Assembly: GCA_002049455.2 (NCBI GenBank)
Contig: KV919032.1
Span: 1 to 64,000, forward strand
Direction: 5' to 3'
Origin: Porphyra umbilicalis
Lineage: Eukaryota; Rhodophyta; Bangiophyceae; Bangiales; Bangiaceae
DNA: 64,000 nucleotides
Shown: positions 1 to 64,000 of the stretch, piece after piece
How positions within the stretch are numbered: the stretch's first letter is position 1
How the letters are laid out: every line of letters starts with the position of its first letter
Position numbers and translations under genes: made by a program
The notes under the pieces: model-generated
Told to the model about the DNA's origin: nothing
Database searches by the model: none
The model's input: the letters and a program-made list of their open reading frames with translations, nothing else

Positions 1-136
1 CAGTGCCGAACTGCGGACAGACAACAAGAAGTCATACACAACGACAGCTCGATCACTCCTGGAGCTGCCGCCCATCTATGTGGTGGGGGGCCAGAGACCT
101 CTAGGCCACTAGTGTGGCGGCCTCACACCGTGACGC

Positions 137-2744
137 TCACGCAGTTGTCCCCCCTCCGCTCCCGGTGAGTTTGACCAGGGCGCGGATGAGAGCGTGGCGC
201 AAGCGCTGTGCCGCGCGCTCCACGTCCCGTACCAGCACACCATCACGCCGCACCCAATCAACAAACTCAGTTGTCTGCAGACATGCAATGAGGATCTGCA
301 CGGGAACGAGGTCCTCCTCCACCCTCAAGCGTACCAGAGCCGCTCGACGGGAGCTCGGGGCGTACGTAGCGGTGCTGAGAGCAGCGTCCACCCCGTCCAC
401 CGACGGCAGGAGGGGGGACACACCGTCGTCCTCCGATGCCGTCTGCAGCAGGAACTCCCCATTGCCCTTGGCCTGGTCCACCGGCTGGAATATTGGCAGC
501 GCGTCGTCCACGTCGTCCGCGTCGCTGTCAGCGTCGGCGTCACTATCTTCTCCATCGAGGTCATCGCGCTCCAGCGTGCAGGAGCGCGGCCCCTCGGCAG
601 GCGCGTCGACAGGCTTGCCGTAGGCGGCGACCGTTGCGTCCCGACCGTCCGCTGCCTCGTACTCCTCGCCGCTCTCAAACGCCATGTATCCGCGCGCGTC
701 TTCTAAAGTCACTGTCCCGGTCTCAGCTTCAGCAGCAACCTGCATGTGTGCATCCACACCCGCAGCCACTCGCACCTCCTCGCCGTCACCATCCCCTTTC
801 CCTTGACCGCGATGAACCCCCGCCACCCCTCCGTCGCCGTCGCCCCGCCCCCTGCATATGTCCATGGCCTTCATCCCCACCTTGCTAGCACGTTCCCCCG
901 TCAACGCGCCGCAAAGATAGACCGACATGCGCCGCTGCACCTGTTCCAGCTTGTCCTGTAGCCGGAGCTCCATGCTGGGCTCAAATTGCGGGGTGGAGTT
1001 GCGTCGGAATCCGTCGGCCTTAGAGCCCAGGGTGAAAACGAGGGACACCAGACCGACAAGAGCCTCCATTGCACTCTCTTCCGTGGCAGCAGCGGCCGCC
1101 GCGGCAGAGACCGCATGACTCGACGGTGCCTCGGCAGGCGTGTCAGCCGTTTTGTCGTCGACGTCACACGTCACCGATGCGTTGGCGGCCACCGACGGGT
1201 CGGCCATCGCGGGCGGGTTAGCTGTCACAGTCAAACTTGAGTCACGGCACGCGTAGCGCACGACGGCTTTGAAGTCGTCAATCGCCGTCGGCCTAACCTT
1301 ACTCACACAGGGGCACATGACCACTTCTTGCGTGAATAACATATGGTTGGCGGCGTCGCGTCCTTTGGGCTCTTTGAACTGTGTGGGGCTTAGAGCCCCC
1401 TTGTTGATGATGGACTCGCCGCGAGAGAAGTTGTTGGCTCGCCGGTTGAAAAAGCGGTTGAGCTCAGCGATGGTATTCTCGATGTTGTCATCACAGATGA
1501 AGTTGAGAGTCGGGACGGCCTCGCCGATAGTTTCGCGCACGTGCGCCATCGCCGTGTGCAGGTACAGGTTCCACACGCCGGCTTTCTTGGGTAACGGGGT
1601 CCAGCGGCTTTAAAGCGGAGTAGATAGGCGCCATTAACGCGGCCACCAGCTGCAAGGTCGAGGCGACGCTCTCCCGCTCAGCGACCGGCTTGGTGCTGAT
1701 GGCGCGTCGCCACAACGCGGTGAGCAACTGGCTCAGTTGCAACATGACAATTGCACCGTGGTCAACATTCACGTCCTTGCCGAGAATGCCCGGCACGGCG
1801 ACGATGAGAGCACCCAGGCGCCCGAACTCGCGGAGGTAGAGTCCTCCAAGGTTGCCCCTCCCCATGAGCTTGTAGATGGCCTTCTTCGCCTTGGTTTCCA
1901 TCGGTGCGCCCATCAACGCGAGGAGGAAGAACATGAGGCCTTTGCTGATCTTGCCGGTGCAGTGCAACACAGCGACCTGCAGCACAAAAGGGATGTCCCC
2001 AAGAAGCGGGTACCCACGGGATCCCCCCAAGCGCCGACGCAGCCGCTCAAAGAACTTGGAGAGAGGCTTGTAGGCTACACGCGAAAACAACGGCACCTGC
2101 GGGTCATCAAAGCGGTTGCACGTGGGATCTTCACACGCCAATATTGTCGTTGACGTAGAAAGAGACTCCATGTCGGTGCCGCATCCATCGCACGCCCACA
2201 GCAACCGACTGTCACTTCCCCGCCTCTGGCCGTGACCAGGCCCGAGCGAGCACCGTCTCGCCAGGCCCCATACCACAAGATCCCAGTGTGACGACAGGAA
2301 GGCCGCGTCTTGGCCTGCCCCCAAACCCCTTTCGAGCACCGATCCCGCGAGGTAGGATGCCGGCAGACACGCCCACCAATACGGGCACCGGCTAAGGTCA
2401 CCACAACCCGTGAGCGTCAGCACGTGGGCCAGCAAGGCAAAGTCACCGCACACTCGCAAAAAGAAGGGAAGCGACATAGGCGCCGTCCAGTGCAGCGGCG
2501 CGCCCGTCGTGGACGCGGACGACGTCGCCTTGACAGGAACCGTGAATATCTCATTCAATGTGGTTCTTAGCAGCTCCTGTAGGCGCTTAACGACCGCTGA
2601 ATGAATAGCGTGCTCAAACCTCAGCAAAAATGAAACAGGGATGAGCGGCGTGCGGCCAGAGCGCAGAAGCGTGGACGACACCGTCAGGGTGAACACAGTA
2701 AGGGCGCTACGGCGTACCGGTCTGCCATCGCCCGCGATCGTCAC
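137..2744 (-). pseudogene. Transposase-like gene, broken, family not recognised
   Basis: Two long minus-strand frames (2744 to 1491 and 1576 to 137) read as successive parts of one protein. The first part contains LHWTAPMSLPFF, then a GDF...CPYW stretch and a Cys-rich CDGC...CEDPTC motif. The second begins NLYLHTAMAHVRE and carries CDDNIENTIAELNRFFNRR. This order (an acidic GD motif, a Cys cluster, then a helical tail with an acidic residue) resembles RNase H-fold transposases of large eukaryotic DNA transposons, and it also resembles the elements at 8-16 kb in plan but not closely in sequence. The C-terminal 250 residues are Ala/Asp-rich and low-complexity. Coding does not stay in one frame, so the copy looks broken (about one or two breaks). 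The assignment as a transposase is inference; no terminal repeats were found because the left end is probably outside the window. Confidence 0.45.
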
Positions 2745-2759
2745 GGCGACAAGGGCCGC

Positions 2760-4134
2760 CTAGATCTCCGCCTCGGTCGCTGGCACGCAGCCCTCCGAGA
2801 GAGCGCTCTGGAGGGAGCCGACAGGGTCAAGCTCAATGGCCACGACAAATTCGCGGCCGGTGCCCCCAGCGCTCTCACCGGGACCCGCCCGACCAGCAGC
2901 CTCGTCTTCCTCCTCCTCAGAGTCGTGCGCATCCCTCATGCACATCCATGGTACGGATGGCCTCGGCCGTGGCTAGCCTCGAGCGCGCTTGGACGACTGG
3001 CGTCGCTGTCAGCGTCCTTGTCCGTGCGTCGTATGCGCCCACCGAGTTGATTGCGGCCTCCACCGCAGCTCGCACCTCGTCGGTGGCATGCGTCGCCGCC
3101 TCTCGCAATGCGGCCTCGCTGATCTCGGCAATGGCGTGCATCACAATCACTTCGTGCGTCGCCGCCCTGGCAGCTGCAGAGTTCTGTGCCATTGCCTGCA
3201 ATATCAACGCGTCAATGTCGCCGTGTGGGACACCGGCCGGCGTGGCCGGCGTGCCCGTGGCGGCAAGCGGAAGAGGTAGTCGCGGCGGTACCAATACGGC
3301 CGGCACCGACGCGGTTGGTGCCGCTACGGTCAGTGCCGACGTGGTCGAGGCAGCTGGCGTGGGGGGCACCGCCCGCGTCGGAGCGGTCAGCGGGCGGGCG
3401 CTCGTCAGCGGGGCGTGGCCAATCTCCTGCATGCCCAGGTCCACGGCGCGGGTCCCAAGAGACTGGGTCGTCACGTTGACGGGCGGCACCGCGGAAAGAC
3501 TGCCACGCGCAGATGTCACCGCCACCGGCAGACTGCCCGCCTCTCCAGCGAGTCGCGGTGTCCCGCCGCCCGCTCGCCGCCGGTGCTCGACGGCTGCTAG
3601 CACGGCAGCTCCGCCGTCGCTGGCGCCTGCAGGCACGGTGGCGCCGCCGTCGCTGGCTCCTGCATGTCGTTGATCGTCGACACCGAAAAATGTCCAATCG
3701 CCGGCCGATGAGTCGCGCCGGGTTGCTGTGGGACCGCTTCCAGCAATAGACACCCCGCGAACGGTGTCAATGACCATCTAGTCGCGGACGACGACCCCGT
3801 CGAGCACCGCCTGTTGCACGGCCTTCTTGAATTCATGAGCTTCCATGGACCTGTGCGTGACCTGGTTCTCGTGCTCGCCCATGGTCGCGTGCCCGTCCAG
3901 CACGACCGCCTCTTCGACGGCCGCCTCGTTCTCCTCAACGGGTTCGTCGATGAGGTCGTCGCATGGTCCAACAGCGTTCCCGTGCGCGTTGGCGACGGGG
4001 TTGAGGACGAACGCCTCGTTGGCCCCGTGCATGTCGATGACGTTATCTGCCACGTCCCTCACGTCCACGATGGAGCCAACCACAACTCCCTCATCGGAAG
4101 AGAAGCCAAACACGGCCACGACCTCCACGGTCAT
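2760..4134 (-). pseudogene. Companion ORF of the broken transposase-like gene
   Basis: Open minus-strand reading upstream of, and 15 bp from, the transposase-like gene. It begins MTVEVVAVFGFSS, is acidic (DEPVEENEAAVEEA) and passes through a long Ala/Pro/Thr-rich middle. Near the end it has a helical Ala-rich segment (HEVIVMHAIAEISEAALREA) and then a strongly acidic tail (HDSEEEEDEAAG) ending EGCVPATEAEI. Coding is interrupted about twice. The tight head-to-tail spacing with the next gene suggests that both belong to one mobile element, as an accessory or N-terminal module. I do not recognise the family. It could also be the 5' exons of the following gene. Confidence 0.35.
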
Positions 4135-4566
4135 CTGTGCATTGAACAGATGTCACTAGTCGACTGCTCTGTTGCATTGATAGTTGATGGACCTGGGCCA
4201 GGTAAGCACGGTAAGCACCGTCACCATGTGGTGCCTCACGGTGCAGACCAGGGCCAAGTAAACACAGTCTGGTGGGGGACCCGAGCCCGGGGGACCCGGG
4301 CCAGGTAAGCGCGGCTGCGTGGTGTCCCTCGGCGCGCGCTGGCACCTCGGCGCTCGGTTAGGGGCGCGCTTCAGAGCACACCGCTCCGTCGCGCTCCGCA
4401 CAAGAGCGCGGCCCAGCTCAACCATCCTCTCCGTTTTTCATCACCACGCACTTCCCGTCGCGCCCGCCACTCACTTGATCACCCCTACCCACCCCTGTCC
4501 TCGTATGCACCTTGTTGTCCATCTGACCACTCCCGGCCGTACCGTACGCATCCTCCTGCATCTACT
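4135..4566. other. Intergenic, short direct repeats
   Basis: No gene is supported. Three near-copies of GGGCCAGGTAAGC lie at about 4195, 4249 (diverged) and 4294, spaced about 45-55 bp apart, in a CCCGGG-rich stretch. They look like a small local duplication. Confidence 0.4.
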
Positions 4567-5493
4567 ATGAACAAGGTCAACGCTACACACGCGATGGTTC
4601 TGCGCAAGGAGCGTCGTGTCAAGTACGTGATCAAGAAACGTGCCATGAAGGGCACGAGGTTGGCCTCAATCCTACCCCCGCTGACTCCCGGCCAAGCATC
4701 CGCGGCTGCCGCCTCATACCCTATGTTGGATGCCTTGCCGCTGCCACCGACTCGCCTACCCGAACAGCCGTTGTTCAAGCCTCAGTTTCCTCACATGCCC
4801 TCATCGATGAACCCGCCGGTAGTGAGATCGCTTCGGGCCATAATGATGCTCAAGACCGCGATGAGTACCTCTCTCTCCTCGGGCCGGGGTAAGGCGGCCT
4901 ATACTGATGTACAGCTGACGCCGCACCCCGTGGAGCTGGCGGCAACGGAGGCAACGGCGGCGACGGCAGCGATGGCAGTGACGGCGGCGATGCCAGCGGC
5001 AGCGATGGTGCCGCCCATTCTGCCCGAGCCCCACGTTACGGGAGGCTCCGCGGGATTTGCAGCGGTGCCCATGATGGCGCGCACCCCGGCAGCCGTTTCG
5101 GGAACTGCTGTGATGGACGTGGCGGCAGGCGCGGGAGGCGTTGTGGTCAAGCCGATGGTGTCCATCCTGGCGCGCGACAGCATGGCGGCAGGCACCGGGA
5201 AGGGAGTCGCGGTCAAGCCGACGGCGTCTCATGTAGCGTTTGATGGCATTGCGGCTTGTGCCATGCACGCGCCTCGCATGGCTACTGGGGCCACGACCGG
5301 TGTGGCGGCTGCTGCCTTCGGCTCGCCAGGAGTGCCCAAGACGCGCGCTGAGGGGTGCTCCGCAGGTCTGGTTGCCGTCCCCACGGCGGTGCGCACCGAG
5401 CCGCTCATGGTGGCAAACGGTAACTTTGGTGGGGCTACGGGGCCGACCGCCGTGTTTACGGCCAAGAACGAAGAGCGTGTATCGGTGTCGTGA
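4567..5493 (+). CDS. Hypothetical Ala/Met-rich basic protein
   Basis: 308 codons from ATG 4567 to TGA at 5493. The N-terminus is strongly basic (RKERRVKYVIKKRAMKG), consistent with a nuclear or RNA/DNA-binding role. The rest is low-complexity, dominated by Ala, Val, Met, Pro and Gly, with loose repeats of the type GVAVKPTASH / GGVVVKPMVS about 20 residues apart. No catalytic motif, signal peptide or membrane span is evident. Codon choice ending in G/C on this strand and the repeat period argue that it is translated, but there is no family match I can name. An alternative is that it is a long chance ORF in GC-rich DNA. Confidence 0.4.
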   Translation: MNKVNATHAMVLRKERRVKYVIKKRAMKGTRLASILPPLTPGQASAAAASYPMLDALPLPPTRLPEQPLFKPQFPHMPSSMNPPVVRSLRAIMMLKTAMSTSLSSGRGKAAYTDVQLTPHPVELAATEATAATAAMAVTAAMPAAAMVPPILPEPHVTGGSAGFAAVPMMARTPAAVSGTAVMDVAAGAGGVVVKPMVSILARDSMAAGTGKGVAVKPTASHVAFDGIAACAMHAPRMATGATTGVAAAAFGSPGVPKTRAEGCSAGLVAVPTAVRTEPLMVANGNFGGATGPTAVFTAKNEERVSVS

Positions 5494-6366
5494 GCCGCAG
5501 CCTATCCCTCAGTGCCCCGAGCGGCCCGCGCCGCGCCCCACGTGGCTCACATGGCGGCAAGCAGCGCTGAGTCGCCGGCAGTGGACGTTGTCGAGGTCCT
5601 AGTGGTGGTATCCTCGTCGCTGGTCAAGCTTCCTGGCGCTATCGAAAACGATGCGGATGTACTCGTCGTCCCCAAGAATGTGCGTCCCGTCTGCCTTTTC
5701 TATCCCATGGCTGTGTAGCTCGTCATTCTTTCGAGGCCCGTCTTGTCATCGTTTGATGCCTTAAAGAGTGCGGATGACTGCCGCGTGTCTTCTTTGTATC
5801 CTCCCATTTCGTGCAGCTGTTTCTAGTACTATCACTCTTGCAGGTCAGTAGAGCAACTGACTGGTGATGTTCACGTCACGAGAAAACATCACGAGAGGCC
5901 GGCTCGTCGTGCATATTGTATCTCTCGTTCTCGGCCGCATCCGTCCCTTGTCACTCGGTCTCTCTTCAGTACCCCCACCATTACTTTATGTTCCTTGCCG
6001 CATGCGGATCGCTGCGGTACTTATCACATTACTCAAAGAGTCGCCACGTGCGCTGGTCCGAAGTGTGCCCATCTGGTTCCCCACTGGTCACTGGGCGACT
6101 GCAGGAACCCGCATGGATCTCCAGGAGGTATGAAGTTGACAGTAAGTGCTGGCGACCGAATGATCGAAACACAGTTTCGTATTTATCCATCGTAAAGTGG
6201 CGCTGTGCCATTTTCCACGCGCCATTTTCCACGTTGCGGTGCCACTTTCCACCCCAATGAGACATGCGTCACACCTCAAGCGTTGTCGCTTCCGGCTCTG
6301 GCTGCGTGCTCTTCGTACCTCGAACCTGTGCCCATGCGCCACTCGCGTTGTTCCTTCTTTCACCGC
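5494..6366. other. AT-richer intergenic region with short tandem motif
   Basis: No convincing gene. At 6207-6251 the motif GCCATTTTCCACG / GCCACTTTCCACC occurs three times within about 45 bp, just upstream of the next ORF; it may be a regulatory cluster. Confidence 0.4.
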
Positions 6367-7639
6367 AATGTTTACTGAACTGGACGTGGCCCCGGATCCG
6401 GCGGTGGGACGCCTCCACCGTGTGGGCGTTACTATTTATTTTGGCCTCAATGCCGCGAGCGTCGACTTCCCCGTTCCGCTCGACGTCGTTCTCGCTTCGC
6501 CCCCCCTCCTCCACGCTCCGCTCAACCCATTTTCTCACGTACTTTCCCCACTTTCTGCCGACTCCTGTTCCTGTTCCTGCCGCTGCCTGTGCTCTGAAGG
6601 ATGTCGGGCTTGTCAGCTGCGGGCTCGGAGAAGCCGGTCACGGTTGTTGCCTGCTGCAACGGCAGACTCATGTCGCCGGCGACTGAGCACACTCCGATGC
6701 CGTCAATCCATCTTGGTGCAAGATTCCGGAGCCCAGGCGGACAACACAGCCTTGGCGGACGCCTCGGCGAACGATTCATCCAGCGCGTCTGACGGCGAGT
6801 TGGGGGATGTGGACGATGCCAACTGCAAGTTTGGGGTGGCGGGCGAGCGGGGCGTGGCGTCGGGTGCCTCCGAGCCGCGGCCATCCTCCGGGCTGGGGTC
6901 AGCATTGACACAGGAGCAACTCTTCCTTTCGCTCGTTTTGCGCTCTATCCTCTTCCTCGGCCCAGCTGTTATTTCTTCCAAAGTGGCGACGCCCGCACTT
7001 GTCTTTCTCTTCTTTGCGTCGGAGATGTTCTTCTTAGCCGGCATCGTGCCGGGCCGGCGTGCTGCCTTTGACGGCGCCATCGAGGCGCTTTTCAAGGATG
7101 CTCCCATGAAGGAGTGGGATTTCTTGTGTCGCGAGTTTGCGGTCTGCAAGCACGGCCTCTTCCTTTGCGGTCGAATTTCGGCTGAAGCGCAGCTCGTCGG
7201 CCAGCCGGACTCGGTGCCGCTCTCGGTGAACAAGAAGGTCAACCCGACGGGCCGGCACCAGTACGTCTCCAAGCGCATTTCTATGCGTCCGAACCTGGAC
7301 CTGTGGGTCGTACAGCAGAGCGAGCTCGGCACGGGTCCAGCTCCTGGCGCCGTCACCGAAGCGGAGCTCAGCGGTTTGCGCGTGCTGCTGTTCACCGCCA
7401 ATAGGCGCGGGACGGCGTCCGCAGCGGGCTGCCGGATCGTACCCGGGGTGACACCTGATGGCGAGGCGACGATGATGGCACGGCTCGAGTTCAACTGGCG
7501 GTACTCGTGGGCGGACCAGAGCTCGGCTGTGTTGCTCGTCGGCAAGCTGCAAGAGGGCCTGCTCAAGTGCCCAACGTCCGACCTTGCCACGGTGAGCAAG
7601 TTCCCGCTTCGCGCTGTCGAAGGTGACCCGAGCGACTAA
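6367..7639 (+). CDS. Hypothetical protein, start uncertain
   Basis: The plus-strand frame is open from 6197 to the stop at 7639. Coding character is clear only from about 6740. There it is Ser/Asp-rich (ASANDSSSASDGELGDVDD), then has a hydrophobic patch (LFLSLVLRSILFLGPAVI), then a possible second membrane segment (TPALVFLFFASEMFFLAGIV). A compact globular-looking C-terminal half follows (EWDFLCREFAVCKHGLFL, WADQSSAVLLVGKLQEG). ATG 6367 is the first Met after the upstream regulatory-looking repeats, but the segment 6400-6700 reads like UTR or an intron (CTGTTCCTGTTCCTGCC repeats), so the true start may be at 6601 in another frame with an intron. I do not recognise the family. Confidence 0.4.
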
Positions 7640-8014
7640 CAACCAAATTTAAAGGGGAGGCGCCCGGCCTCTGCCCGAAACCCGTCGTCACGATAAAGAC
7701 CGCCGCTCTTCCCCCCCCCGACTGCTTCAGAACGCCACACGCCAACCCCCCCCCCCCCCCCTCGTTGCGCCTGCGCGCGGCACTGCCGTCTTCAGGTAGC
7801 GCGGGCGCGGGCAGGAGAAGATATGTCTCGGCTGCTCGGATGCCCGGCAGTTGCGCAGCAAAGAGGAGCGCCATCGCCGAGCGACGAACGAGAAAAAGGG
7901 CGCGAACAGCCACACGGAGAAAGCTGCTCAGGTAGCACGAGGGGGGGCTGCATGTCAACCCGTAAACAGCGGGGTAGCGCGCCTCGTCGGCCCCGAGGCC
8001 GAGGTGCCGCGAGG

Positions 8015-8072
8015 CGGCGACAATGTTGCACTGGTTGTGGAGATATTCTCTCGGGAAGCAACATTGTCGCCG
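8015..8072. repeat. Inverted repeat, 15-bp perfect arms
   Basis: CGGCGACAATGTTGC at 8015-8029 is exactly complementary to 8058-8072, with a 28-nt spacer. It lies about 70 bp outside the left terminus of transposon A. It may be a structured RNA or the remnant of another small element. Confidence 0.7.
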
Positions 8073-8140
8073 CCGCTCACTGCCCTAAGTAGAAAGTGTG
8101 CAAGTCCGTCACACTGTGTGACGAGGTGACGATGTGGTGG

Positions 8141-11100
8141 CACGCCTAGTCAAGGTGGCTCTTCTGGGTCGGGGCTTTACACAGCGAGTTCGAAACCTGG
8201 GCTACAACGTGCAAGATTCTGACTGGTCCAGACCCATTTGCTACGCGTAGCAAATGCGCACCCACCCGCATAGCCTGCTTGAGGGGGGTGCGGCACCACC
8301 AGCAATCAACTGTGGATGTTGATCCAATTGCAGCGCTTTCTGCTCGCCGGCTTCGGCTCGCAACGCTCGTTCCCTTGCCCAGACCAGACGGAGGGGTGCC
8401 GCCTTTTCGTTTGCCCCTACCCTGTAGCCGTTCACCCGTGGAGGTTCGCCAAATGGACGACACTGTTGGCAGCCGGACGTAAGCTGTGGATTTCCAACTG
8501 ACGTGGCCGATGGAACTGAGCGATTGAGCGGGGTCCCCACGCCTCAGCTGTAGCACTCGCATCCTTTTGTTTGTGTGACCAGCATGACTGACCGCTGCAT
8601 GCATGTCCCGAGCAAGTCTTTTCTAGGAATGTTTGTGTCTATTCACTCTTTTTCTAGTCACAGGGCTACTGCGGAAGATATTACGGCCGCATTCGATGAG
8701 ACAAATATGGGCCTACCAGTGTGTCGCTTGCAGCGGATTTTTCCTGAAGCAGTCCACAGGGATGTCTCTGTGGCGTGAGGGGGCGCGGCAGAGCGCGGCT
8801 GATACGCCCCAGCAGCGCATTGCATCTCTGCCGGTCTCTCGATGCAGGCGTGACACATGCAACTCGTGCTACTTTCGACATCTGAGGGCGGCACATCCCA
8901 CGGCCGCCGAACACCCCGCGCCGACCAATGCGGTATCTTTCCCACCCGCACCCTCTGGCCGCAGCGCCCCTCCCAGTTTGGTCTCAAGTACGGGGACAGC
9001 GTCAGTGGTCAACGTCGTGTCCGTTGCTGGCTGTCCCTCGTGCTCAGCGGCGCGGCTGCAACTCGAACGGGCACAGCGGAGCGTGCAGGAGGCCACCGAG
9101 GCCGCCTCTGTAGCTGCTGCGCGTCTGCGTGTGCTTGAGACACAGCTGCAAAGTCTGCAACGTCTGCAGCTGCACCAACCCCCCGCCTCGAGCGTCAATC
9201 CTGACGCCATCTCCCCCGCCGTCCCTGCTGTCGGACAGCTGGACGCCACACACCGGTGCCACGCGTTCTTCTCCTACCTGCAGTCGGGGGTGCTCGGCAG
9301 AGCGGCCGACAAGGCCATCCTCTGGCGCATCGCGTCCACCATTTTGCTGCACATGGATTGTGATGAATTTCGTGTGATGCAAAAAAATGGGCAAGGGAGG
9401 GTGTACGCGCGGCCGATTTCGCCCCGCAAGGGCGCGGTCAAGAAAAGCCAAAAGAACAAGCGCTGGGCTGCTGCGCGGCGGCTGACCTTGGCGTGCGAGG
9501 TTGGGGTTTCGTGCGAGGAGTCTGGTGCAGTGGCAGTCCGGCGGACGGCGGCCTCCCACCTGTCCGTGAGGGAGCAGGTGGGGTTGGTGTATGAACTCGG
9601 TCTCAGTTGGACGAAGTTCAACAAGTTCCGCCGCGCGCTGGGGGGGGGGAGGAGCGGATTGACAAACCGCCATGAGCTGCGCAAGGCCAAGCGCGTGCTA
9701 GCCGCCTCGCCTGCCAAGGAGGTGGTGGTCACCTCGACAGGGGCACACCTAGCTAACTTGGCCCTGGCCGTCCAAGAGCGAGTGACCGCACTCTGTGATG
9801 CAGACCAATTTGTGGAGCGGTTCGTGTACGGCCGGGACCACAAGCCCATGCGTGCCACGGACGCTCGCATCCCTGCGGACTTGAAACCCGGAGCTTGGGG
9901 TGGCTGCCCTCCGCGGTCGGTCCCAGATGTTCACATTTCGGTGGGCCTTGACAAGGGAGGGGATCCAGCATCGGTGAAAATCGTTGTGAGCCTCATCAAC
10001 CAGGACCGGCCAAATAACCCGAGCAATACTATTCTCGCGGCGGTCTGCCCGTGCCGCCAGGACCAGTACCCGCAGGTTGCTGCCATGATGGCAATCCACT
10101 CGCCACGCGTGGACGAGCTATTGGCGCGGGGGGTTGACGTGCGCGGGGAGCGGCGGCCGGTGCGGTTATTGCTCTCGGGGGATTTTGAGTCGCAATGTAC
10201 CGTGGTGGGGCACAAAGGCCCAAACGCGACAATGCCGTGTTACGTGTGCAAGAGCACCAAAGCACCGAGCACCACCCACACCACCCTTGACGAACGATAC
10301 GGGACGCTACAGGACGTGTCGGGGCCTTGGCACATGCGTGACGCCGATCAGTACGCAACTTGCACGGAGGAGCGTGCTAATTGCGGGCAGGACGACCACC
10401 TCTCGGTGACCCGACCGGCTCTGGTGTCCCCGCATCCACGCCAAATTGTGCCAATTCCCGTCCACCTCACAATCGGGATCAATTCCCGGCTGCTGAGATT
10501 GGCTGTGGAGGTGGTCATTGATTGCTGCGGTCAAGCCGCGGCGTCCGCTTTTGCTTATGAGCTGGCCGAGCTGCTGCACGCCGAAGCGCGTGTTCACCCC
10601 GTGCCTTACCACGGGGGCGTGTTTATCGGACGGGACTGCCACGCGATCGGCGAGCACAGTGACGCCGTGTGCTCAGCTCTAGAGAAGAAACTCTCAGGGC
10701 TGAACGAGGAGAGCGCAGAGATCGCCGCTCGCTACCCTCCGGCGTACAAAGACGCATGGTGTGCGTGGAACAGGGTCCGAAAGGTTCTAAACCGCGCAAC
10801 CATTGCGACTGCCGCCGAGGCCGCCGCGTTCCGATCTGACGCTGCCATGTTTGTGGCCGGCCTGAAGCACTCATTTGGGTGGCTCAACGTGTCGCCCAAG
10901 CTGCACTTTTTGCTCGCGCACGCCCCGGACTTTTTGGATGAGTTTGGGAGTATCGGGCTGTATGGCGAGCAAGGATTGGAGGCCTGGCATGGCCGTTTCG
11001 GTCAAACGGCTCCGCTGTACCCGGGCGAGACGGACCTCGCATCTGCTGCTGCTTTTGTGAGAGTCATGGCGTTGGCAGGGGACGCAAGCCCCGCTGCGTT

Positions 11101-11688
11101 GGACCGACTGAACCCGAAGCGGGCGTCAGCCGCAGAGGGGGCGCACAAGGCCACCAAGGCCGCCGACAAGAGGTTGCGCGGCAACAAGCCCGCGCTTCCC
11201 GTCTGCGACGAGACGCGAGAGAAGGTTAAGCACGAGCGTGAGCTGTGGGCGGATAAGGTGTTGGCGGTGTCGGCACAGACGATGACTACCTACGAGGGTC
11301 GGCTTGGTAAGCAGTCTGGTTGACTACGCGTGATAGCTATTCTCGGGTTGTGATGCACTGGTTTGTGGAGGGCACCGACAGTGGCTGGGTAGGGTGGTAT
11401 CCCGACTTGGTGCGAGTGCGCGGGGCGGGTCGGAACTGATTTCACCCTGGGGTGATTTCCGGCTCAGGAATAATCCCCCCCCCCTCCCAATGCACCTCTG
11501 GGGCAGTTGACTTGTTCCACGTTGCGATTCCGGGAAAAGAAGAGAAGCTTTGAGCGCAATGGGACAGGAGGCTGACAGAAAATCGATTGGACCAATGGCA
11601 GGTTGCTTTTGAAGGCAAAACCCAATGGGACGTTGCAGCGGAGGCTCCGACCCAGAAGAGCCGGAACACTGGGTCTTGACTAGGCGTG
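8141..11688 (+). mobile_element. TIR DNA transposon, copy A (intact)
   Basis: The termini are inverted repeats. CACGCCTAGTCAAG at 8141-8154 mirrors 11675-11688, and an inner block (8157-8175, GGCTCTTCTGGGTCGG start) mirrors 11644-11662 with one mismatch, shifted by 10 bp. The flanks read GTGG on both sides (8137-8140 and 11689-11692), an apparent 4-bp target duplication. The single long ORF inside is uninterrupted. Termini beginning CAC plus a short target duplication recall the CACTA/Mirage/Chapaev (CMC) group; that assignment is inference. Copy B (11914-15830) has the same terminal consensus. Confidence 0.8.
8696..11323 (+). CDS. Transposase of TIR transposon A
   Basis: The frame is open from 8633; ATG 8696 (MRQIWAYQC) is the best start because the stretch before it looks like a pyrimidine-rich intron end (CTTTTTCTAGTCACAG), so an upstream exon is possible. 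Order: a Cys-rich finger (CVAC about 35 residues before CRRDTCNSC); a coiled-coil-like segment (LERAQRSVQEATEAASVAAARLRVLETQ); a basic region; then the core. The core has GLDKGG (Asp), VRLLLSGDFE (second acidic site), a CYVC pair, and LLAHAPDFLDEFGSIGLYGEQGLEAWHGRFG, whose Glu is the likely third catalytic residue. A DDE-type RNase H fold is inferred. Similar KxDKGG...GD(F/Y)E...CxxC proteins occur as uncharacterised transposon proteins in animals and algae. The ORF is intact, so the copy could be recent. Confidence 0.7.
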   Translation: MRQIWAYQCVACSGFFLKQSTGMSLWREGARQSAADTPQQRIASLPVSRCRRDTCNSCYFRHLRAAHPTAAEHPAPTNAVSFPPAPSGRSAPPSLVSSTGTASVVNVVSVAGCPSCSAARLQLERAQRSVQEATEAASVAAARLRVLETQLQSLQRLQLHQPPASSVNPDAISPAVPAVGQLDATHRCHAFFSYLQSGVLGRAADKAILWRIASTILLHMDCDEFRVMQKNGQGRVYARPISPRKGAVKKSQKNKRWAAARRLTLACEVGVSCEESGAVAVRRTAASHLSVREQVGLVYELGLSWTKFNKFRRALGGGRSGLTNRHELRKAKRVLAASPAKEVVVTSTGAHLANLALAVQERVTALCDADQFVERFVYGRDHKPMRATDARIPADLKPGAWGGCPPRSVPDVHISVGLDKGGDPASVKIVVSLINQDRPNNPSNTILAAVCPCRQDQYPQVAAMMAIHSPRVDELLARGVDVRGERRPVRLLLSGDFESQCTVVGHKGPNATMPCYVCKSTKAPSTTHTTLDERYGTLQDVSGPWHMRDADQYATCTEERANCGQDDHLSVTRPALVSPHPRQIVPIPVHLTIGINSRLLRLAVEVVIDCCGQAAASAFAYELAELLHAEARVHPVPYHGGVFIGRDCHAIGEHSDAVCSALEKKLSGLNEESAEIAARYPPAYKDAWCAWNRVRKVLNRATIATAAEAAAFRSDAAMFVAGLKHSFGWLNVSPKLHFLLAHAPDFLDEFGSIGLYGEQGLEAWHGRFGQTAPLYPGETDLASAAAFVRVMALAGDASPAALDRLNPKRASAAEGAHKATKAADKRLRGNKPALPVCDETREKVKHERELWADKVLAVSAQTMTTYEGRLGKQSG

Positions 11689-11721
11689 GTGGCTCGACCC
11701 GATTTCTCCCCGAGCCACAGC

Positions 11722-11804
11722 GTAACATCGCCGAGTTTGCGACGCGGGATGCACGCGTTTGATTGGACAGAGCCGTCACATGTGTGTCGCAAACTCGATG
11801 TTAC
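11722..11804. repeat. Inverted repeat just outside transposon A
   Basis: GTAACATCG...GAGTTTGCGAC at 11722-11743 pairs with 11786-11804 (19 bp with a 3-nt bulge, loop about 42 nt). It lies 33 bp beyond the right terminus of transposon A. Confidence 0.65.
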
Positions 11805-11913
11805 GAAGGATCGAGTTGCTTGGAATGACCCTTTCCGTGGGGTGGCGGTGGGTTGCCCGTGTCTGTTCCAGTGACAGTGCGTTGTCGTACGGGCTGCGGT
11901 GGCCTCGCCCACA

Positions 11914-14900
11914 CACCCCTAGTTAAGATCCTCAGAAGCGGACATGAGCGGTTCTCGGACTCTCATTGGTGGATACGAAATCTTTTGCGAATCGGAAAGC
12001 TTCCGAACCGTGTCACGCGCTCGTGGCCGCCAACGGCGATTTCTGGACCTCTTGTCACCCGACCCGCTTAAACAGTGGCTCAGCGCGCCATCCGTGCCAC
12101 GATTTCTCGCTAGTACTCTGAAAAGCCTTCGACAAACCGCGGATGAAGCGAGACACCGGCTCTCGAGGGAGGTACGCTGCAGCTCCACAGCCATCGGTCC
12201 GTGGCGCGCGTGACTTGGCCAAATTTGGTGTCAGTCATAGCCGCCCGTCATAGCCTTTTACTACTCCTCATCTGCCCCGGGGAATTCCCAACTCATACAT
12301 CCCATAATCAAGTCGACATCGTCTGCAGGCAGGAGACCGTCCTCAATCGCCTCGGCGACGGCGCCTCGGTTGCCTCGATTCTCCCAGGCCCCAATGCGCC
12401 GGGCGGCGGCAGCGGCCAGGTTAGACGACCACTTCGCCACGTCGTCGGCCTCTTTTTCTTTGCAGGCCGTAGACTTTCCCGGTGCGCCGTTCTGGACCTT
12501 GTTGGCCCGTAGGCGCCCATCGTCGGGACGTGTGGCCACCCGCGCCCCGGCGCGAGCCGTCTTGCGCGTGGGGCCGTTGTTGTACAGGGCGCTGTAAGGT
12601 GCCCGGCTCATCGCCGCTAACTTGATGAAATGGCCGCAGCTTCCCAAAAAAGTCCCGGCCGTGTACAGGGCAGCTTCTTGGTTAAATCTGCCGTGTAGGG
12701 CCTCCAGTGCTTGTTCACTGTAACGCCCAAGACTGCCAAAACGCCGTAGAAAGGCGGTGGCATGGCACACTAAAATGTGCATCTTGGGCGTTGCAGTCAC
12801 TCAATCGAAGGACGTCACAAGACCATCAACAAACGAGGCCGCTCGGCGCTCAAACTCGTCCATATCGTGAGGTGCGATGACGGCCGACCGATTCAAAATC
12901 GGCAGCAAAGCCTGCCAGTCGGCGCAGGCCCGCCGAAAGGGTGCCGCCCACCTGGCCGGTGCGTACTCGTCGAGCAGTTCGCACACCAGGGTCAGCTTTC
13001 GACCGATGCGGTGGCACTCGCGGCCCTCGAACGTGCCCCCAAAGTATGGAGCAGGCTCCACCCCTGCCCGGTTCAGCAGCAGTTGGCCCAATTCTGTGCA
13101 GAACACTGTCGCCCGTGCAGGCCCAGCCGATGCGCGCACCACCTCAGCCGCCAATCGGAGTGTGTCTGAGGTCATCCCCAGAGTAAGGTGCAACGGCGAG
13201 GGAGCTATGTCCTCCGGTGGAACAAACATCAGTGGTCGGCGTTGGATTGACCGATGCTGGTCGTGCGTCAGCGGCTGCGGTAGGTCCGCGTTCTCAACGC
13301 AGGTCCCCAAAGCACGGCGCACATCCGTCGACTGTTCCACTGTCCGAGGCGAGCCACGGCATTGGCTACCGAGCTGCAGTCAGCTGTACAATGCCACCAG
13401 CGGGCCATCGCCAGCCCACCGCGGCCCCAGCGCTGTGCAAATCAGGCACGGGTGTCGGCTTGATGACCCCGCGTGCCCACAGAATGATGTCATCCAGGCA
13501 ATGTCACCTGTCAAAATCAGCCGCACAGCGCGTAGCTCTCCAGCCACGGAGAGCCCATTGGACCGCAGGTCCTCGACATCTGCCAACCACACAGCACATA
13601 TGCGCTGCAAGGTGGCATAATCGTCTGTGCGACACGGGAACACGCCGAGAACCACAGAGTTCCCGACGCTAGCAGGCCGGCTCTGGTTTGCAATGCCAAG
13701 GAAAACCTTAACACTGCTCGTCCTACCCCCTTTGTCCATTCCAAAAAGGAGCTGGACAGGGGGGCGCGCCTCCATGTGGCCTGCAGTGGGCGAACTGCCA
13801 CGGATCCCGCCGTCCGAAGGCACCCCACGGGCCCCCGAACCGTCCTCGGCGTCGTCGCGCGCATCCCCACAGTTGGGCCCCCGCGCAGACTCGCCACCAC
13901 CTGCCCCACGACTGCTCACCGAGCAGTCGAGCTCCGCGGTCCCGCACGCATCCCCACTGATGAGCCCCCGCGCGGACTCGCCACCACCTGCCCCACGACT
14001 GCCCACCGAGCAGTCGTGCTCCGCGGTCCCGCGCGCATCCCCACTGCTGGGCCCCCGTGCGGACCTCCGGCAACCCACTCCACGACCGCCCATGACCGGG
14101 TCAGGCTGCACGGGGCACTCAACAAAACCCCCGCGCGAGACCAAGTCGTCGAGATGTGCTTGAAATGCGGCCCTGGGGCTGATAAGAAAAGCTCCGTCTT
14201 CGGTCGTTGCCACTTGATTCCGCTCCTCCGTCGAAAACCTGGCCGCCTCCGCTCGTAGCGCTTGGTTTGACGCCAACCGGCTGTCGCCGGTGAAGGCTCG
14301 AAACCGTCCCCACGTGACGCCACTTACTTTGTTGGCAATCTTGAACTGTAACTGCTGCTGGACGGACAGCGCCTTCAGAGGCGCCACGGAGATGCCGCCT
14401 TGGGCGCGGGCGCGCCGGAGGATGCCTGTAACGACTGCTCCAATCTCCTGTGGGTCAACAGTCGCAAGACTGGACACCAGAGAGGCCACTGATTTGCGTC
14501 TGCGGCGAGCTTGGCGCTCGCCCACTGCTGCACTTGTGGCTTGGCTGACACGCTTGTACTTCCGTAAACGCCCGTTAGAGAACTTGACGGATATCTCATC
14601 CGGCTTGGTCTGCTGCAGGTGGGAGGTCATAATCGCGGCCGCGCCGGTGAGCGCTGGGTCCACATCAATCCCAGCGATGGATGACGCCGTAAGGACGGCA
14701 GGGGGTGACGTCGCTGGGTCCACATCAATCCCGGTGATAGATGACGCCATAAGGACGGCAGGGGGTGACGTCGACTGTTTGTGCACTTGGCGCAGCTGGG
14801 CAGGCGGCGAGCCGCCCTCCGCCACGACTGGTACTGGTGAGGGTCGCGCGGCGGTTGGCGCATTCGATGCGCTCTGCGCCTGTGCGCGCCACTTGCACGT

Positions 14901-15830
14901 AGGGCAGACCTTCTGGCGCTGCCTCCAGTGTAGACGGCGCTGGTCCCTTGCCTTGGCTTGTCCTCAAAGGGGGTCCAGGCATTTGGGCCCCGGCGTGACA
15001 GTAGCTGGGCTGTCGGTGGGTGCATAGGGATGGAGTAAAGATGTGCACGTCACTGCACCTTTAGAAGGAGGCGGCGGTTGTAATGTCTTATCACAGGCAT
15101 GGCAGTATCCAAGGCTCACGCCATTGGTGTCTAACCCCGCCGCTCTGGTGCACTTGCGGTCCTTGGTGAGACGCTCAAAGTGCCGCGCCGTCGTGTCGCC
15201 GACAATGCCACACCGCACGGCTGACCGCCATTCGTCCGCCCTAGTACCTGGACGTAGGAAGGCCTCCTCACACCCAAGGCACAAGTAGGCAGGCCCATCA
15301 CCACGAAAAACAAGCTGAACCCGGACAGAGCTGTCAAGACTGTAACCAAGACAGCAAAGAGGGGGGACAAAAAGTATATATGTCAGCACGAAAAAAATAG
15401 GGAAGAATACTATGGTCCCGTCGATGGTCCCGAATACCTGGTGACCTGTAGACTGCAGGTGACTTGTCCCCGGCAAAAAGTACGTGTGCTGAAGTTGTGC
15501 TGAAACGGGGTCAAGTGACGTACCTCGGCTGGGGACGGGTGGTGGCGGGTGTCACGGGGGAGCCAGGAACAGATGCGCTGTCGTGCATCGTGCTGGTGCA
15601 TGCAGAACACCAGAAGTGGTGGGGGAGAGGCCGCTCGACCGCTCAAGGGGGAAAAGAGATGACAAGCGATGGTGATAGCGACGATACCAGGCGACGGAGG
15701 TGCCTGTGGGACAAGGATTCGCAACCACGCAAGAGTGGGCTGTGTCGCCTTCCGTTGAGATCAAATACTACGTGGTGCCAGAATAAAGTGAAACGTGTCT
15801 AACCCAGATGTCCGCCCTTAACAAGGGGTG
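11914..15830 (-). mobile_element. TIR DNA transposon, copy B (decayed, inverted)
   Basis: CACCCCTAGTTAAG at 11914-11927 mirrors CTTAACAAGGGGTG at 15817-15830 (13 of 14). It matches the copy A terminus at 12 of 14 positions. CACA flanks both ends (11910-11913, 15831-15834), again a 4-bp duplication. The element encodes a diverged relative of the copy A transposase on the minus strand, broken into several reading segments. It sits about 225 bp from copy A in opposite orientation. Its interior transposase identity to copy A is low, so these are two subfamilies, not a recent duplication. Confidence 0.75.
12261..15476 (-). pseudogene. Decayed transposase of transposon B
   Basis: Minus-strand segments in order: a Cys finger (CLGCEEAFLRPG...CHACDK, 15300-15060) matching the N-terminal finger of copy A; a coiled/basic region (KFSNGRLRKYKRVSQ, RRRRKS); the core with LLFGMDKGGRTSSVKVFLGI and VRLILTGDIAWM...HPCLIC (14825-13380); a middle segment (13340-12801); and the tail (FGSLGRYSEQALEALHGRFNQ, 12800-12261) aligning with GLYGEQGLEAWHGRFG of copy A. 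The segments are separated by an in-frame stop (between 12801 and 12800) and frame changes near 13340-13380. Two internal tandem duplications are present: about 87 bp (29 residues) three times at about 13870-14080, and a 66-bp unit twice at 14630-14765. Confidence 0.7.
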
Positions 15831-15834
15831 CACA

Positions 15835-16371
15835 CACGATCAGTGAGGAGAGATACGGATGTCATGCGCGCGACCGTCGGTCGTCGCGCCTCCACCGTTC
15901 AAACGCGCCCCACATGGACGCCATGCCCGTTTGAGGCGCGCCCTCCGCGGTGGAGCAGCACCCTCCAACACGCCCGCTGTAAAAAACCGAGGCGAGCGCA
16001 CTGGCCGGCGGGTGGCAAGCGCCCCGCCGTTGGGTCCGCGGGCAAACAGCTGCTTCCGGCTGTGGGTGTGGCCGACGGAGCCCCCACCCACCGGTTGTGC
16101 CCGCGAGGCCGCGCCCCCGCCCGGTCCCCACAGCGGCCGCGCAACCGCCACGCCGCGGGCGTGACGCGCGGAGGTGGTGCCGCCGCGTCGTGGCCGACCG
16201 CACCCGGGTGCGGTCGTGCGGGGGCGGGCGGCGGAGCCCCCTCGTGGCGGCATGCTCCTCGTTGCGCAGCGAGTTCGCTGCAAAAGGTTTTTTGACGTTG
16301 CGCCTCGGCGCTGGCCGTGCGCCCCTGCCCTCCCCCCCCACCCCCCCCCTGCGCGCGCTCCCGCTCTTAAT
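15835..16371. other. Intergenic, GC-rich
   Basis: Open in several frames only because of GC content; no motif or codon pattern supports a gene. It ends with C-rich tracts leading to the 3' end of the SNase-like gene. Confidence 0.4.
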
Positions 16372-18047
16372 TCATGGTGTTTGGCCGGCCGACCGGCGGC
16401 CGCCCCCCAGTGGCCAGTCGCCCCGCTTGTTCCGCCCCCCCTGCGTTGCCGCAGGTGCCAGCACGAGGGGGAAGGCACGGAGCGACCGGCAGGGGCGCGC
16501 AGCTCGATCGCCCTGGACCCGCCTGCCACGTCGACCGGCGCCAGGGCGGCGACGCCCGACCCCACCCCCCCCCCCCCGTCTCTGCCGACCGAGCGGCCCG
16601 GCCTCCCCTCTGCGGCGCACCCGTCGCCCATCCACCGCCTGCCCCCCCCCCGACGACACGGACCCCCCGACGGGGGCCCTCACTACCCCAGGCGCCCCCC
16701 CCCGCCACCCCCCGCATCCCCCGCCCCGCGCGCATGCGCGCACGAAACGCCGCCGGGCTCTCCCCCCCCCCCGCCCCGCCCACAACCCCGCCCGCCGCGC
16801 CTTGGCGTCTGCCTCGGCGCGCTCATAGACGACGCCCCACCCACCCGCCGCCGCCGCGGCGCCCGCCCGCCGGTCGACGACGGCGAGGCCCGCCGCGAGG
16901 AGCGCCGTCGACACATTGACGGGCGCCCAGGGGGGGCCCACCCACACCGTCCCGACGAGGCGCCCGGCGCGGTCCTTGGCGAGGAGGCTCACCCGCACCG
17001 CCGCGCCGACGCCGCGGGGGAGCGGCGCCGCGGACGGCGCGCCGGCCGCCCCGCTGGGGGGGGGGGCCGTCACGACCACCACCTCATCCTCCCCGTCGCC
17101 GGCGGCAGCGGCGGCCGCCGCCGACGCTGCGGCGGCCGCCGCGGCCGCGTCGTCCCCACCGGTCGACCCCCCCCCGTGTTTGACGAGCAAGTCGGCGACA
17201 AACGCCTTGGCCTCCTCCCCGAGCGGCTGCCCCGCCTTGTCGACCAACCCCCCGTCGGGCACCTTGACGCCGCCCAACCGCACGGGCAGCGTGCCTTCCA
17301 TCCCCCGCGGCAGCGCGTCGGGGTCGTCCCACGGCGCGGCGCGGCGTTCAAAGTAGATGGCCGGGTCATTGGCGGCACTCCCCGGCATGCGCAGGGGGGT
17401 GTGGCGCACGCGGAGCGACGCGCCCCCCGCAACGTCTGTGACAAAGGCGGAGAGGACGGTGGCGGCGCCGCCGCCGGCCTTGCCGCCCCCCGCCCCAAAC
17501 GCAGACGAGGGGATGTCCGACACCTCCCGGTAGCGCTTGGTCGAGCTCGGCAGCGCCACCGCCGTGACGCCAACGGCGGCGCCGGCGACGAGCGTCACGC
17601 CCGTGGCGGCGACGCGCTTGAACAAGCCCCGGCGGGTCGTCACCGCGAGGGGGCCCGGGGGGGGGGGGGGGAGGCGCCCTTCCCGCCAGACGCGCCCTTC
17701 CCGCCGGGGGCGCCCTCGCCGGCGCCAGCGTCGCCGGCAGCAGTGGCGGTGGACGGGCGGGCGGCGGCAAAGACGGCGGCGGCCATGCCGAGGAGTGCCG
17801 CCACCACCGCCGTGGGGGCGGGGAGGAGGAAGCCTTGGGCGAGCCGCCGACCGGGGGAGGCCGCCGCCGACGCGTCGGCGTCGACGACCGCCGTCGGCTC
17901 GGCGTCGGAGCGGGCGGCCACGGCGGTCGGCGGCGGGGGCCGTGTCGGGGCCCGACGGGGGCGTGGCGCCGCCGACGGGCGCGCCACGAGCCCCCCGACG
18001 GGGGCGCGGGCGGGCAGCAGGGCCGGGCACCCACCCACAAACGCCAT
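16372..18047 (-). CDS. Membrane-anchored SNase-like (C3orf33-type) protein
   Basis: Start chosen at 18047, where the ATG has an excellent context (GCCGCCATGGCG). The first part (MAFVGGCPALLPARAPVG...) includes a hydrophobic span (LLPAPTAVVAALLGMAAAVFAA). Coding then moves frame at a C15 run (17657-17671 on the plus strand) into RRGLFKRVAATGVTLVAGAAVG, a second hydrophobic span. A staphylococcal-nuclease-like OB fold follows: SLRVRHTPLRM, MEGTLPVRLGGVKVPD, GQPLGEEAKAF, VRVSLLAKDRAGRLVGTVWVG, APVNVSTALLAAGLAVVD, YERAEADAKARRAGLWA. This strand order is that of SNase domains in C3orf33-like membrane proteins. The Arg/Glu catalytic set of true thermonucleases is only partly visible, so nuclease activity is doubtful. 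The C-terminal end after RRAGLWA is uncertain because of more C/G runs; the stop at 16372 is the last possible one in this frame. Confidence 0.7.
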
Positions 18048-18149
18048 GGCGGCAAGTGGCGACGGTGGGTCGGGCAGGGGAGGCGGGGGGCGCGCAGTGA
18101 CAAAGACAAGGGCGCCAAACGTGGTCCGCCTTGCCAGTGGGGTGGGCTG

Positions 18150-19937
18150 ACGGGGACGGCTGGAGTCAATGGTGGCGGGGGCGGGCGGCCTGCGCGAGCG
18201 TCAGCCTGTGCGTCGCAGGGTCGGCGGCTGGTGCTTCACACCCGCGCTGCACCTCGACGCGCACGACCTCGACGCAGCGTCCACCAAGTTGCGGCCTGAT
18301 TGGCTTGTTGCCGCGGGAGGCGGTTCTGCGGGGTAGGGCGGGCGCAGTGCCGCCTGCAATCACCCTCAGTCGGGTCCGATCTCAGATCCGATGGATTCCG
18401 CTCCGTTTTCAGCTTGTGCCCACAAGCCAGCATCCATAGTTCAAGAGCCATAGTGGCACCCCACAGAGAAGGAACTCAAAACGGTGCCTACCTCGTACAG
18501 TGCTGCACCTGCGCGCTGGTCCCCCGTCGACGTCGACGGGCGACCAGCGCGCCGGTCTTGCCGTGGCAACCCCCCACGGTGTGTGAGCAACGTGGCTGTC
18601 AGGAGCCGCGGTTCCGTGACGCACCTCCTCCGACTGCCCGACCATCGAGCGGGGCCCTCTGGCGCACGCTGCCAACACCCCTGCCTCGTCCGTCTGGATT
18701 GCAAGACCCGCGTGGCTCCACCGCAGTTCCTAGGATAGCACCTCCACCCGTGGGGCGCCACGTCCCGCCCAACAAGGGACACAACGCGCTGACAGCCCCT
18801 GCCGCCAGTTCTCTTCAGGGGCAGTAGGGCCGCGCGTGCCGGGCCGCAACCGATCCAGGCCGACAGATGCCGGTACGTTGGGCGACCGGAACCCCCTTGC
18901 ATCGTGGGTGGTACCGCCCCGTCGATATGGGGTGGCGAGCATTTGTCAGTCGACCGCCACACAGCTATATTCCGCCCTCTTCAGGGCCCCGCGCCGCGCT
19001 CGACTGTCAACCGATGGACGACTGGTGACGCGTGGGCGGTTTTGCGCAGCCAGCGATGCGGGGCGGGTGACCACCACCGGGCAAACCCGGTGCCCGCAAT
19101 GCGCAGGCCGCGCGTACGTACGCGGGCCGCCCGCGCCGGTCGGGCACGGGTGGTGGCGCAGCACTCTAGAAAATTCTTGTTTGACTCCCTCTGCTCTGCG
19201 CCAGACCCTTTGACGGTGCCGGGCTGGTGTCTTGGCTACAGGTCTATGCAGGAGCGCCCGCTCGGTGCTGGTCTGTAGGTGTCGGTTCCGTGTCCCGACA
19301 CGGTGGCAATCACGCATCAGCGAGGTGCGCCTGGGGCGACCTCCCAACGATGTCAGACGCCTGGCGGCGATGGCGCGCCAACCGTCCATTTGTTGGAAGC
19401 CACTGCCCCCTGTGCTCCCCGTCTGTCAAGGGCTGCTGGCGTGCCTCGCTGCTCTTTTGGTTCCCATCCCAAAACAGGAACGCTGTTTATGTCACAGTGG
19501 AGTGGGAGGGCAGACCGGGCACACAATGTTGACAGCGCAATGCCCAGTCGCCTGTACTGTACGTCCCGCGTGTGGCGGGATGACAGTTGTTCGTGGTGAC
19601 GCCTGGGTGGGGGTCCGCATAGCGGCCGAGGGGACCAGCCAAACGGCACACGGGCCGTGAGAATAGATGCTGCCGCAGACGGGGCACGTCCCACGTGGGT
19701 GTCAGACCCCTCTTTCCTGAAGGGGTTCGTCCGGCCTCGCCCGTGCTGCACCACGCCACACCGCGCCACACGCCGTCGGGTGCCTTTAAGGGGGCTTCGG
19801 AAAAACGTGGGCGCTCGGCTGACGTATGTCGGCATCGCCGTTGCGGCACGGAGGTTTCCGTCCACGCTTCCTCTTCTGTAACTCCCGCGTTACGCTTGAT
19901 GAGCAGCTTCTGCTCGCACCCTCCTCAGCGAACAACT
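18150..19937. other. Intergenic region without a supported gene
   Basis: Several ORFs of 100-170 codons exist on both strands but none shows family motifs, and their composition follows local GC. It contains a 42-bp palindrome at 18511-18552 and probably the promoter of the secreted-protein gene. Confidence 0.5.
18511..18552. repeat. 42-bp near-perfect palindrome
   Basis: Arms GCGCGCTGGTC (18511-18521) and GACCAGCGCGC (18542-18552) enclose a perfect 18-bp palindrome centred on GTCGACGTCGAC; the only mismatch is 18522 against 18541. It can form a cruciform or bind a dimeric protein. Confidence 0.85.
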
Positions 19938-20952
19938 ATGGCCACGATATGGCGCATGTTCGCCGTGCTCGTGGTAGGCGCCAGTCTCGCTACTGTGGCG
20001 ACCTGCCTGCCGCTGTCTATGGAGGAGAAGGCTATCGGCGCGAGCCAATGGTACGTTTGTTGTTGTGTTGTTGCGGCATGTTCGTTCCTTCGCGGATCTA
20101 GAGGCGGTGCGTCACACGCAGCAGGCGAAGCATGGGAAGCGAGATGTCGTGCGGCGACAGTCGCTACAGACGTCTCAGTGTTACGAGAGCCCGTACTCAC
20201 TCTCCTTTCTTGTTGAATACCTCGACCTTTTGCACAATGGCCGCCCTTTCCATATTGGTTTGCAATACAGGCTGACGACGGCTGCCCGCCTGGAAGCATC
20301 CATGGCCGCCACCGCCCCTGCGAAGGTGGTGCCCGCCGCGGAGGTGGAGGCCACCGCTAGCACGAAGATGGAGCCCGTCATGTCAGACTCCCCGATGGTG
20401 TCGGAGGAGCCCTTCGAGGCGGACGCAGCCTATGAGCCGTTGATGTCGAAGTCGATAACGCCGCCTGGTATGCCGCCGGGGATGCCATCGGGGATGCCGT
20501 CGGGTACCCCATTGGGCACTCCATCGGGCATGCCGTCGGGCATGCCGTCGGGCACGCCGATGAGCAAGCCGAAGCGGCGAGGTTATTCGCCCATGCCGCC
20601 GCGGCGGACGCACCCACCCATGCCACCGGTTGTTCAGGGGTCTGGGTCAACCCCGATGCCGACCGCAATGCCGACCGCGATGCTCTACCCCCGTCCCCCG
20701 CGCGGCGACAAGCCGCCCAAGCCGATGCCCTATCCGATGGTAGTCGAGATGCCATCCCCGTCGGAGGAGCCGATGCCGATGGAATTGTCTGAGCCGTATG
20801 ACCCGTCCATGATGGCTATGCCAGCGATGGAGGCGGGTGTGGCACCCATGAGCCGGGTTGTGGCCGAGGCGCCAGAGCCAGAGGTGGCGCTCGACGAGAT
20901 TGAGAAGCAGCTGAAGCAGCTGCATTGGGGTAAGGCCACCCGCACCGCCTAG
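19938..20952 (+). CDS. Secreted Met/Pro-rich repeat protein (two exons)
   Basis: Exon 1 19938-20050, exon 2 20271-20952, giving about 264 residues. The start MATIWRMFAVLVVGASLATVAT is a textbook signal peptide with cleavage near CLPLS. The 220-bp intron begins GTACGT and ends TGCAATACAG; joining completes a Trp codon and enters LTTAARLEASM in frame, so the intron is well supported. The mature part is acidic, then carries about eight tetrapeptide repeats of the type (S/P)G(M/T)P (20463-20565), then Pro/Met-rich blocks (PMPYPMVVEMP, PMPMELSEPYDPSMMAMPAM). It closes with a short helix (ALDEIEKQLKQLHWGK). It is probably extracellular or cell-wall associated. No enzyme motif is seen and no family is recognised. 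Confidence 0.7.
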
Positions 20953-21858
20953 GCGGGGTGAGGAGACGAGCGTAGTGGGACTGACCTCAAGTGCACGACG
21001 CGGAGGTTCGAAGCGAGACGCGGTGAATGCTCAAGAGCGGGGGAGGCTTCGGGCGTGTACTGTACTGTATGGAATTTGTAAAAAGGGCTGGGGGACGAGG
21101 ACCGTGACTGCGGATTTAACCAGTACAGTCATTGCGCATTTATATGTGTCCCGCTTATAAGGTACAGTAGTCGCCTCTTCGCCAGGTGCGAAGCAAAACG
21201 TCACACCCCACGAGATGAACTTTGAGAAAAGTGAACAGTCTACGTTGATTGAATCAACACGTGCCCACTGCCACTCGTTTTTTTCTTAATAGGCTTCTTG
21301 CCCGGGATTGCATTGTGCTCCTTGAAGCGGGTACGCCTCCACCACCCCTCCATGAAGAGCTGGCATCTCTCTCTTTTTGGGGGCCGCTGAGGGTCTCATG
21401 GCTCGCGAGAGGGGTTCCACAAAAAGTGCGGAGTCAACAGCACCCAAAACGGCATTGTGCCACCACCCCCTGTGAGGAGCACAGTACTGTCGCGGACATG
21501 ACAGGAACAGAACTGTGGAACAGAGACGAGGCTGCGATGCTCATACGTTTCGCAGTGGTGCTACAGGCGGTGTCCCTGATGTAGTAGTAAAAGAGAGGTA
21601 TGTTCCATACTGAACTGCGCAGCTGCAGCGTCAGCGAAAAATAAAACGACAGGCATGCGCACCTTCCCACCCTGGTGCGCATCCGAGTCTTCCTCCACCT
21701 CCACCCCCCCCGCAACATCAAAGAAACAAAACAGGCCTTCTCCTCCCCAGACCCGCAACGGGTCCAGCCAGGCACCACAACGCTGCGGCGTCAAGCATCC
21801 GCGTGCCTCCTCCCACACCAAAACCCGTCCTGTGACTCTAACCTTCTCGTCACCCCGA
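20953..21858. other. Intergenic, holds a solo candidate omegaRNA-like repeat
   Basis: No gene supported. An AT-richer stretch (TTATATGTG, TTATAAGG) precedes the repeat at 21165-21244, followed by a palindrome TTGATTGAATCAA (21245-21257). The remainder to 21858 shows nothing recognisable. Confidence 0.5.
21165..21244 (-). repeat. Solo copy of the Fanzor 3'-end repeat
   Basis: About 80 bp matching 42542-42620: both begin CAGTAGTC(G/A)CCTCT, share AGGTG(C/A)G(A)AGCAAA, an identical 20-mer starting TCACACCCCACGAG, and end GTGAACAGTCTACG. The hairpin arms differ in sequence but a short stem remains. It may be a MITE-like, nuclease-less relic whose RNA could still be recognised by the Fanzor; that last point is inference. 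Confidence 0.7.
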
Positions 21859-24800
21859 TCACCTCGCTGAACCGTGCGACGAGGAGCTCTCCGCACGCAC
21901 ACTGTGGGATCCCCTTTGGGATCCCGCCGACGGCGAGCGCGGCAGCCGCGCCGATCGGGGCGCGGCAAAAGTGTCCGGAATGGGAGCACCCTCTGTCCGG
22001 GGTAAACCGTACCGCCCACCGGGACCGAGCGCGGGCAAACCACCGCCACCGCTTCCGCCACCCGCCGCTTGTGCTTGTGGTGGCGCCAGTGGGTGTGCCA
22101 GAAAACGGAGTGGCGGCAGAGCGCTGGGCAAGCGCCCTGCCGCGGCCGCCGCCAACGCTGTCGAGACGGGCGGGCGGGCGGGTTCGCCCCGTGGGGAGGT
22201 CGTGGCGCCCGACGACGGTGCTGGGGTCCAGCCAGCCGGGCTCACTCCCGCCCGCCCATACGGCGATTGCACGTCTCCCTCCGTGGCGGCGGCGGGCGCG
22301 TAGGTGCGCGTCGGCGGAGCGACGGCTGTGAAGCGGGGGTAGCTCGCGCGCGGCTGGCCCCCGTCGGGTGCCGCTGCCGCCGCCGCCTCGCGCTGCTGCT
22401 GTTGGGGCCACACGGGGGAAGCGCCCCAGCCAGGGGCAGCACCAGCCGCCGACGCATCAACACCGCTGTTCGGCCAGCCGCCGCCGCCGCCCCCCCGTGG
22501 CCGACGCGGCCGGTCCCGCGGCGGCAGCACTTCTGTGCCCGGCGACGATTCGACGGCCACCGAGGATGACGGGGAGTTGGTAGTGCGCGCCGTTGCAGGC
22601 GCAGGCGGCACGGTCAATGGCGGAAGCCGAGATAGTGGCGTCGGTGGGCCGCTTAACAGCGGGAGCGGAGGTGGCGGCGATGGCCGCACGCCCGCAGGGT
22701 CGTAGCGTGTCGAAGAGAGGACTGGTGCGACAGGTGCGGTAGGGGTGGCGATGGCAGCGGCGCCCGCGGTGCCGGCGCCAGTGGAGACGCCAGCTCCAGG
22801 CCTTCGCATGGGGGACTGGGTGGTCGACGCCCCGCCGCTAGCGCTACCGCTGCCACGACCGTGTACCCCGGCCGGAGCGACCGTCGTCAGCGACGGGGAC
22901 GGGCCGGCGGCGGCGGACCCAGCGACCGCGGCGGCCGCGATCGACGACGGGGCGGGTGTGGCCGACGCCGACCCGCCGTCGATGTCTACCTCGTGGATGA
23001 GGACGGCGACAGCGTCCGCAGGGGTACCCTCCGGCACATCTCCGTCGGTCAAGAAGCTGTAGTGAAGCAATACGGAGCGGGTGGCGTTGGTTGCGTCGTA
23101 CAGCAGCACAACGCGCGACGGCGTCAGAGCAATGCGGATGCATCCAAGGGGACCCTGTCGTGGTGGTGAAAGAGAGGAGGGGGATGGAAAGCGTAGAGGG
23201 GACAACACGTGGCGCGGGGAAGGGTTGGTCAAGTACATGGACCGGCGACCAAGATGATGTCAAGTAGATGGGAAGTGTGGGCACGAGGAACACGGCGAGC
23301 CGCGAAGAGTCACGCGCCGACACCCGTCATGGCGGGGGACACGCGACAGGTGTCAGTCAGATGGCAAATTGGTTCATGGCGGCAGGCAAAGAAGCGGAGC
23401 ACATTGCAAGAATCCATAGAGGTAGCGGTCAAAGGGTTAGGAGGTCTGCGTCGCTCGGACAGATTGACGCTGTGCTGCCACTCCCGCGTGGCGCAGCCGC
23501 CCGCCCACGCTAGGTTGCCGCGCACACGTGGCTAGCCGCTGACCGTGACGCTCAGGGCCGCCTATCAATCGGGCATTTCCCAACGGCGCGCAGGTGTGGC
23601 CGACACGTCGCAAGGCCTCGACCGGCAGCCGTGGCGACGGGGCGGCGGCCGACCGCCGCCGATCATCGCATGATGCCATCCGTCACAGGCCGCCACGCGC
23701 CAGCCCAAACCCGGAGCCTCGTGACAGTTGCCATCGGAGGTCCACGCACGCACGCGACCGATGACGATTGCCGGGTGGGAACCGCCGCTGACGTCACACG
23801 GAAGGTGCATAGCGGGAAGAGCGAGGCGTGGCATGTGCAAGCCAAGGACACCGATCACCTCCCCACCCTCGCTCCGCTTGCGGCAACTAGCCCGTAGTCC
23901 GCACACGCACACCGGGGCATGCGCGGTGCGTAGCGGCGGCAAGAAGACGTGGCAACGCGTGGACGAGCGATGGGAATGGGCGGACCGACGACAAAGCAAG
24001 GCGCCTTCGAACACAATGCGGGCGGACGGAGAGGAATGGACACGTACTGGCTCCACATCGCCGTTGGCAATCATCTTGCGCACGTTAGCCGGATGAGCAA
24101 GGGCCTGCGCGGTCATAAAAGCAGCCAGAAAAGAAAAGAAGGGGAGCAAGAGCAAAAAAGAGAGCGCATCATCATCAGATATCCACAAACGTGTGTGCCG
24201 TGCAGAGCAAACACCGGGAAGGTCAGTAACGGACCCACGAGCGCCGTGCGAAAGGACAAACAGCACAACAAGCGAGAACCAACCGGGAGCGCTACGCCAC
24301 AAATGTACAAACAAACAAGTGGCCGCGCCGTGCCCCTCCCCCCATAATTTATCATACGAACGTACCGAAGCCACAGACTGCGCGTCGGCGGCGCGAAAAA
24401 ACTTGACCGCCGGCTCATTGACGACCAGGACCTGGTGCCACGTTGATCGACGCAATGAGAAAATGACAACGGGTATGCTGAGGTTGCTCAACACCTCGCT
24501 TCTCCCAGCGAGCGACGATGCACTGGTGGCGGCTGATCGGGGCGCGGTGGCGCCCGCCGCAGGGCTGACGGGCCCAACAGGCCCGCCACTGGTGCGGGGG
24601 CTGGCTGGCACGGCGGAGATGTCACCGCCGGTGAGCCCCGGTTGCGTCACCCCCGAGTACCGCAGCATGTCACGAACCATCTCGTTGAGGCGCCGCACCT
24701 CGCTGAGCCCTTCAATGCCGGGCGTCGTCGAGCCGTACTGCAGCCACCAGTCTGACCACGACGCCGCCGTTATTGCCACCGACACAGCCTCGCCAGGTTG

Positions 24801-27199
24801 GGCCGCGTCCAACGCTGCGACCGCCGCGTCGACAAGCGGAGGGGGGAAGCTCCGGCCACTACTGACCCGACCGGGCGCGCCATGCGGCGAGACCGCACCG
24901 GCAGGCGGCGGGGCCGCCGATGGTGCGTGGGCTAACGCGCCGCCTCGACCTGCATACAACGCGGGCATGGACTCGGCACGGGGCGCCGGCGTCGGCATGG
25001 CTGTGGGCAACGCGGCGGCGGTGGTCCCTCGTGGAGATGCCGCACGGCCACTGCTTGGAGGCCGCAGGCCCAGCGAGGCGCCAGCCGGGGGCGATGCCGA
25101 CGGCCTCGACAAGCTTGGATACCGCACGTGCGGCTGCGCGGCTGCGTATTGCGACGAAGGGGGAGGTGCGGCGGGGAGTAGTGGGGGCGGTGGTACTTGG
25201 TGATGTCGTGTTTGAAACGGTGAGCGCCCCAGAGGAGGAGACGGTCCAGGATGGAAAGGGTCTGAAGAGAGACAACAGGAAGTGCCAGCACGGAAAAGGT
25301 GCCGGCGGCAGCGCAAAAGGAAACGGCAACGACACAGAGGCATCCAGCGGAGTACCATACGAGAGAACTCGACAGGTTAGTAAGTCAAGCAGCCAACTCA
25401 AGCACAGGATTCAGCACGTGATGACCAAAAGACCGGGAACGCGTGCAGCCATACATGCACATGCAAAACCACAGAGGAAAAGCACATTGCTCGTCCAACG
25501 TACCCGCCAGTCGTCTTGCTCCCGATACCCCCGCGTCCAGCGGGGTGGACAACGTGCGGAGCCTCTCCATTGCATCGGCTGCATCGCGGTCGCGCACCAC
25601 CGCCGGGCGACCACTCAGCGGCTCATCCACCCGCACTCGCGCTGTGACACCCGCAGCCGACATGGCTCGCGGGGCCACGCCATAGGCATGGGTGCCATCT
25701 TGAGCGAGCCGCTCGTCCCCATCGTCCGCGGGCGCGCCCACGTCCATTTCGTCCTCGGGGGGGGACCCCGACGGCGAGCCGGTGGGCGGGTACTTGGGCC
25801 GCCGTGACGGCGCATTGACGCACGAGTCGCTGAGGCCGAGCCGTACGCAGCGGGTGCATGGCCGGAAGTCGTCGCACGCCTGTGCGGGGCGCGACAAGCA
25901 AAGTGGTACCAACGAGCAAAAAATACATACGAGAGAACGTCGGGCAAGTTAGCAAAAGCTGGTCGGGTCGCGATGCCAGAGGGGCTCCCCAGCCCCTTTC
26001 ACACCACCCCCCCCGCCCCCACCCCGGATCGTGTCTTCCGACCATCCAAATTGCAACGTGCCCACGCCTCCCCATCCGTGCCGACACGCCTCGGTCCCTC
26101 ACGCCGCCCAACGACGTGCTCTCCCCCCCCTTCCGCAACCCCCTCCACTGTCAACGTACTTGTTTGGACCGCCTGCAATGCAGGCAGCTGACCTTGACGA
26201 GCCGAAACACGCGGCGCTTCTTCTGCTTGCCCGCCCCCCCGACGCCCCCACCCACGCCCACCTGTCCGCCGCCCAGCGCCCGTGGGGGGCGCGCAACGCC
26301 GAGGCCGAGGCCGCCACCGCCGCCGGCACCTGTCAAGCCGCCCCCTCGCCACATGCCGCCAAGCGTCGGGGAGCTCACTGCCCGCGCCGCGGCGGGCAGC
26401 GGCGGCGGCGGGTCGCCTGACAGACCGCCGCCGCCGCCCCCCCCCCCCCCCCAAGACCGCCACCCCGCGCGGCCGACGCCATGGCGCCGAGCATCCGCGA
26501 CGACGCGCGCAGCGGCGGCAGCGGGCCGAGGGGCGGCAACGGCAACCGTGGTGGGGGCAGCGGCGACGGCGCGCCGCCGCGGTCGGCACACGCGGTAGCG
26601 ATGGCGCCCCAGGCGGGCGGGGCGGCGGCAGCTCCGAGCGGCGGCAGCGGCCGCAAGCCGGGCGCGGGCGGGCCCCCCCACGGCGCGCCCGCGTCCGACG
26701 CAAACCCAAACCCAGCCGCCGCGCCACGGGCGGCGGCGCCCCCCGCCACGGCGGGCGTCGGTGCGGCGGCGGCAGCGGCGGCGGCAGCAGCAACAGCGGC
26801 GGCGGCACTAGCCGACGCGGCGGGGTATCCGACAGGCGGGTATCCCCGCGATGGCGGCAGCGGTGGAGGGGGCGACGGCACGCCCCGCCCGCGGCGTGGC
26901 GGGTGGTGGGGCGGCTGCGCTGGCAGCGCCGCGCGGGCGGGGGCGGTGGAAATGGCGCCCGGTGCGCCGTTGCTGGCGCCCGACGCGCCCGGCGTGGGCG
27001 GCGCGCCCGCAAACGCGGCCGGTGGTGGCCCGCCCCGCCCGGCCCCGCCGTCGGTTCCGCGGGCGCCCGCCGGCGGCGGCGCCGCCGTTGCGCCTGCCGT
27101 GCCCGGCGGCAGCGGGGAACGCCGCGGCGGCGGTGGCGGCAACCCGGCGGCCGCGGGCGGCGGGGCGGATGCGCGGGAGCTGCTGTGGCTGCCACTCAT
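21859..27199 (-). CDS. Zn2Cys6 transcription factor with PAS-like domain (five exons)
   Basis: Exons on the minus strand: 1 (start..26160), 2 (25879-25504), 3 (25195-24366), 4 (24104-23913), 5 (23154-21859); all join in phase. The first three introns begin GTACGT, the fourth GTGTGC. Exons 1 and 2 together make a fungal-type binuclear cluster, CX2CX6CX5CX2CX8C, preceded by basic KQKKRRVFRLVK. Exons 3-4 contain a PAS-like fold (SNLSIPVVIFSLRRSTWHQV, VNEPAVKFF, then NGDVEPVRVHSSP, FEGALLCRRS, HVFLPPL), the arrangement of ERT1/RDS2/AcuK-like regulators of carbon metabolism in fungi. Exon 5 starts with a hydrophobic strand pair (RVVLLYDATNATRSVLLHYSF) and continues as a Pro/Ala/Ser-rich activation-type tail. 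The start is uncertain: ATG 27199 gives a long Ala/Pro N-terminus; ATG 26482 has the better context. A C16 run at 26437-26452 shifts the frame within exon 1. Confidence 0.75.
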
Positions 27200-27499
27200 G
27201 CCCGGTCGCGCGGCCACGGGGGGGGGCGCCCGCCAGGCCGAGGGGGGGGCGGGGGGGGGGGGGGGATGCCCGCCGCCGCGGGGCACTGCCCTGACCGACG
27301 GCGGCGGCGGCGGCCTGGGGCAGCCCCGCCCAGACGGCCGCGGCCGACGGGTGGGCCAGCGCGCCGACGCGGCGTCGGCGCGGCGCGCCGACGCGGCGCG
27401 CAGCCGGGGGGTCGGGGCCAGCCGCAGCCGCCCCGCGGCGTCGGCCGACCGCGGCGGGGCGCGGTGAAAAACGGCCGCTGGCGGGATTGCCGGGCGTCA

Positions 27500-28259
27500 C
27501 ACCCGTGCGGCCGCAAGAAAAACGGCGGGAAGCGCACGCACCGTGGGCCTGGCGACCGGAGACGACGCGAGCCGCGTTGCACGTGCCAGGGGGGCGCCCC
27601 CGCGCACCCGCGGGCAGGCCCTGCGGCGGGGCTCACCTGGGTTCGCGAAGGCCTACCGGCGGTGGCAATGGCGTCGGCAGCGTCCCGCCGCGCGCGTGAG
27701 CGGACCGCACTGCCGACGGGCGTCGACGAGGTCGGCCCGAGCGGGGCCTCAAAACCAAGCTACCGGCCAGACCGTTGCTTGACCCGCGGCCGGTGGCCGC
27801 CAACTCGCGGACCAGCGAGAGGCGTGGGGAGCGGCCGATCTCGCCGTCTTGGGGACCCGCCGGGTCCCACCGTCAAACCAAATGTGCACTCGGCCGTCGA
27901 CGCCACGGCCGACGTAGTCGGCAGCTGTGCGAGCGCTCACGTCAGCGTGTGCCGTCCGTCGGCGACGCGAGCCGGTCCGCTTTGCACCAACCTGACCAGC
28001 TCGAGCACACCCGATAGGGTGCCGTCTTGGACCGTGAGGCACGCCGGAAACCCCAGCGCCAAAGGCGGGGACGAGGGGGGGGTGGGAACCCAATCCGCCC
28101 ACCTGTCGACCAGTCCCGGTACGCTTGGGCAACCCCCGTCGGCGGGTGCACGGACCGACGCACCGCGGCGGGCCCAATAGGCCCCGCGGCTGGCCCGCAC
28201 AACGGGCCCCGCGGCTGGCGGGAACCGGTGGGAGCGCGGCACCTAAAGCGGAGCAGCTG
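27500..28259. other. Intergenic, GC-rich
   Basis: Multiple overlapping ORFs on both strands without motifs. Short repeats of GGGCCCCGCGGCTGGC occur near 28170-28220. No gene is supported. Confidence 0.4.
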
Positions 28260-28970
28260 CTAGGGATGGGGAGGAGCGGGAGGAGGTGGAGAGAGGCGAG
28301 CGAGGGCACGGCCGATGGCCAACAACTGACAAGAACGGCAGTAGGGTGATGGACACGGCCGCACGGGAGGGCAAGGAGGGGGAGGTGGGAGTCGGTAGGA
28401 GACAGCAGCGGGGCCCTTGAGTGTCAATCGGTCGAGAGGTGCGCCGACGACAGGCGCGGCAGCTATATGGTCCACGCCGTCGGCGACGGCGGCAGCGTCA
28501 GCCAAAGCCGCGCCCGACTCGGGCAAAGCGGCAGGGTTGCGAGAGGCGGCGGAACCGGCGACCGCCGCAGCAGCAAGAGCGGGAAGGCCCACCGACGGTG
28601 ACGCAGCGGCGGCGGCCGCCCGGTCGACGGGCCAACGACTCTGTGGCAGAGGCAGAGGATTTGGCACACACACGAGACCGTCACACGCCACGACCGACAG
28701 CCGGGCAAGGTGCCGGAGCAGCCTATCACCGGGACCGTCGTTGGGGAGAGGGTGGGGAGGGGGGAAGGGTGGCGGCGACCGCGGCTCAACCACGTGGCCG
28801 TTCGCGTACCGCCAGCAGAGATGATGGAGCAGCGGCAGTCCGGTCCGAGGGGGTACAGCTTGGGACCGTGCGGCTCCCCGGACTTCTGGTGCGCACCCCT
28901 CCCCCAAACGGCTTCCAAATGGAGTCCCTCGCAAGACAGTCTCTAGGAGACGCGGGGGGGGGTCGTCCAC
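28260..28970 (-). CDS. Possible hypothetical protein
   Basis: 236-codon minus-strand ORF with the most protein-like composition of this stretch: RLLRHLARLSVVACDGLVCVPNPL, then Ala-rich helices (VGLPALAAAAVAGSAA, AALADAAAVADGVDHI), a strand-like DRLTLKGPAAVSYRL and CRSCQLLAIGRALARL. The ATG at 28970 lacks a strong context. The antisense strand is also open, as usual at this GC content. I do not recognise it, and it could be a chance ORF. Confidence 0.25.
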   Translation of the reverse strand: MDDPPPRLLETVLRGTPFGSRLGEGCAPEVRGAARSQAVPPRTGLPLLHHLCWRYANGHVVEPRSPPPFPPPHPLPNDGPGDRLLRHLARLSVVACDGLVCVPNPLPLPQSRWPVDRAAAAAASPSVGLPALAAAAVAGSAASRNPAALPESGAALADAAAVADGVDHIAAAPVVGAPLDRLTLKGPAAVSYRLPPPPPCPPVRPCPSPYCRSCQLLAIGRALARLSPPPPAPPHP

Positions 28971-30900
28971 GGCCAGTGCCCGCCGTTGGTGTGGGACAGG
29001 CCCGCACCAGGCACCCGAGTCGGGTCAGGGCGATGCGTGGCAGGCTGCCGCACCGACGGGGTGTGTGGGCGTGCCCGAGAGGCCGTGCGGCGGGCCGGAA
29101 GAGTGGGTGGGGGGGGGGAGCCCGTTGGCGCGCCGCGCCTCGGCACGCTCCGCAGCGTGTCGGAGTGCGCCGCGCCGTCGGCCGCGGCGGCGACGCCCCC
29201 GCGGGCGCAGCTGTGCCGGCCCGCACCGACGGCGGGCGCCGGCAGCGGCGGCCAGGGCGGGCGGCCGGGGCGTGCGGGGTGGCCGCCGGTGCGTGCGAGC
29301 CGTTTGGCGATTTGGACGGTCGCTCTCCTCCCTGCCCCCTTCCGATCGGCGCCGACTGTATGCGCGGTGTGGCAGCGTCGTGTCGACCGCGGCCGTTTGG
29401 GCGGGGAATGGGTTGGTGGCAGCAGCGTTCGCGCGTGGCAAGCGCGCGTGTGTGGAGGGTTGGGTGGCTGGTGAGGGGAGGGGGGGTACCGTCCCACGCA
29501 GCGTGGCGCACGGGCGGGCGTGGCTCTGACACCGCCCCCACCCCCGCTGGCGCGCGCGCGCACGGCCATGCACGGCGGCCGCGTCGGTCACTCGCGTCAG
29601 ACCGCGTGGCCGCGGGCGGCGGCGGAGCCAGCGGCGCCTCCCACCGCCTGCCGCGGGGCCGCGGCGAACACGGTGATAAGCAGCCCTGCGGCGGAGGGAA
29701 TCGGGGGGGGCAGCGAGTCCGTCGTGCGGAGGCGTCCCGCGGTGGCGCGGTGCGCACCCGCCTGCCGTGCTCGTGGCCCTGTTGTCGGGGCCACCCGCAC
29801 AGCGAGTGAGGAGTGGGTCGAGCCCGCTCGCTGGTGTCTACAACACACGCTGCTCCAAGTGGTATTTGAAATCCAAAAAAACGGTAGGGATACTGAAGGA
29901 CCCTTCTAGGTGGGGTAGGGGGTGGCGGAGAGCCAGCACCCCCTGTCGGCTCTGACGAAGTGCTGGGCCCGAGTTGCCACGGATGGCCTCTTGCGTGGGT
30001 GACCGTACGTATACACGCCTCGCGTCACAGCTGCGTGTGAGAGGTCACCCGTCGACCGGGGCAGATCCGCCTGCGACCCCTGTGCAACGCGGCCGACCCG
30101 TCACCGATAGTAATTGTGACGTTCGACCAGCCGCGTTGGAGCCACCAGATTGAGAGGGGGAGGGGGGGCGGCACAGAGGCCGACCGGCACTGGCCAACAA
30201 CAGAGACACCAGCGGAGCGGCTGGCGATGCGTGCGGACTCTCAACAACAAAAACCACTCGGTCTCGGGGCGTTCTCTAGAACGAACAGCAACCACCCGTC
30301 GCCATGCACTTTGTGGTTGGCTTGACGTACCGCCGCAGGGGCGCGCACGGCTGCGGTTGCTCGGCAATCACTGCCATGATGGTGGGCAGCGGGGGCGGGC
30401 CAAGCATGCCGGCGAGACCGGCTTCCGGACGGCTTGCGGCGCCTCCTGCCACAAGACACCGCGACGGCAGCACGTTGCAGGAAGGGGCAAGAACGGCTAT
30501 TTGCGCCGACGAACCTGCGGGTTGGCATCACGGACGCGCATGCTCGCCGCAACACCGCGGTTGTGGAGAGGAGTCGGTGGACTCGAGGCCGTGTCGGACG
30601 CCTGAGCTTCGACTGCCGCACAGGTCACACCCCCCTCACCACTAACGAGGAGGGACAAAAAAGACGGTCGCTCAACGAGCTGTAGAGCTCGTATTGCACT
30701 GCGAGCAATAATATCTAACTTTCCCGTAACTTCTGACATTGACTGTACACCAGCTATGATAGGCATAGGACCAATGGATTTTTTCTGACCTGTGTCATTG
30801 GCTTCTGAGGAGCTGCATAGAACGAGGACTGGGTAGCATAAGTCAACCACTCAGTTATTAATAGTAATTCCCCATCCCCTGCAGGCAGGGTCGGCTCATC
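28971..30900. other. Gene-poor region
   Basis: ORFs up to 460 codons overlap on both strands with Arg/Gly/Pro-rich, motif-free translations; none is supported. A nested hairpin lies at 29997-30050 (outer arms GGGTGACC/GGTCACCC, inner ACACGC/GCGTGT). The segment 30680-30900 is distinctly AT-richer and may be the promoter of the next small gene. Confidence 0.45.
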
Positions 30901-31036
30901 ATGGCGGCCCCCACAGCTCTCGCGAAGCAAATTCGAGCGGCAAGTCTTGACCACGCGGACCCGGGCTTCTCGAGTACTCGACGTGGCATGACTTCATGCG
31001 CCAGCTGTGGTTTTACTCCTGAGATCGTGTACCATG
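30901..31036 (+). CDS. Possible first exon of a small gene
   Basis: ATG 30901 (context CATCATGGCGG) opens MAAPTALAKQIRAASLDHA...CASCGFTPEIVYH and runs to a canonical donor, CAT|GTAAGTAT, at 31036/31037. The AT-rich upstream region suits a promoter. Without the intron the frame stays open to 31251 but becomes unprotein-like. The second exon could not be placed with confidence; acceptors TGTGCAG (near 31155) are possible. The CxxC pair may be half of a zinc site. Confidence 0.3.
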
Positions 31037-34000
31037 TAAGTATATGGGATACATCCCCTCATAAAGGTTTAATTCATTATATAAATACGTTAATGGCTTC
31101 CATCGGTATCATTTCGGTATTGTGCTGGCTACAACACAAGTCGGTGGGTGTGCAGGCCTTCCGTTTTCTTGGTTGGTCGGTTCTGGCACGGAGGTCGAGT
31201 CGGTCGCAGCAAAGGCTCTGGGAGGCCCCGACCGCGGCAAACGAGGCGTGACCATGGCAAGGCCGCGGGACTCGGCTCCCTGCTTCCGCACGCGGCGGCG
31301 GCTAGCCGGCTAGCCGCGGCGGCTAGCCGCCGCCAGCCGGCTGGCGGCGCACCCCGCTGTTGCCGACGGCATCGCCGTCGGTCGTTGTGTCACCAGGGGC
31401 CGCCTTTTTTTTTGGCGCGAGCACGTCTCGCGGCCCGCCAGCCCGCAGCAGCGTCGTGGAGTCTGTGCCTCTCAGCGGTCAGCTCCCACTCGGACGGACG
31501 GCGGTTGTGCGCGCTCCGCATACGACAGGGTCCCGCCGGTCGGCCTGACCGGCACGCCTGCTGGCAGTGCGGTCTTGTGTCCTCCCACGCCTCGTTTGAC
31601 CCACGCATCGTTGTCGTTCTCGTTGGCTGTTCGGCGGGCCCACGCGACTCGACGCAACCGCCCAATGGAACGCCACGGGAGCGGCCTCTGACACTGCATG
31701 GCATGGTTCTAGATGGGAGGGGGCGGAGGGGTGTGACGGACCTGCAGGCGTCCCACGGCTATCCGCGCGCGCCGCTGCGGTCGACAGCCACGACCGTTGC
31801 GGTCCGCCGCTGTTCGGCGGTGTGGCAAATTCGAGCGCAGTGCGCCACGCCCTCTATCGCGTCAGTGTCTGCGTCACGGGCGCCGCCGACGCGCCGCCGA
31901 GAGTGTGCGTTGTGGGCTTGCATCAGGCGGAGGGGCACGGCCGGCGCCGTGCGTGCCCGCCGCCGCGGCTTGGCCACCGTGGGGGTGGCGGTTACCGCTG
32001 GCGATGGAGCGCAACGGGGAGGAGTGGGGGGGGTGTGTTGCCCTGCCCTGTGCTCCCCCAGACGCCCCCGTCGCGTGCCGGCAGCGGCCTGTGCGGTGGC
32101 GACGAGAGTGTGTGGTGGCGGTGTCGGCATTGGTTGTTGTTGCGTGTCTCCTGCGCGGGCGGGGGAGGCAGCGAGGTCGACCGTCAGGGCGCCGCGCGGG
32201 GCGCGCGCGTCGTTGCGCTCTCGGCGACCGTCTGGCCCGCCGCGGCCCGCGGCGGTCTGCCACCGACACCCGCGGATCTCTAGGGGGAGCGCGCGCTACG
32301 AGTCTGTGGACAGAGGCGGCCGTTTGGGCCGCGGTCCCCACACAGTGCGTTGTTCTTGGTGGCGCACCGCGGCAGTTCTTGCGACAGGTGCCCGTTTTCC
32401 TGTTTTCTTTTTTTCTATGAGCGCTCCGTTTCCCCCCCCACGCGCTCCTCCGTTCGACCTCGTCAGGCCGCGGGAGTGCCGTCACCCAACCACGCGGCTT
32501 CCATGGCGTTGACGGCGCGTTGCTCGAACGGCAGGCGTCTTCGTCGGCCAGCGCCCGTTGCTCGCGCGTCAGACACTAGTCAGTGGGGATGGCGCAAGAC
32601 CGTGGCGGACAGTCGTCTGTTGTCACTGAGTGAGCTTTGCCGTCGTCTTGCTGGACTGTGTTTGCTGCTGCGAGGGGCTGGCACCCTCCCCGCTATTCCC
32701 CGCCTCCCCTCCTCTACTGTACCCCGTTGTGAGAGTGTGAAACGTGCCCGTGTGTCGCCTCTGGGTCACACCTTGTGTGGTTCCACCGCTGCCAGTGCCA
32801 CTGGTGATGGGAACCGAGCAGGGGCCATGGCTCGCCGGCCGCCATGGCTCGTCGACTGCCGTCGGGTCCTGACCGCGCGGGATCCCCCGTCGGTTCCACT
32901 CGCGGCCGGGGCACGTCGTGCGGGCGCCGGCAGGGAGGCCACGCCCGCCACGGTGTTGAGGCGGCTTGCCGGGGGGGGTGGTCTGGCAGGCCCCCCGGCC
33001 GCCCTGCCATCCGCAACGGCTTGTCTCCGAGGGAGCGCCATACCGTGTCCAGTTATTTCTCCTCGGACCGTCCCCAGTCGACTGGGGATGGACGAGGCGG
33101 ACTAGTGCGCCTCAACGGCGGCTCCCCGGGATTGCCGCCCGGCTTTGCTCGGGCGGTCACCAGCCGCCGCCGCTGCTGTAGCGGCGACCGTAGTGGTCAC
33201 GCGACAACAGCTGTCGCGACATAAAGTGTTCTTGCAAAGGTGAAACAATACAGAAATGCAGGGGTGGTGCGGGCGAGGGAAACGGTGGCAGCGTGGGCTC
33301 GACCACCCAGGGTGGTCTCGTAGTCCTGTCTGGCCGCGGCCTGGGACGCTGCGGCGCGGATGCATCGCGGCGTTTCCGCAGCTTGGGCGGCTCCGTATCC
33401 GCTGTCGCCCCACTCAGCGTGGCTATTTGTGGTGGAGCGTGGGGCCTGTGAGAGCGCTGTTTGGGCCACCACCCCCGGTGGCCGCGCGCTGGCATCCAGT
33501 GTCTGGCCTGGCCGGCTGCGCCACTCCGTCTGGACGCGCGATGGCACCCAAGCGACCGAAGTTGGCTTTGCTGGTTCACACTGCGGTAGGCCCGCCGCGC
33601 AACGTGCTGCCTGAGGTCCGTCCGCGGTACTGCAGCGTCACCCGGGAGGCGCCGGTGCAGTCACAATGCGGCATCGCACTGTTGTTTCGTGGTCTGGTGA
33701 TGTTCTTGTCCGAGGTCCGTAGCCCGTTCTACGCTATTCAAGACAAGATGGATCCCGCGCTACACAACAAGGCACACGCCCCCCTTTTGGTAATGACGTT
33801 ATTCCTGGGCACACAGTTCATCAATCAGAGAACAGCACATGCTGATGGTCTTTCTCCCCAATCCTACCCAGACAAAACTGGCTCTGGTGCCGTTACGCCA
33901 AGGCTGTCTGTCATTCTTTCTTTTCCTTTTGCACGTGAGTTCAAGTCACAACAACATATATCATGAAACATGGCCATGAGCCTTGCCCCGTGCTGCCCAA

Positions 34001-34238
34001 CGTCAGTACTGATAATGAACACCCAGAAAGTGCAACTATCAACCATTGGGCCTGGCATGCGCTCCGTCGTGGTGACTGCTCAAGAGCTCGAGTTGGTTCC
34101 TCTGCGTACAACGTTGTCGTTTTCCTTGGTTGCTCGAGCAGTCGCCATGACGGCGCCGCCGTCATCCCCAAGCCGGGCCACGTACGTCAGACACTCGGAT
34201 GTCAGCTGCACGTCATGACCCTCGCATCATCAAGAAGG
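31037..34238. other. Gene-poor region with nested palindromes
   Basis: No supported gene. At 31294-31350 GGCGGCTAGCCGCC-type palindromes are nested within about 55 bp. 33700-34238 is less GC-rich and may hold UTR or decayed sequence. Plus-strand ORFs of 100-450 codons lack motifs. Confidence 0.4.
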
Positions 34239-34292
34239 ATGAAGGGCGGTCGCTCTTCATCATGAACCAAGAAGCATGATGCTTCTTGGTTC
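34239..34292. repeat. Tandem pair of palindromes
   Basis: Perfect inverted repeat with 14-bp arms (GAACCAAGAAGCAT at 34264-34277 and its complement at 34279-34292, 1-nt centre), directly preceded by ATGAAG-GCG/CGC-CTTCAT at 34239-34260. It could be two back-to-back hairpins in RNA or an element end. Confidence 0.8.
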
Positions 34293-34639
34293 GCACTCGA
34301 CTCGACACGAGATCCGACCGACAAATACCTTTGTTAGCCCCCCTGTGGTTTCCGACACCATCTGTTGAGCAAGATTGTTCAACTGCAACGACTTGCACAC
34401 AAGTACCATGACATTTCATCTGAGCTCAACGGTGTGCGCCTCCGTCCGTTGGCGTACGGCCCAAGCTGGAAACGGCCGGCCGGCCGCCGTGCTCGCAGCG
34501 GCGACACCCCCCCCCCTCTGCGCGTGTCATCTCCCGCCCCTCCCTCCCCAAACATCCCCGGGCACGCCTCGTCCTCACCTTCCCGACCCTCGTTCCACCC
34601 TTTCCCGTACCCCCCCCCCCTCCCCCCCCCCCTTTCACC

Positions 34640-35062
34640 ATGACGGACCAAGAAGCCGAGGTGATCATTGAGGGCCCCCGCGCGTCGGACATCCTCCAGT
34701 GGGGCACCCCCCCCGACGCCCCCCGCCCGCGCCACCCGTACCAGTTCTTTGCGTATGGCAACGTGGAGAAGCCGACGGAGGGGCTCGTGTGGAAGGTGCG
34801 CCGCCGCCCGCGGGCGCCGTCCGCCGCCCGCAGCGGCGGCGGCGGCGGCAGCGGCGCCGCCGTCGGCCATGATCCGGCGGCGGTCGTGCCGACGGCGCGG
34901 ATCTTGACGCCCAACCCCGCGGGGATCCTCTTTCAAAAGTGGCGGCAGGGCAAGGTCATTGTCGAGCCCGAAGCCGACACCATTGCGCGCTACGAGGAGC
35001 TCACCGCCGAGGCGGCGGCGGCGGGCAAGCCGGGGCCCCCAAAGCCAGACTTTCTCAAGTGA
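34640..35062 (+). CDS. Hypothetical small protein (140 aa)
   Basis: ATG 34640 in context TTTCACCATGACG after a C/T-rich leader; the stop is at 35062. Sequence begins MTDQEAEVIIEGPRASDILQWG, followed by HPYQFFAYGNVEKPTEGLVWKV, a basic Gly-rich linker, then ARILTPNPAGILFQKWRQGKVIVEPE and a short helix. Codon use and a compact, non-repetitive sequence make it a convincing host gene, convergent with the polo-like kinase gene about 640 bp away. No signal peptide or membrane span. I cannot name the family; a conserved subunit-type protein is possible. Confidence 0.65.
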   Translation: MTDQEAEVIIEGPRASDILQWGTPPDAPRPRHPYQFFAYGNVEKPTEGLVWKVRRRPRAPSAARSGGGGGSGAAVGHDPAAVVPTARILTPNPAGILFQKWRQGKVIVEPEADTIARYEELTAEAAAAGKPGPPKPDFLK

Positions 35063-35699
35063 GGGCGGCGGCGGCGGCGGCGGCGGCGGGGGGGGGGGGG
35101 GGGGGCGGGGAGGGGGAGGGGCGGGCGACGCGGGCGGCGTGACGGGCGGGGGGGGGTGGGTGGGGGATGCCCCCTCGTGGGGGAGGGGTGCGCGCCCCCC
35201 GTGCAGTGTGTCGTGGCGTGGTGGGCGGTCGCGCCCGGGCTCGGTGCGCGCCGGTGCGCGCCGGTAGGACGCGCGTGATGCGCGGTGCGCGTGGTGGCGC
35301 GCGCGTGGTGGCGGACCGAGTGGGTGCGCGTCCCGCTCCCCCCTTTTTTGCACGCTGTGCTCGTGTCTTGGTTGCCGCGCGGCGGGCGGCCGCCGCTGCG
35401 CACGGTGCACGCCGGCGTGTGGGCGCCCGGGGTCGGCGCCGACCCCCACGTCGGTCCGTGTGGGTGCCACGGACGCACCGGCGGCGGCCACCGCCCCACG
35501 CCATCCCGCGCCCGCCACCCGCACGCGACGGCGGCCGTGCGTCTGCCTCCCTCCCCGTCGCCTTCCAACCCCTTCCCGCCCACCCCCCCCACAACACACA
35601 ACAAAAAAAAAAACGGTGGCATGCGCCGGAATAAAAAAAATGGGTCAACAGCCGCCTCCCCCCCTCCACGGTGTGGCGTACGCCAGCCCCCCCCCCCCC
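35063..35699. other. 3' intergenic between convergent genes
   Basis: Extremely GC-skewed (G14-16 runs near 35090, GCGCGC tracts); contains no supported gene. Confidence 0.5.
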
Positions 35700-37157
35700 C
35701 TCCCCCCTCACCCCCCCTCCCCCCTCGCCCGCAAAAAAAGGCGGCGGCGCGGGCGACAAAGCGGAGGCGCCCCCACAGCTCCCCCCCCCCCCCCCCCCCC
35801 ACCCGCCGACGGCGGCGACGGGGAGGGCGACCCCCCCCCCCCCCCCCCCCCGGGCGCACAACCACCAACCGGCGCGCCGGGGAGAGCGTCACGGACGCCC
35901 GCGGGGCGGCGCCCCCACCGCCTGCCGCGCGCGCGGGGCCGAAAAAGGCAACGACGTCCCCGCCCGCCGTCAAGACGGCGACCGCGTCGCGGCGGCGGGA
36001 GCGCACCCACCGGCAGACGGCGAGGCGCCGCCACGCCCCGCCCCCGTCCTCGTCACACCCGTCAACGGCGGCGGCGGCGGCGGCGGGCGGCGGCGCGCCG
36101 TACCCCCCCCCCCTTGACACCCCCCCCCCCAGCACGCCCACCACCGCCCGCCTCGCAGCGTCGACGCGCGCATCGTCGACGCCCGGCACGGGCGGTGCCC
36201 ACCCCCCCCCCCCCCCCCCCCCCCCGCACACGCACCCCCCCCACCCCCCCCCCCCCCCCCCCCGGCGCCCACACCCCCCCCCATCCGCAAACGAAACGCC
36301 AAGCCCGGCCCCCCCCCCCCCCCGGCGGTGACGTACGCGACCCCCCCGTCGATTTCCGCGGCGGTCGCCACGTGCGGCACGTCCGCGGCGACGGGCGCCG
36401 CGCCCGGGGCAGTGAGGAGGGCGGCCACGGCGGCGGCGGCGGCGGGGGGTGGTGGTGGACGCGCCCCCGCCCCCGCCGTCGCGGGGGGGCGGGGAACCCC
36501 CCGCCCGCGCCGCCGCCGCCGCCCCGCGCAGACCGCCCGGCCGCCGCGTTGGCCCCCGCCCCCGCCGCCAAGGCGCCGAGGACGGCGCGCTCGCCCCCCC
36601 CCCCCCACCCCCCCCCCCCCCCCCACCGCCGCCGCGCCGAGCGCCACTTCCGCCGCCAACACGGCCGCAACGCCGCCGAGGCGCCGCCGCCCCGCACCCG
36701 CTCCCGCACCCGCCGCCCCCGCCGCCCGCGGCGGCCGCACGGGCGCCACCGCCACCGCCGTCGGCGGCGGCGACGGCGGCGGCGGCGGCACGGCCAGCGG
36801 CGGCAGCGGCGGCGGCGGCGGCGGCAGGGCGCCGTCGTCGGCGCCCGCCCCCCCCCCCCCAAGGGGCGGCGGCGGGGGCGGCACCTCCCCCCCCCCCCCC
36901 CCACCCCCGGGGCGGGGGCGGGAGCCACTCCCCCCCCACCGGCGCCGCCTCTGGCGCGACCATCCACGGGTGGGCGGTGATCCACGCCCACCCCGGGCGG
37001 TCCCCCGGCTCCCGCCGCAGCAGCGCCCCAATGAGGTGCCGCGCCGCCGCCGAGACGGCGGCGCCCCCCCCCGCCGCGGGGGGGAAGGTGTACACCCCCG
37101 CCCGGATGCGCTCAAAGGTCGCGGCAATGGCGGGGCGGCGGCGCCCGCCGCCGCCGT

Positions 37158-37188
<31 letters not shown>

Positions 37189-37399
37189 TCGCCGTCCCCC
37201 GCGGGCGGGGGGGGTGGCGGCCGTGCCGCCGCCGCCGCCCCCCCCCGCGGGCGCCGCAAAGGGGGGGGTGCCGTAGAGGAGGGTGTAGAGGAGGACCCCA
37301 AACGACCACACGTCGGCGCCAAAGGAGTGGCCGCCGCGGGGGGGTGGGGGGGGGGGGGGCGCCGCCGGGGGACCCCCGCCCCCGCCGCCGCCCCACCGT

Positions 37400-37434
<35 letters not shown>

Positions 37435-38364
37435 TCGTCGTCGGCGGCGGGGCGCGGGGGGCGCCCCCCCACCCCCCCCCCCCCCGCGCCGGCCAACACC
37501 TCGGGCGCAATGTAGTTTGGGGTCCCACACAGGGTGTGCGTGAGGTCCCCCTCGGCGGCGAGGGCGACGGCCAACCCAAAGTCCCCCAACAGCGCCCGCC
37601 GCCCGTCGGCGGATAAAAACACATTGGCGGCCTTGACGTCCCGGTGGACGACCCCCTTGGCGGCGGTGTAGGCGAGCGCCGCCCCCACCTGCCGCCCGTA
37701 CCACCGGGCGGCGGGTTCGGGCAAGCCGACGGGGGGGGGGGCGGGGGGGGGGGGGGGCCCGCCACCCCCCCGCGCCGCGTCGACGCCGCCCCCGGCCGCC
37801 GCCGGTGCGCTGCCGCCGCCGCCGCCGCCGCGCCCGTCACCCCGCCGTCGTCCACCTCCTCGTCGGTGGAGGCGGCGACGGCGGCGGCGGCGGCGGCAGC
37901 GTCGGCGGCGCGCGCGGCGGCGACGCGGCCGAGGAGGTCTGCGAGCGTCCCCCCCCCACAGAGCTGGGTGAGGAGGTACACCCCCCCCGCGTCTTCCACC
38001 GTGCGCTTCCCATACAGCCGCACGATGGAGGGGTGGAGGAGGCGGGAGTGGATGGCCACCTCGGACCGCAGGCGCGACCGCAGGTGCGCGTGGGCGGCGA
38101 GGGCGCACTTGGAGATGACTTTGATGGCCACGGGGGGGGGGGGCGGGGGGGAGGGGGACGCAGGGGCGGCACCCCCCCCATTGGGGGAGGGGGGGGGGGT
38201 GCGCGACGGGGGGAGGGGCGTGCCGGGGTAGACGACCGCAAAGGCGCCGCGGCCGAGGGGCGGGCCGAGCGCGTAGGTGGTGCCCCCGGCGGTGAGGGTG
38301 GGGGGGGGGGGGGGGGGGGGCACGTGCGCCCGTGCAGCGCGCACCGGCGGGCGGCGCGGCCCAT
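35700..38364 (-). CDS. Polo-like Ser/Thr protein kinase (PLK)
   Basis: Start at 38364, context CCACCATGGGC. Read on the minus strand: ALGPPLGRGAFAVVY (glycine loop), VAIKVISK (catalytic Lys, about 38120), HPSIVRLYG, VVHRDVKAANVFLS (about 37635), LLGDFGLAV (about 37575), LCGTPNYIAPEVLA (about 37510), FGADVWSFGVLLYTLLYGTP (about 37290), IRAGVYTFPP and ITAHPWMV. CGTPNYIAPEVL plus the YTLLYGTPPF and pleated tail are hallmarks of polo kinases. Further on, VCRWVRSRRRDAVAVLTAGG, DVVAFFGPAR and ELWGRLRFVARAA resemble polo-box 2 (WFRTRSAIILHLSNG..., ELASRLRYAR). Role: mitotic entry, centrosome/spindle and cytokinesis. Coding hops between frames at long C/G runs (e.g. near 38310, 37735-37758, 36840-36900, 36200-36320), and Ala/Gly-rich inserts interrupt the kinase domain. 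The end near 35700 is approximate. Confidence 0.8.
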
Positions 38365-38978
38365 GGTGGGGGGGGGGGGGGGGGGGGGGGAGGCGGTGCC
38401 GACGACCGACCTCACGTCGGTGGGGATGGGGGGGGGGGGGGGGGGGGGGGAAGCGTCCGCCCCGCCGCGCCCGCCCCGTCCTCGTGCGCCGGGTGCGGGG
38501 GGGGAGCGCCGCCGCCCGCCGCGCGTCGCGTGGCCGCCGCGGGTGCCACGGCAGACGCCCGTAGCGGTGGCGGTCGCGCCCGCGGTGCCGCCGCCACCCG
38601 CCGGGGGAGGTGCTGCCCCCCCCCGCCGCGCGGCGACCGGGAGCGACGGGGCGGGGCGCCCGCGCGCGCGCGCGGCACGGCGCGGCGGCGCGGTGCGCGG
38701 CTCCGGCGGCGGCACGCGGCGGCGGCACGCGGCCGCGGCGCGGCACGCGGCGCGGCACGCGTCACGGACGGGGGACGGGGGGGGTGGGGGCGGCCGCCCG
38801 CCCGTCGGGCCGCCCCGCGGGCGGTGGGGGCGGGCGGGTCGGGCGGGCGGGCGGGCGGGCTGGCGGGCGGCCGCGCGGCACGGGGATCGCGCCGAGCCGT
38901 TTCGAATTTGAAGGGCGCCTGGGCGGGCGCCGCGTGGCCAGTGGCGGGCCGTTTCAGTCGCCGCCACGGGCCGGGAGT

Positions 38979-39012
38979 CCCCTCTGCGCGTCTCCGGAGA
39001 CGCGCAGAGGGG
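38979..39012. repeat. 34-bp perfect palindrome between divergent genes
   Basis: CCCCTCTGCGCGTCTCC and its exact complement, no loop, centred at 38995/38996. It lies in the shared upstream region of the divergently transcribed PLK and THYN1-like genes. Confidence 0.9.
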
Positions 39013-39538
39013 CGAGTCGCGGCGGAGGGGTCGTTTGGGGGGGGGGGGGTTTGCAAGTCTGTCAATCGGGGACACGCCCTTGGGGGGGGGGTCTCAGAGG
39101 TGGCGGGAGAGCCCATGTTCATTCAGTACGTGTTCGAAACGACCAACATGAAGTGCGAGTTATGGTTGACACATTTCACTGGAATTTACTCACTTGATCC
39201 ACGCCGAGGCCCGGTCATCACACGCCGCCATCCCGTGATGCCACCCGCGCCCGTGACGTATCGCCCGCCTCGCCCCCCGTCGTGCCGACCGTCGCACGCA
39301 CGCCGCGAGCCCGACACCCGAGCCACCCGCCCTTCACACTTGTCCCATGTGGCAGCGGGCCCCTTGTGCTCGCTGGCATCCCCGCCCATCGCCGGCCGCT
39401 TTTGTGCCACTCGTCGTTGCCTCTGCGTCGCTCTTGTGCGCCGCCCCCCGCCGGGCGCCCCGGCGGCCCGCCGCGGCGCCGCCCCGCCGGCGCGCCGCCG
39501 ACCGACCGACGGGCGCGGCCGCCGCTGCGGCACGCTCC

Positions 39539-40429
39539 ATGGCGCCGCCGCCGCCGCCGCCGCCGCCGTCGGGGCGGCGGTTGCGGAGCCGGCCCGCGGC
39601 CGACGCGGGCGGGGCGGGGGGACCCCCGCACCCCCCCCGCCGGCGCGCCCGTCCAAGCGGCGGCGGTCGGCCGCCGCCGCCGCCGCCGCCGCCGCGCCGG
39701 CCGAGCCCCCCGCCGTGGTGGCAGACCCGCCCGGCCGCCGAGGGCGGGGCCGGCCCCGTGGGTCTGGCAAGAGCGAGGCGGCCGCGCCGGCCGCCGCCGC
39801 CGCTGCTGCCACGACCGCCGCCGGCGGGGGCGGCCGGCACGCCGCCGGCGGGGTCGACGGGAAGCCCCCCCCCCCCCCCCCCTCCTCAGGGGCCACCCCC
39901 CCCCCCCCCCCGCCAGTACTTCCTCTTCAAAAGCGAAGGCGACAGCCGCATCGTCGACGGCGTCGACGCCAAATTCTCCATTGACGACTTGGCGGCGTCG
40001 CCCGACGGCACGACGCCCTGGGATGGGGTGCGCAACTATGAGGCGCGCAACACGATGCGCTCCGCGCGCGTCGGCGACGCGGGCTTCTTTTACCACTCCA
40101 ACGTCAAGGAGCCGGGCATCGTGGGGGTGGTGGAGGTCGTCTCCGCCCCCTACCCCGACCCGACGCAATTCACAGGGCCGCACCCAGACGCCAAGGCGAC
40201 GCGGGCGGCGCCCCGGTGGGACCTCGTCGACGTGCGCCTCGTGCGGCGGACGCGGCGGCTCGTGTCGTTGCGGGAGATCAAGGCGGCGCCGGCGCTCGCC
40301 GAGATGGCGCTCGTCAAGCGCGCCCGCATCTCGGTGCAGCCGGTGCGGCCGGCCGAGTGGGAGGAGGTGCTGCGGATGGAGCTGGAGGGGGAGGCGGACC
40401 AAGGCGGGGGGGGACCGGCCAAGAGGTAG
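39539..40429 (+). CDS. THYN1: EVE-domain protein, thymocyte nuclear protein 1 homologue
   Basis: The C-terminal 170 residues match THYN1 closely by eye: QYFLFKSEGDSRIVDGVDAK, FSIDDLAASPDGTTPWDGVRN, ARNTMRSARVGDAGFFYHSN, KEPGIVGVVEVVSAPYPDPT, VDVRLVRRTRRLVSLREIK, ISVQPVRPAEWEEVL. EVE domains are PUA-like folds that bind modified bases in DNA or RNA. ATG 39539 (CTCCATGGCG) is the most likely start. The N-terminal part is Ala/Pro-rich; a neighbouring frame between about 39620 and 39865 carries RPSKRRRS and an AT-hook, RRGRGRPRGSGKSE, bounded by C runs (C18 at 39865-39882, C16 at 39896-39911), so that frame is probably the real one there. Nuclear location is likely. Confidence 0.85.
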   Translation: MAPPPPPPPPSGRRLRSRPAADAGGAGGPPHPPRRRARPSGGGRPPPPPPPPRRPSPPPWWQTRPAAEGGAGPVGLARARRPRRPPPPLLPRPPPAGAAGTPPAGSTGSPPPPPPPQGPPPPPPRQYFLFKSEGDSRIVDGVDAKFSIDDLAASPDGTTPWDGVRNYEARNTMRSARVGDAGFFYHSNVKEPGIVGVVEVVSAPYPDPTQFTGPHPDAKATRAAPRWDLVDVRLVRRTRRLVSLREIKAAPALAEMALVKRARISVQPVRPAEWEEVLRMELEGEADQGGGGPAKR

Positions 40430-40749
40430 GGGGCAAATGGTGTGTTGCTTGGCGATTGTAGGTGCTTGGTTGGTGGCCTGTCGGCAGGCGCACTGGTCAC
40501 CTTGTTTCCTCTTGTTGAGTGCAAGCAAGGCAGCCGTGACGTTTGGCACATCCTGACTTTACGGGACTCGGCGGCTTTGGAATGACACTGCACAGCTCAA
40601 ACCGCAGCAAGAGACGAGCAGGCAAGATGTCTCGGTCGCCACAGCCAATGATGGAGAACAAAAAAAAGGCGGAAGAGAAGTGCAAACCAAGGTTGCGTGG
40701 AAGGGATGCTGCGTCAAAGGCGCGTCTAGAGTCACAGTCAGGGCCATCC

Positions 40750-41738
40750 TCACGTGTGGCGGGAGGTCCCACGCAGCAGACTCCGCCCCACCGCGCCCAG
40801 GCACGCGGCAAAGAGGAAGGCGCCGAGGAGGATGGCGGTGATGCCGCGCACAAAAGGACTACACAATCGCCGAGTACTCGACGCCGTCCGACACGTCCCC
40901 CCCGTTGGCCACCGCCCCGGCCGCGTCGCTCCCCCCCGTGGGGTGGCTTCCGCCTCCCGCGCCAGGCGCCCCCCCCCAAACCGCACCCCCCACAGCGCCG
41001 CGGCGAGGGCCCCCCGAGCGTCGCACCCGCCACAACGTCCGACCAGTGGTGGTGGTAGTCGACGGTTCGGGAGACGGCCACGAGGGCGGCGACCAGCAGC
41101 GGCGCCGCAACGACCAAGCCCATCCACACCCGCCACCGGCCGCCGCCACTGCCGCCGCCGCCGCCGCCGCCGCCGCCGCGGCGGAGGACCGCCGCCAAGT
41201 AGCAGGCGGTAAAGACCCCCGCGCTCATGCTCAGGGAGCTGTGGCCCGACGGAAAGGACCGCCGCGCCTCGTCCACTGCCAACTGCGCGCCCGCGCAGGT
41301 GAACGGTGCCGCCGGCGGGGACGCCAGGTACGACCCGCACACTGCCGCAAAGTGCGGCCGCGGGCGCCCCGCCGCGGACTTAAGGATGTCTGTTACGAGC
41401 ACCGTCAGCCCGTTGGCCTCAAAGAGCGCGAGCAGCAACTCGGGGAGGGGCATCAGTGGCTTGTGCGTTCGGGACCGCCGGAAGAGGACCATCTCGGTGA
41501 GGAACACGACGCTCACGGGGATGGCGTACGAGGCGATGAGGACGGGGAAGGACGGCACCAGGTCGGGCAGGAGGGGCTTGGTGAAGGACGCGTCAGTCAA
41601 GTCAATGGGCCGCGCATACGGCCGGATGAAAACATGGATGGCGGCAGGGACGACCCAGCCGATGAGGAGAACAGACACCCACTCAAAGGCGGGGATGCTT
41701 CGAGCCGAGGTGTCCATATCGGCAGCGACCGACGACAT
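40750..41738 (-). CDS. PAP2-type lipid phosphate phosphatase
   Basis: Start MSSVAADMDTSARS at 41738. The three phosphatase signatures are present: KSAAGRPRPHF (KX6RP), RSFPSGHSS (PSGH), and SRTVDYHHHWSDVVAG (SRX5HX3D). Membrane spans: WVSVLLIGWVVPAAIHVFI, FPVLIASYAIPVSVVFLTEM, LLALFEANGLTVLVTDIL, SLSMSAGVFTACYLAAVL, VWMGLVVAAPLLVAALVAV, and ITAILLGAFLFAACLGAV at the end. Dephosphorylates phosphatidic acid or related lipid phosphates in endomembranes or plasma membrane. After GATLGG the last span lies in the adjacent frame, with the switch at a G6 run (about 41008-41013); without it the frame runs on to 40497 as unlikely sequence. Gly9-10 repeats sit in the loop after span 4. Convergent with the THYN1-like gene, about 320 bp apart. 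Confidence 0.85.
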
Positions 41739-41849
41739 GGCCCTACACTAGATGGGGAGTGGGGGATAGTGAAGGGGGGGGGGGAGCGGAGCAATGAAAA
41801 AGCAGGAGGCTAGGAGAGTCAGGTGGGCGTGCCGCACCGCCCAGGCCCG

Positions 41850-42191
41850 CTATGGCTTCCCTCTGCCCGAAGACATGTGAACACTAAAATGCCGCCGCCG
41901 TGGCGGGAGTAGACGACACCCCCACTCGGAAAAGCCAAGGAACACATACCTAAAAGTCGCGGTCCCCTGCAGTCGCCGCGACTGCATGGGCCGGTCAGCC
42001 ACGCGGCGGTCTCGTCGGAGCGACGCCACCACCGCCGCCGGGGCGTCGGGGAAGAGCGGCGTCGGCAACACGACGTCAATCTCGGTGCCGTCCAGACTCG
42101 AGTCCCCGCCACCTGCGGTGGGGGACACAGACATTACCGTGTTGACGGTGTCAGGGCCGACGCTCGGCACACGAAGAGAAGCTTCGGCCAT
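41850..42191 (-). CDS. Possible small protein or upstream exon
   Basis: ATG at 42191 opens MAEASLRVPSVGPDTVNTVM and reads SLDGTEIDVVLPTPLFPDAP to about 41951, where a donor-like site CTTTTAG|GTATGT occurs. Reading on without splicing ends at 41850. The next acceptor-like site, CCATCTAG at 41748, is just before the phosphatase ATG but does not join in frame with it, so it may be a separate small gene or a 5'-UTR intron. Confidence 0.3.
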   Translation of the reverse strand: MAEASLRVPSVGPDTVNTVMSVSPTAGGGDSSLDGTEIDVVLPTPLFPDAPAAVVASLRRDRRVADRPMQSRRLQGTATFRYVFLGFSEWGCRLLPPRRRHFSVHMSSGRGKP

Positions 42192-42311
42192 GTCAACGCG
42201 GCAAGCCCAGAAAGCACTGACGAGGACGTTCTTGACACAAGTCACAAAACGTTGTCTCAGTATACTGCTAGTTTATCATTTACCACATCTCCTCCATCGA
42301 CACAACGGTTA

Positions 42312-42432
42312 CTCTCGATAGCTCAGTTGGCTCGTACTCACCTGATATGTGAGATCGCAGCAACCAAGAGCGTCTGACTGTAGTGGTATCCTTGACATCA
42401 GAATGTCGCTGGTTCGATTCCGGCTCGAGAGA
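42312..42432 (+). tRNA. tRNA-Tyr(GUA) with two introns, one in the D-loop
   Basis: Acceptor CTCTCGA (42312-42318) pairs with TCGAGAG (42425-42431), discriminator A. D-stem GCTC (42321-42324)/GAGC (42368-42371). Anticodon stem TCTGA (42373-42377)/TCAGA (42398-42402), anticodon GTA at 42380-42382. T-stem GCTGG/CCGGC round TTCGATT. A 13-nt intron (42384-42396) sits at the canonical place after base 37. The D-loop holds an extra block of about 35 nt (42331-42367) with its own hairpin CTCAC/GTGAG. A box TAGCTCAGTTGG and B box GGTTCGATTCC are intact. Ectopic D-arm introns are known from red algal nuclear tRNAs. Confidence 0.88.
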
Positions 42433-42438
42433 GTATGC

Positions 42439-42444
42439 TTTTTT
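42439..42444 (+). terminator. Pol III terminator of tRNA-Tyr
   Basis: T6 tract seven bases after the discriminator base. Confidence 0.8.
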
Positions 42445-42541
42445 GTGTGAGGCTTGATTGCATCTCGAAACGGAGCTGTTCTGGTCGACCCGTTCGTACG
42501 CTAACTGCCGTTGTTTTTGGTGACACAGAGGTTAAAGAAAC

Positions 42542-42620
42542 CAGTAGTCACCTCTGGAAGAGGTGAGGAGCAAAGCTCCCTATTCACACCCCACGAGATG
42601 AACCTGGTGAACAGTCTACG
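42542..42620 (-). ncRNA. Candidate Fanzor omegaRNA / element right end
   Basis: Read on the minus strand, this spans the last codons and the stop of the Fanzor gene and continues beyond it. It folds into two consecutive hairpins: GGAGC-TTT-GCTCC and CACCTCT-TCC-AGAGGTG, then ACTACTGG. TnpB and Fanzor guide RNAs typically derive from the 3' end of the nuclease gene. A second copy stands alone at 21165-21244. The guide would be the sequence following about 42541 on the minus strand, toward the tRNA. Function is inference from position, structure and repetition. Confidence 0.55.
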
Positions 42621-45600
42621 ATTACCCGCTCGAGGCGGCTCGAAGACGAGTGGCTGCGTCCCACGGCTGGCGCGGGGCTGGCAGCAGCCATCTGGCCGAC
42701 GTTACTCGTCGCCAGGTCACCGCTTGCCGACGCAGCAGCTGCGTCGTGCGCCCCGTCTGCCACCACACCCAGCGCCTCTACCCGCACCGTTGGCGCCGCC
42801 ACTGGCACGGCCGTGGGGGCCGTCCTCGCCTCCGCGACCGCCGCGTCGGTGACGACAGGTCGGCGCCAACGCTCCCACGACGTGGGTGAACACCGCGTCC
42901 ACCCGTAGCCGGCCTCGTAGGTACCCGCGTCGATCGCAGCCGCGTGCCGCACCGCCTGTACAGGGTCTCCCTGGGGTGGCGCGCGTGACACGGTGTACCC
43001 CCGGATGTGGGGGTAGATGCTCCGACCCCGCATGCTCTTGATGGCAATCTTGGACATGTTGCGCGCCGCGTTGGTGTCTCGCCCGACGTACGTCGCGGGA
43101 CACGCGACGTTGGTGCACAGCTTGACCCCCCACAGCGCCAGCGGGTCGGTCCCAAACGCCCACCTGCCGTGAGCCGCAATCGCCTGCAGCACCTTTGTCC
43201 GCACCGCCTCTGCGTGCTCCTTGGCGCGCTGGGCAGCCGCACCGTCGCGTGGACCCGACCGACTGCCGGTCGTCACACCCCGTCGCGCGCGCCGGCCGCC
43301 GCGGAGGGGCGAGGCGCGCTTGGCCGCCGACGCCGACGCGCGATGCGCGCAGCTGCTTGCCGCCTTGAGGGGCGTCAGGTCGACCGGCGAGTCGGGCGAC
43401 ACGTACGTGTTGCACAAGCCGTGACCGCACTCGGCGCACGTCTGGCTCGTATTGTGCTCGTCCACGTACACGAGGTGCACGTGTTTGGCCATGCGCCGCA
43501 CGAGGTCGACGCTGCCGGCGCGCGGCCGACACCACCCAATGGCCAGCACCGCCTTGGTGCCGTCCACCGTGCGCCGCAGGAGCCCACCCGTCATGCGGCG
43601 GGCCAACTTTGCCGCGTACCGGTTGCGCTGGATGAGGGCGTGCAGGCGCGCCTTTCGCCGGCCCGACGTCGCGGCCGCCCCGTACGCCGCCTGATAGGCG
43701 TCTGTGTAGGTGCGGGCGATGCGCGCAGTGGCCGCCACCAGCCACGCGCCCCACGAAGCGACTTTCAGGGAGCACCCGGCCGTCAGTGACCCGCGCGACA
43801 CGTCGGGATTGGTCGCCGCCCACGCCGCCACCGCTGCCGCCTCGGCGCGCCTCGTCATACCGGCGCCCGTCGCCTCGCGGTACGCGCCTTTGGAGACGAC
43901 CAGCGTCGCCCCCGCCGGCGGAGCGCGCGCGCGCGGTCTCGTGGTCGTGGCCGCGCGCCGGAGGGCGGCGCACAACACCCGCAAGCGGTCTGTCGACGGC
44001 AGCGGCGTGCCAGGCACACCAGGCTGCGGGGGCTCTGTCGGCGCACCGGCGGCGGCCGCAGCCGCCGCGCGCTTTGCGTTGCGCGTCGCCGCCGCCGCCC
44101 GTTTCGCGGTGCGCGCCGCGCTGTGCCAGACGCGCGCAGCGTGTCGGTGGCCCCCGACCGACAGGGCGTGCCACGCCGTCTCTGCGTTCGCTGCCGCCTC
44201 AGCCTTGGCGCCTGCGTTGGCGGCCGCGTCGGTCGACGCTTTGAACAGGGCCGCCTCGCCCATCCACACACACACGTGGTTGGGGAGGCGCCACGGTTGG
44301 ACGCCGCCGTCGTTGACCGCGGCGTGTGCGAGCGCACGCAGGCGCGTCAGCAGCGGCCGCCGGCCGTCGGGGCCGCTCGTCCCCCGCTTGCGTGCGACCT
44401 CTTTCCGCTGCGCGGGCGTCAGCCACTCATCGCCGTATGCCGGCTGCGTGTACCGCGGCCGCTTGGGCGGGTCGGGGGGGGGGGGGGGGGGCAGCGCAGC
44501 AGCCGGCTGCGTCGGTGCGTCCTCCAAAGGCGGCACAGACGCCTGTGCCGCCGGTGTGGCCGCCGGCGGGCCCCCCACCAGAGCTGTACGACTCTGCTTT
44601 GGGGGAGATCCCTCCGCCCCGGTCGACGCGCCGAGCGCGCCACGGCCGCGCTTTTTGGTCGTCCCGCACACCGCGTCACCGCCGCCGACGGGTAGGCCCG
44701 CCGCGGTGGTCTTGGCCGCACAAACAATCTGGGCCACCGTTGCACGCAGCGTGTCGACGGTCGGCAGTAACCGACCGCTGCGCCGCACGTGGCACTCTGC
44801 AGCTGCGGTCGCGGCCATGGCCGCCCGCGCGAGCTCGTCGGCCGCAACCCGCAGCGCCCGATACGCCCGGTACGCGTGCAGGTGCGGTGCCGGTGAGAGC
44901 GCAAACGGCACTGCGCCGGGGCAGTAGGCAGCGACGATGGACGCGACGCCCGGGTCCCACCCGACAAAGACGAGCGCCTTGACAGCGTCGGGCGCAAACG
45001 CCATGCGGTCGAGCTGCGTCCGCACGCTCGCCGTCTCGGTCGGACCCCCCCCCCGCGACCGTCACTGGCCGCCCTGCGGCGCGCCCGCCGAGCGGCCGCT
45101 GTCGACGCTGCAGTGGCGGGGTGTCGTATCGTAAAGTGCACGCCGACGCCGTCCGACACAATGGAGGGGCCAACGACCGTCGAGGCGTGGATGATGCCCG
45201 CGCGGCGGAGCAGCGCCTGCACGACCAAACCGTCGGGCGTCTGTGGTGGGATTGAACCCCCGTGGACCGCCAGGCGCTTGCGGAGCAGCGCGCCGCTGAC
45301 GCGCGCGTACCCGGTGCACGTAGCAACTCGGCCAGGTGACGTGTCGGCCGCCTCGATGCCGGCGCCGACGCACAGGGCCTGGGCATAGTGCAGCAACGGG
45401 TAGACGTGCAGCGGTCGCTGTCGCAGGGCCAATGTGTCTAGGTGCAGCAGCGAGCGCCGCCGACCGCCGCCATCCGTGTACACGAGGACGGTGTCGTAGG
45501 CCAGCGCCGCGGCGGCCGCCATGGCAGCCCCATGCGCCGCAGACACTTTGCCCGCCGGCCACTTGAACGACGGCGGGCGCGTGCCGTCGGCGGCTTGCAG

Positions 45601-48033
45601 GCCGGCAACGAGGACCGCAATCAGTGCCGCGCGGGGGTGCCCGTCTGACCCGCCCGGGGTCTGCGGGTAGACCGCGAGGACGATGCACTTTGCAATGGCC
45701 TTGACCGCCGACGTGACGTGCGTCACATAGTGGTTTTCAAACGACGTTGCGACGGTCGCCCAGCCGCCCGTGTCGGGCGGACTCGGCAGCAGCGTGCTGC
45801 ACGGCAGCTGCTCTGGCTCGGTTACGGCCGCCGCCACTGCCGCAGACGCGGCAACAAAGGCAGTGTAATCGCCGTCGCCGGTTGCCGCCTTGACGTCCGC
45901 ACGTGGCTTGGCTTGCGCGCGCCGCCCCGAGCAAGAGACACACGCCCGCCGGGGGGCGCCGTCAAACGCGTGGACACCGCGACACGAGACGGTCGAGGCA
46001 ACCTGCTTCCACGCAAGCCCGAAGCTGCCCGTCAGCGACGCCGGCACGACCGCCATAAACTCATCGAGCGTGCGTCGGCCGCCGCCATCACCACCCGCAC
46101 CCAACCCGCCGCCACCACCGTCGACGTGCTCGAGCAGGTACTGCATCGTGCCGTCCATAACAATGGAGACGAGGCGCAGATGCTGCGTCTGCGCCGTTGC
46201 CAACTCTGTCAGCGCAGCCGCACCCGCCACCGCATTGGTGTCGGCCTCGGCAGACGCCTCGGTCTTGCGACGAGCCGAGGTGGTCGGCGGGCGTCCGGCT
46301 GGCGGCGGGCAGTTTGTGGACGGCGCCGGGAGCCTTCGCCGCCAGACGCCAAAAAACCGGTCGACCGACACGGCCACCGTCGTCGTCACCTCCCCGGTCA
46401 TGCGGTACTGGTCGGCGCACGCCAAGTCGCGGCCGCGGTCCTCATTGTGGTCTGACCAGCCGTGGGTGACGGCACGCAGCGGACACGCTGCGCTGGCGCG
46501 CGTGTGGCCGCGCGCATGGCAGGCACCGCACCTTGTCCGGCCGCTGCCGGCCGCGGCGCCCTTGGCCGCCCCGGCGGCCGCCACACGCGCCGCGTGCGCC
46601 GCCTTGGTGGCCGCGTCGGCTGCACACGTTTTCACATTGTGCCCCGTCGCCCCGCAGCCGCCGCATCGGCGCAGGCGGCCACGCGTGCCGCCGCCGCCGC
46701 TCGCCGGCGCGCCCCCTGCGCCGGCACCCGCGTCGTCGCCCGGGTGGTCCCCCGCGTCGGGGGTTGCCATGGGGATCAAGCCCTTGGCCGCGGACAAGAC
46801 GCTGCTTGCGGCGTGCCGGGCGCGCGCGCGCAGGCGCCGACAGGCGACCACCGCGGCATTGTCGGCGGCTGTCGCAGCGCCGGCGGCAGCGTCTGCCGCG
46901 CTGCCGTCCCCAGGGACGGCAGCGGGTGGTTGGTGCGGCGGCACGGTCACCGCGTCAACGGCTCGCAGCACTGCGGTCGAGGCCGCCTTGGCGTCGCCCA
47001 GCGCTGCCGACGCGTACGACGTGGTGCCCCGCGCGTGCACGGGGTTTGCTGCGAGCAGCTTGGCCTTCAGGGTGCTCGCGTCTCGCAAGGGGCCCACCGG
47101 CCCCACGTCGCCGGCCGCCTCGCACGCGGCGGCGGCGGCGGCGACTTCGACCGTCGCGGACCGCACGGAAGACGCGGCACATTGTCGCCCGGCGTCTACG
47201 TGGCCGCCGGCCTTGATGGCCGCGTCCCCGCCGGTCGCACCCAGACGCGTGACGGCGTCGTCACGGTCGAGGTCCTTGTCGACGGGTCCGTCGACGGGGC
47301 CGTCCCCGCCCTTGCCGTCCCCACCGCCGCTCCCACCAGCTGTCTGTGGGGCGGGGTCGGTCACTAATGCTGACGGGAAGGGCACCCCGCCTGCCACACG
47401 GGGGTCGTTGGGGACACTCGCCGACGGCGCGGGGCGCGCGGGGACGCCCCCCGTTGCTGGTGGGCGACTGTCGGGGGCACCCCCACCCACCCGAGGGAGC
47501 AGACCGCCGTGGTCGCCGCCAATCGCCGAGGCGCGAGTGTCGTCGCCGGGACCGCCCGCGGTACCGACTCTGGTGGTCGCGGCCACGGCCCGTGCGCCAC
47601 CGCCAGCGGTGCCCCCACCCGCGGGCCCGTTGCCGTCTGCCACGCCCGCACCACCGCCCGCCATCATGGCTGACGGCCGCGCCCCGGTGGGGCCGCGACG
47701 CGCTCGCAGCGCCGTCGACGTGCCGGGCGCCTCCTCCTCGTCTGTGGACGACACGTCGTCTGTGTCGGTGCCGGGTGTCGCCCCAATGCCCCCCAGCGGG
47801 ACGGTGCCGCACGCACCGGCGCCGGTACCAGACGACCGACGCGAGTGTTCGCTGCTGGCGACGGACGGGGGTGCGTCCACGCGCATGGCGTCGTTCCGGC
47901 GAGCACGGGCGTGCCCGCCGACACCCGCCGCGTCAGGGACGCGGGGAGTGGGGCCATGTCGAACAAACCCCCGCACACAAGGGTGTGTCGCCTGCCTCAG
48001 AGGCGTACGGGCACTGTCACCCGGGTCGGCCAT
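42584..48033 (-). CDS. Fanzor: eukaryotic TnpB-like RNA-guided nuclease with zinc knuckles
   Basis: Start MADPGDSARTPL at 48033, the only Met near the TATA box at 48270. The N-terminal 400 residues are low-complexity. Two zinc knuckles follow (CX2CX4HX4C and CX2CX4HX6C, about 46670 and 46535), then a TnpB-like helical/WED region (FENHYVTHVTSAVKAIAKCIVLAV). The C-terminal 813 residues carry the split RuvC: RuvC-I LVFVGWDPGVAS (Asp at 44954-44956), the relocated Fanzor-type Glu in YVDEHNTSQTCAECG (43457-43459), a zinc ribbon CAEC...CTNVAC, and RuvC-III GRDTNAARNMSKIAIK (Asp 43076-43078). All three catalytic acids are present. The two halves are in different frames that meet at a C10 run (45045-45054), likely an indel in the run or a slip site. 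Total about 1,800 residues, far longer than usual Fanzors (about 500-900). Confidence 0.85.
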
Positions 48034-48264
48034 ACCCCAACGTACCGCGCGCCGTACAGGCGGGGGGCACCACGGCGGGTGACACCGTCTACCGGCTGGG
48101 GTGGGGGAGGGGGGCAGGCGGGGGCGTGCGGCTGCAGCCGCGCTCAACAAGGGGGGGGCGGCGCGCACGAGACGCCCCGCGCCGCCGGCACGCGCGGCGG
48201 CGGGGGGCGTCCGCCCAGTGTGCGCTGTTGCGCCTGCTGGTGCCGCCCATCGGTGCCGGTCAGT

Positions 48265-48280
48265 GGCGCTTTTATAGGCA
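48265..48280 (-). promoter_or_regulatory. TATA box of the Fanzor gene
   Basis: TGCCTATAAAAGCGCC on the minus strand, about 240 bp before ATG 48033; the same GCCTATAAAAG core recurs in the 123-bp repeats and in neighbouring gene promoters. Confidence 0.7.
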
Positions 48281-49511
48281 CGCGTACGGGTGCCGGCGGC
48301 ACGAGCGACATGGTAGACGCTGCGCCACGACACGGTACGGACCGTCACGGTGTGACCGACGGGGGCGCGGCCCCCATTGCGCTGCTGCGCAGCGGTGTGC
48401 CGAGATCGGCGCGGTGCGCCACCAGCCGCGCGCACGCACGTGGTCTTTGCGCGGCGCTGGGGCGGCTGCAGGCCCCACACGGCACGCCTATGCGGGGTGC
48501 CCGATGCGGCGCGTCGCCCAAACAGAGGCAGCGGCGGCCGACCGGCGTGCGTGACAGCGTGCACGCGACAGGGGCGCCACGGGCGCGTTGGGTGTGGCTA
48601 CAAACGAGTACATTGTGTCACACATGGGACCGACATTCCGCGGTCACGGCGCTCGCGAATGGTCGGAAGTTGTGGAAAGCGCCTTGTATGTCTGTAAGCG
48701 CGCGTCTATCGGTGCGCCACCAGAGATCGTCATATCGCCATATATATTGTCTATTACCCCTCGCAAAACTTGACCCTCACAGGCCTCCAACTCACATGGC
48801 AGGACAGTGCGGCCGTTCCATCAGCCGGATGCATCGGCCGTGCCAGACAACACCCACCACGCCCGTTGTGGCAGGGTGGCGCTGCAGCCACCACCTCCCA
48901 CCGCTGCGTTCAGTGACTGGTACTGCACGGCACTTGGCCCTGGGTAGGCGCGCCCGCGGGGGGTTCGTGAGCAGGACATGGCATGCTGGTTAGGTGGGGG
49001 GGGGGGTGGTAGGAAGTATGGGCTGGCGCCGGGAGGCTCTGGGATGCTCGTGCGCGTGTGGTGGGGCCGTTCGCACCGTGCGGTAGGATCGACGGCTGCG
49101 CCCGTCGTCGTGCCCGTGCTGTGGTGGTACCATCATTCCCCGTTGATCAGACACCCCTGCGGGGTTGCTGCCACACCCGTTTGAGACGGCTACTTTTTCC
49201 CAGGTCGTCGCCGGAAGGGCCCTGCCTGGTACAACCAATGGCGGTTGGGGTGTGCAGCAGTCGCCAGACCGCCTGGCATGGAGCGAGAAAGTGCCTCGAT
49301 CGCCAGTCTGTGGGCGTCCATCGGCCGCCTCGCTTGAGTGGTATGTGTCTGTTGGCGACGAGACACGCGGCGGGTACTGGCTACTGTGGTGCACCGAAAA
49401 AGGGGGGTGGGGGGTGCGTGCACTGCACAAAGCGCGCCCCCACCGGCAAGGGCCCAAACAGCGCCGTCGCGTCGTCCGGGGCAGACGGGGTGTCCGCCAC
49501 GTGAGGCCCCA
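48281..49511. other. Intergenic upstream of Fanzor
   Basis: No supported gene; overlapping ORFs lack motifs. An AT-rich patch (CATATCGCCATATATATTG, about 48728-48746) is the only notable composition change. Confidence 0.45.
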
Positions 49512-50126
49512 TGGGGCCGCGCGCCCCGCGCGCACGGGCCCGACGTGTGCCCGCGCGCGCCTATAAAAGGGGTGCGTCGCGGCCCGCAGCTGCGTCGCGT
49601 GGGTGCCAGGCAGTCGCGTCGCCGGGTGGCTGCATCGCGCCGCGCGCCCCGCGGGCGGGGGCCCGACGTGCGCCCGCGCGCGCCTATAAAAGGGGTGCGT
49701 CGCGGCCCGCAGCTGCGTCGCGTGGGTGCCAGGCAGTCGCGTCGCCGGGTGGCTGCATCGCGCCGCGCGCCCCGCGGGCGGGGGCCCGACGTGCGCCCGC
49801 GCGCGCCTATAAAAGGGGTGCGTCGCGGCCCGCAGCTGCGTCGCGTGGGTGCCAGGCATTCGCGTCGCCGGGTGGCTGCACCGCGCCGCGCGCCCCGCGG
49901 GCGGGGGCCCGACGTGCGCCCGCGCGCGCCTATAAAAGGGGTGCGTCGCGACCCGCCGCTGCGTCGCGTGGGTGCCAGGCAGTCGCGTCGCCGGGTGGCT
50001 GCATCGCGCCGCGCGCCCCGCGGGCGGGGGCCCGACGTGCGCCCGCGCGCGCCTATAAAAGGGGTGCGTCGCGGCCCGCAGCTGCGTCGCGTGGGTGCCA
50101 GGCAGTCGCGTCGCCGGGTGGCTGCA
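49512..50126 (+). repeat. Five tandem 123-bp units, each with a TATA box
   Basis: CCTATAAAAGGGG starts at 49560, 49683, 49806, 49929 and 50052, exactly 123 bp apart; the units are nearly identical (a few substitutions). Because 123 is a multiple of three, ORFs on both strands run through the array, but they are repeats, not genes. The array is followed by a 26-bp tandem duplication (CCTGCGGCGCACC...) at 50127-50174. The TATA core faces the plus strand, yet no convincing plus-strand gene starts within 300 bp. Confidence 0.9.
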
Positions 50127-50174
50127 CCTGCGGCGCACCGGCTCCTGCTGCCCCTGCGGCGCACCAGCTCCTGG

Positions 50175-50850
50175 CCCCGTGTCTGGGGCCGGATCGTCCC
50201 TGTCCCTGCGCCCGTGGTGCGGCGGTTGGCGGCGGGGCGACCGGTGCGTGGCCTGATGTTTTTTCTAAAGTACCGTTGTTATCGGATTTCGTTTTTCACA
50301 TTCTGGGTGGCACCCCCCTGACTTGCTCGTACACGCAAGTGTCTGCCAGGGTCGTGCGTCACAGCGACGACATTCGTGATTGACATGGTGCACCCTCGTT
50401 GGGGGTATCTCCCAGTTATATATCACCCTGATATAAAACTGGAGCGTATCGAACCGGATATTGACTGTCCACTGTAGCGCTCATCGAAATATTTGCGTAT
50501 TCCGACCTTCGGAAATCGGTGACAGGCTATGAAACAGAGTGTGCGGTCGAGATTTCGATACACCAAGAAACGGTTGGATCTGTGTACGGTATCGCGGCGC
50601 GACGAACCGTGACCGCGGCGTACGCGTACGACTGGCATTGACGCGAGTGGGTGTCTGCTGCTGCTCTCTCGTCGGTGCCCAACGAGGACTGTGTCACACC
50701 TGCCCGGCGCACTGTCGTACCCCCCCGCAAAAGGCCACATACCGGGTGGCACCGCGGTTCCAGACGGAACGGTCATGTCGATCGGAAATCTTTTCGCATT
50801 CCGTGATTCCATTGGTCCACGTTTGCTACATGGTTATTGCCACCACTCTA
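50175..50850. other. Intergenic after promoter array
   Basis: Only short ORFs; the composition drops in GC. Possibly the remains of a plus-strand gene once driven by the array; nothing recognisable. Confidence 0.4.
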
Positions 50851-51426
50851 TGGTGCGTGTCCCAAAAATGAGACATGCGCGTTTTCTGAAGGACTGACAC
50901 ATCACTGCACGGGGGCAGGTGGGGTGGGGTACGAGAAAATTCTCGACTGGCCTCCATGGAAAGAGCCTCTCCCGACGCGTTCTTGGCTGACAACTCCTTA
51001 GTACCCGCCTGTGGGCACTGTTCTGTGGACCTCTCAGATAGCCCCGATCTTGGAGCCACACTTTTTCAGGTTCTTGGGGTTACAGGTTCGCAACGCCAAA
51101 GCTCATGTGCTAACTGGAGGAACTTTTTCACGTTTTTATTGGTAAGGTCGTGCCCTTTTCTTCGTGCACGAACTGTCAACACATGCCTGCTCTAGTATCC
51201 GTGCATTTGATTGGGGCGCGTGATCGTCACCTGTCGAAGCTGCAATGAATGACACTTTCCCCCATGACACGTCAGGAGGTGCCGCCTCTGCTATCACTGT
51301 CAGGGGCCTTTCTGGAAGCACAGTGGGACCGAGTGGGTCACATTACATTATAGGACCGTTGCAGAAGGCCAGTGGGCCGAGAAAAAAAGAAAAAACCGCG
51401 ATGTCTCATTTTTGGGACACGCACCA
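50851..51426. mobile_element. MITE-like element, TA target duplication
   Basis: Terminal inverted repeats of 26 perfect bp starting TGGTGCGTGTCCCAAAAATG, extending imperfectly to about 36 bp, at 50851 and 51426; TA directly flanks both ends (50849-50850, 51427-51428). 576 bp with no transposase. TA duplication points to a Tc1/mariner-type helper. Confidence 0.85.
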
Positions 51427-51429
51427 TAC

Positions 51430-51673
51430 AACTGCCGCCTTTGGCGGGTCAGCGTGTAATGAATTTTGTCTCTCCAACCAACCGCCCCTCACTCTGACGG
51501 GGTTCAAGGGCAAGCACACGTTGTCATGGAGGCAAAAGCCGAGCGACCTCTTCGAGTACATCCCAGTGCAACGCAAACCGCCAAACTACTCTAATGGTAC
51601 TTGGTCCCAAGTGTACTTCAAGGGACTGCTACGCACAATGGTGGAGCGGGCCGACTTGCCGTCCGCCGCCTAG
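51430..51673 (+). CDS. Possible gene fragment next to the MITE
   Basis: Plus-strand reading SACNEFCLSNQPPLTL...FEYIPVQRKPPNYSNGTWSQ to LLRTMVERADLPSAA, stop at 51673, overlapping the LRR stop codon by 4 bp. The start would lie inside the MITE, so it may be the 3' remnant of a gene cut by the insertion. No family recognised. Confidence 0.25.
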
Positions 51674-52473
51674 TGCGCGTCGGGCGCCGCACCGTTTGCG
51701 CTCGCGGCGTCGCGCGCGCGCGTCGCGTTCTTTGCACCGCCCGCGTCGGCTGCCGCTACCGTCGCGTCGTCAGCGGGCGACGCCTGGTCCGCATCTATCC
51801 GACGAGGCACCGGCGGCAGGTCCTGGAGCGACTGCAGGGGTGGCGGTGGCGGTGTCGGTCGACGCGTCGGACCAGTGTGCCAACGGCGTGCAGTGGCCGC
51901 AGCCGCCCAGGCGGGGTCCTCGCAAGCCGGGTTGTGGCGCACGTCGACGGCCTGAACGGTCGACGGCACAGCCGAAACGGTGGCAACGGCGGTGAGCACG
52001 TTGTTGGACAGATCCAACACTACCAGGCTCGGCACGCCCCTGTGTGTCAGAGCCGCGGGCCACCCTTGCAGCCGGTTGTTGGACAGGTTGAGGACAGCCA
52101 GTTGCTTCATGTGCGCTGTCGGCATAGTCGCGACCGTCAGCCCACAGTGGCTCAGCCGCGCGTGCTCGAGCGTGGGCGCGAGCGCAGCCAACACGGCCGT
52201 GGGGAAGTCGTCCAATGGGTTGTGGGAAACGTCCAAGACGCGCACACGCCACCGCGCTTCCATTGACAGCCAGCCGACATCTCGCATGCCGTTGTGGTGC
52301 GCAAAGACGCCCCACACGGGCGCGCCCGTCGACTGCAACAGCTGCTTGATGGCCTCCACGACCTCGGCCCGCACGTCAACCGCCTCCTTAATCCCCATGT
52401 GGGAGATGATCCACTTGCCCTTGTGCTCACGAATCTGTTGGACCACCGCGCCGGCGGCATCGTCGGTATCCAT
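51670..52473 (-). CDS. Leucine-rich repeat protein
   Basis: ATG 52473 (MDTDDAAGAVVQQIREHKGK) chosen because it lies about 165 bp after the TATA-like box, as in the neighbouring genes; the frame is open further up but composition changes. Residues 1-60 form a helical cap (RAEVVEAIKQLLQSTG). Residues 75-175 hold about four LRRs: RVRVLDVSHNPLDDFP, LEHARLSHCGLTVAT, LAVLNLSNNRLQGWP, LVVLDLSNNVLTAVA, then a cap-like VQAVDVRHNPACEDP. The tail is Pro/Ala-rich with no motif. No signal peptide, so intracellular; the LRR is probably for protein binding. Intronless, first gene downstream of the 52.9-54.2 kb repeat array. Confidence 0.75.
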   Translation of the reverse strand: MDTDDAAGAVVQQIREHKGKWIISHMGIKEAVDVRAEVVEAIKQLLQSTGAPVWGVFAHHNGMRDVGWLSMEARWRVRVLDVSHNPLDDFPTAVLAALAPTLEHARLSHCGLTVATMPTAHMKQLAVLNLSNNRLQGWPAALTHRGVPSLVVLDLSNNVLTAVATVSAVPSTVQAVDVRHNPACEDPAWAAAATARRWHTGPTRRPTPPPPPLQSLQDLPPVPRRIDADQASPADDATVAAADAGGAKNATRARDAASANGAAPDAH

Positions 52474-52631
52474 CGCACGGGCAGAGGCGTCGGCCGTGAC
52501 CGCGTCCGCACGATCTGGGGGGCGCGCGACGCCAGACGGGTCGGCCGCGAGCAGCACACACACGCCGAGTGCGGCCGACGCGCGACCACACGCGCAACGG
52601 GTGGCGGGCGACCCCCGACGGGACGTGCCGA

Positions 52632-52745
52632 CGCCGTTTAAGTAGCCGCGCGGGGGCGCACAGGCCGCCACCGGTCAGACGCAGTGGCAGCGCGCGCGCA
52701 CACGCGCCCGTCCAGACACGTGCGTGTCGCTCAAGTAGCCGTGCA
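52632..52745 (-). promoter_or_regulatory. Duplicated TATA-like promoter of the LRR gene
   Basis: GGCTACTTAAACGG (minus, about 52632-52645) is repeated in diverged form as GGCTACTTGAGCG (about 52730-52743), with similar flanks; an imperfect tandem duplication of about 100 bp. Confidence 0.5.
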
Positions 52746-52849
52746 GGTGGGCGGCCGCCGGCGGCACCGCTCCCACCAGAGCAAACGTGGGCCGTCCCAA
52801 GTGCGACACCGTCGTGCATCCAACAGCGCGGGTGCTGGGGTCGACTTTT

Positions 52850-54186
52850 GGAGACGTCGCCTGGGGCGCGACCTTTTCAAAAGGCGACCCCATTCCCCAG
52901 ACGAGGGTTTCCACAAGAAAAATGACCCCCCCCACCTCGGACGGCCACTCTGGGGCGCCTGCCGCGCACCCACGGGCGGTGGGGCCCTGCACCACAATCC
53001 AATGGAAAACCTGCCAGAGTTGACTCTGGCAATCTCTGAGGTTTTACAGTAGCCTGGGGGGCGACGTTTTCAAAAGGCGACCCCATTCCCCAGAGCAGGG
53101 TTTCCACAAGAAAAACGACCCCCCCCACCTCGGACGGCCACTCTGGGGCGTCTGCCGCGCACCCACAGCAGGGTTTCCACAAGAAAAACGACCCCCCCCA
53201 CCTCGGACGGCCACTCTGGGGCGTCTGCCGCGCACCCGCGGACAGTGGGGCCCTGCACCACAATCCAATGGAAAACCTGCCAGAGTTGACTCTGGCAATC
53301 TCTGAGGTTTTACAGTAGCCTGGGGGGCGACGTTTTCAAAAGGCGACCCCATTCCCCAGAGCAGGGTTTCCACAAGAAAAACGACCCCCCCCACCTCGGA
53401 CGGCCACTCTGCGGCGTCTGCCGCGCACCCACAGCAGGGTTTCCACAAGAAAAACGACCCCCCCCACCTCGGACGGCCACTCTGGGGCGTCTGCCGCGCA
53501 CCCGCGGACAGTGGGGCCCTGCACCACAATCCAATGGAAAACCTGCCAGAGTTGACTCTGGCAATCTCTGAGGTTTTACAGTAGCCTGGGGGGCGACGTT
53601 TTCAAAAGGCGACCCCATTCCCCAGAGCAGGGTTTCCACAAGAAAAACGACCCCCCCCACCTCGGACGGCCACTCTGGGGCGTCTGCCGCGCACCCGCGG
53701 ACAGTGGGGCCCTGCACCACAATCCAATGGAAAACCTGCCAGAGTTGACTCTGGCAATCTCTGAGGTTTTACAGTAGCCTGGGGGGCGACGTTTTCAAAA
53801 GGCGACCCCATTCCCCAGAGCAGGGTTTCCACAAGAAAAACGACCCCCCCCACCTCGGACGGCCACTCTGGGGCGTCTGCCGCGCACCCGCGGACAGTGG
53901 GGCCCTGCACCACAATCCAATGGAAAACCTGCCAGAGTTGACTCTGGCAATCTCTGAGGTTTTACAGTAGCCTGGGGGGCGACGTTTTCAAAAGGCGACC
54001 CCATTCCCCAGAGCAGGGTTTCCACAAGAAAAACGACCCCCCCCACCTCGGACGGCCACTCTGGGGCGTCTGCCGCGCACCCGCGGACAGTGGGGCCCTG
54101 CACCACAATCCAATGGAAAACCTGCCAGAGTTGACTCTGGCAATCTCTGAGGTTTTACAGTAGCCTGGGGGGCGACGTTTTCAAAA
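52850..54186. repeat. Tandem array, 193/266-bp units
   Basis: The marker CCTGGGGGGCGACG falls at 53053, 53319, 53585, 53778, 53971 and 54164: two 266-bp and three 193-bp units; the longer ones contain a 73-bp internal duplication. A diverged copy starts at about 52853. Each unit holds ATCCAATGGAAAACC and the palindrome CCAGAGTTGACTCTGG. ORFs of 60-160 codons crossing the array are by-products. Confidence 0.9.
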
Positions 54187-54473
54187 CTCAACTAAACCTG
54201 CGCACCATGGGCACAGCTACGCGCCGCAGGGCTGTGCAGACGCAGCGGAAAGGACTGAGTCGGGTGACGAAAAACATTGAAAAGCCCGTCAGAGGACCAG
54301 GCCCACTCGACGGTCAGAGACAGACGCTGTCCCCACGGTGTTGCTTCCCCCACGCGACACAACCCGCCGAGGCGCTGGTGAGGCGCGACTCCCCCACCGA
54401 AAAAGACACCTCGGCAAGTGATCGTGTGGTCCACACCGGCGTGCTTGCAAGGTCGCGGCCAACACGGTCGCAC
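54187..54473. other. Unique spacer downstream of the small basic-protein gene
   Basis: No supported gene; 3' flank of the minus-strand gene above. Confidence 0.5.
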
Positions 54474-54944
54474 CTATCGAGTCCCCGGAGACGCATGCGG
54501 CGATGGACGATTCCGACCGACCGTCTTGAAGGAGGCGGTCTTGGTCGCCTCCTCGGCGTCGGCAACGGGTGCGCGGCGATTGCGCTTGGTCGCAGAGCCC
54601 GCAGCACCGACTGATGCCGCGGGCGGCGCGCCAGCCGCAAAGGCAGCACGTGTGCGCTTGTTGCCGGCGCCGGCAACGGATGCGCGGCGGTGGCGCTTGG
54701 TCGCAGAGTCGGCAGCACCGTCTGATGCGCCAGCACCGTCTGGTGCACGTGGGCGCTTGCGGCCGACACCAGTCGCGGATGCGTCGGATCGCAGTGCGTG
54801 TGCAGGGGCACCGGCAGACGCCGAGCGTTCCGCACCGTCAACCACACCCGGGTCGTCGTCCAGGGTGCCACCGAGTTCACGCGGGGTCACGGCCAGGAGG
54901 GAGAGCATCACCAGCGCTTGCGCCTCCACCGCCTCGCGGGTCAT
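54474..54944 (-). CDS. Small basic, Ala-rich nuclear-type protein
   Basis: ATG 54944 (MTREAVEAQALVMLSLLAVT) lies about 160 bp after a TATA box. 156 residues. After a short helix the protein has three or four repeats built on SATKRHRRASVAGAGNKRTR / GSATKRNRRAPVADAEE / VGRKRPRAPDG, i.e. clustered nuclear-localisation-type basic motifs in an Ala/Gly/Asp background. It could condense or bind nucleic acid. No family match. Head-to-tail with the protease gene upstream. Confidence 0.55.
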   Translation of the reverse strand: MTREAVEAQALVMLSLLAVTPRELGGTLDDDPGVVDGAERSASAGAPAHALRSDASATGVGRKRPRAPDGAGASDGAADSATKRHRRASVAGAGNKRTRAAFAAGAPPAASVGAAGSATKRNRRAPVADAEEATKTASFKTVGRNRPSPHASPGTR

Positions 54945-55100
54945 TGGTGGGGTGGGAACGACGCACGCGCGCGTCGCCCCGGGGTGTTGTTGGTGGGTGC
55001 ACGCGGTCCCGCAGGCCGGTCGGGCCACCGACGAGCGCTGAGCAGACGAAACGCGCACACGTCGCCGGCGGGGGTGGTCTGCAGACTGGGCAGCGGACCC

Positions 55101-55110
55101 TCTTATAAAC
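55101..55110 (-). promoter_or_regulatory. TATA box of the small basic protein gene
   Basis: GTTTATAAGA on the minus strand, preceded by GGCGGT as in the protease promoter. Confidence 0.6.
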
Positions 55111-55312
55111 ACCGCCAGGAGGCGTCGAGACAAGAAAAAAAAGGGGGCCGCCGCGCACGGCCGCCGTCCGGTCGTGCGCGGCGGTGATCAAATCTACAAA
55201 ACCCGTCGCAATTGGCCAACAAACACGCGCGCCACGTGCCACCACACGCCCTGTCTGTCGGTTGCACTCGGGGCCCCCTGCCTGGACGGCACGCACGCGC
55301 GTCACGCACGGG

Positions 55313-56230
55313 TCACCCAACTTGGGGCTTGGCCATAGACTCATCCCAGTCGAGAATGCCATTGCGCCACGAGCGGAGGAACTGTTGCCACGAGTCACCG
55401 GAAGTGGGACCGACCCAATACTGCTCCTCTTGGTCCGGGCCCCAACGTTCGAGCCACAACCGAGACCGGCCGACGTCCGACTCTCGGAGGTACGCGTCCG
55501 CAGCGGCCAGTAGAAAGGCACCGCACAAGTTGCCGTGGGTTTGCGGCCCGACGGTGATGCGGTGCACGGGCGTGGCACTGACAAGCGTCTCGACCAGGTG
55601 CTGTCGATCGCCAGCGGCGACCGCCTTGTGCACGCGAAACATGTCGAGAATCCAGGAGCGCACAACGGCAACGACGTAGCGCTCGTGGTCCCACAGCGAG
55701 CGAAACGAGTTGAAGACGAGGAAGTGACACGGTGCGTCGGGAACGGGCGGGGACGTCGGTGGCGGCGCCCACGCTGCCTCGCGGCCACTGTCGTGGGTGC
55801 TCTCCGCCACCGCCGTGTGAAGCACAGGGAGCAGCGCAGGTGGGTTGACGACGACCAAAAGGAACCAGTGATCCTCCATGACGACTGGCAGTAGAATGTG
55901 TGATTGGTCGAAAATGTCGCGGCGCAGGAACTGGTGGAAGTTGGTGCAAAACGGGTGCCACGGATCTGCGGCCCACTGGCCCACGGATGGGGCACGCGAG
56001 CCCGTCTGTCGCTCGCCGCTCTCTCCGCCGAGCATGCGCCCGACGACGGCGCTGTCCACAATCCACGTCGCGGACGAGGTGGCCTTGTCGGCGGAGAGGG
56101 TCAGGAGCGCGGTGAGTAGTGCATTGACAATGTCGTCGGTAAAGTCGCGGCCGAGGAGGACACCGTTGATGATAGAGCGCGGCACGGAGTGACGTGGCCA
56201 AAGAACGATCTTATCAGGAGCGCGCGGCAT
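55313..56230 (-). CDS. Ulp1/C48-like cysteine protease
   Basis: ATG 56230 (MPRAPDKIVLWPRHSVPRS) lies about 170 bp after a TATA box. 305 residues. WIVDSAVVGRML resembles the start of the C48 core. The catalytic series follows in order: EDHWFLLVVVN (His), VFNSFRSLW (Asn/Asp position), GPQTHGNLCGAFLLAAADAY (oxyanion Gln and catalytic Cys). This is the layout of SUMO proteases and adenain-like proteases. The third acid appears as Asn rather than Asp, which some family members tolerate. Such proteases are carried by several DNA transposon groups and by virus-like elements, so it does not by itself decide what the block is. Intronless. Confidence 0.75.
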   Translation of the reverse strand: MPRAPDKIVLWPRHSVPRSIINGVLLGRDFTDDIVNALLTALLTLSADKATSSATWIVDSAVVGRMLGGESGERQTGSRAPSVGQWAADPWHPFCTNFHQFLRRDIFDQSHILLPVVMEDHWFLLVVVNPPALLPVLHTAVAESTHDSGREAAWAPPPTSPPVPDAPCHFLVFNSFRSLWDHERYVVAVVRSWILDMFRVHKAVAAGDRQHLVETLVSATPVHRITVGPQTHGNLCGAFLLAAADAYLRESDVGRSRLWLERWGPDQEEQYWVGPTSGDSWQQFLRSWRNGILDWDESMAKPQVG

Positions 56231-56395
56231 GGCGGCAACCAACGGCAACGACGGGCCGGCACGTGCACTCGACGCTCGGGCACCAACGTGCTGCGGCGGG
56301 CGTCTCCTCTGCACCACGCGTCGCGGGAGTGCACCGCCCGCGGGCTGCCGGCGACAACGGAACGTGCACGGCCACCACCGCCGTGCTTTGTCGAG

Positions 56396-56410
56396 CCTTT
56401 CTTATAGGCA
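56396..56410 (-). promoter_or_regulatory. TATA box of the protease gene
   Basis: TGCCTATAAGAAAGG on the minus strand, preceded by GGCGG. Confidence 0.65.
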
Positions 56411-56667
56411 CCGCCGGCGACCGACCGCGCCACGTGCCGGATTCACAGGCAGGACGGAAGGGACGGGGGCTGCAATTGTGAAAAGCATATTGGCAGGGCC
56501 AACGGTGGCCGGTGTTCTACCCACCCTAAAATCGACAGTCTTTTGGCACCACACGCAAAGCGCAAACAGGTGAGCACCACTGACATTCGCGCAGCAACGG
56601 TGGGGTGGGGTCACAAAAAAACAGCAGCCCACGAACACACAGGCGCACACTGCCGATATTGTATGCG

Positions 56668-59600
56668 TCAGGCCGTCGACGTGGAGGTGAAACTGCCCTC
56701 TGAGCTCGACCCAGATGAGAAGCCCCCTGAGTCGGATGATGAGGAGGTGCTGGAGGAGGATCCCGAGGGGGAGCCACCGGCCTCGCACTCCACATCCTTG
56801 GCGCTCGCCGCACGTTGCCCGTCCGAGTCGGACGACGGCTGCGCTTCGGATGGGAGTAGCCGGACCATCCTCGACAATGTCGCGTCGCGGGGCGGTGCGG
56901 TCATCCCAGCCAACGCCGTGTGGGCACGCAGCGTCGGCCTCGCCGGCTTGGGGGAGGGCACGACGCGGGCGGTGGTCGCTTCCAACTCCCCAGGGTCAAA
57001 CGCCCGCAGGCTGACGTGCGCCTGGGCCGCCGCTGTCAGCGCCTCCATGGCAATCGTCATGCCCGGGGCACGCTCCGAGCCGCTGCCCCCGTCCACAGCC
57101 CGATGGCCACGAACGCCTCCCTGTGCCAGGTGCAGCTCGTACACAGCGCAGGCTCCGCCTCGCAGCGGAGGCGCGTCTGGTAGGTTGGGATGCGTGCGCC
57201 GCAAGACCATGGTGACCACGTCGTCGGCTTCGACCCCCGAGTACATGACCGCGACGCGCGCCACGACCTCCCGACTGGCGTACGCGTAGTGGAGGTCCTG
57301 GCGGATGAACGTGACGGAGAAGGGGGGCAGGACCGCAAGTGTAGACGACGCCCCCCACTCAATGACATGCGCGTTGGTCGCCGTGACGAGCCCACAAAGT
57401 TGCCGTCTGCTCGTACGGTCGAAAACTCTGGCGCCACGATTGGGTCCGGCTCCCCATAGTAGAAGAACGGACTGCAAACCGCGTCAGAGGCCGTCACTCG
57501 CACGTGACCACCCCCGGCCTCGACGCGGCGTTCTTCGACCACGGGTCGGGCGTCCTCCTGCTCGTGTGCGGCACGGAACGCCGCCGTCAAGTGGTGAAAG
57601 ATGCACGCAATCAGGAGGTCCACCTTGGCGGCGGCAGGCCGGTCCTTGTCTGCCACACGGCGGCTGTAGTGTATGGTGACAAAGGCGTCCGACGCCGATC
57701 GAGAAGCGGCGGTCAACACCTTGACGTCCCCCTCCGACTTGGTCGTCGCGCCAGCCAGCAACGTCCACAGAGCAGCCGCGACGTCGTGACCGACGGCCCC
57801 CATGGTCGTCATGTCTGCGAGGTGGTCCAGCGTGACCCACCCTCGACTGAACAGCAGGGTCGCCCTCGCACTGAAAAAAGCGGCCGCCGCGACCCCGCCC
57901 TCAACGCGTTCGTGTGTGAGCTCCGCCGGGCGCTCGCCAACGGCAGTCAGCGGTCGCATCCGCTGCAGCAGGCCCCACGTCCGGACGCGCCCGTCGACGG
58001 CCAGCCAAAACGGGCGACGGACCGCCAGCCTCGCACGGTGGTTCGTCGGCACGAGCACACTGAAAGCGGGAGTTGTCAGCACACCCATGAGCGACGGACC
58101 ATCGCGCTCGGCAGCGGACGCAACCGCGCTGGCACCACACGCCCACTCGCGGCGAAACCAGTTGGCGTCCTCTGCGCTCGCCGTGGGGTGCGCGTACACG
58201 TGCACAGGGACACCGCTCGCACCTCGAGGGCGACGGTGCCGCACACCCCCCGTGCGTGTCGTCGGGAGAGTGGCATCCGTCGCTCGGCTGCCACGGGTCG
58301 AGCGGGTCACACGCGCCGCTTGTTCGTTTCGAAGAGGGGAACGCGCCCGACCGGGTGTGACTTCGACAACCTCGGGAGACCGCCCGCGCCGCGTCGCACC
58401 TTTGTCAGACACTGGTGGACGCCTCTTTCGCTGAGCAGCACCAGGCGTGGTGCGAGCAGAGGCACGTCGAGAACCGCGTGACAGCGGCGACGCGCCATCC
58501 GGCGACACAGTCGCGCGCCCCGCGGCCGACGTGGCAAGCGCCGTCGCGGGTGTCGTGGGAGGCTCGCCACCATTCGCACCGTCACCTGCCCGGGCACGTC
58601 CGCCTCGGTCGTCCACGTGAGAGTTCCCGGTGGGGTCCAGGCCGTGTGCGTCCATCCGGCCAGCGGGCCCGTCCCCATCACCGTCGCCAGAGGCGCCACC
58701 GTCAGACACGAGGGGGGTAGCGGGCGGGCCGCCGCCACCAGAGCCCCCACCGTCCCCACCACCGTCGCCAGAGGCCGCACCATCAGCCGCACGGGGTCCG
58801 GTGCCGGCGGGCCCGTCCCCATCACCGTCGCCAGAGGTGGCACCGTCAGACACGAGGGGGGTACCGTGCGGGCCGTCGCCACCAGAGCCCCCACCGTCCC
58901 CACCACCGTCGCCAGAGGCCGCACCGTCAGCCGCACGGGGTCCGGTGCCGGCGGGCCCGTCCCCATCACCGTCGCCAGAGGTGGCACCGTCAGACAGGTG
59001 GGGGGTACCGGGCGGGCCGTCGCCACCAGCGGCATCCGCCAAACCCCACTGGCCGGCACCCTCGAGAGCACGACACGCAAGCTCGTCCCCGGTTGGTACA
59101 CGAACCACAGGTAGTGGCCCTGACGACGTCTTTTGAAAAAGGTCCATAAAGCTCGGCGAGTCCTCGCCGTCAAGGTGCGCAAGAGCCTCGTCAACGTCCG
59201 GGCCGAGTGCGGGCGCATTGGCATCCTCTTCGTCGGCCGCGTCTGCGTCGGAGGCGTATGGCAGACCAGGGACGACCCACGGCACAATGGGCGGGTGCTC
59301 GGAATCCTGCCGGAGCGCGTCCACAAGGTCGGCGCGCAAGGCATTCCCTTGGGCCTGAAACAGCCCGTCACTGTCCTCCTCAACAGATGACGGCGGGGGA
59401 GCGAGGTGGCGAAACGTGGACACCAAACGGTCCTCAACCGACGGGTACAGCACATCGGCAGCAGGCCCCGGATGCAGCGCCAACACCTCCTCCAGCGATC
59501 TCCCGGCGATCACCGCAGCTGCCGTCATGCCTCGCACAAAGGGAACAAAGGAGTCGCCAATACGCTTGGCTAGGGCGACCGTCAGGGTGGGGTGATCGAC

Positions 59601-59678
59601 CCCCTCCCAGGGTCGAGGCGTGTCGCCATCAATACCCATGTGCACGTCGTACCACGCCTCAAACACGCGCAGCAGCAC
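56668..59678 (-). CDS. Large unknown protein with Asp/Gly-rich repeats
   Basis: Minus-strand coding of about 1,000 residues; the coding signal does not keep one frame throughout. The first part has VFEAWYDVHMGIDGDTPRPW and VALAKRIGDSFVPFVRGM. Residues about 220-340 contain three 48-residue repeats rich in Gly and Asp (144-bp units at about 58660-59090). Then a basic Arg-rich stretch, then a globular region (VPVHVYAHPTASAEDANWF, FWLAVDGRVRTWGLLQRM, AAKVDLLIACIFHHL). The end is a long Ser-rich acidic tail (GSSSSTSSSSDSGG). It overlaps the ParB-like gene upstream by 97 bp and has no TATA of its own, so the two may be one transcription unit or one protein. No family recognised. Confidence 0.5.
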
Positions 59679-60469
59679 GCAGCGAGCTTGGTCCCGCTCG
59701 TCGGCCGACGAGTCGGGGCGAGAGGCTTGCGCAGGCTTGGGGCGCCCAACACCGTCAGACTGTAGCGGTAGTGAGGGTAGGTGGGTGGCTCAAAGCGGCC
59801 CTCCTCCAGAGTCTTTCCCAGAAACTGTAGCGCCCTGGGGCTCTCCAGAAAGGTAAAGACAGCCTTGACCAGCGTCTCAACAGCCTTACGTCGAGCAGCA
59901 AATGTCCTCGGCACCTCCCTGAAAGAGACGTACAGCTGCTTGGTGGTGTACCCAGCGGCATACTCGGCTGCACTGCTAATGCTGAGCGCAATGGCAGTCT
60001 CCGCCGACCAGGCTCGGAAGAACATGAGGTTGGTGGTGATGCTGTCGTACGCCGTCGTGCGTGCGATGTTGTGGCCTTGATCGTTGTACTCCATCGCCAG
60101 AAGGGCGCGCATGGAGTCACAGAGCGAAACGCTCTGCTCATCTTGGTCGACAATGACGAGGGCGCGAATGATGTCCTCTGCACCCAAGATACCCTCCCGC
60201 AGCGCTTGAAGGATCGCGCTCACACGATGACCGCCGTCGCATGGAATGAAGAAGGACGGGTCCTCACGGTCGAGGCACAAGATCGGTGCATGCGCCTGTG
60301 GCAATGTGCGATATCGTCGAATGGTTGCCAGGATGTCACGAACCAATGAGCTGGACTGACGGCGGGGCATCAGATCCGGAATGCGCAGGCTTCCGACCTT
60401 CACATCGCGCAAGACAGTGGGGGGCAGGGGCACCGACCCGTGGGCCGCGCCAGCCAGAGACGCCGCCAT
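59582..60469 (-). CDS. ParB/Srx-like domain protein
   Basis: ATG 60469 (GTCATGGCGGCG), about 135 bp after a TATA box. The core LCLDREDPSFFIPCDGGHRVSAILQAL has the strand-helix and the DGGHR box of ParB/sulfiredoxin-like domains (compare DGxHRL/GxxR motifs), preceded by a helix with SSLVRDILATIRRYR. A helical part follows (IARTTAYDSITTNLMFFRAW, AIALSISSAAEYAAGYTTKQ). ParB-like domains act as CTPases/DNA-binding partition proteins or as nucleases/kinase-like enzymes in mobile elements; which applies here cannot be told. The tail after about 59770 may belong to the overlapping downstream frame. Confidence 0.6.
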   Translation of the reverse strand: MAASLAGAAHGSVPLPPTVLRDVKVGSLRIPDLMPRRQSSSLVRDILATIRRYRTLPQAHAPILCLDREDPSFFIPCDGGHRVSAILQALREGILGAEDIIRALVIVDQDEQSVSLCDSMRALLAMEYNDQGHNIARTTAYDSITTNLMFFRAWSAETAIALSISSAAEYAAGYTTKQLYVSFREVPRTFAARRKAVETLVKAVFTFLESPRALQFLGKTLEEGRFEPPTYPHYRYSLTVLGAPSLRKPLAPTRRPTSGTKLAACCCACLRRGTTCTWVLMATRLDPGRGSITPP

Positions 60470-60554
60470 GACACTCTCAGCGTCGCACGGTTGAGGGGGT
60501 GGGGGGGTTGAGAAGCACGACGCCGTCTCGGGGTGTGACAGGTGCGGCACCACG

Positions 60555-60860
60555 GGGTCCGGTCCGTAACCCGACTGCGCGGGCACGCACAGGGTCCAGG
60601 TTTTATATAGGCCGGTGGCACACCAGTGGTCGGTCGGCACACCACGCTCAAGCAGTGTCCGCAACCCCCCCACGTCCCGACCCTCCCCCACGCGGCCACC
60701 GCGGCTGCGGCCTGGGGACACCCCTGCGCGTCACCAGCGGGTCCGGTCCGTAACCCGACTGCGCGGGCACGCACAGGGTCCAGGTCTTATATAGGCCTGT
60801 GGCACACCAGTGGTCGGTCGGCACACCACGCTCAAGCAGTGTCCGCAACACCCCCACGAC
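60555..60860 (-). promoter_or_regulatory. Tandemly duplicated TATA promoter (184-bp unit)
   Basis: CCTATATAAAACCTGG (minus, 60601-60612 area) and CCTATATAAGACCTGG (60785-60796) lie in two near-identical copies of a unit offset by exactly 184 bp; the proximal one serves the ParB-like gene. Confidence 0.8.
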
Positions 60861-60904
60861 GTGACTTTCCCCCAGGGGGCGGCCTCGGAGCACCCCCGCG
60901 CGTC

Positions 60905-61677
60905 GGTGGTGACCCCAGCCCCCTCAAGGACGCCGGTGGGGCCCCCTCAGAGCACCCCCCCCCAGATGGGTCGAAGTACCACAATCCTATGGAGAACCTG
61001 CCAGAGTTGACTCTAGCCATACCGTTGGTTTTATGGTAGCCTGGTGGGCTACCAACATGATAACCTGCAGAATCAATCACCCCGACGTGGCTACCGGGGG
61101 GCGGCCTCCCCAGCCCCCTCAAGGACGCCGGTGGGGCCCCCTCAGAGCACCCCCCCCGAGATGGGTCGCAGTACCACAATCATATGGAAAACCTGCCAGA
61201 GTTGACTCTAGCAATACCGTTGGTTTTATGGTAGCCTGGTGGGCTACCAAAATGATAACTTGCAGAATCAACCACCCCGACGTGGCTACCGGGGGGCGGC
61301 CTCCCCAGCCCCCCCAGGAGGCCGGTGGGGCCCCCTCAGAGCACCCCCCCCCAGATGGGTCGAAGTACCACAATCCTATGGAGAACCTGCCAGAGTTGAC
61401 TCTAGCCATACCGTTGGTTTTATGGTAGCCTGGTGGGCTACCAACATGATAACCTGCAGAATCAACCACCCCGACGTGGCTACCGGGGGGCGGCCTCCCC
61501 AGCCCCCTCAAGGACGCCGGTGGTGCCCCCTCAGAGCACCCCCCCCCAGATGGGTCGCAGTACCACAATCCTATGGAAAACCTGCCAGAGTTGACTCTAC
61601 CAATACCGTTGGTTTTATGGTAGCCTGGTGGGCTACCATCATGAGAACTTGCAGAATCAACCACCCCGACGTGGCTA
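60905..61677. repeat. Tandem array, four units of about 195 bp
   Basis: GGTAGCC-TGGT-GGGCTACC begins at 61035, 61230, 61424 and 61619. Units contain AATCCTATGG(A/G)(A/G)AACC and CCAGAGTTGACTCTA, homologous to the 53-kb array, plus an added inverted repeat GGTAGCC/GGGCTACC. Confidence 0.9.
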
Positions 61678-62053
61678 AAGGGCGTGCGTCCTGGGGGGAC
61701 CCCTGTGTGTCGGCGTGTCTTGGAATGCCCTGCATGTGTGTCTTGGGCGTGCCCTGGGCACGCCCAAAGCACCCTCCAAGAGATAGGCTGCCACTATGAA
61801 ACCATATTGCCTTCCTCGGCTGCTCAAGGAGTGATGTAGTCTCAGCGCAGTCCACTTACCAATGCACGAACTGGGCGACGCTGTGAGATGAATCCTTGCA
61901 GGGGGTGCCCCACACACCCAGTAAAATTGCGTTCCCAGGCCATATGAGAGAGAGCCTTATTTGAGCTTCATCAGAGCCTGATTTTGGCGTGGGCAGAATG
62001 GACACCAGGCAGTGACCACCTGGCAAGAAGAATGCGTCCTTGATAAGACTAAA
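61678..62053. other. Spacer with a 25-bp palindrome
   Basis: Contains TTGGGCGTGCCC and its complement around a single T at 61743-61767. No gene. Confidence 0.6.
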
Positions 62054-62383
62054 TGTGGCGGCTGATTTTACAGTCCGCGATTTATGAAGCTGTCAACATT
62101 TCTGACCTATTCAGACCTCAAGAATCGCCTCGTCACGAACTGTCGAACGCCGCCTTCGCCATCCTCACGGAATCAAATCCCAGAGCAGGGATGTAATTTT
62201 CTTGATCCATGACGTTCTGCTGACACCAGCCCAGAACCAGGAAAGGACTGGCCAGATCACCGATGAAGAGGGAATCGCGACTCGGGATTGACCCGTGTGA
62301 GTTGAGATCGAACAATCCATAACTCGCCGTATCTGCCTCGATGAACCTCACCTAGATCGCGGATTCTAAAATCAGCCGCCACA
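62054..62383. mobile_element. MITE-like element, 330 bp
   Basis: Terminal inverted repeats TGTGGCGGCTGATTTTA...TCCGCGAT at 62054 and their complement ending at 62383 (about 28 bp, three mismatches). AT-richer than the surroundings; no ORF with motifs. The target duplication is unclear because both flanks are A/T-rich (AAA / AAT). Confidence 0.75.
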
Positions 62384-62589
62384 AATAGAACTGTCCGTCA
62401 CTTGTGCCATGCTCCGCTTTCAGGCTTTCCACAGAGGGTCTTGAGACATGAGAACATGGGGGTTGTTGTGAGGGGTTTGTCATATGACAGCAAAGACACT
62501 GAACAACAACTGCCCATCAGTTCAACAGGTAGGGGCCGAGGAAGCCCCCCACTGTGTCGACAATGTGTGGCATTATGGTCCAAAATATA

Positions 62590-63410
62590 TCTTTGTGGCC
62601 CCCCGGGCCACCCCAAAACCGTCCATATTGCCAGAGTCAACTCTTGTAGGTTTTCCATTGGATTGTGGTGCACAGGCACCTCCAGGGGGGGTCGTCCAGA
62701 CGGCGCCTGGCGCTCCCGGGAGGGGCGGTCAGCCGCCCACACCATCTTCCTGGGTGCCGGGGGGGCCCCCCGCGTGTGTGCGTGGTGTGGGACGCGTTTC
62801 AAAATATTTCTTTGTGGCCCCCCGGGCCACCCCAAAACCGTCCATATTGCCAGAGTCAACTCTTGTAGGTTTTCCATTGGATTGTGGTGCACAAGCACCT
62901 TCAGGGGGGGGTCGTCCAGACGGCGCCTGGCGCTCCCGGGAGGGGCGGTCAGCCGCCCACACCATCTTCCTGGGTGCCGGGGGGCCCCCCCGCGTGTGTG
63001 CGTGGTGTGGGACGCGTTTCAAAATATTTCTTTGTGGCCCCCCGGGCCACCCCAAAACCGTCCATATTGCCAGAGTCAACTCTTGTAGGTTTTCCATTGG
63101 ATTGTGGTGCACAAGCACCTTCAGGGGGGGGTCGTCCAGACGGCGCCTGGCGCTCCCGGGAGGGGCGGTCAGCCGCCCACACCACCTACGTGGGTGCCGG
63201 GGGGGCCCCCCCGCGTGTGTGCGTGGTGTGGGACGCGTTTCAAAATATTTCTTTGTGGCCCCCCGGGCCACCCCAAAACCGTCCATATTGCCAGAGTCAA
63301 CTCTTGTGGGTTTTCCATTGGATTGTGGTGCACAAGCACCTTCAGGGGGGGGTCGTCCAGACGGCGCCTGGCGCTCCCGGGAGGGGCGGTCAGCCGCCCA
63401 CACCCACATA
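62590..63410. repeat. Tandem array, four units of about 220 bp, inverted family member
   Basis: GGTTTTCCATTGG at 62649, 62868, 63088 and 63309. Each unit carries ATTGCCAGAGTCAACTCTTG and GGATTGTGGTGCAC, the reverse complement of the core in the 53-kb and 61-kb arrays, placed upstream of the plus-strand methyltransferase-like gene. Confidence 0.9.
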
Positions 63411-63434
63411 CGGCAGGGGGGCCACGCCATCATC

Positions 63435-64000
63435 ATGTGTTCCTTCTCCCAGTTTTCGGACCTGTCCAAGACCCTCGAATCGTACAAGGCCCCGACGACG
63501 AACGAGTCGCTGTGGGCGGTGGACGCGGGCCCCATGGCCTTTATTTGTTCGACGCCGACGGGCGCGCCGCGAAGCACCACCACCCTCGCCAACCACATGT
63601 TTGTGGCCGTACACGCGACGCGGCGCGGCGCGGGGTTGGCTGGCCACCGCATGGTCAACTACCGCGTGTTTGACAGTGACGTGTCGAGTATGCCCGGCAA
63701 CAGGAACGTGTACAACCATGTGACGCAGCCGACGGGTCGCGAGGTCGTCTATGCGGGCGACGGCATCCTGCGCCCCGAGCAGAAGCCGGTCAGCCTCTTG
63801 CGCGAGCTCATTCGACGCTTCACCAAACCGAGCGACGTCGTGTTGGACCTGTTTGCGGGCTCCTTTTCAACGGCGGACGCGTGCATCCAGACGCGGCGCC
63901 ACAGTTGGAGCTGTGACAAGGACCCCGTGGCGGTGCGGTTTGGCAAGCGACGCGTCTTTTCGTCTTTTGACCGCTTTTTGTCCTCGACGCACGACGGTCG
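63435..64000 (+). CDS. DNA methyltransferase-like protein (partial, runs off window)
   Basis: ATG 63435 opens MCSFSQFSDLSKTLESYKAP and the frame stays open to the window end. Near its end: LRPEQKPVSLLRELIRRF, then DVVLDLFAGSFSTADACIQT, then WSCDKDPVAVRFGKRRV. This is the C-terminal KP...LLxxLI and D-x-F-x-G-S SAM-binding signature of permuted (beta-class) N4/N6 amino-methyltransferases. The DPPY-type catalytic motif expected upstream is not clear; AVDAGPMAFICSTP occupies the place, so the enzyme may be divergent or inactive. It is separated from the ParB-like gene by two repeat arrays and is transcribed the other way. Confidence 0.65.
   Translation, partial: MCSFSQFSDLSKTLESYKAPTTNESLWAVDAGPMAFICSTPTGAPRSTTTLANHMFVAVHATRRGAGLAGHRMVNYRVFDSDVSSMPGNRNVYNHVTQPTGREVVYAGDGILRPEQKPVSLLRELIRRFTKPSDVVLDLFAGSFSTADACIQTRRHSWSCDKDPVAVRFGKRRVFSSFDRFLSSTHDG

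Follow-up and report, generated by a model that had tools for sequence, protein, structure and literature searches.

We identified, in the 64-kb stretch of Porphyra umbilicalis DNA analyzed here (hereafter the window; base composition 67.5% GC), a genuine Fanzor1-type gene that is oversized, bears zinc knuckles and is interrupted in its frame as read, and whose 3′ end, by comparison with published systems, plausibly contains a candidate omegaRNA. The Fanzor1-like protein is encoded on the minus strand, at 48033–42587.

RuvC motifs and zinc ribbon

Three motifs follow one another in the order correct for a RuvC nuclease: GWDPG (44948–44962, minus strand), with the presumed RuvC-I Asp; VDEHNTS (43445–43465, minus strand), with the relocated RuvC Glu and the TS of the zinc ribbon; and GRDTNAARN (43058–43084, minus strand), with the RuvC-III Asp, which is also covered by the PF07282 match. 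The pattern RDxNAAxN has a single occurrence in the six frames of the window, and the relocated Glu aligns with the Glu of the TnpB-like protein L79 (VNEYLTT). In hhalign, GWDPG falls in register with the RuvC-I Asp of TnpB, at 0.7% and E 0.084, which is not significant, so that RuvC-I rests on the motif and its order. A first, sequence-only reading of this DNA had all RuvC acids present: this holds for the relocated Glu and the RuvC-III Asp, and GWDPG is there, with a RuvC-I match that does not reach significance. The D-to-TS spacing is 501 residues, outside the 125–275 of the Bao and Jurka motif, D-X(125,275)-[TS][TS] (PMC3627910). According to Yoon et al. (PMC10711439), DPG and the alternative Glu are marks of the TnpBs ancestral to Fanzors. 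VSDGVGVHF (45133–45159, minus strand) resembles by eye the TDG motif described in the WED domain of Fanzor1 (PMC10711439). The AlphaFold2 model computed from the single sequence, without relatives, was unusable (pLDDT 38.5).

The zinc ribbon announced by the earlier reading was recovered. Its cysteines and TS are present, the pattern [TS][TS]xxCxxC having five matches in the six frames of the window, and PF07282 (TNB zinc ribbon) matches the second frame with 25.6 bits (E 1.4e-5), just missing the Pfam cutoff of 26.3. The ribbon is split by an 87-residue insert (43142–43402, minus strand), recognized by its position and by the rise of the PF07282 score to 36.9 bits (E 4.1e-9) when it is omitted. 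A model of seven phage TnpBs gave 24.2 bits for the trimmed protein and 15.3 for the untrimmed one, as compared with 3.6 for the best of 2,000 shuffles, and hhalign against TnpB yielded 90% and E 1.6e-6 over 22 columns; TnpB-family similarity was thus found in the profile check of the C-terminal part. The NCBIfam TnpB model matched weakly (11.6 bits, E 0.12, cutoff 100).

A search of the PDB with the whole second coding part returned two matches, both unrelated. With a 65-residue zinc-ribbon query, TnpB-like L79 came first, below significance (E 0.064), and half of the 12 matches (6) were TnpB or Cas12 relatives, none of them significant. A profile search of the PDB was built partly from PDB chains, and its top two matches are there by construction. 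No Fanzor chain is named among the matches listed for the second part and the ribbon query, or among the profile's best 60 of 103. Candidate relatives of the RuvC part amounted to 21 stretches in viral_contigs and 108 in genome_contigs, none confirmed, and tblastn of the window with both coding parts gave self matches only and no further Fanzor remnant. Judged from sequence, membership in the relocated-Glu Fanzor/TnpB group is well supported, and Fanzor1 proper, resting on motifs, is likely; the proposed Fanzor identity is sustained by the zinc-ribbon and RuvC-III profile matches together with the DPG, relocated-Glu and SDG motifs.

Gene layout and frame switch

The gene is distributed over two minus-strand open frames, 48597–44422 and 45061–42587. 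The first coding part (45055–48033, minus strand), assigned from its open frame and codon signal, comprises the N-terminal extension and a REC/WED-like region and starts at an ATG at 48033, with an alternative ATG at 47886. The second coding part (42587–45054, minus strand), assigned from its open frame and PF07282, comprises the RuvC and zinc-ribbon regions and is followed by the stop codon at 42584–42586 (minus strand). Frame reading and codon usage place the change of frame at a ten-base C/G homopolymer (45045–45054). In a codon-usage model trained on the RuvC/zinc-ribbon part (44392–42960), the first frame is mostly favored between ~47.8 and 45.1 kb, the second from ~45.04 kb on; the switch falls between ~45085 and 45040, on the homopolymer, and the gene as sequenced therefore consists of two frames. 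This break escaped the sequence-only reading.

Within the first coding part, 46360–46271 is an exception that scores better in another frame (+9.0 versus −3.4). The codon signal is weak upstream of 47.8 kb and uneven from there to ~47.1 kb; both windows that hold a zinc knuckle are negative (−3.2 and −3.3), and the stretch between the two knuckles scores +10.5.

Since the frame switches at a ten-base homopolymer, the gene can be taken as a sequence error, an allele or a pseudogene, and because the window contains 60 C or G runs of at least nine bases, misassembly at this site is a reasonable alternative to mutation. The interruption as read may mean that this Fanzor copy is inactive, or else that the assembly is at fault at the homopolymer.

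N-terminal extension and zinc knuckles

The predicted protein has ~1,815 residues from the ATG at 48033, or ~1,766 from that at 47886, with ~1,025 residues upstream of RuvC-I, the normal REC/WED part included. REC and WED of an ordinary Fanzor1 occupy an estimated ~300–450 residues, so that the extra N terminus perhaps amounts to 550–700 residues; the ~900-residue extension put forward earlier was an overstatement, as it counts the REC/WED common to every Fanzor.

The two CCHC knuckles reported in the same place are real patterns, each with a single match when the 64 kb are translated in six frames. Knuckle 1 (46624–46665, minus strand) fits CX2CX4HX4C, and knuckle 2 (46483–46530, minus strand) deviates with X6 (CX2CX4HX6C) and is the best stretch of a match to PF15288 (CCHC zinc knuckle) that, at 21.4 bits, just misses the cutoff of 22. 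None of 20,000 residue shuffles of a 550-residue stretch contained CX2CX3GHX4C. Under the names "zinc knuckle" and "CCHC," no such Fanzor turned up in the open-licence full-text literature, which is poor in subscription papers.

A repeated module at the 3′ end of the gene

The 3′ end of the gene is repeated elsewhere, as had been noticed from the letters, with one recurrence in the window. The gene-copy module (42542–42620, minus strand), a candidate omegaRNA scaffold delimited by comparison with the solo copy, takes in approximately 12 C-terminal codons, the stop and a further 42 nt downstream, and the solo copy (21165–21244, minus strand), assigned by sequence comparison and tblastn, lies without a Fanzor gene. 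Aligned in the same orientation, the two copies share 61 identities over 86 columns with 13 gaps, for a score of 46.4 bits, as compared with 34.6 bits for the best of 300 dinucleotide shuffles. They have in common an identical 20-nt block (0.00 expected) and an identical 14-nt block, two matches being seen in 4 of 100 shuffles at the looser setting of that search. The local similarity of both copies stops at identical bases, ...GACTACTG, which define a common 3′ edge; from the published layout, the flank that follows (42522–42541, minus strand) is the predicted guide. A difference in length disrupts the reading of the C-terminal codons in the solo copy, and tblastn finds no Fanzor remnant; what the module conserves therefore seems to be nucleic acid and not protein.

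The 20-nt block had no match in viral_contigs or genome_contigs, both of which contain few or no eukaryotes. A 17-nt sub-block occurs in one viral contig (L001), where the rest of the module and PF07282 are absent, and was taken as chance. Four tests for an inverted repeat or left end upstream of the copies (47500–50500 and 21245–23500) scored 14–18, with shuffle means of 17.2–18.4, and within the window the best matches of the predicted guides were perfect over 9–10 nt or reached 88% over 17 nt. A perfect palindrome, GTTGATTCAATCAAC, seen by eye at 21244–21258, abuts the 5′ side of the solo module and is absent at the gene copy.

As RNA, the gene copy folds with a z-score of −2.78 (3 of 200 shuffles as good), its best fold consisting of two hairpins; the solo copy adopts a different fold, with a z-score of −0.99 (32 of 200). 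Both weaken when flanks are included: the gene copy (141 nt) to −1.26 (22 of 200), pairing with the flank taking the place of the second hairpin, and the solo copy to −0.17 (86 of 200). The two clean hairpins described previously are thus the optimum for the gene copy by itself; they do not recur in the solo copy, and the second does not survive the flanks. The best folds of both copies have in common only four closing pairs, GUAG/CUAC, with pair probabilities of 0.96–0.98 and 0.76–0.77 in the two copies. Their consensus fold has an energy of −9.75 kcal/mol, two sequences being too few for covariation, and for the gene copy a common architecture is less favorable by 4.2 kcal/mol. In both copies, the plus-strand reading of the module gives a less stable fold than the minus-strand one. 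Folded as DNA, the gene copy reaches a z-score of −3.31 (0 of 200 shuffles) and the solo copy −0.19 (73 of 200).

Genomic surroundings

The adjoining tRNA gene of the sequence-only reading was found by a local Rfam search at 42312–42432 on the plus strand (RF00005, 46.3 bits, gathering score 29). It is split by insertions in the D-loop and the anticodon loop, its anticodon by eye is GUA (Tyr), and it was missed by ARAGORN and by a whole-window Rfam scan. This intron-split tRNA lies 109 bases past the module and is convergent with the Fanzor gene. In the red alga C. merolae, tRNAs are reported to have introns in the D-, anticodon-, and T-loops, which green algae are said to lack almost entirely (PMC3978253); the split tRNA would thus suit a red-algal origin, without proving it. 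The four other Rfam matches near the gene copy are all far under their gathering scores. Near the solo copy (21000–21400), Rfam matched nothing, tRNA included, and the idea of a tRNA as the common insertion target of both module copies is therefore unsupported.

The left neighbors resemble host genes (EVE, E 1.2e-44; PAP2, E 9.1e-23), and the right side carries tandem arrays and proteins possibly from mobile elements. The array at 49516–50126 consists of a 123-bp unit repeated in tandem five times, the consensus of which contains the TATA-box-like CCTATAAAAGGGG, and arrays with related units are located at 52904–54186, 60913–61677, and 62581–63404, the last in the opposite orientation. An ORF at 55313–56317 (minus strand) is a Ulp1-like C48 protease (PF02902, 22.4 bits, cutoff 20.7), for another at 59582–60721 the matches, DndB (E 0.25) and ParB-like (E 0.022), are weak, and a DNA methylase at 62484–63998 (PF01555, E 8.5e-13; phrog_67, E 4.7e-18) leaves the window at its edge. 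Two ORFs at 8633–11323 and 13380–14825 show weak DUF1280 matches (19.5 and 16.7 bits, both under the cutoff of 25); to the eye the two are similar, and they may be related to transposases.

Discussion

The protein resembles Fanzor1 (SpuFz1, GtFz1, PpFz1, and CMe-1A, the known Fanzor1 family of the red alga Cyanidioschyzon merolae, PMC3627910) in its motif order, DPG, relocated Glu and zinc ribbon and, by eye, in an SDG that recalls TDG, and the locus does so in having a module at the 3′ end of the gene and an ORF-less copy. It differs in the added N terminus with zinc knuckles, in the D-to-TS spacing, in the terminal repeats, which were not found here, and in its size, since the passages on protein length in the literature give mostly 600–700 residues for Fanzor1s (PMC11423790), ~800 for some (PMC10711439) and 638 for SpuFz1 (PMC10432273). 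Inserts in RuvC are also carried by known Fanzor1s (PMC11423790, PMC10711439), such as the RuvC insert FRI of PpFz1, of ~100 residues (PMC11423790), whereas the inserts here are larger and lie in both RuvC and the zinc ribbon. The zinc ribbon and RuvC-III are shared with prokaryotic TnpB (IS200/IS605, IS607), but the seven aligned phage TnpBs have 328–414 residues and the Glu upstream, and in the column of the relocated Glu six of the seven carry Pro and the seventh Arg. In its knuckle patterns the protein is like the CCHC zinc-knuckle proteins of PF15288, with a score just under the Pfam cutoff (21.4 versus 22).

We consider it moderately probable that this is a Fanzor1-type OMEGA locus, that is, an outsized RuvC nuclease gene whose 3′ end doubles as an omegaRNA scaffold with its guide in the flank. 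An omegaRNA is the best reading of the module because its length, position, C-terminal codon overlap, common 3′ edge and ORF-less second copy match published Fanzors, which makes the candidate plausible by analogy: the omegaRNA of SpuFz1 has a 75-nt scaffold and a 14–15 nt guide, SpuFz1 has ORF-less ghost loci with the same right-end region, and the GtFz1 RNA overlaps 17 C-terminal codons (Saito et al., PMC10432273). If expressed, the 3′ end (42542–42620, minus strand) would be the scaffold and the next ~14–20 nt of flank the guide, and the nuclease, once loaded, would cleave DNA with a match to the flank. Such cutting helps the mobile element persist in related TnpB elements and could do the same here, were the locus mobile, and ORF-less copies such as 21165–21244 would supply more guides in trans. 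The most likely role of the knuckles in the added N terminus is nucleic-acid binding, and they may assist recruitment of the omegaRNA. That this arm, retro-element-like, gathers guide RNAs from scattered solo modules, one Fanzor thus serving many guides, is a distinctly doubtful proposal.

Several observations speak against an OMEGA locus: the frame break, the non-significant RuvC-I, the spacing of 501, the weak NCBIfam TnpB score, the lack of a named Fanzor chain among the PDB matches listed, best folds that apart from four closing pairs are not common to both copies, a module seen in two copies, with no other in viral_contigs or genome_contigs (few or no eukaryotes), and the tests for an inverted repeat or left end, which found none. 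The frame change at 45045–45054 and the hairpins that differ between the two module copies would suit a decayed relic, its frame disrupted by a genuine mutation and its protein and guide RNA no longer produced. We regard this as unlikely: the catalytic residues and zinc-ribbon cysteines are intact, no further interruption occurs across ~1,800 codons, and the many C/G runs are the sort of site where assemblies err. The 80-nt module could instead be a transposon end or small repeat recognized as DNA, with no guide RNA, as its two sharp-edged copies, the weak RNA structure common to them and the good DNA fold of the gene copy, not seen in the solo copy, would suggest; its position, however, is exactly that of published Fanzor omegaRNAs, with a C-terminal overlap as in GtFz1 (PMC10432273), and a matching left end was looked for and not found, and we think this account improbable.

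Least credible among these alternatives is that the N-terminal stretch with the knuckles belongs to another gene or is not translated, an ordinary-size Fanzor starting further down. Long open frames are common in this GC-rich DNA, and the codon signal, weak before 47.8 kb and uneven to ~47.1 kb, is negative in both knuckle windows, but a single frame stays open from ~47.8 kb, across both knuckles, as far as the SDG motif and is coding-like in most windows, the stretch between the knuckles (+10.5) among them.

As an outsized Fanzor1-type gene, the locus bears on the tolerance of the Fanzor scaffold to inserts, the predicted protein being more than twice the largest Fanzor size that we found in the published passages cited here, and zinc knuckles joined to a Fanzor were not found described, under those two names, in the open-licence literature. 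If the RNA part is true, the locus predicts exact guide edges and would point to guides from ORF-less loci outside fungi.
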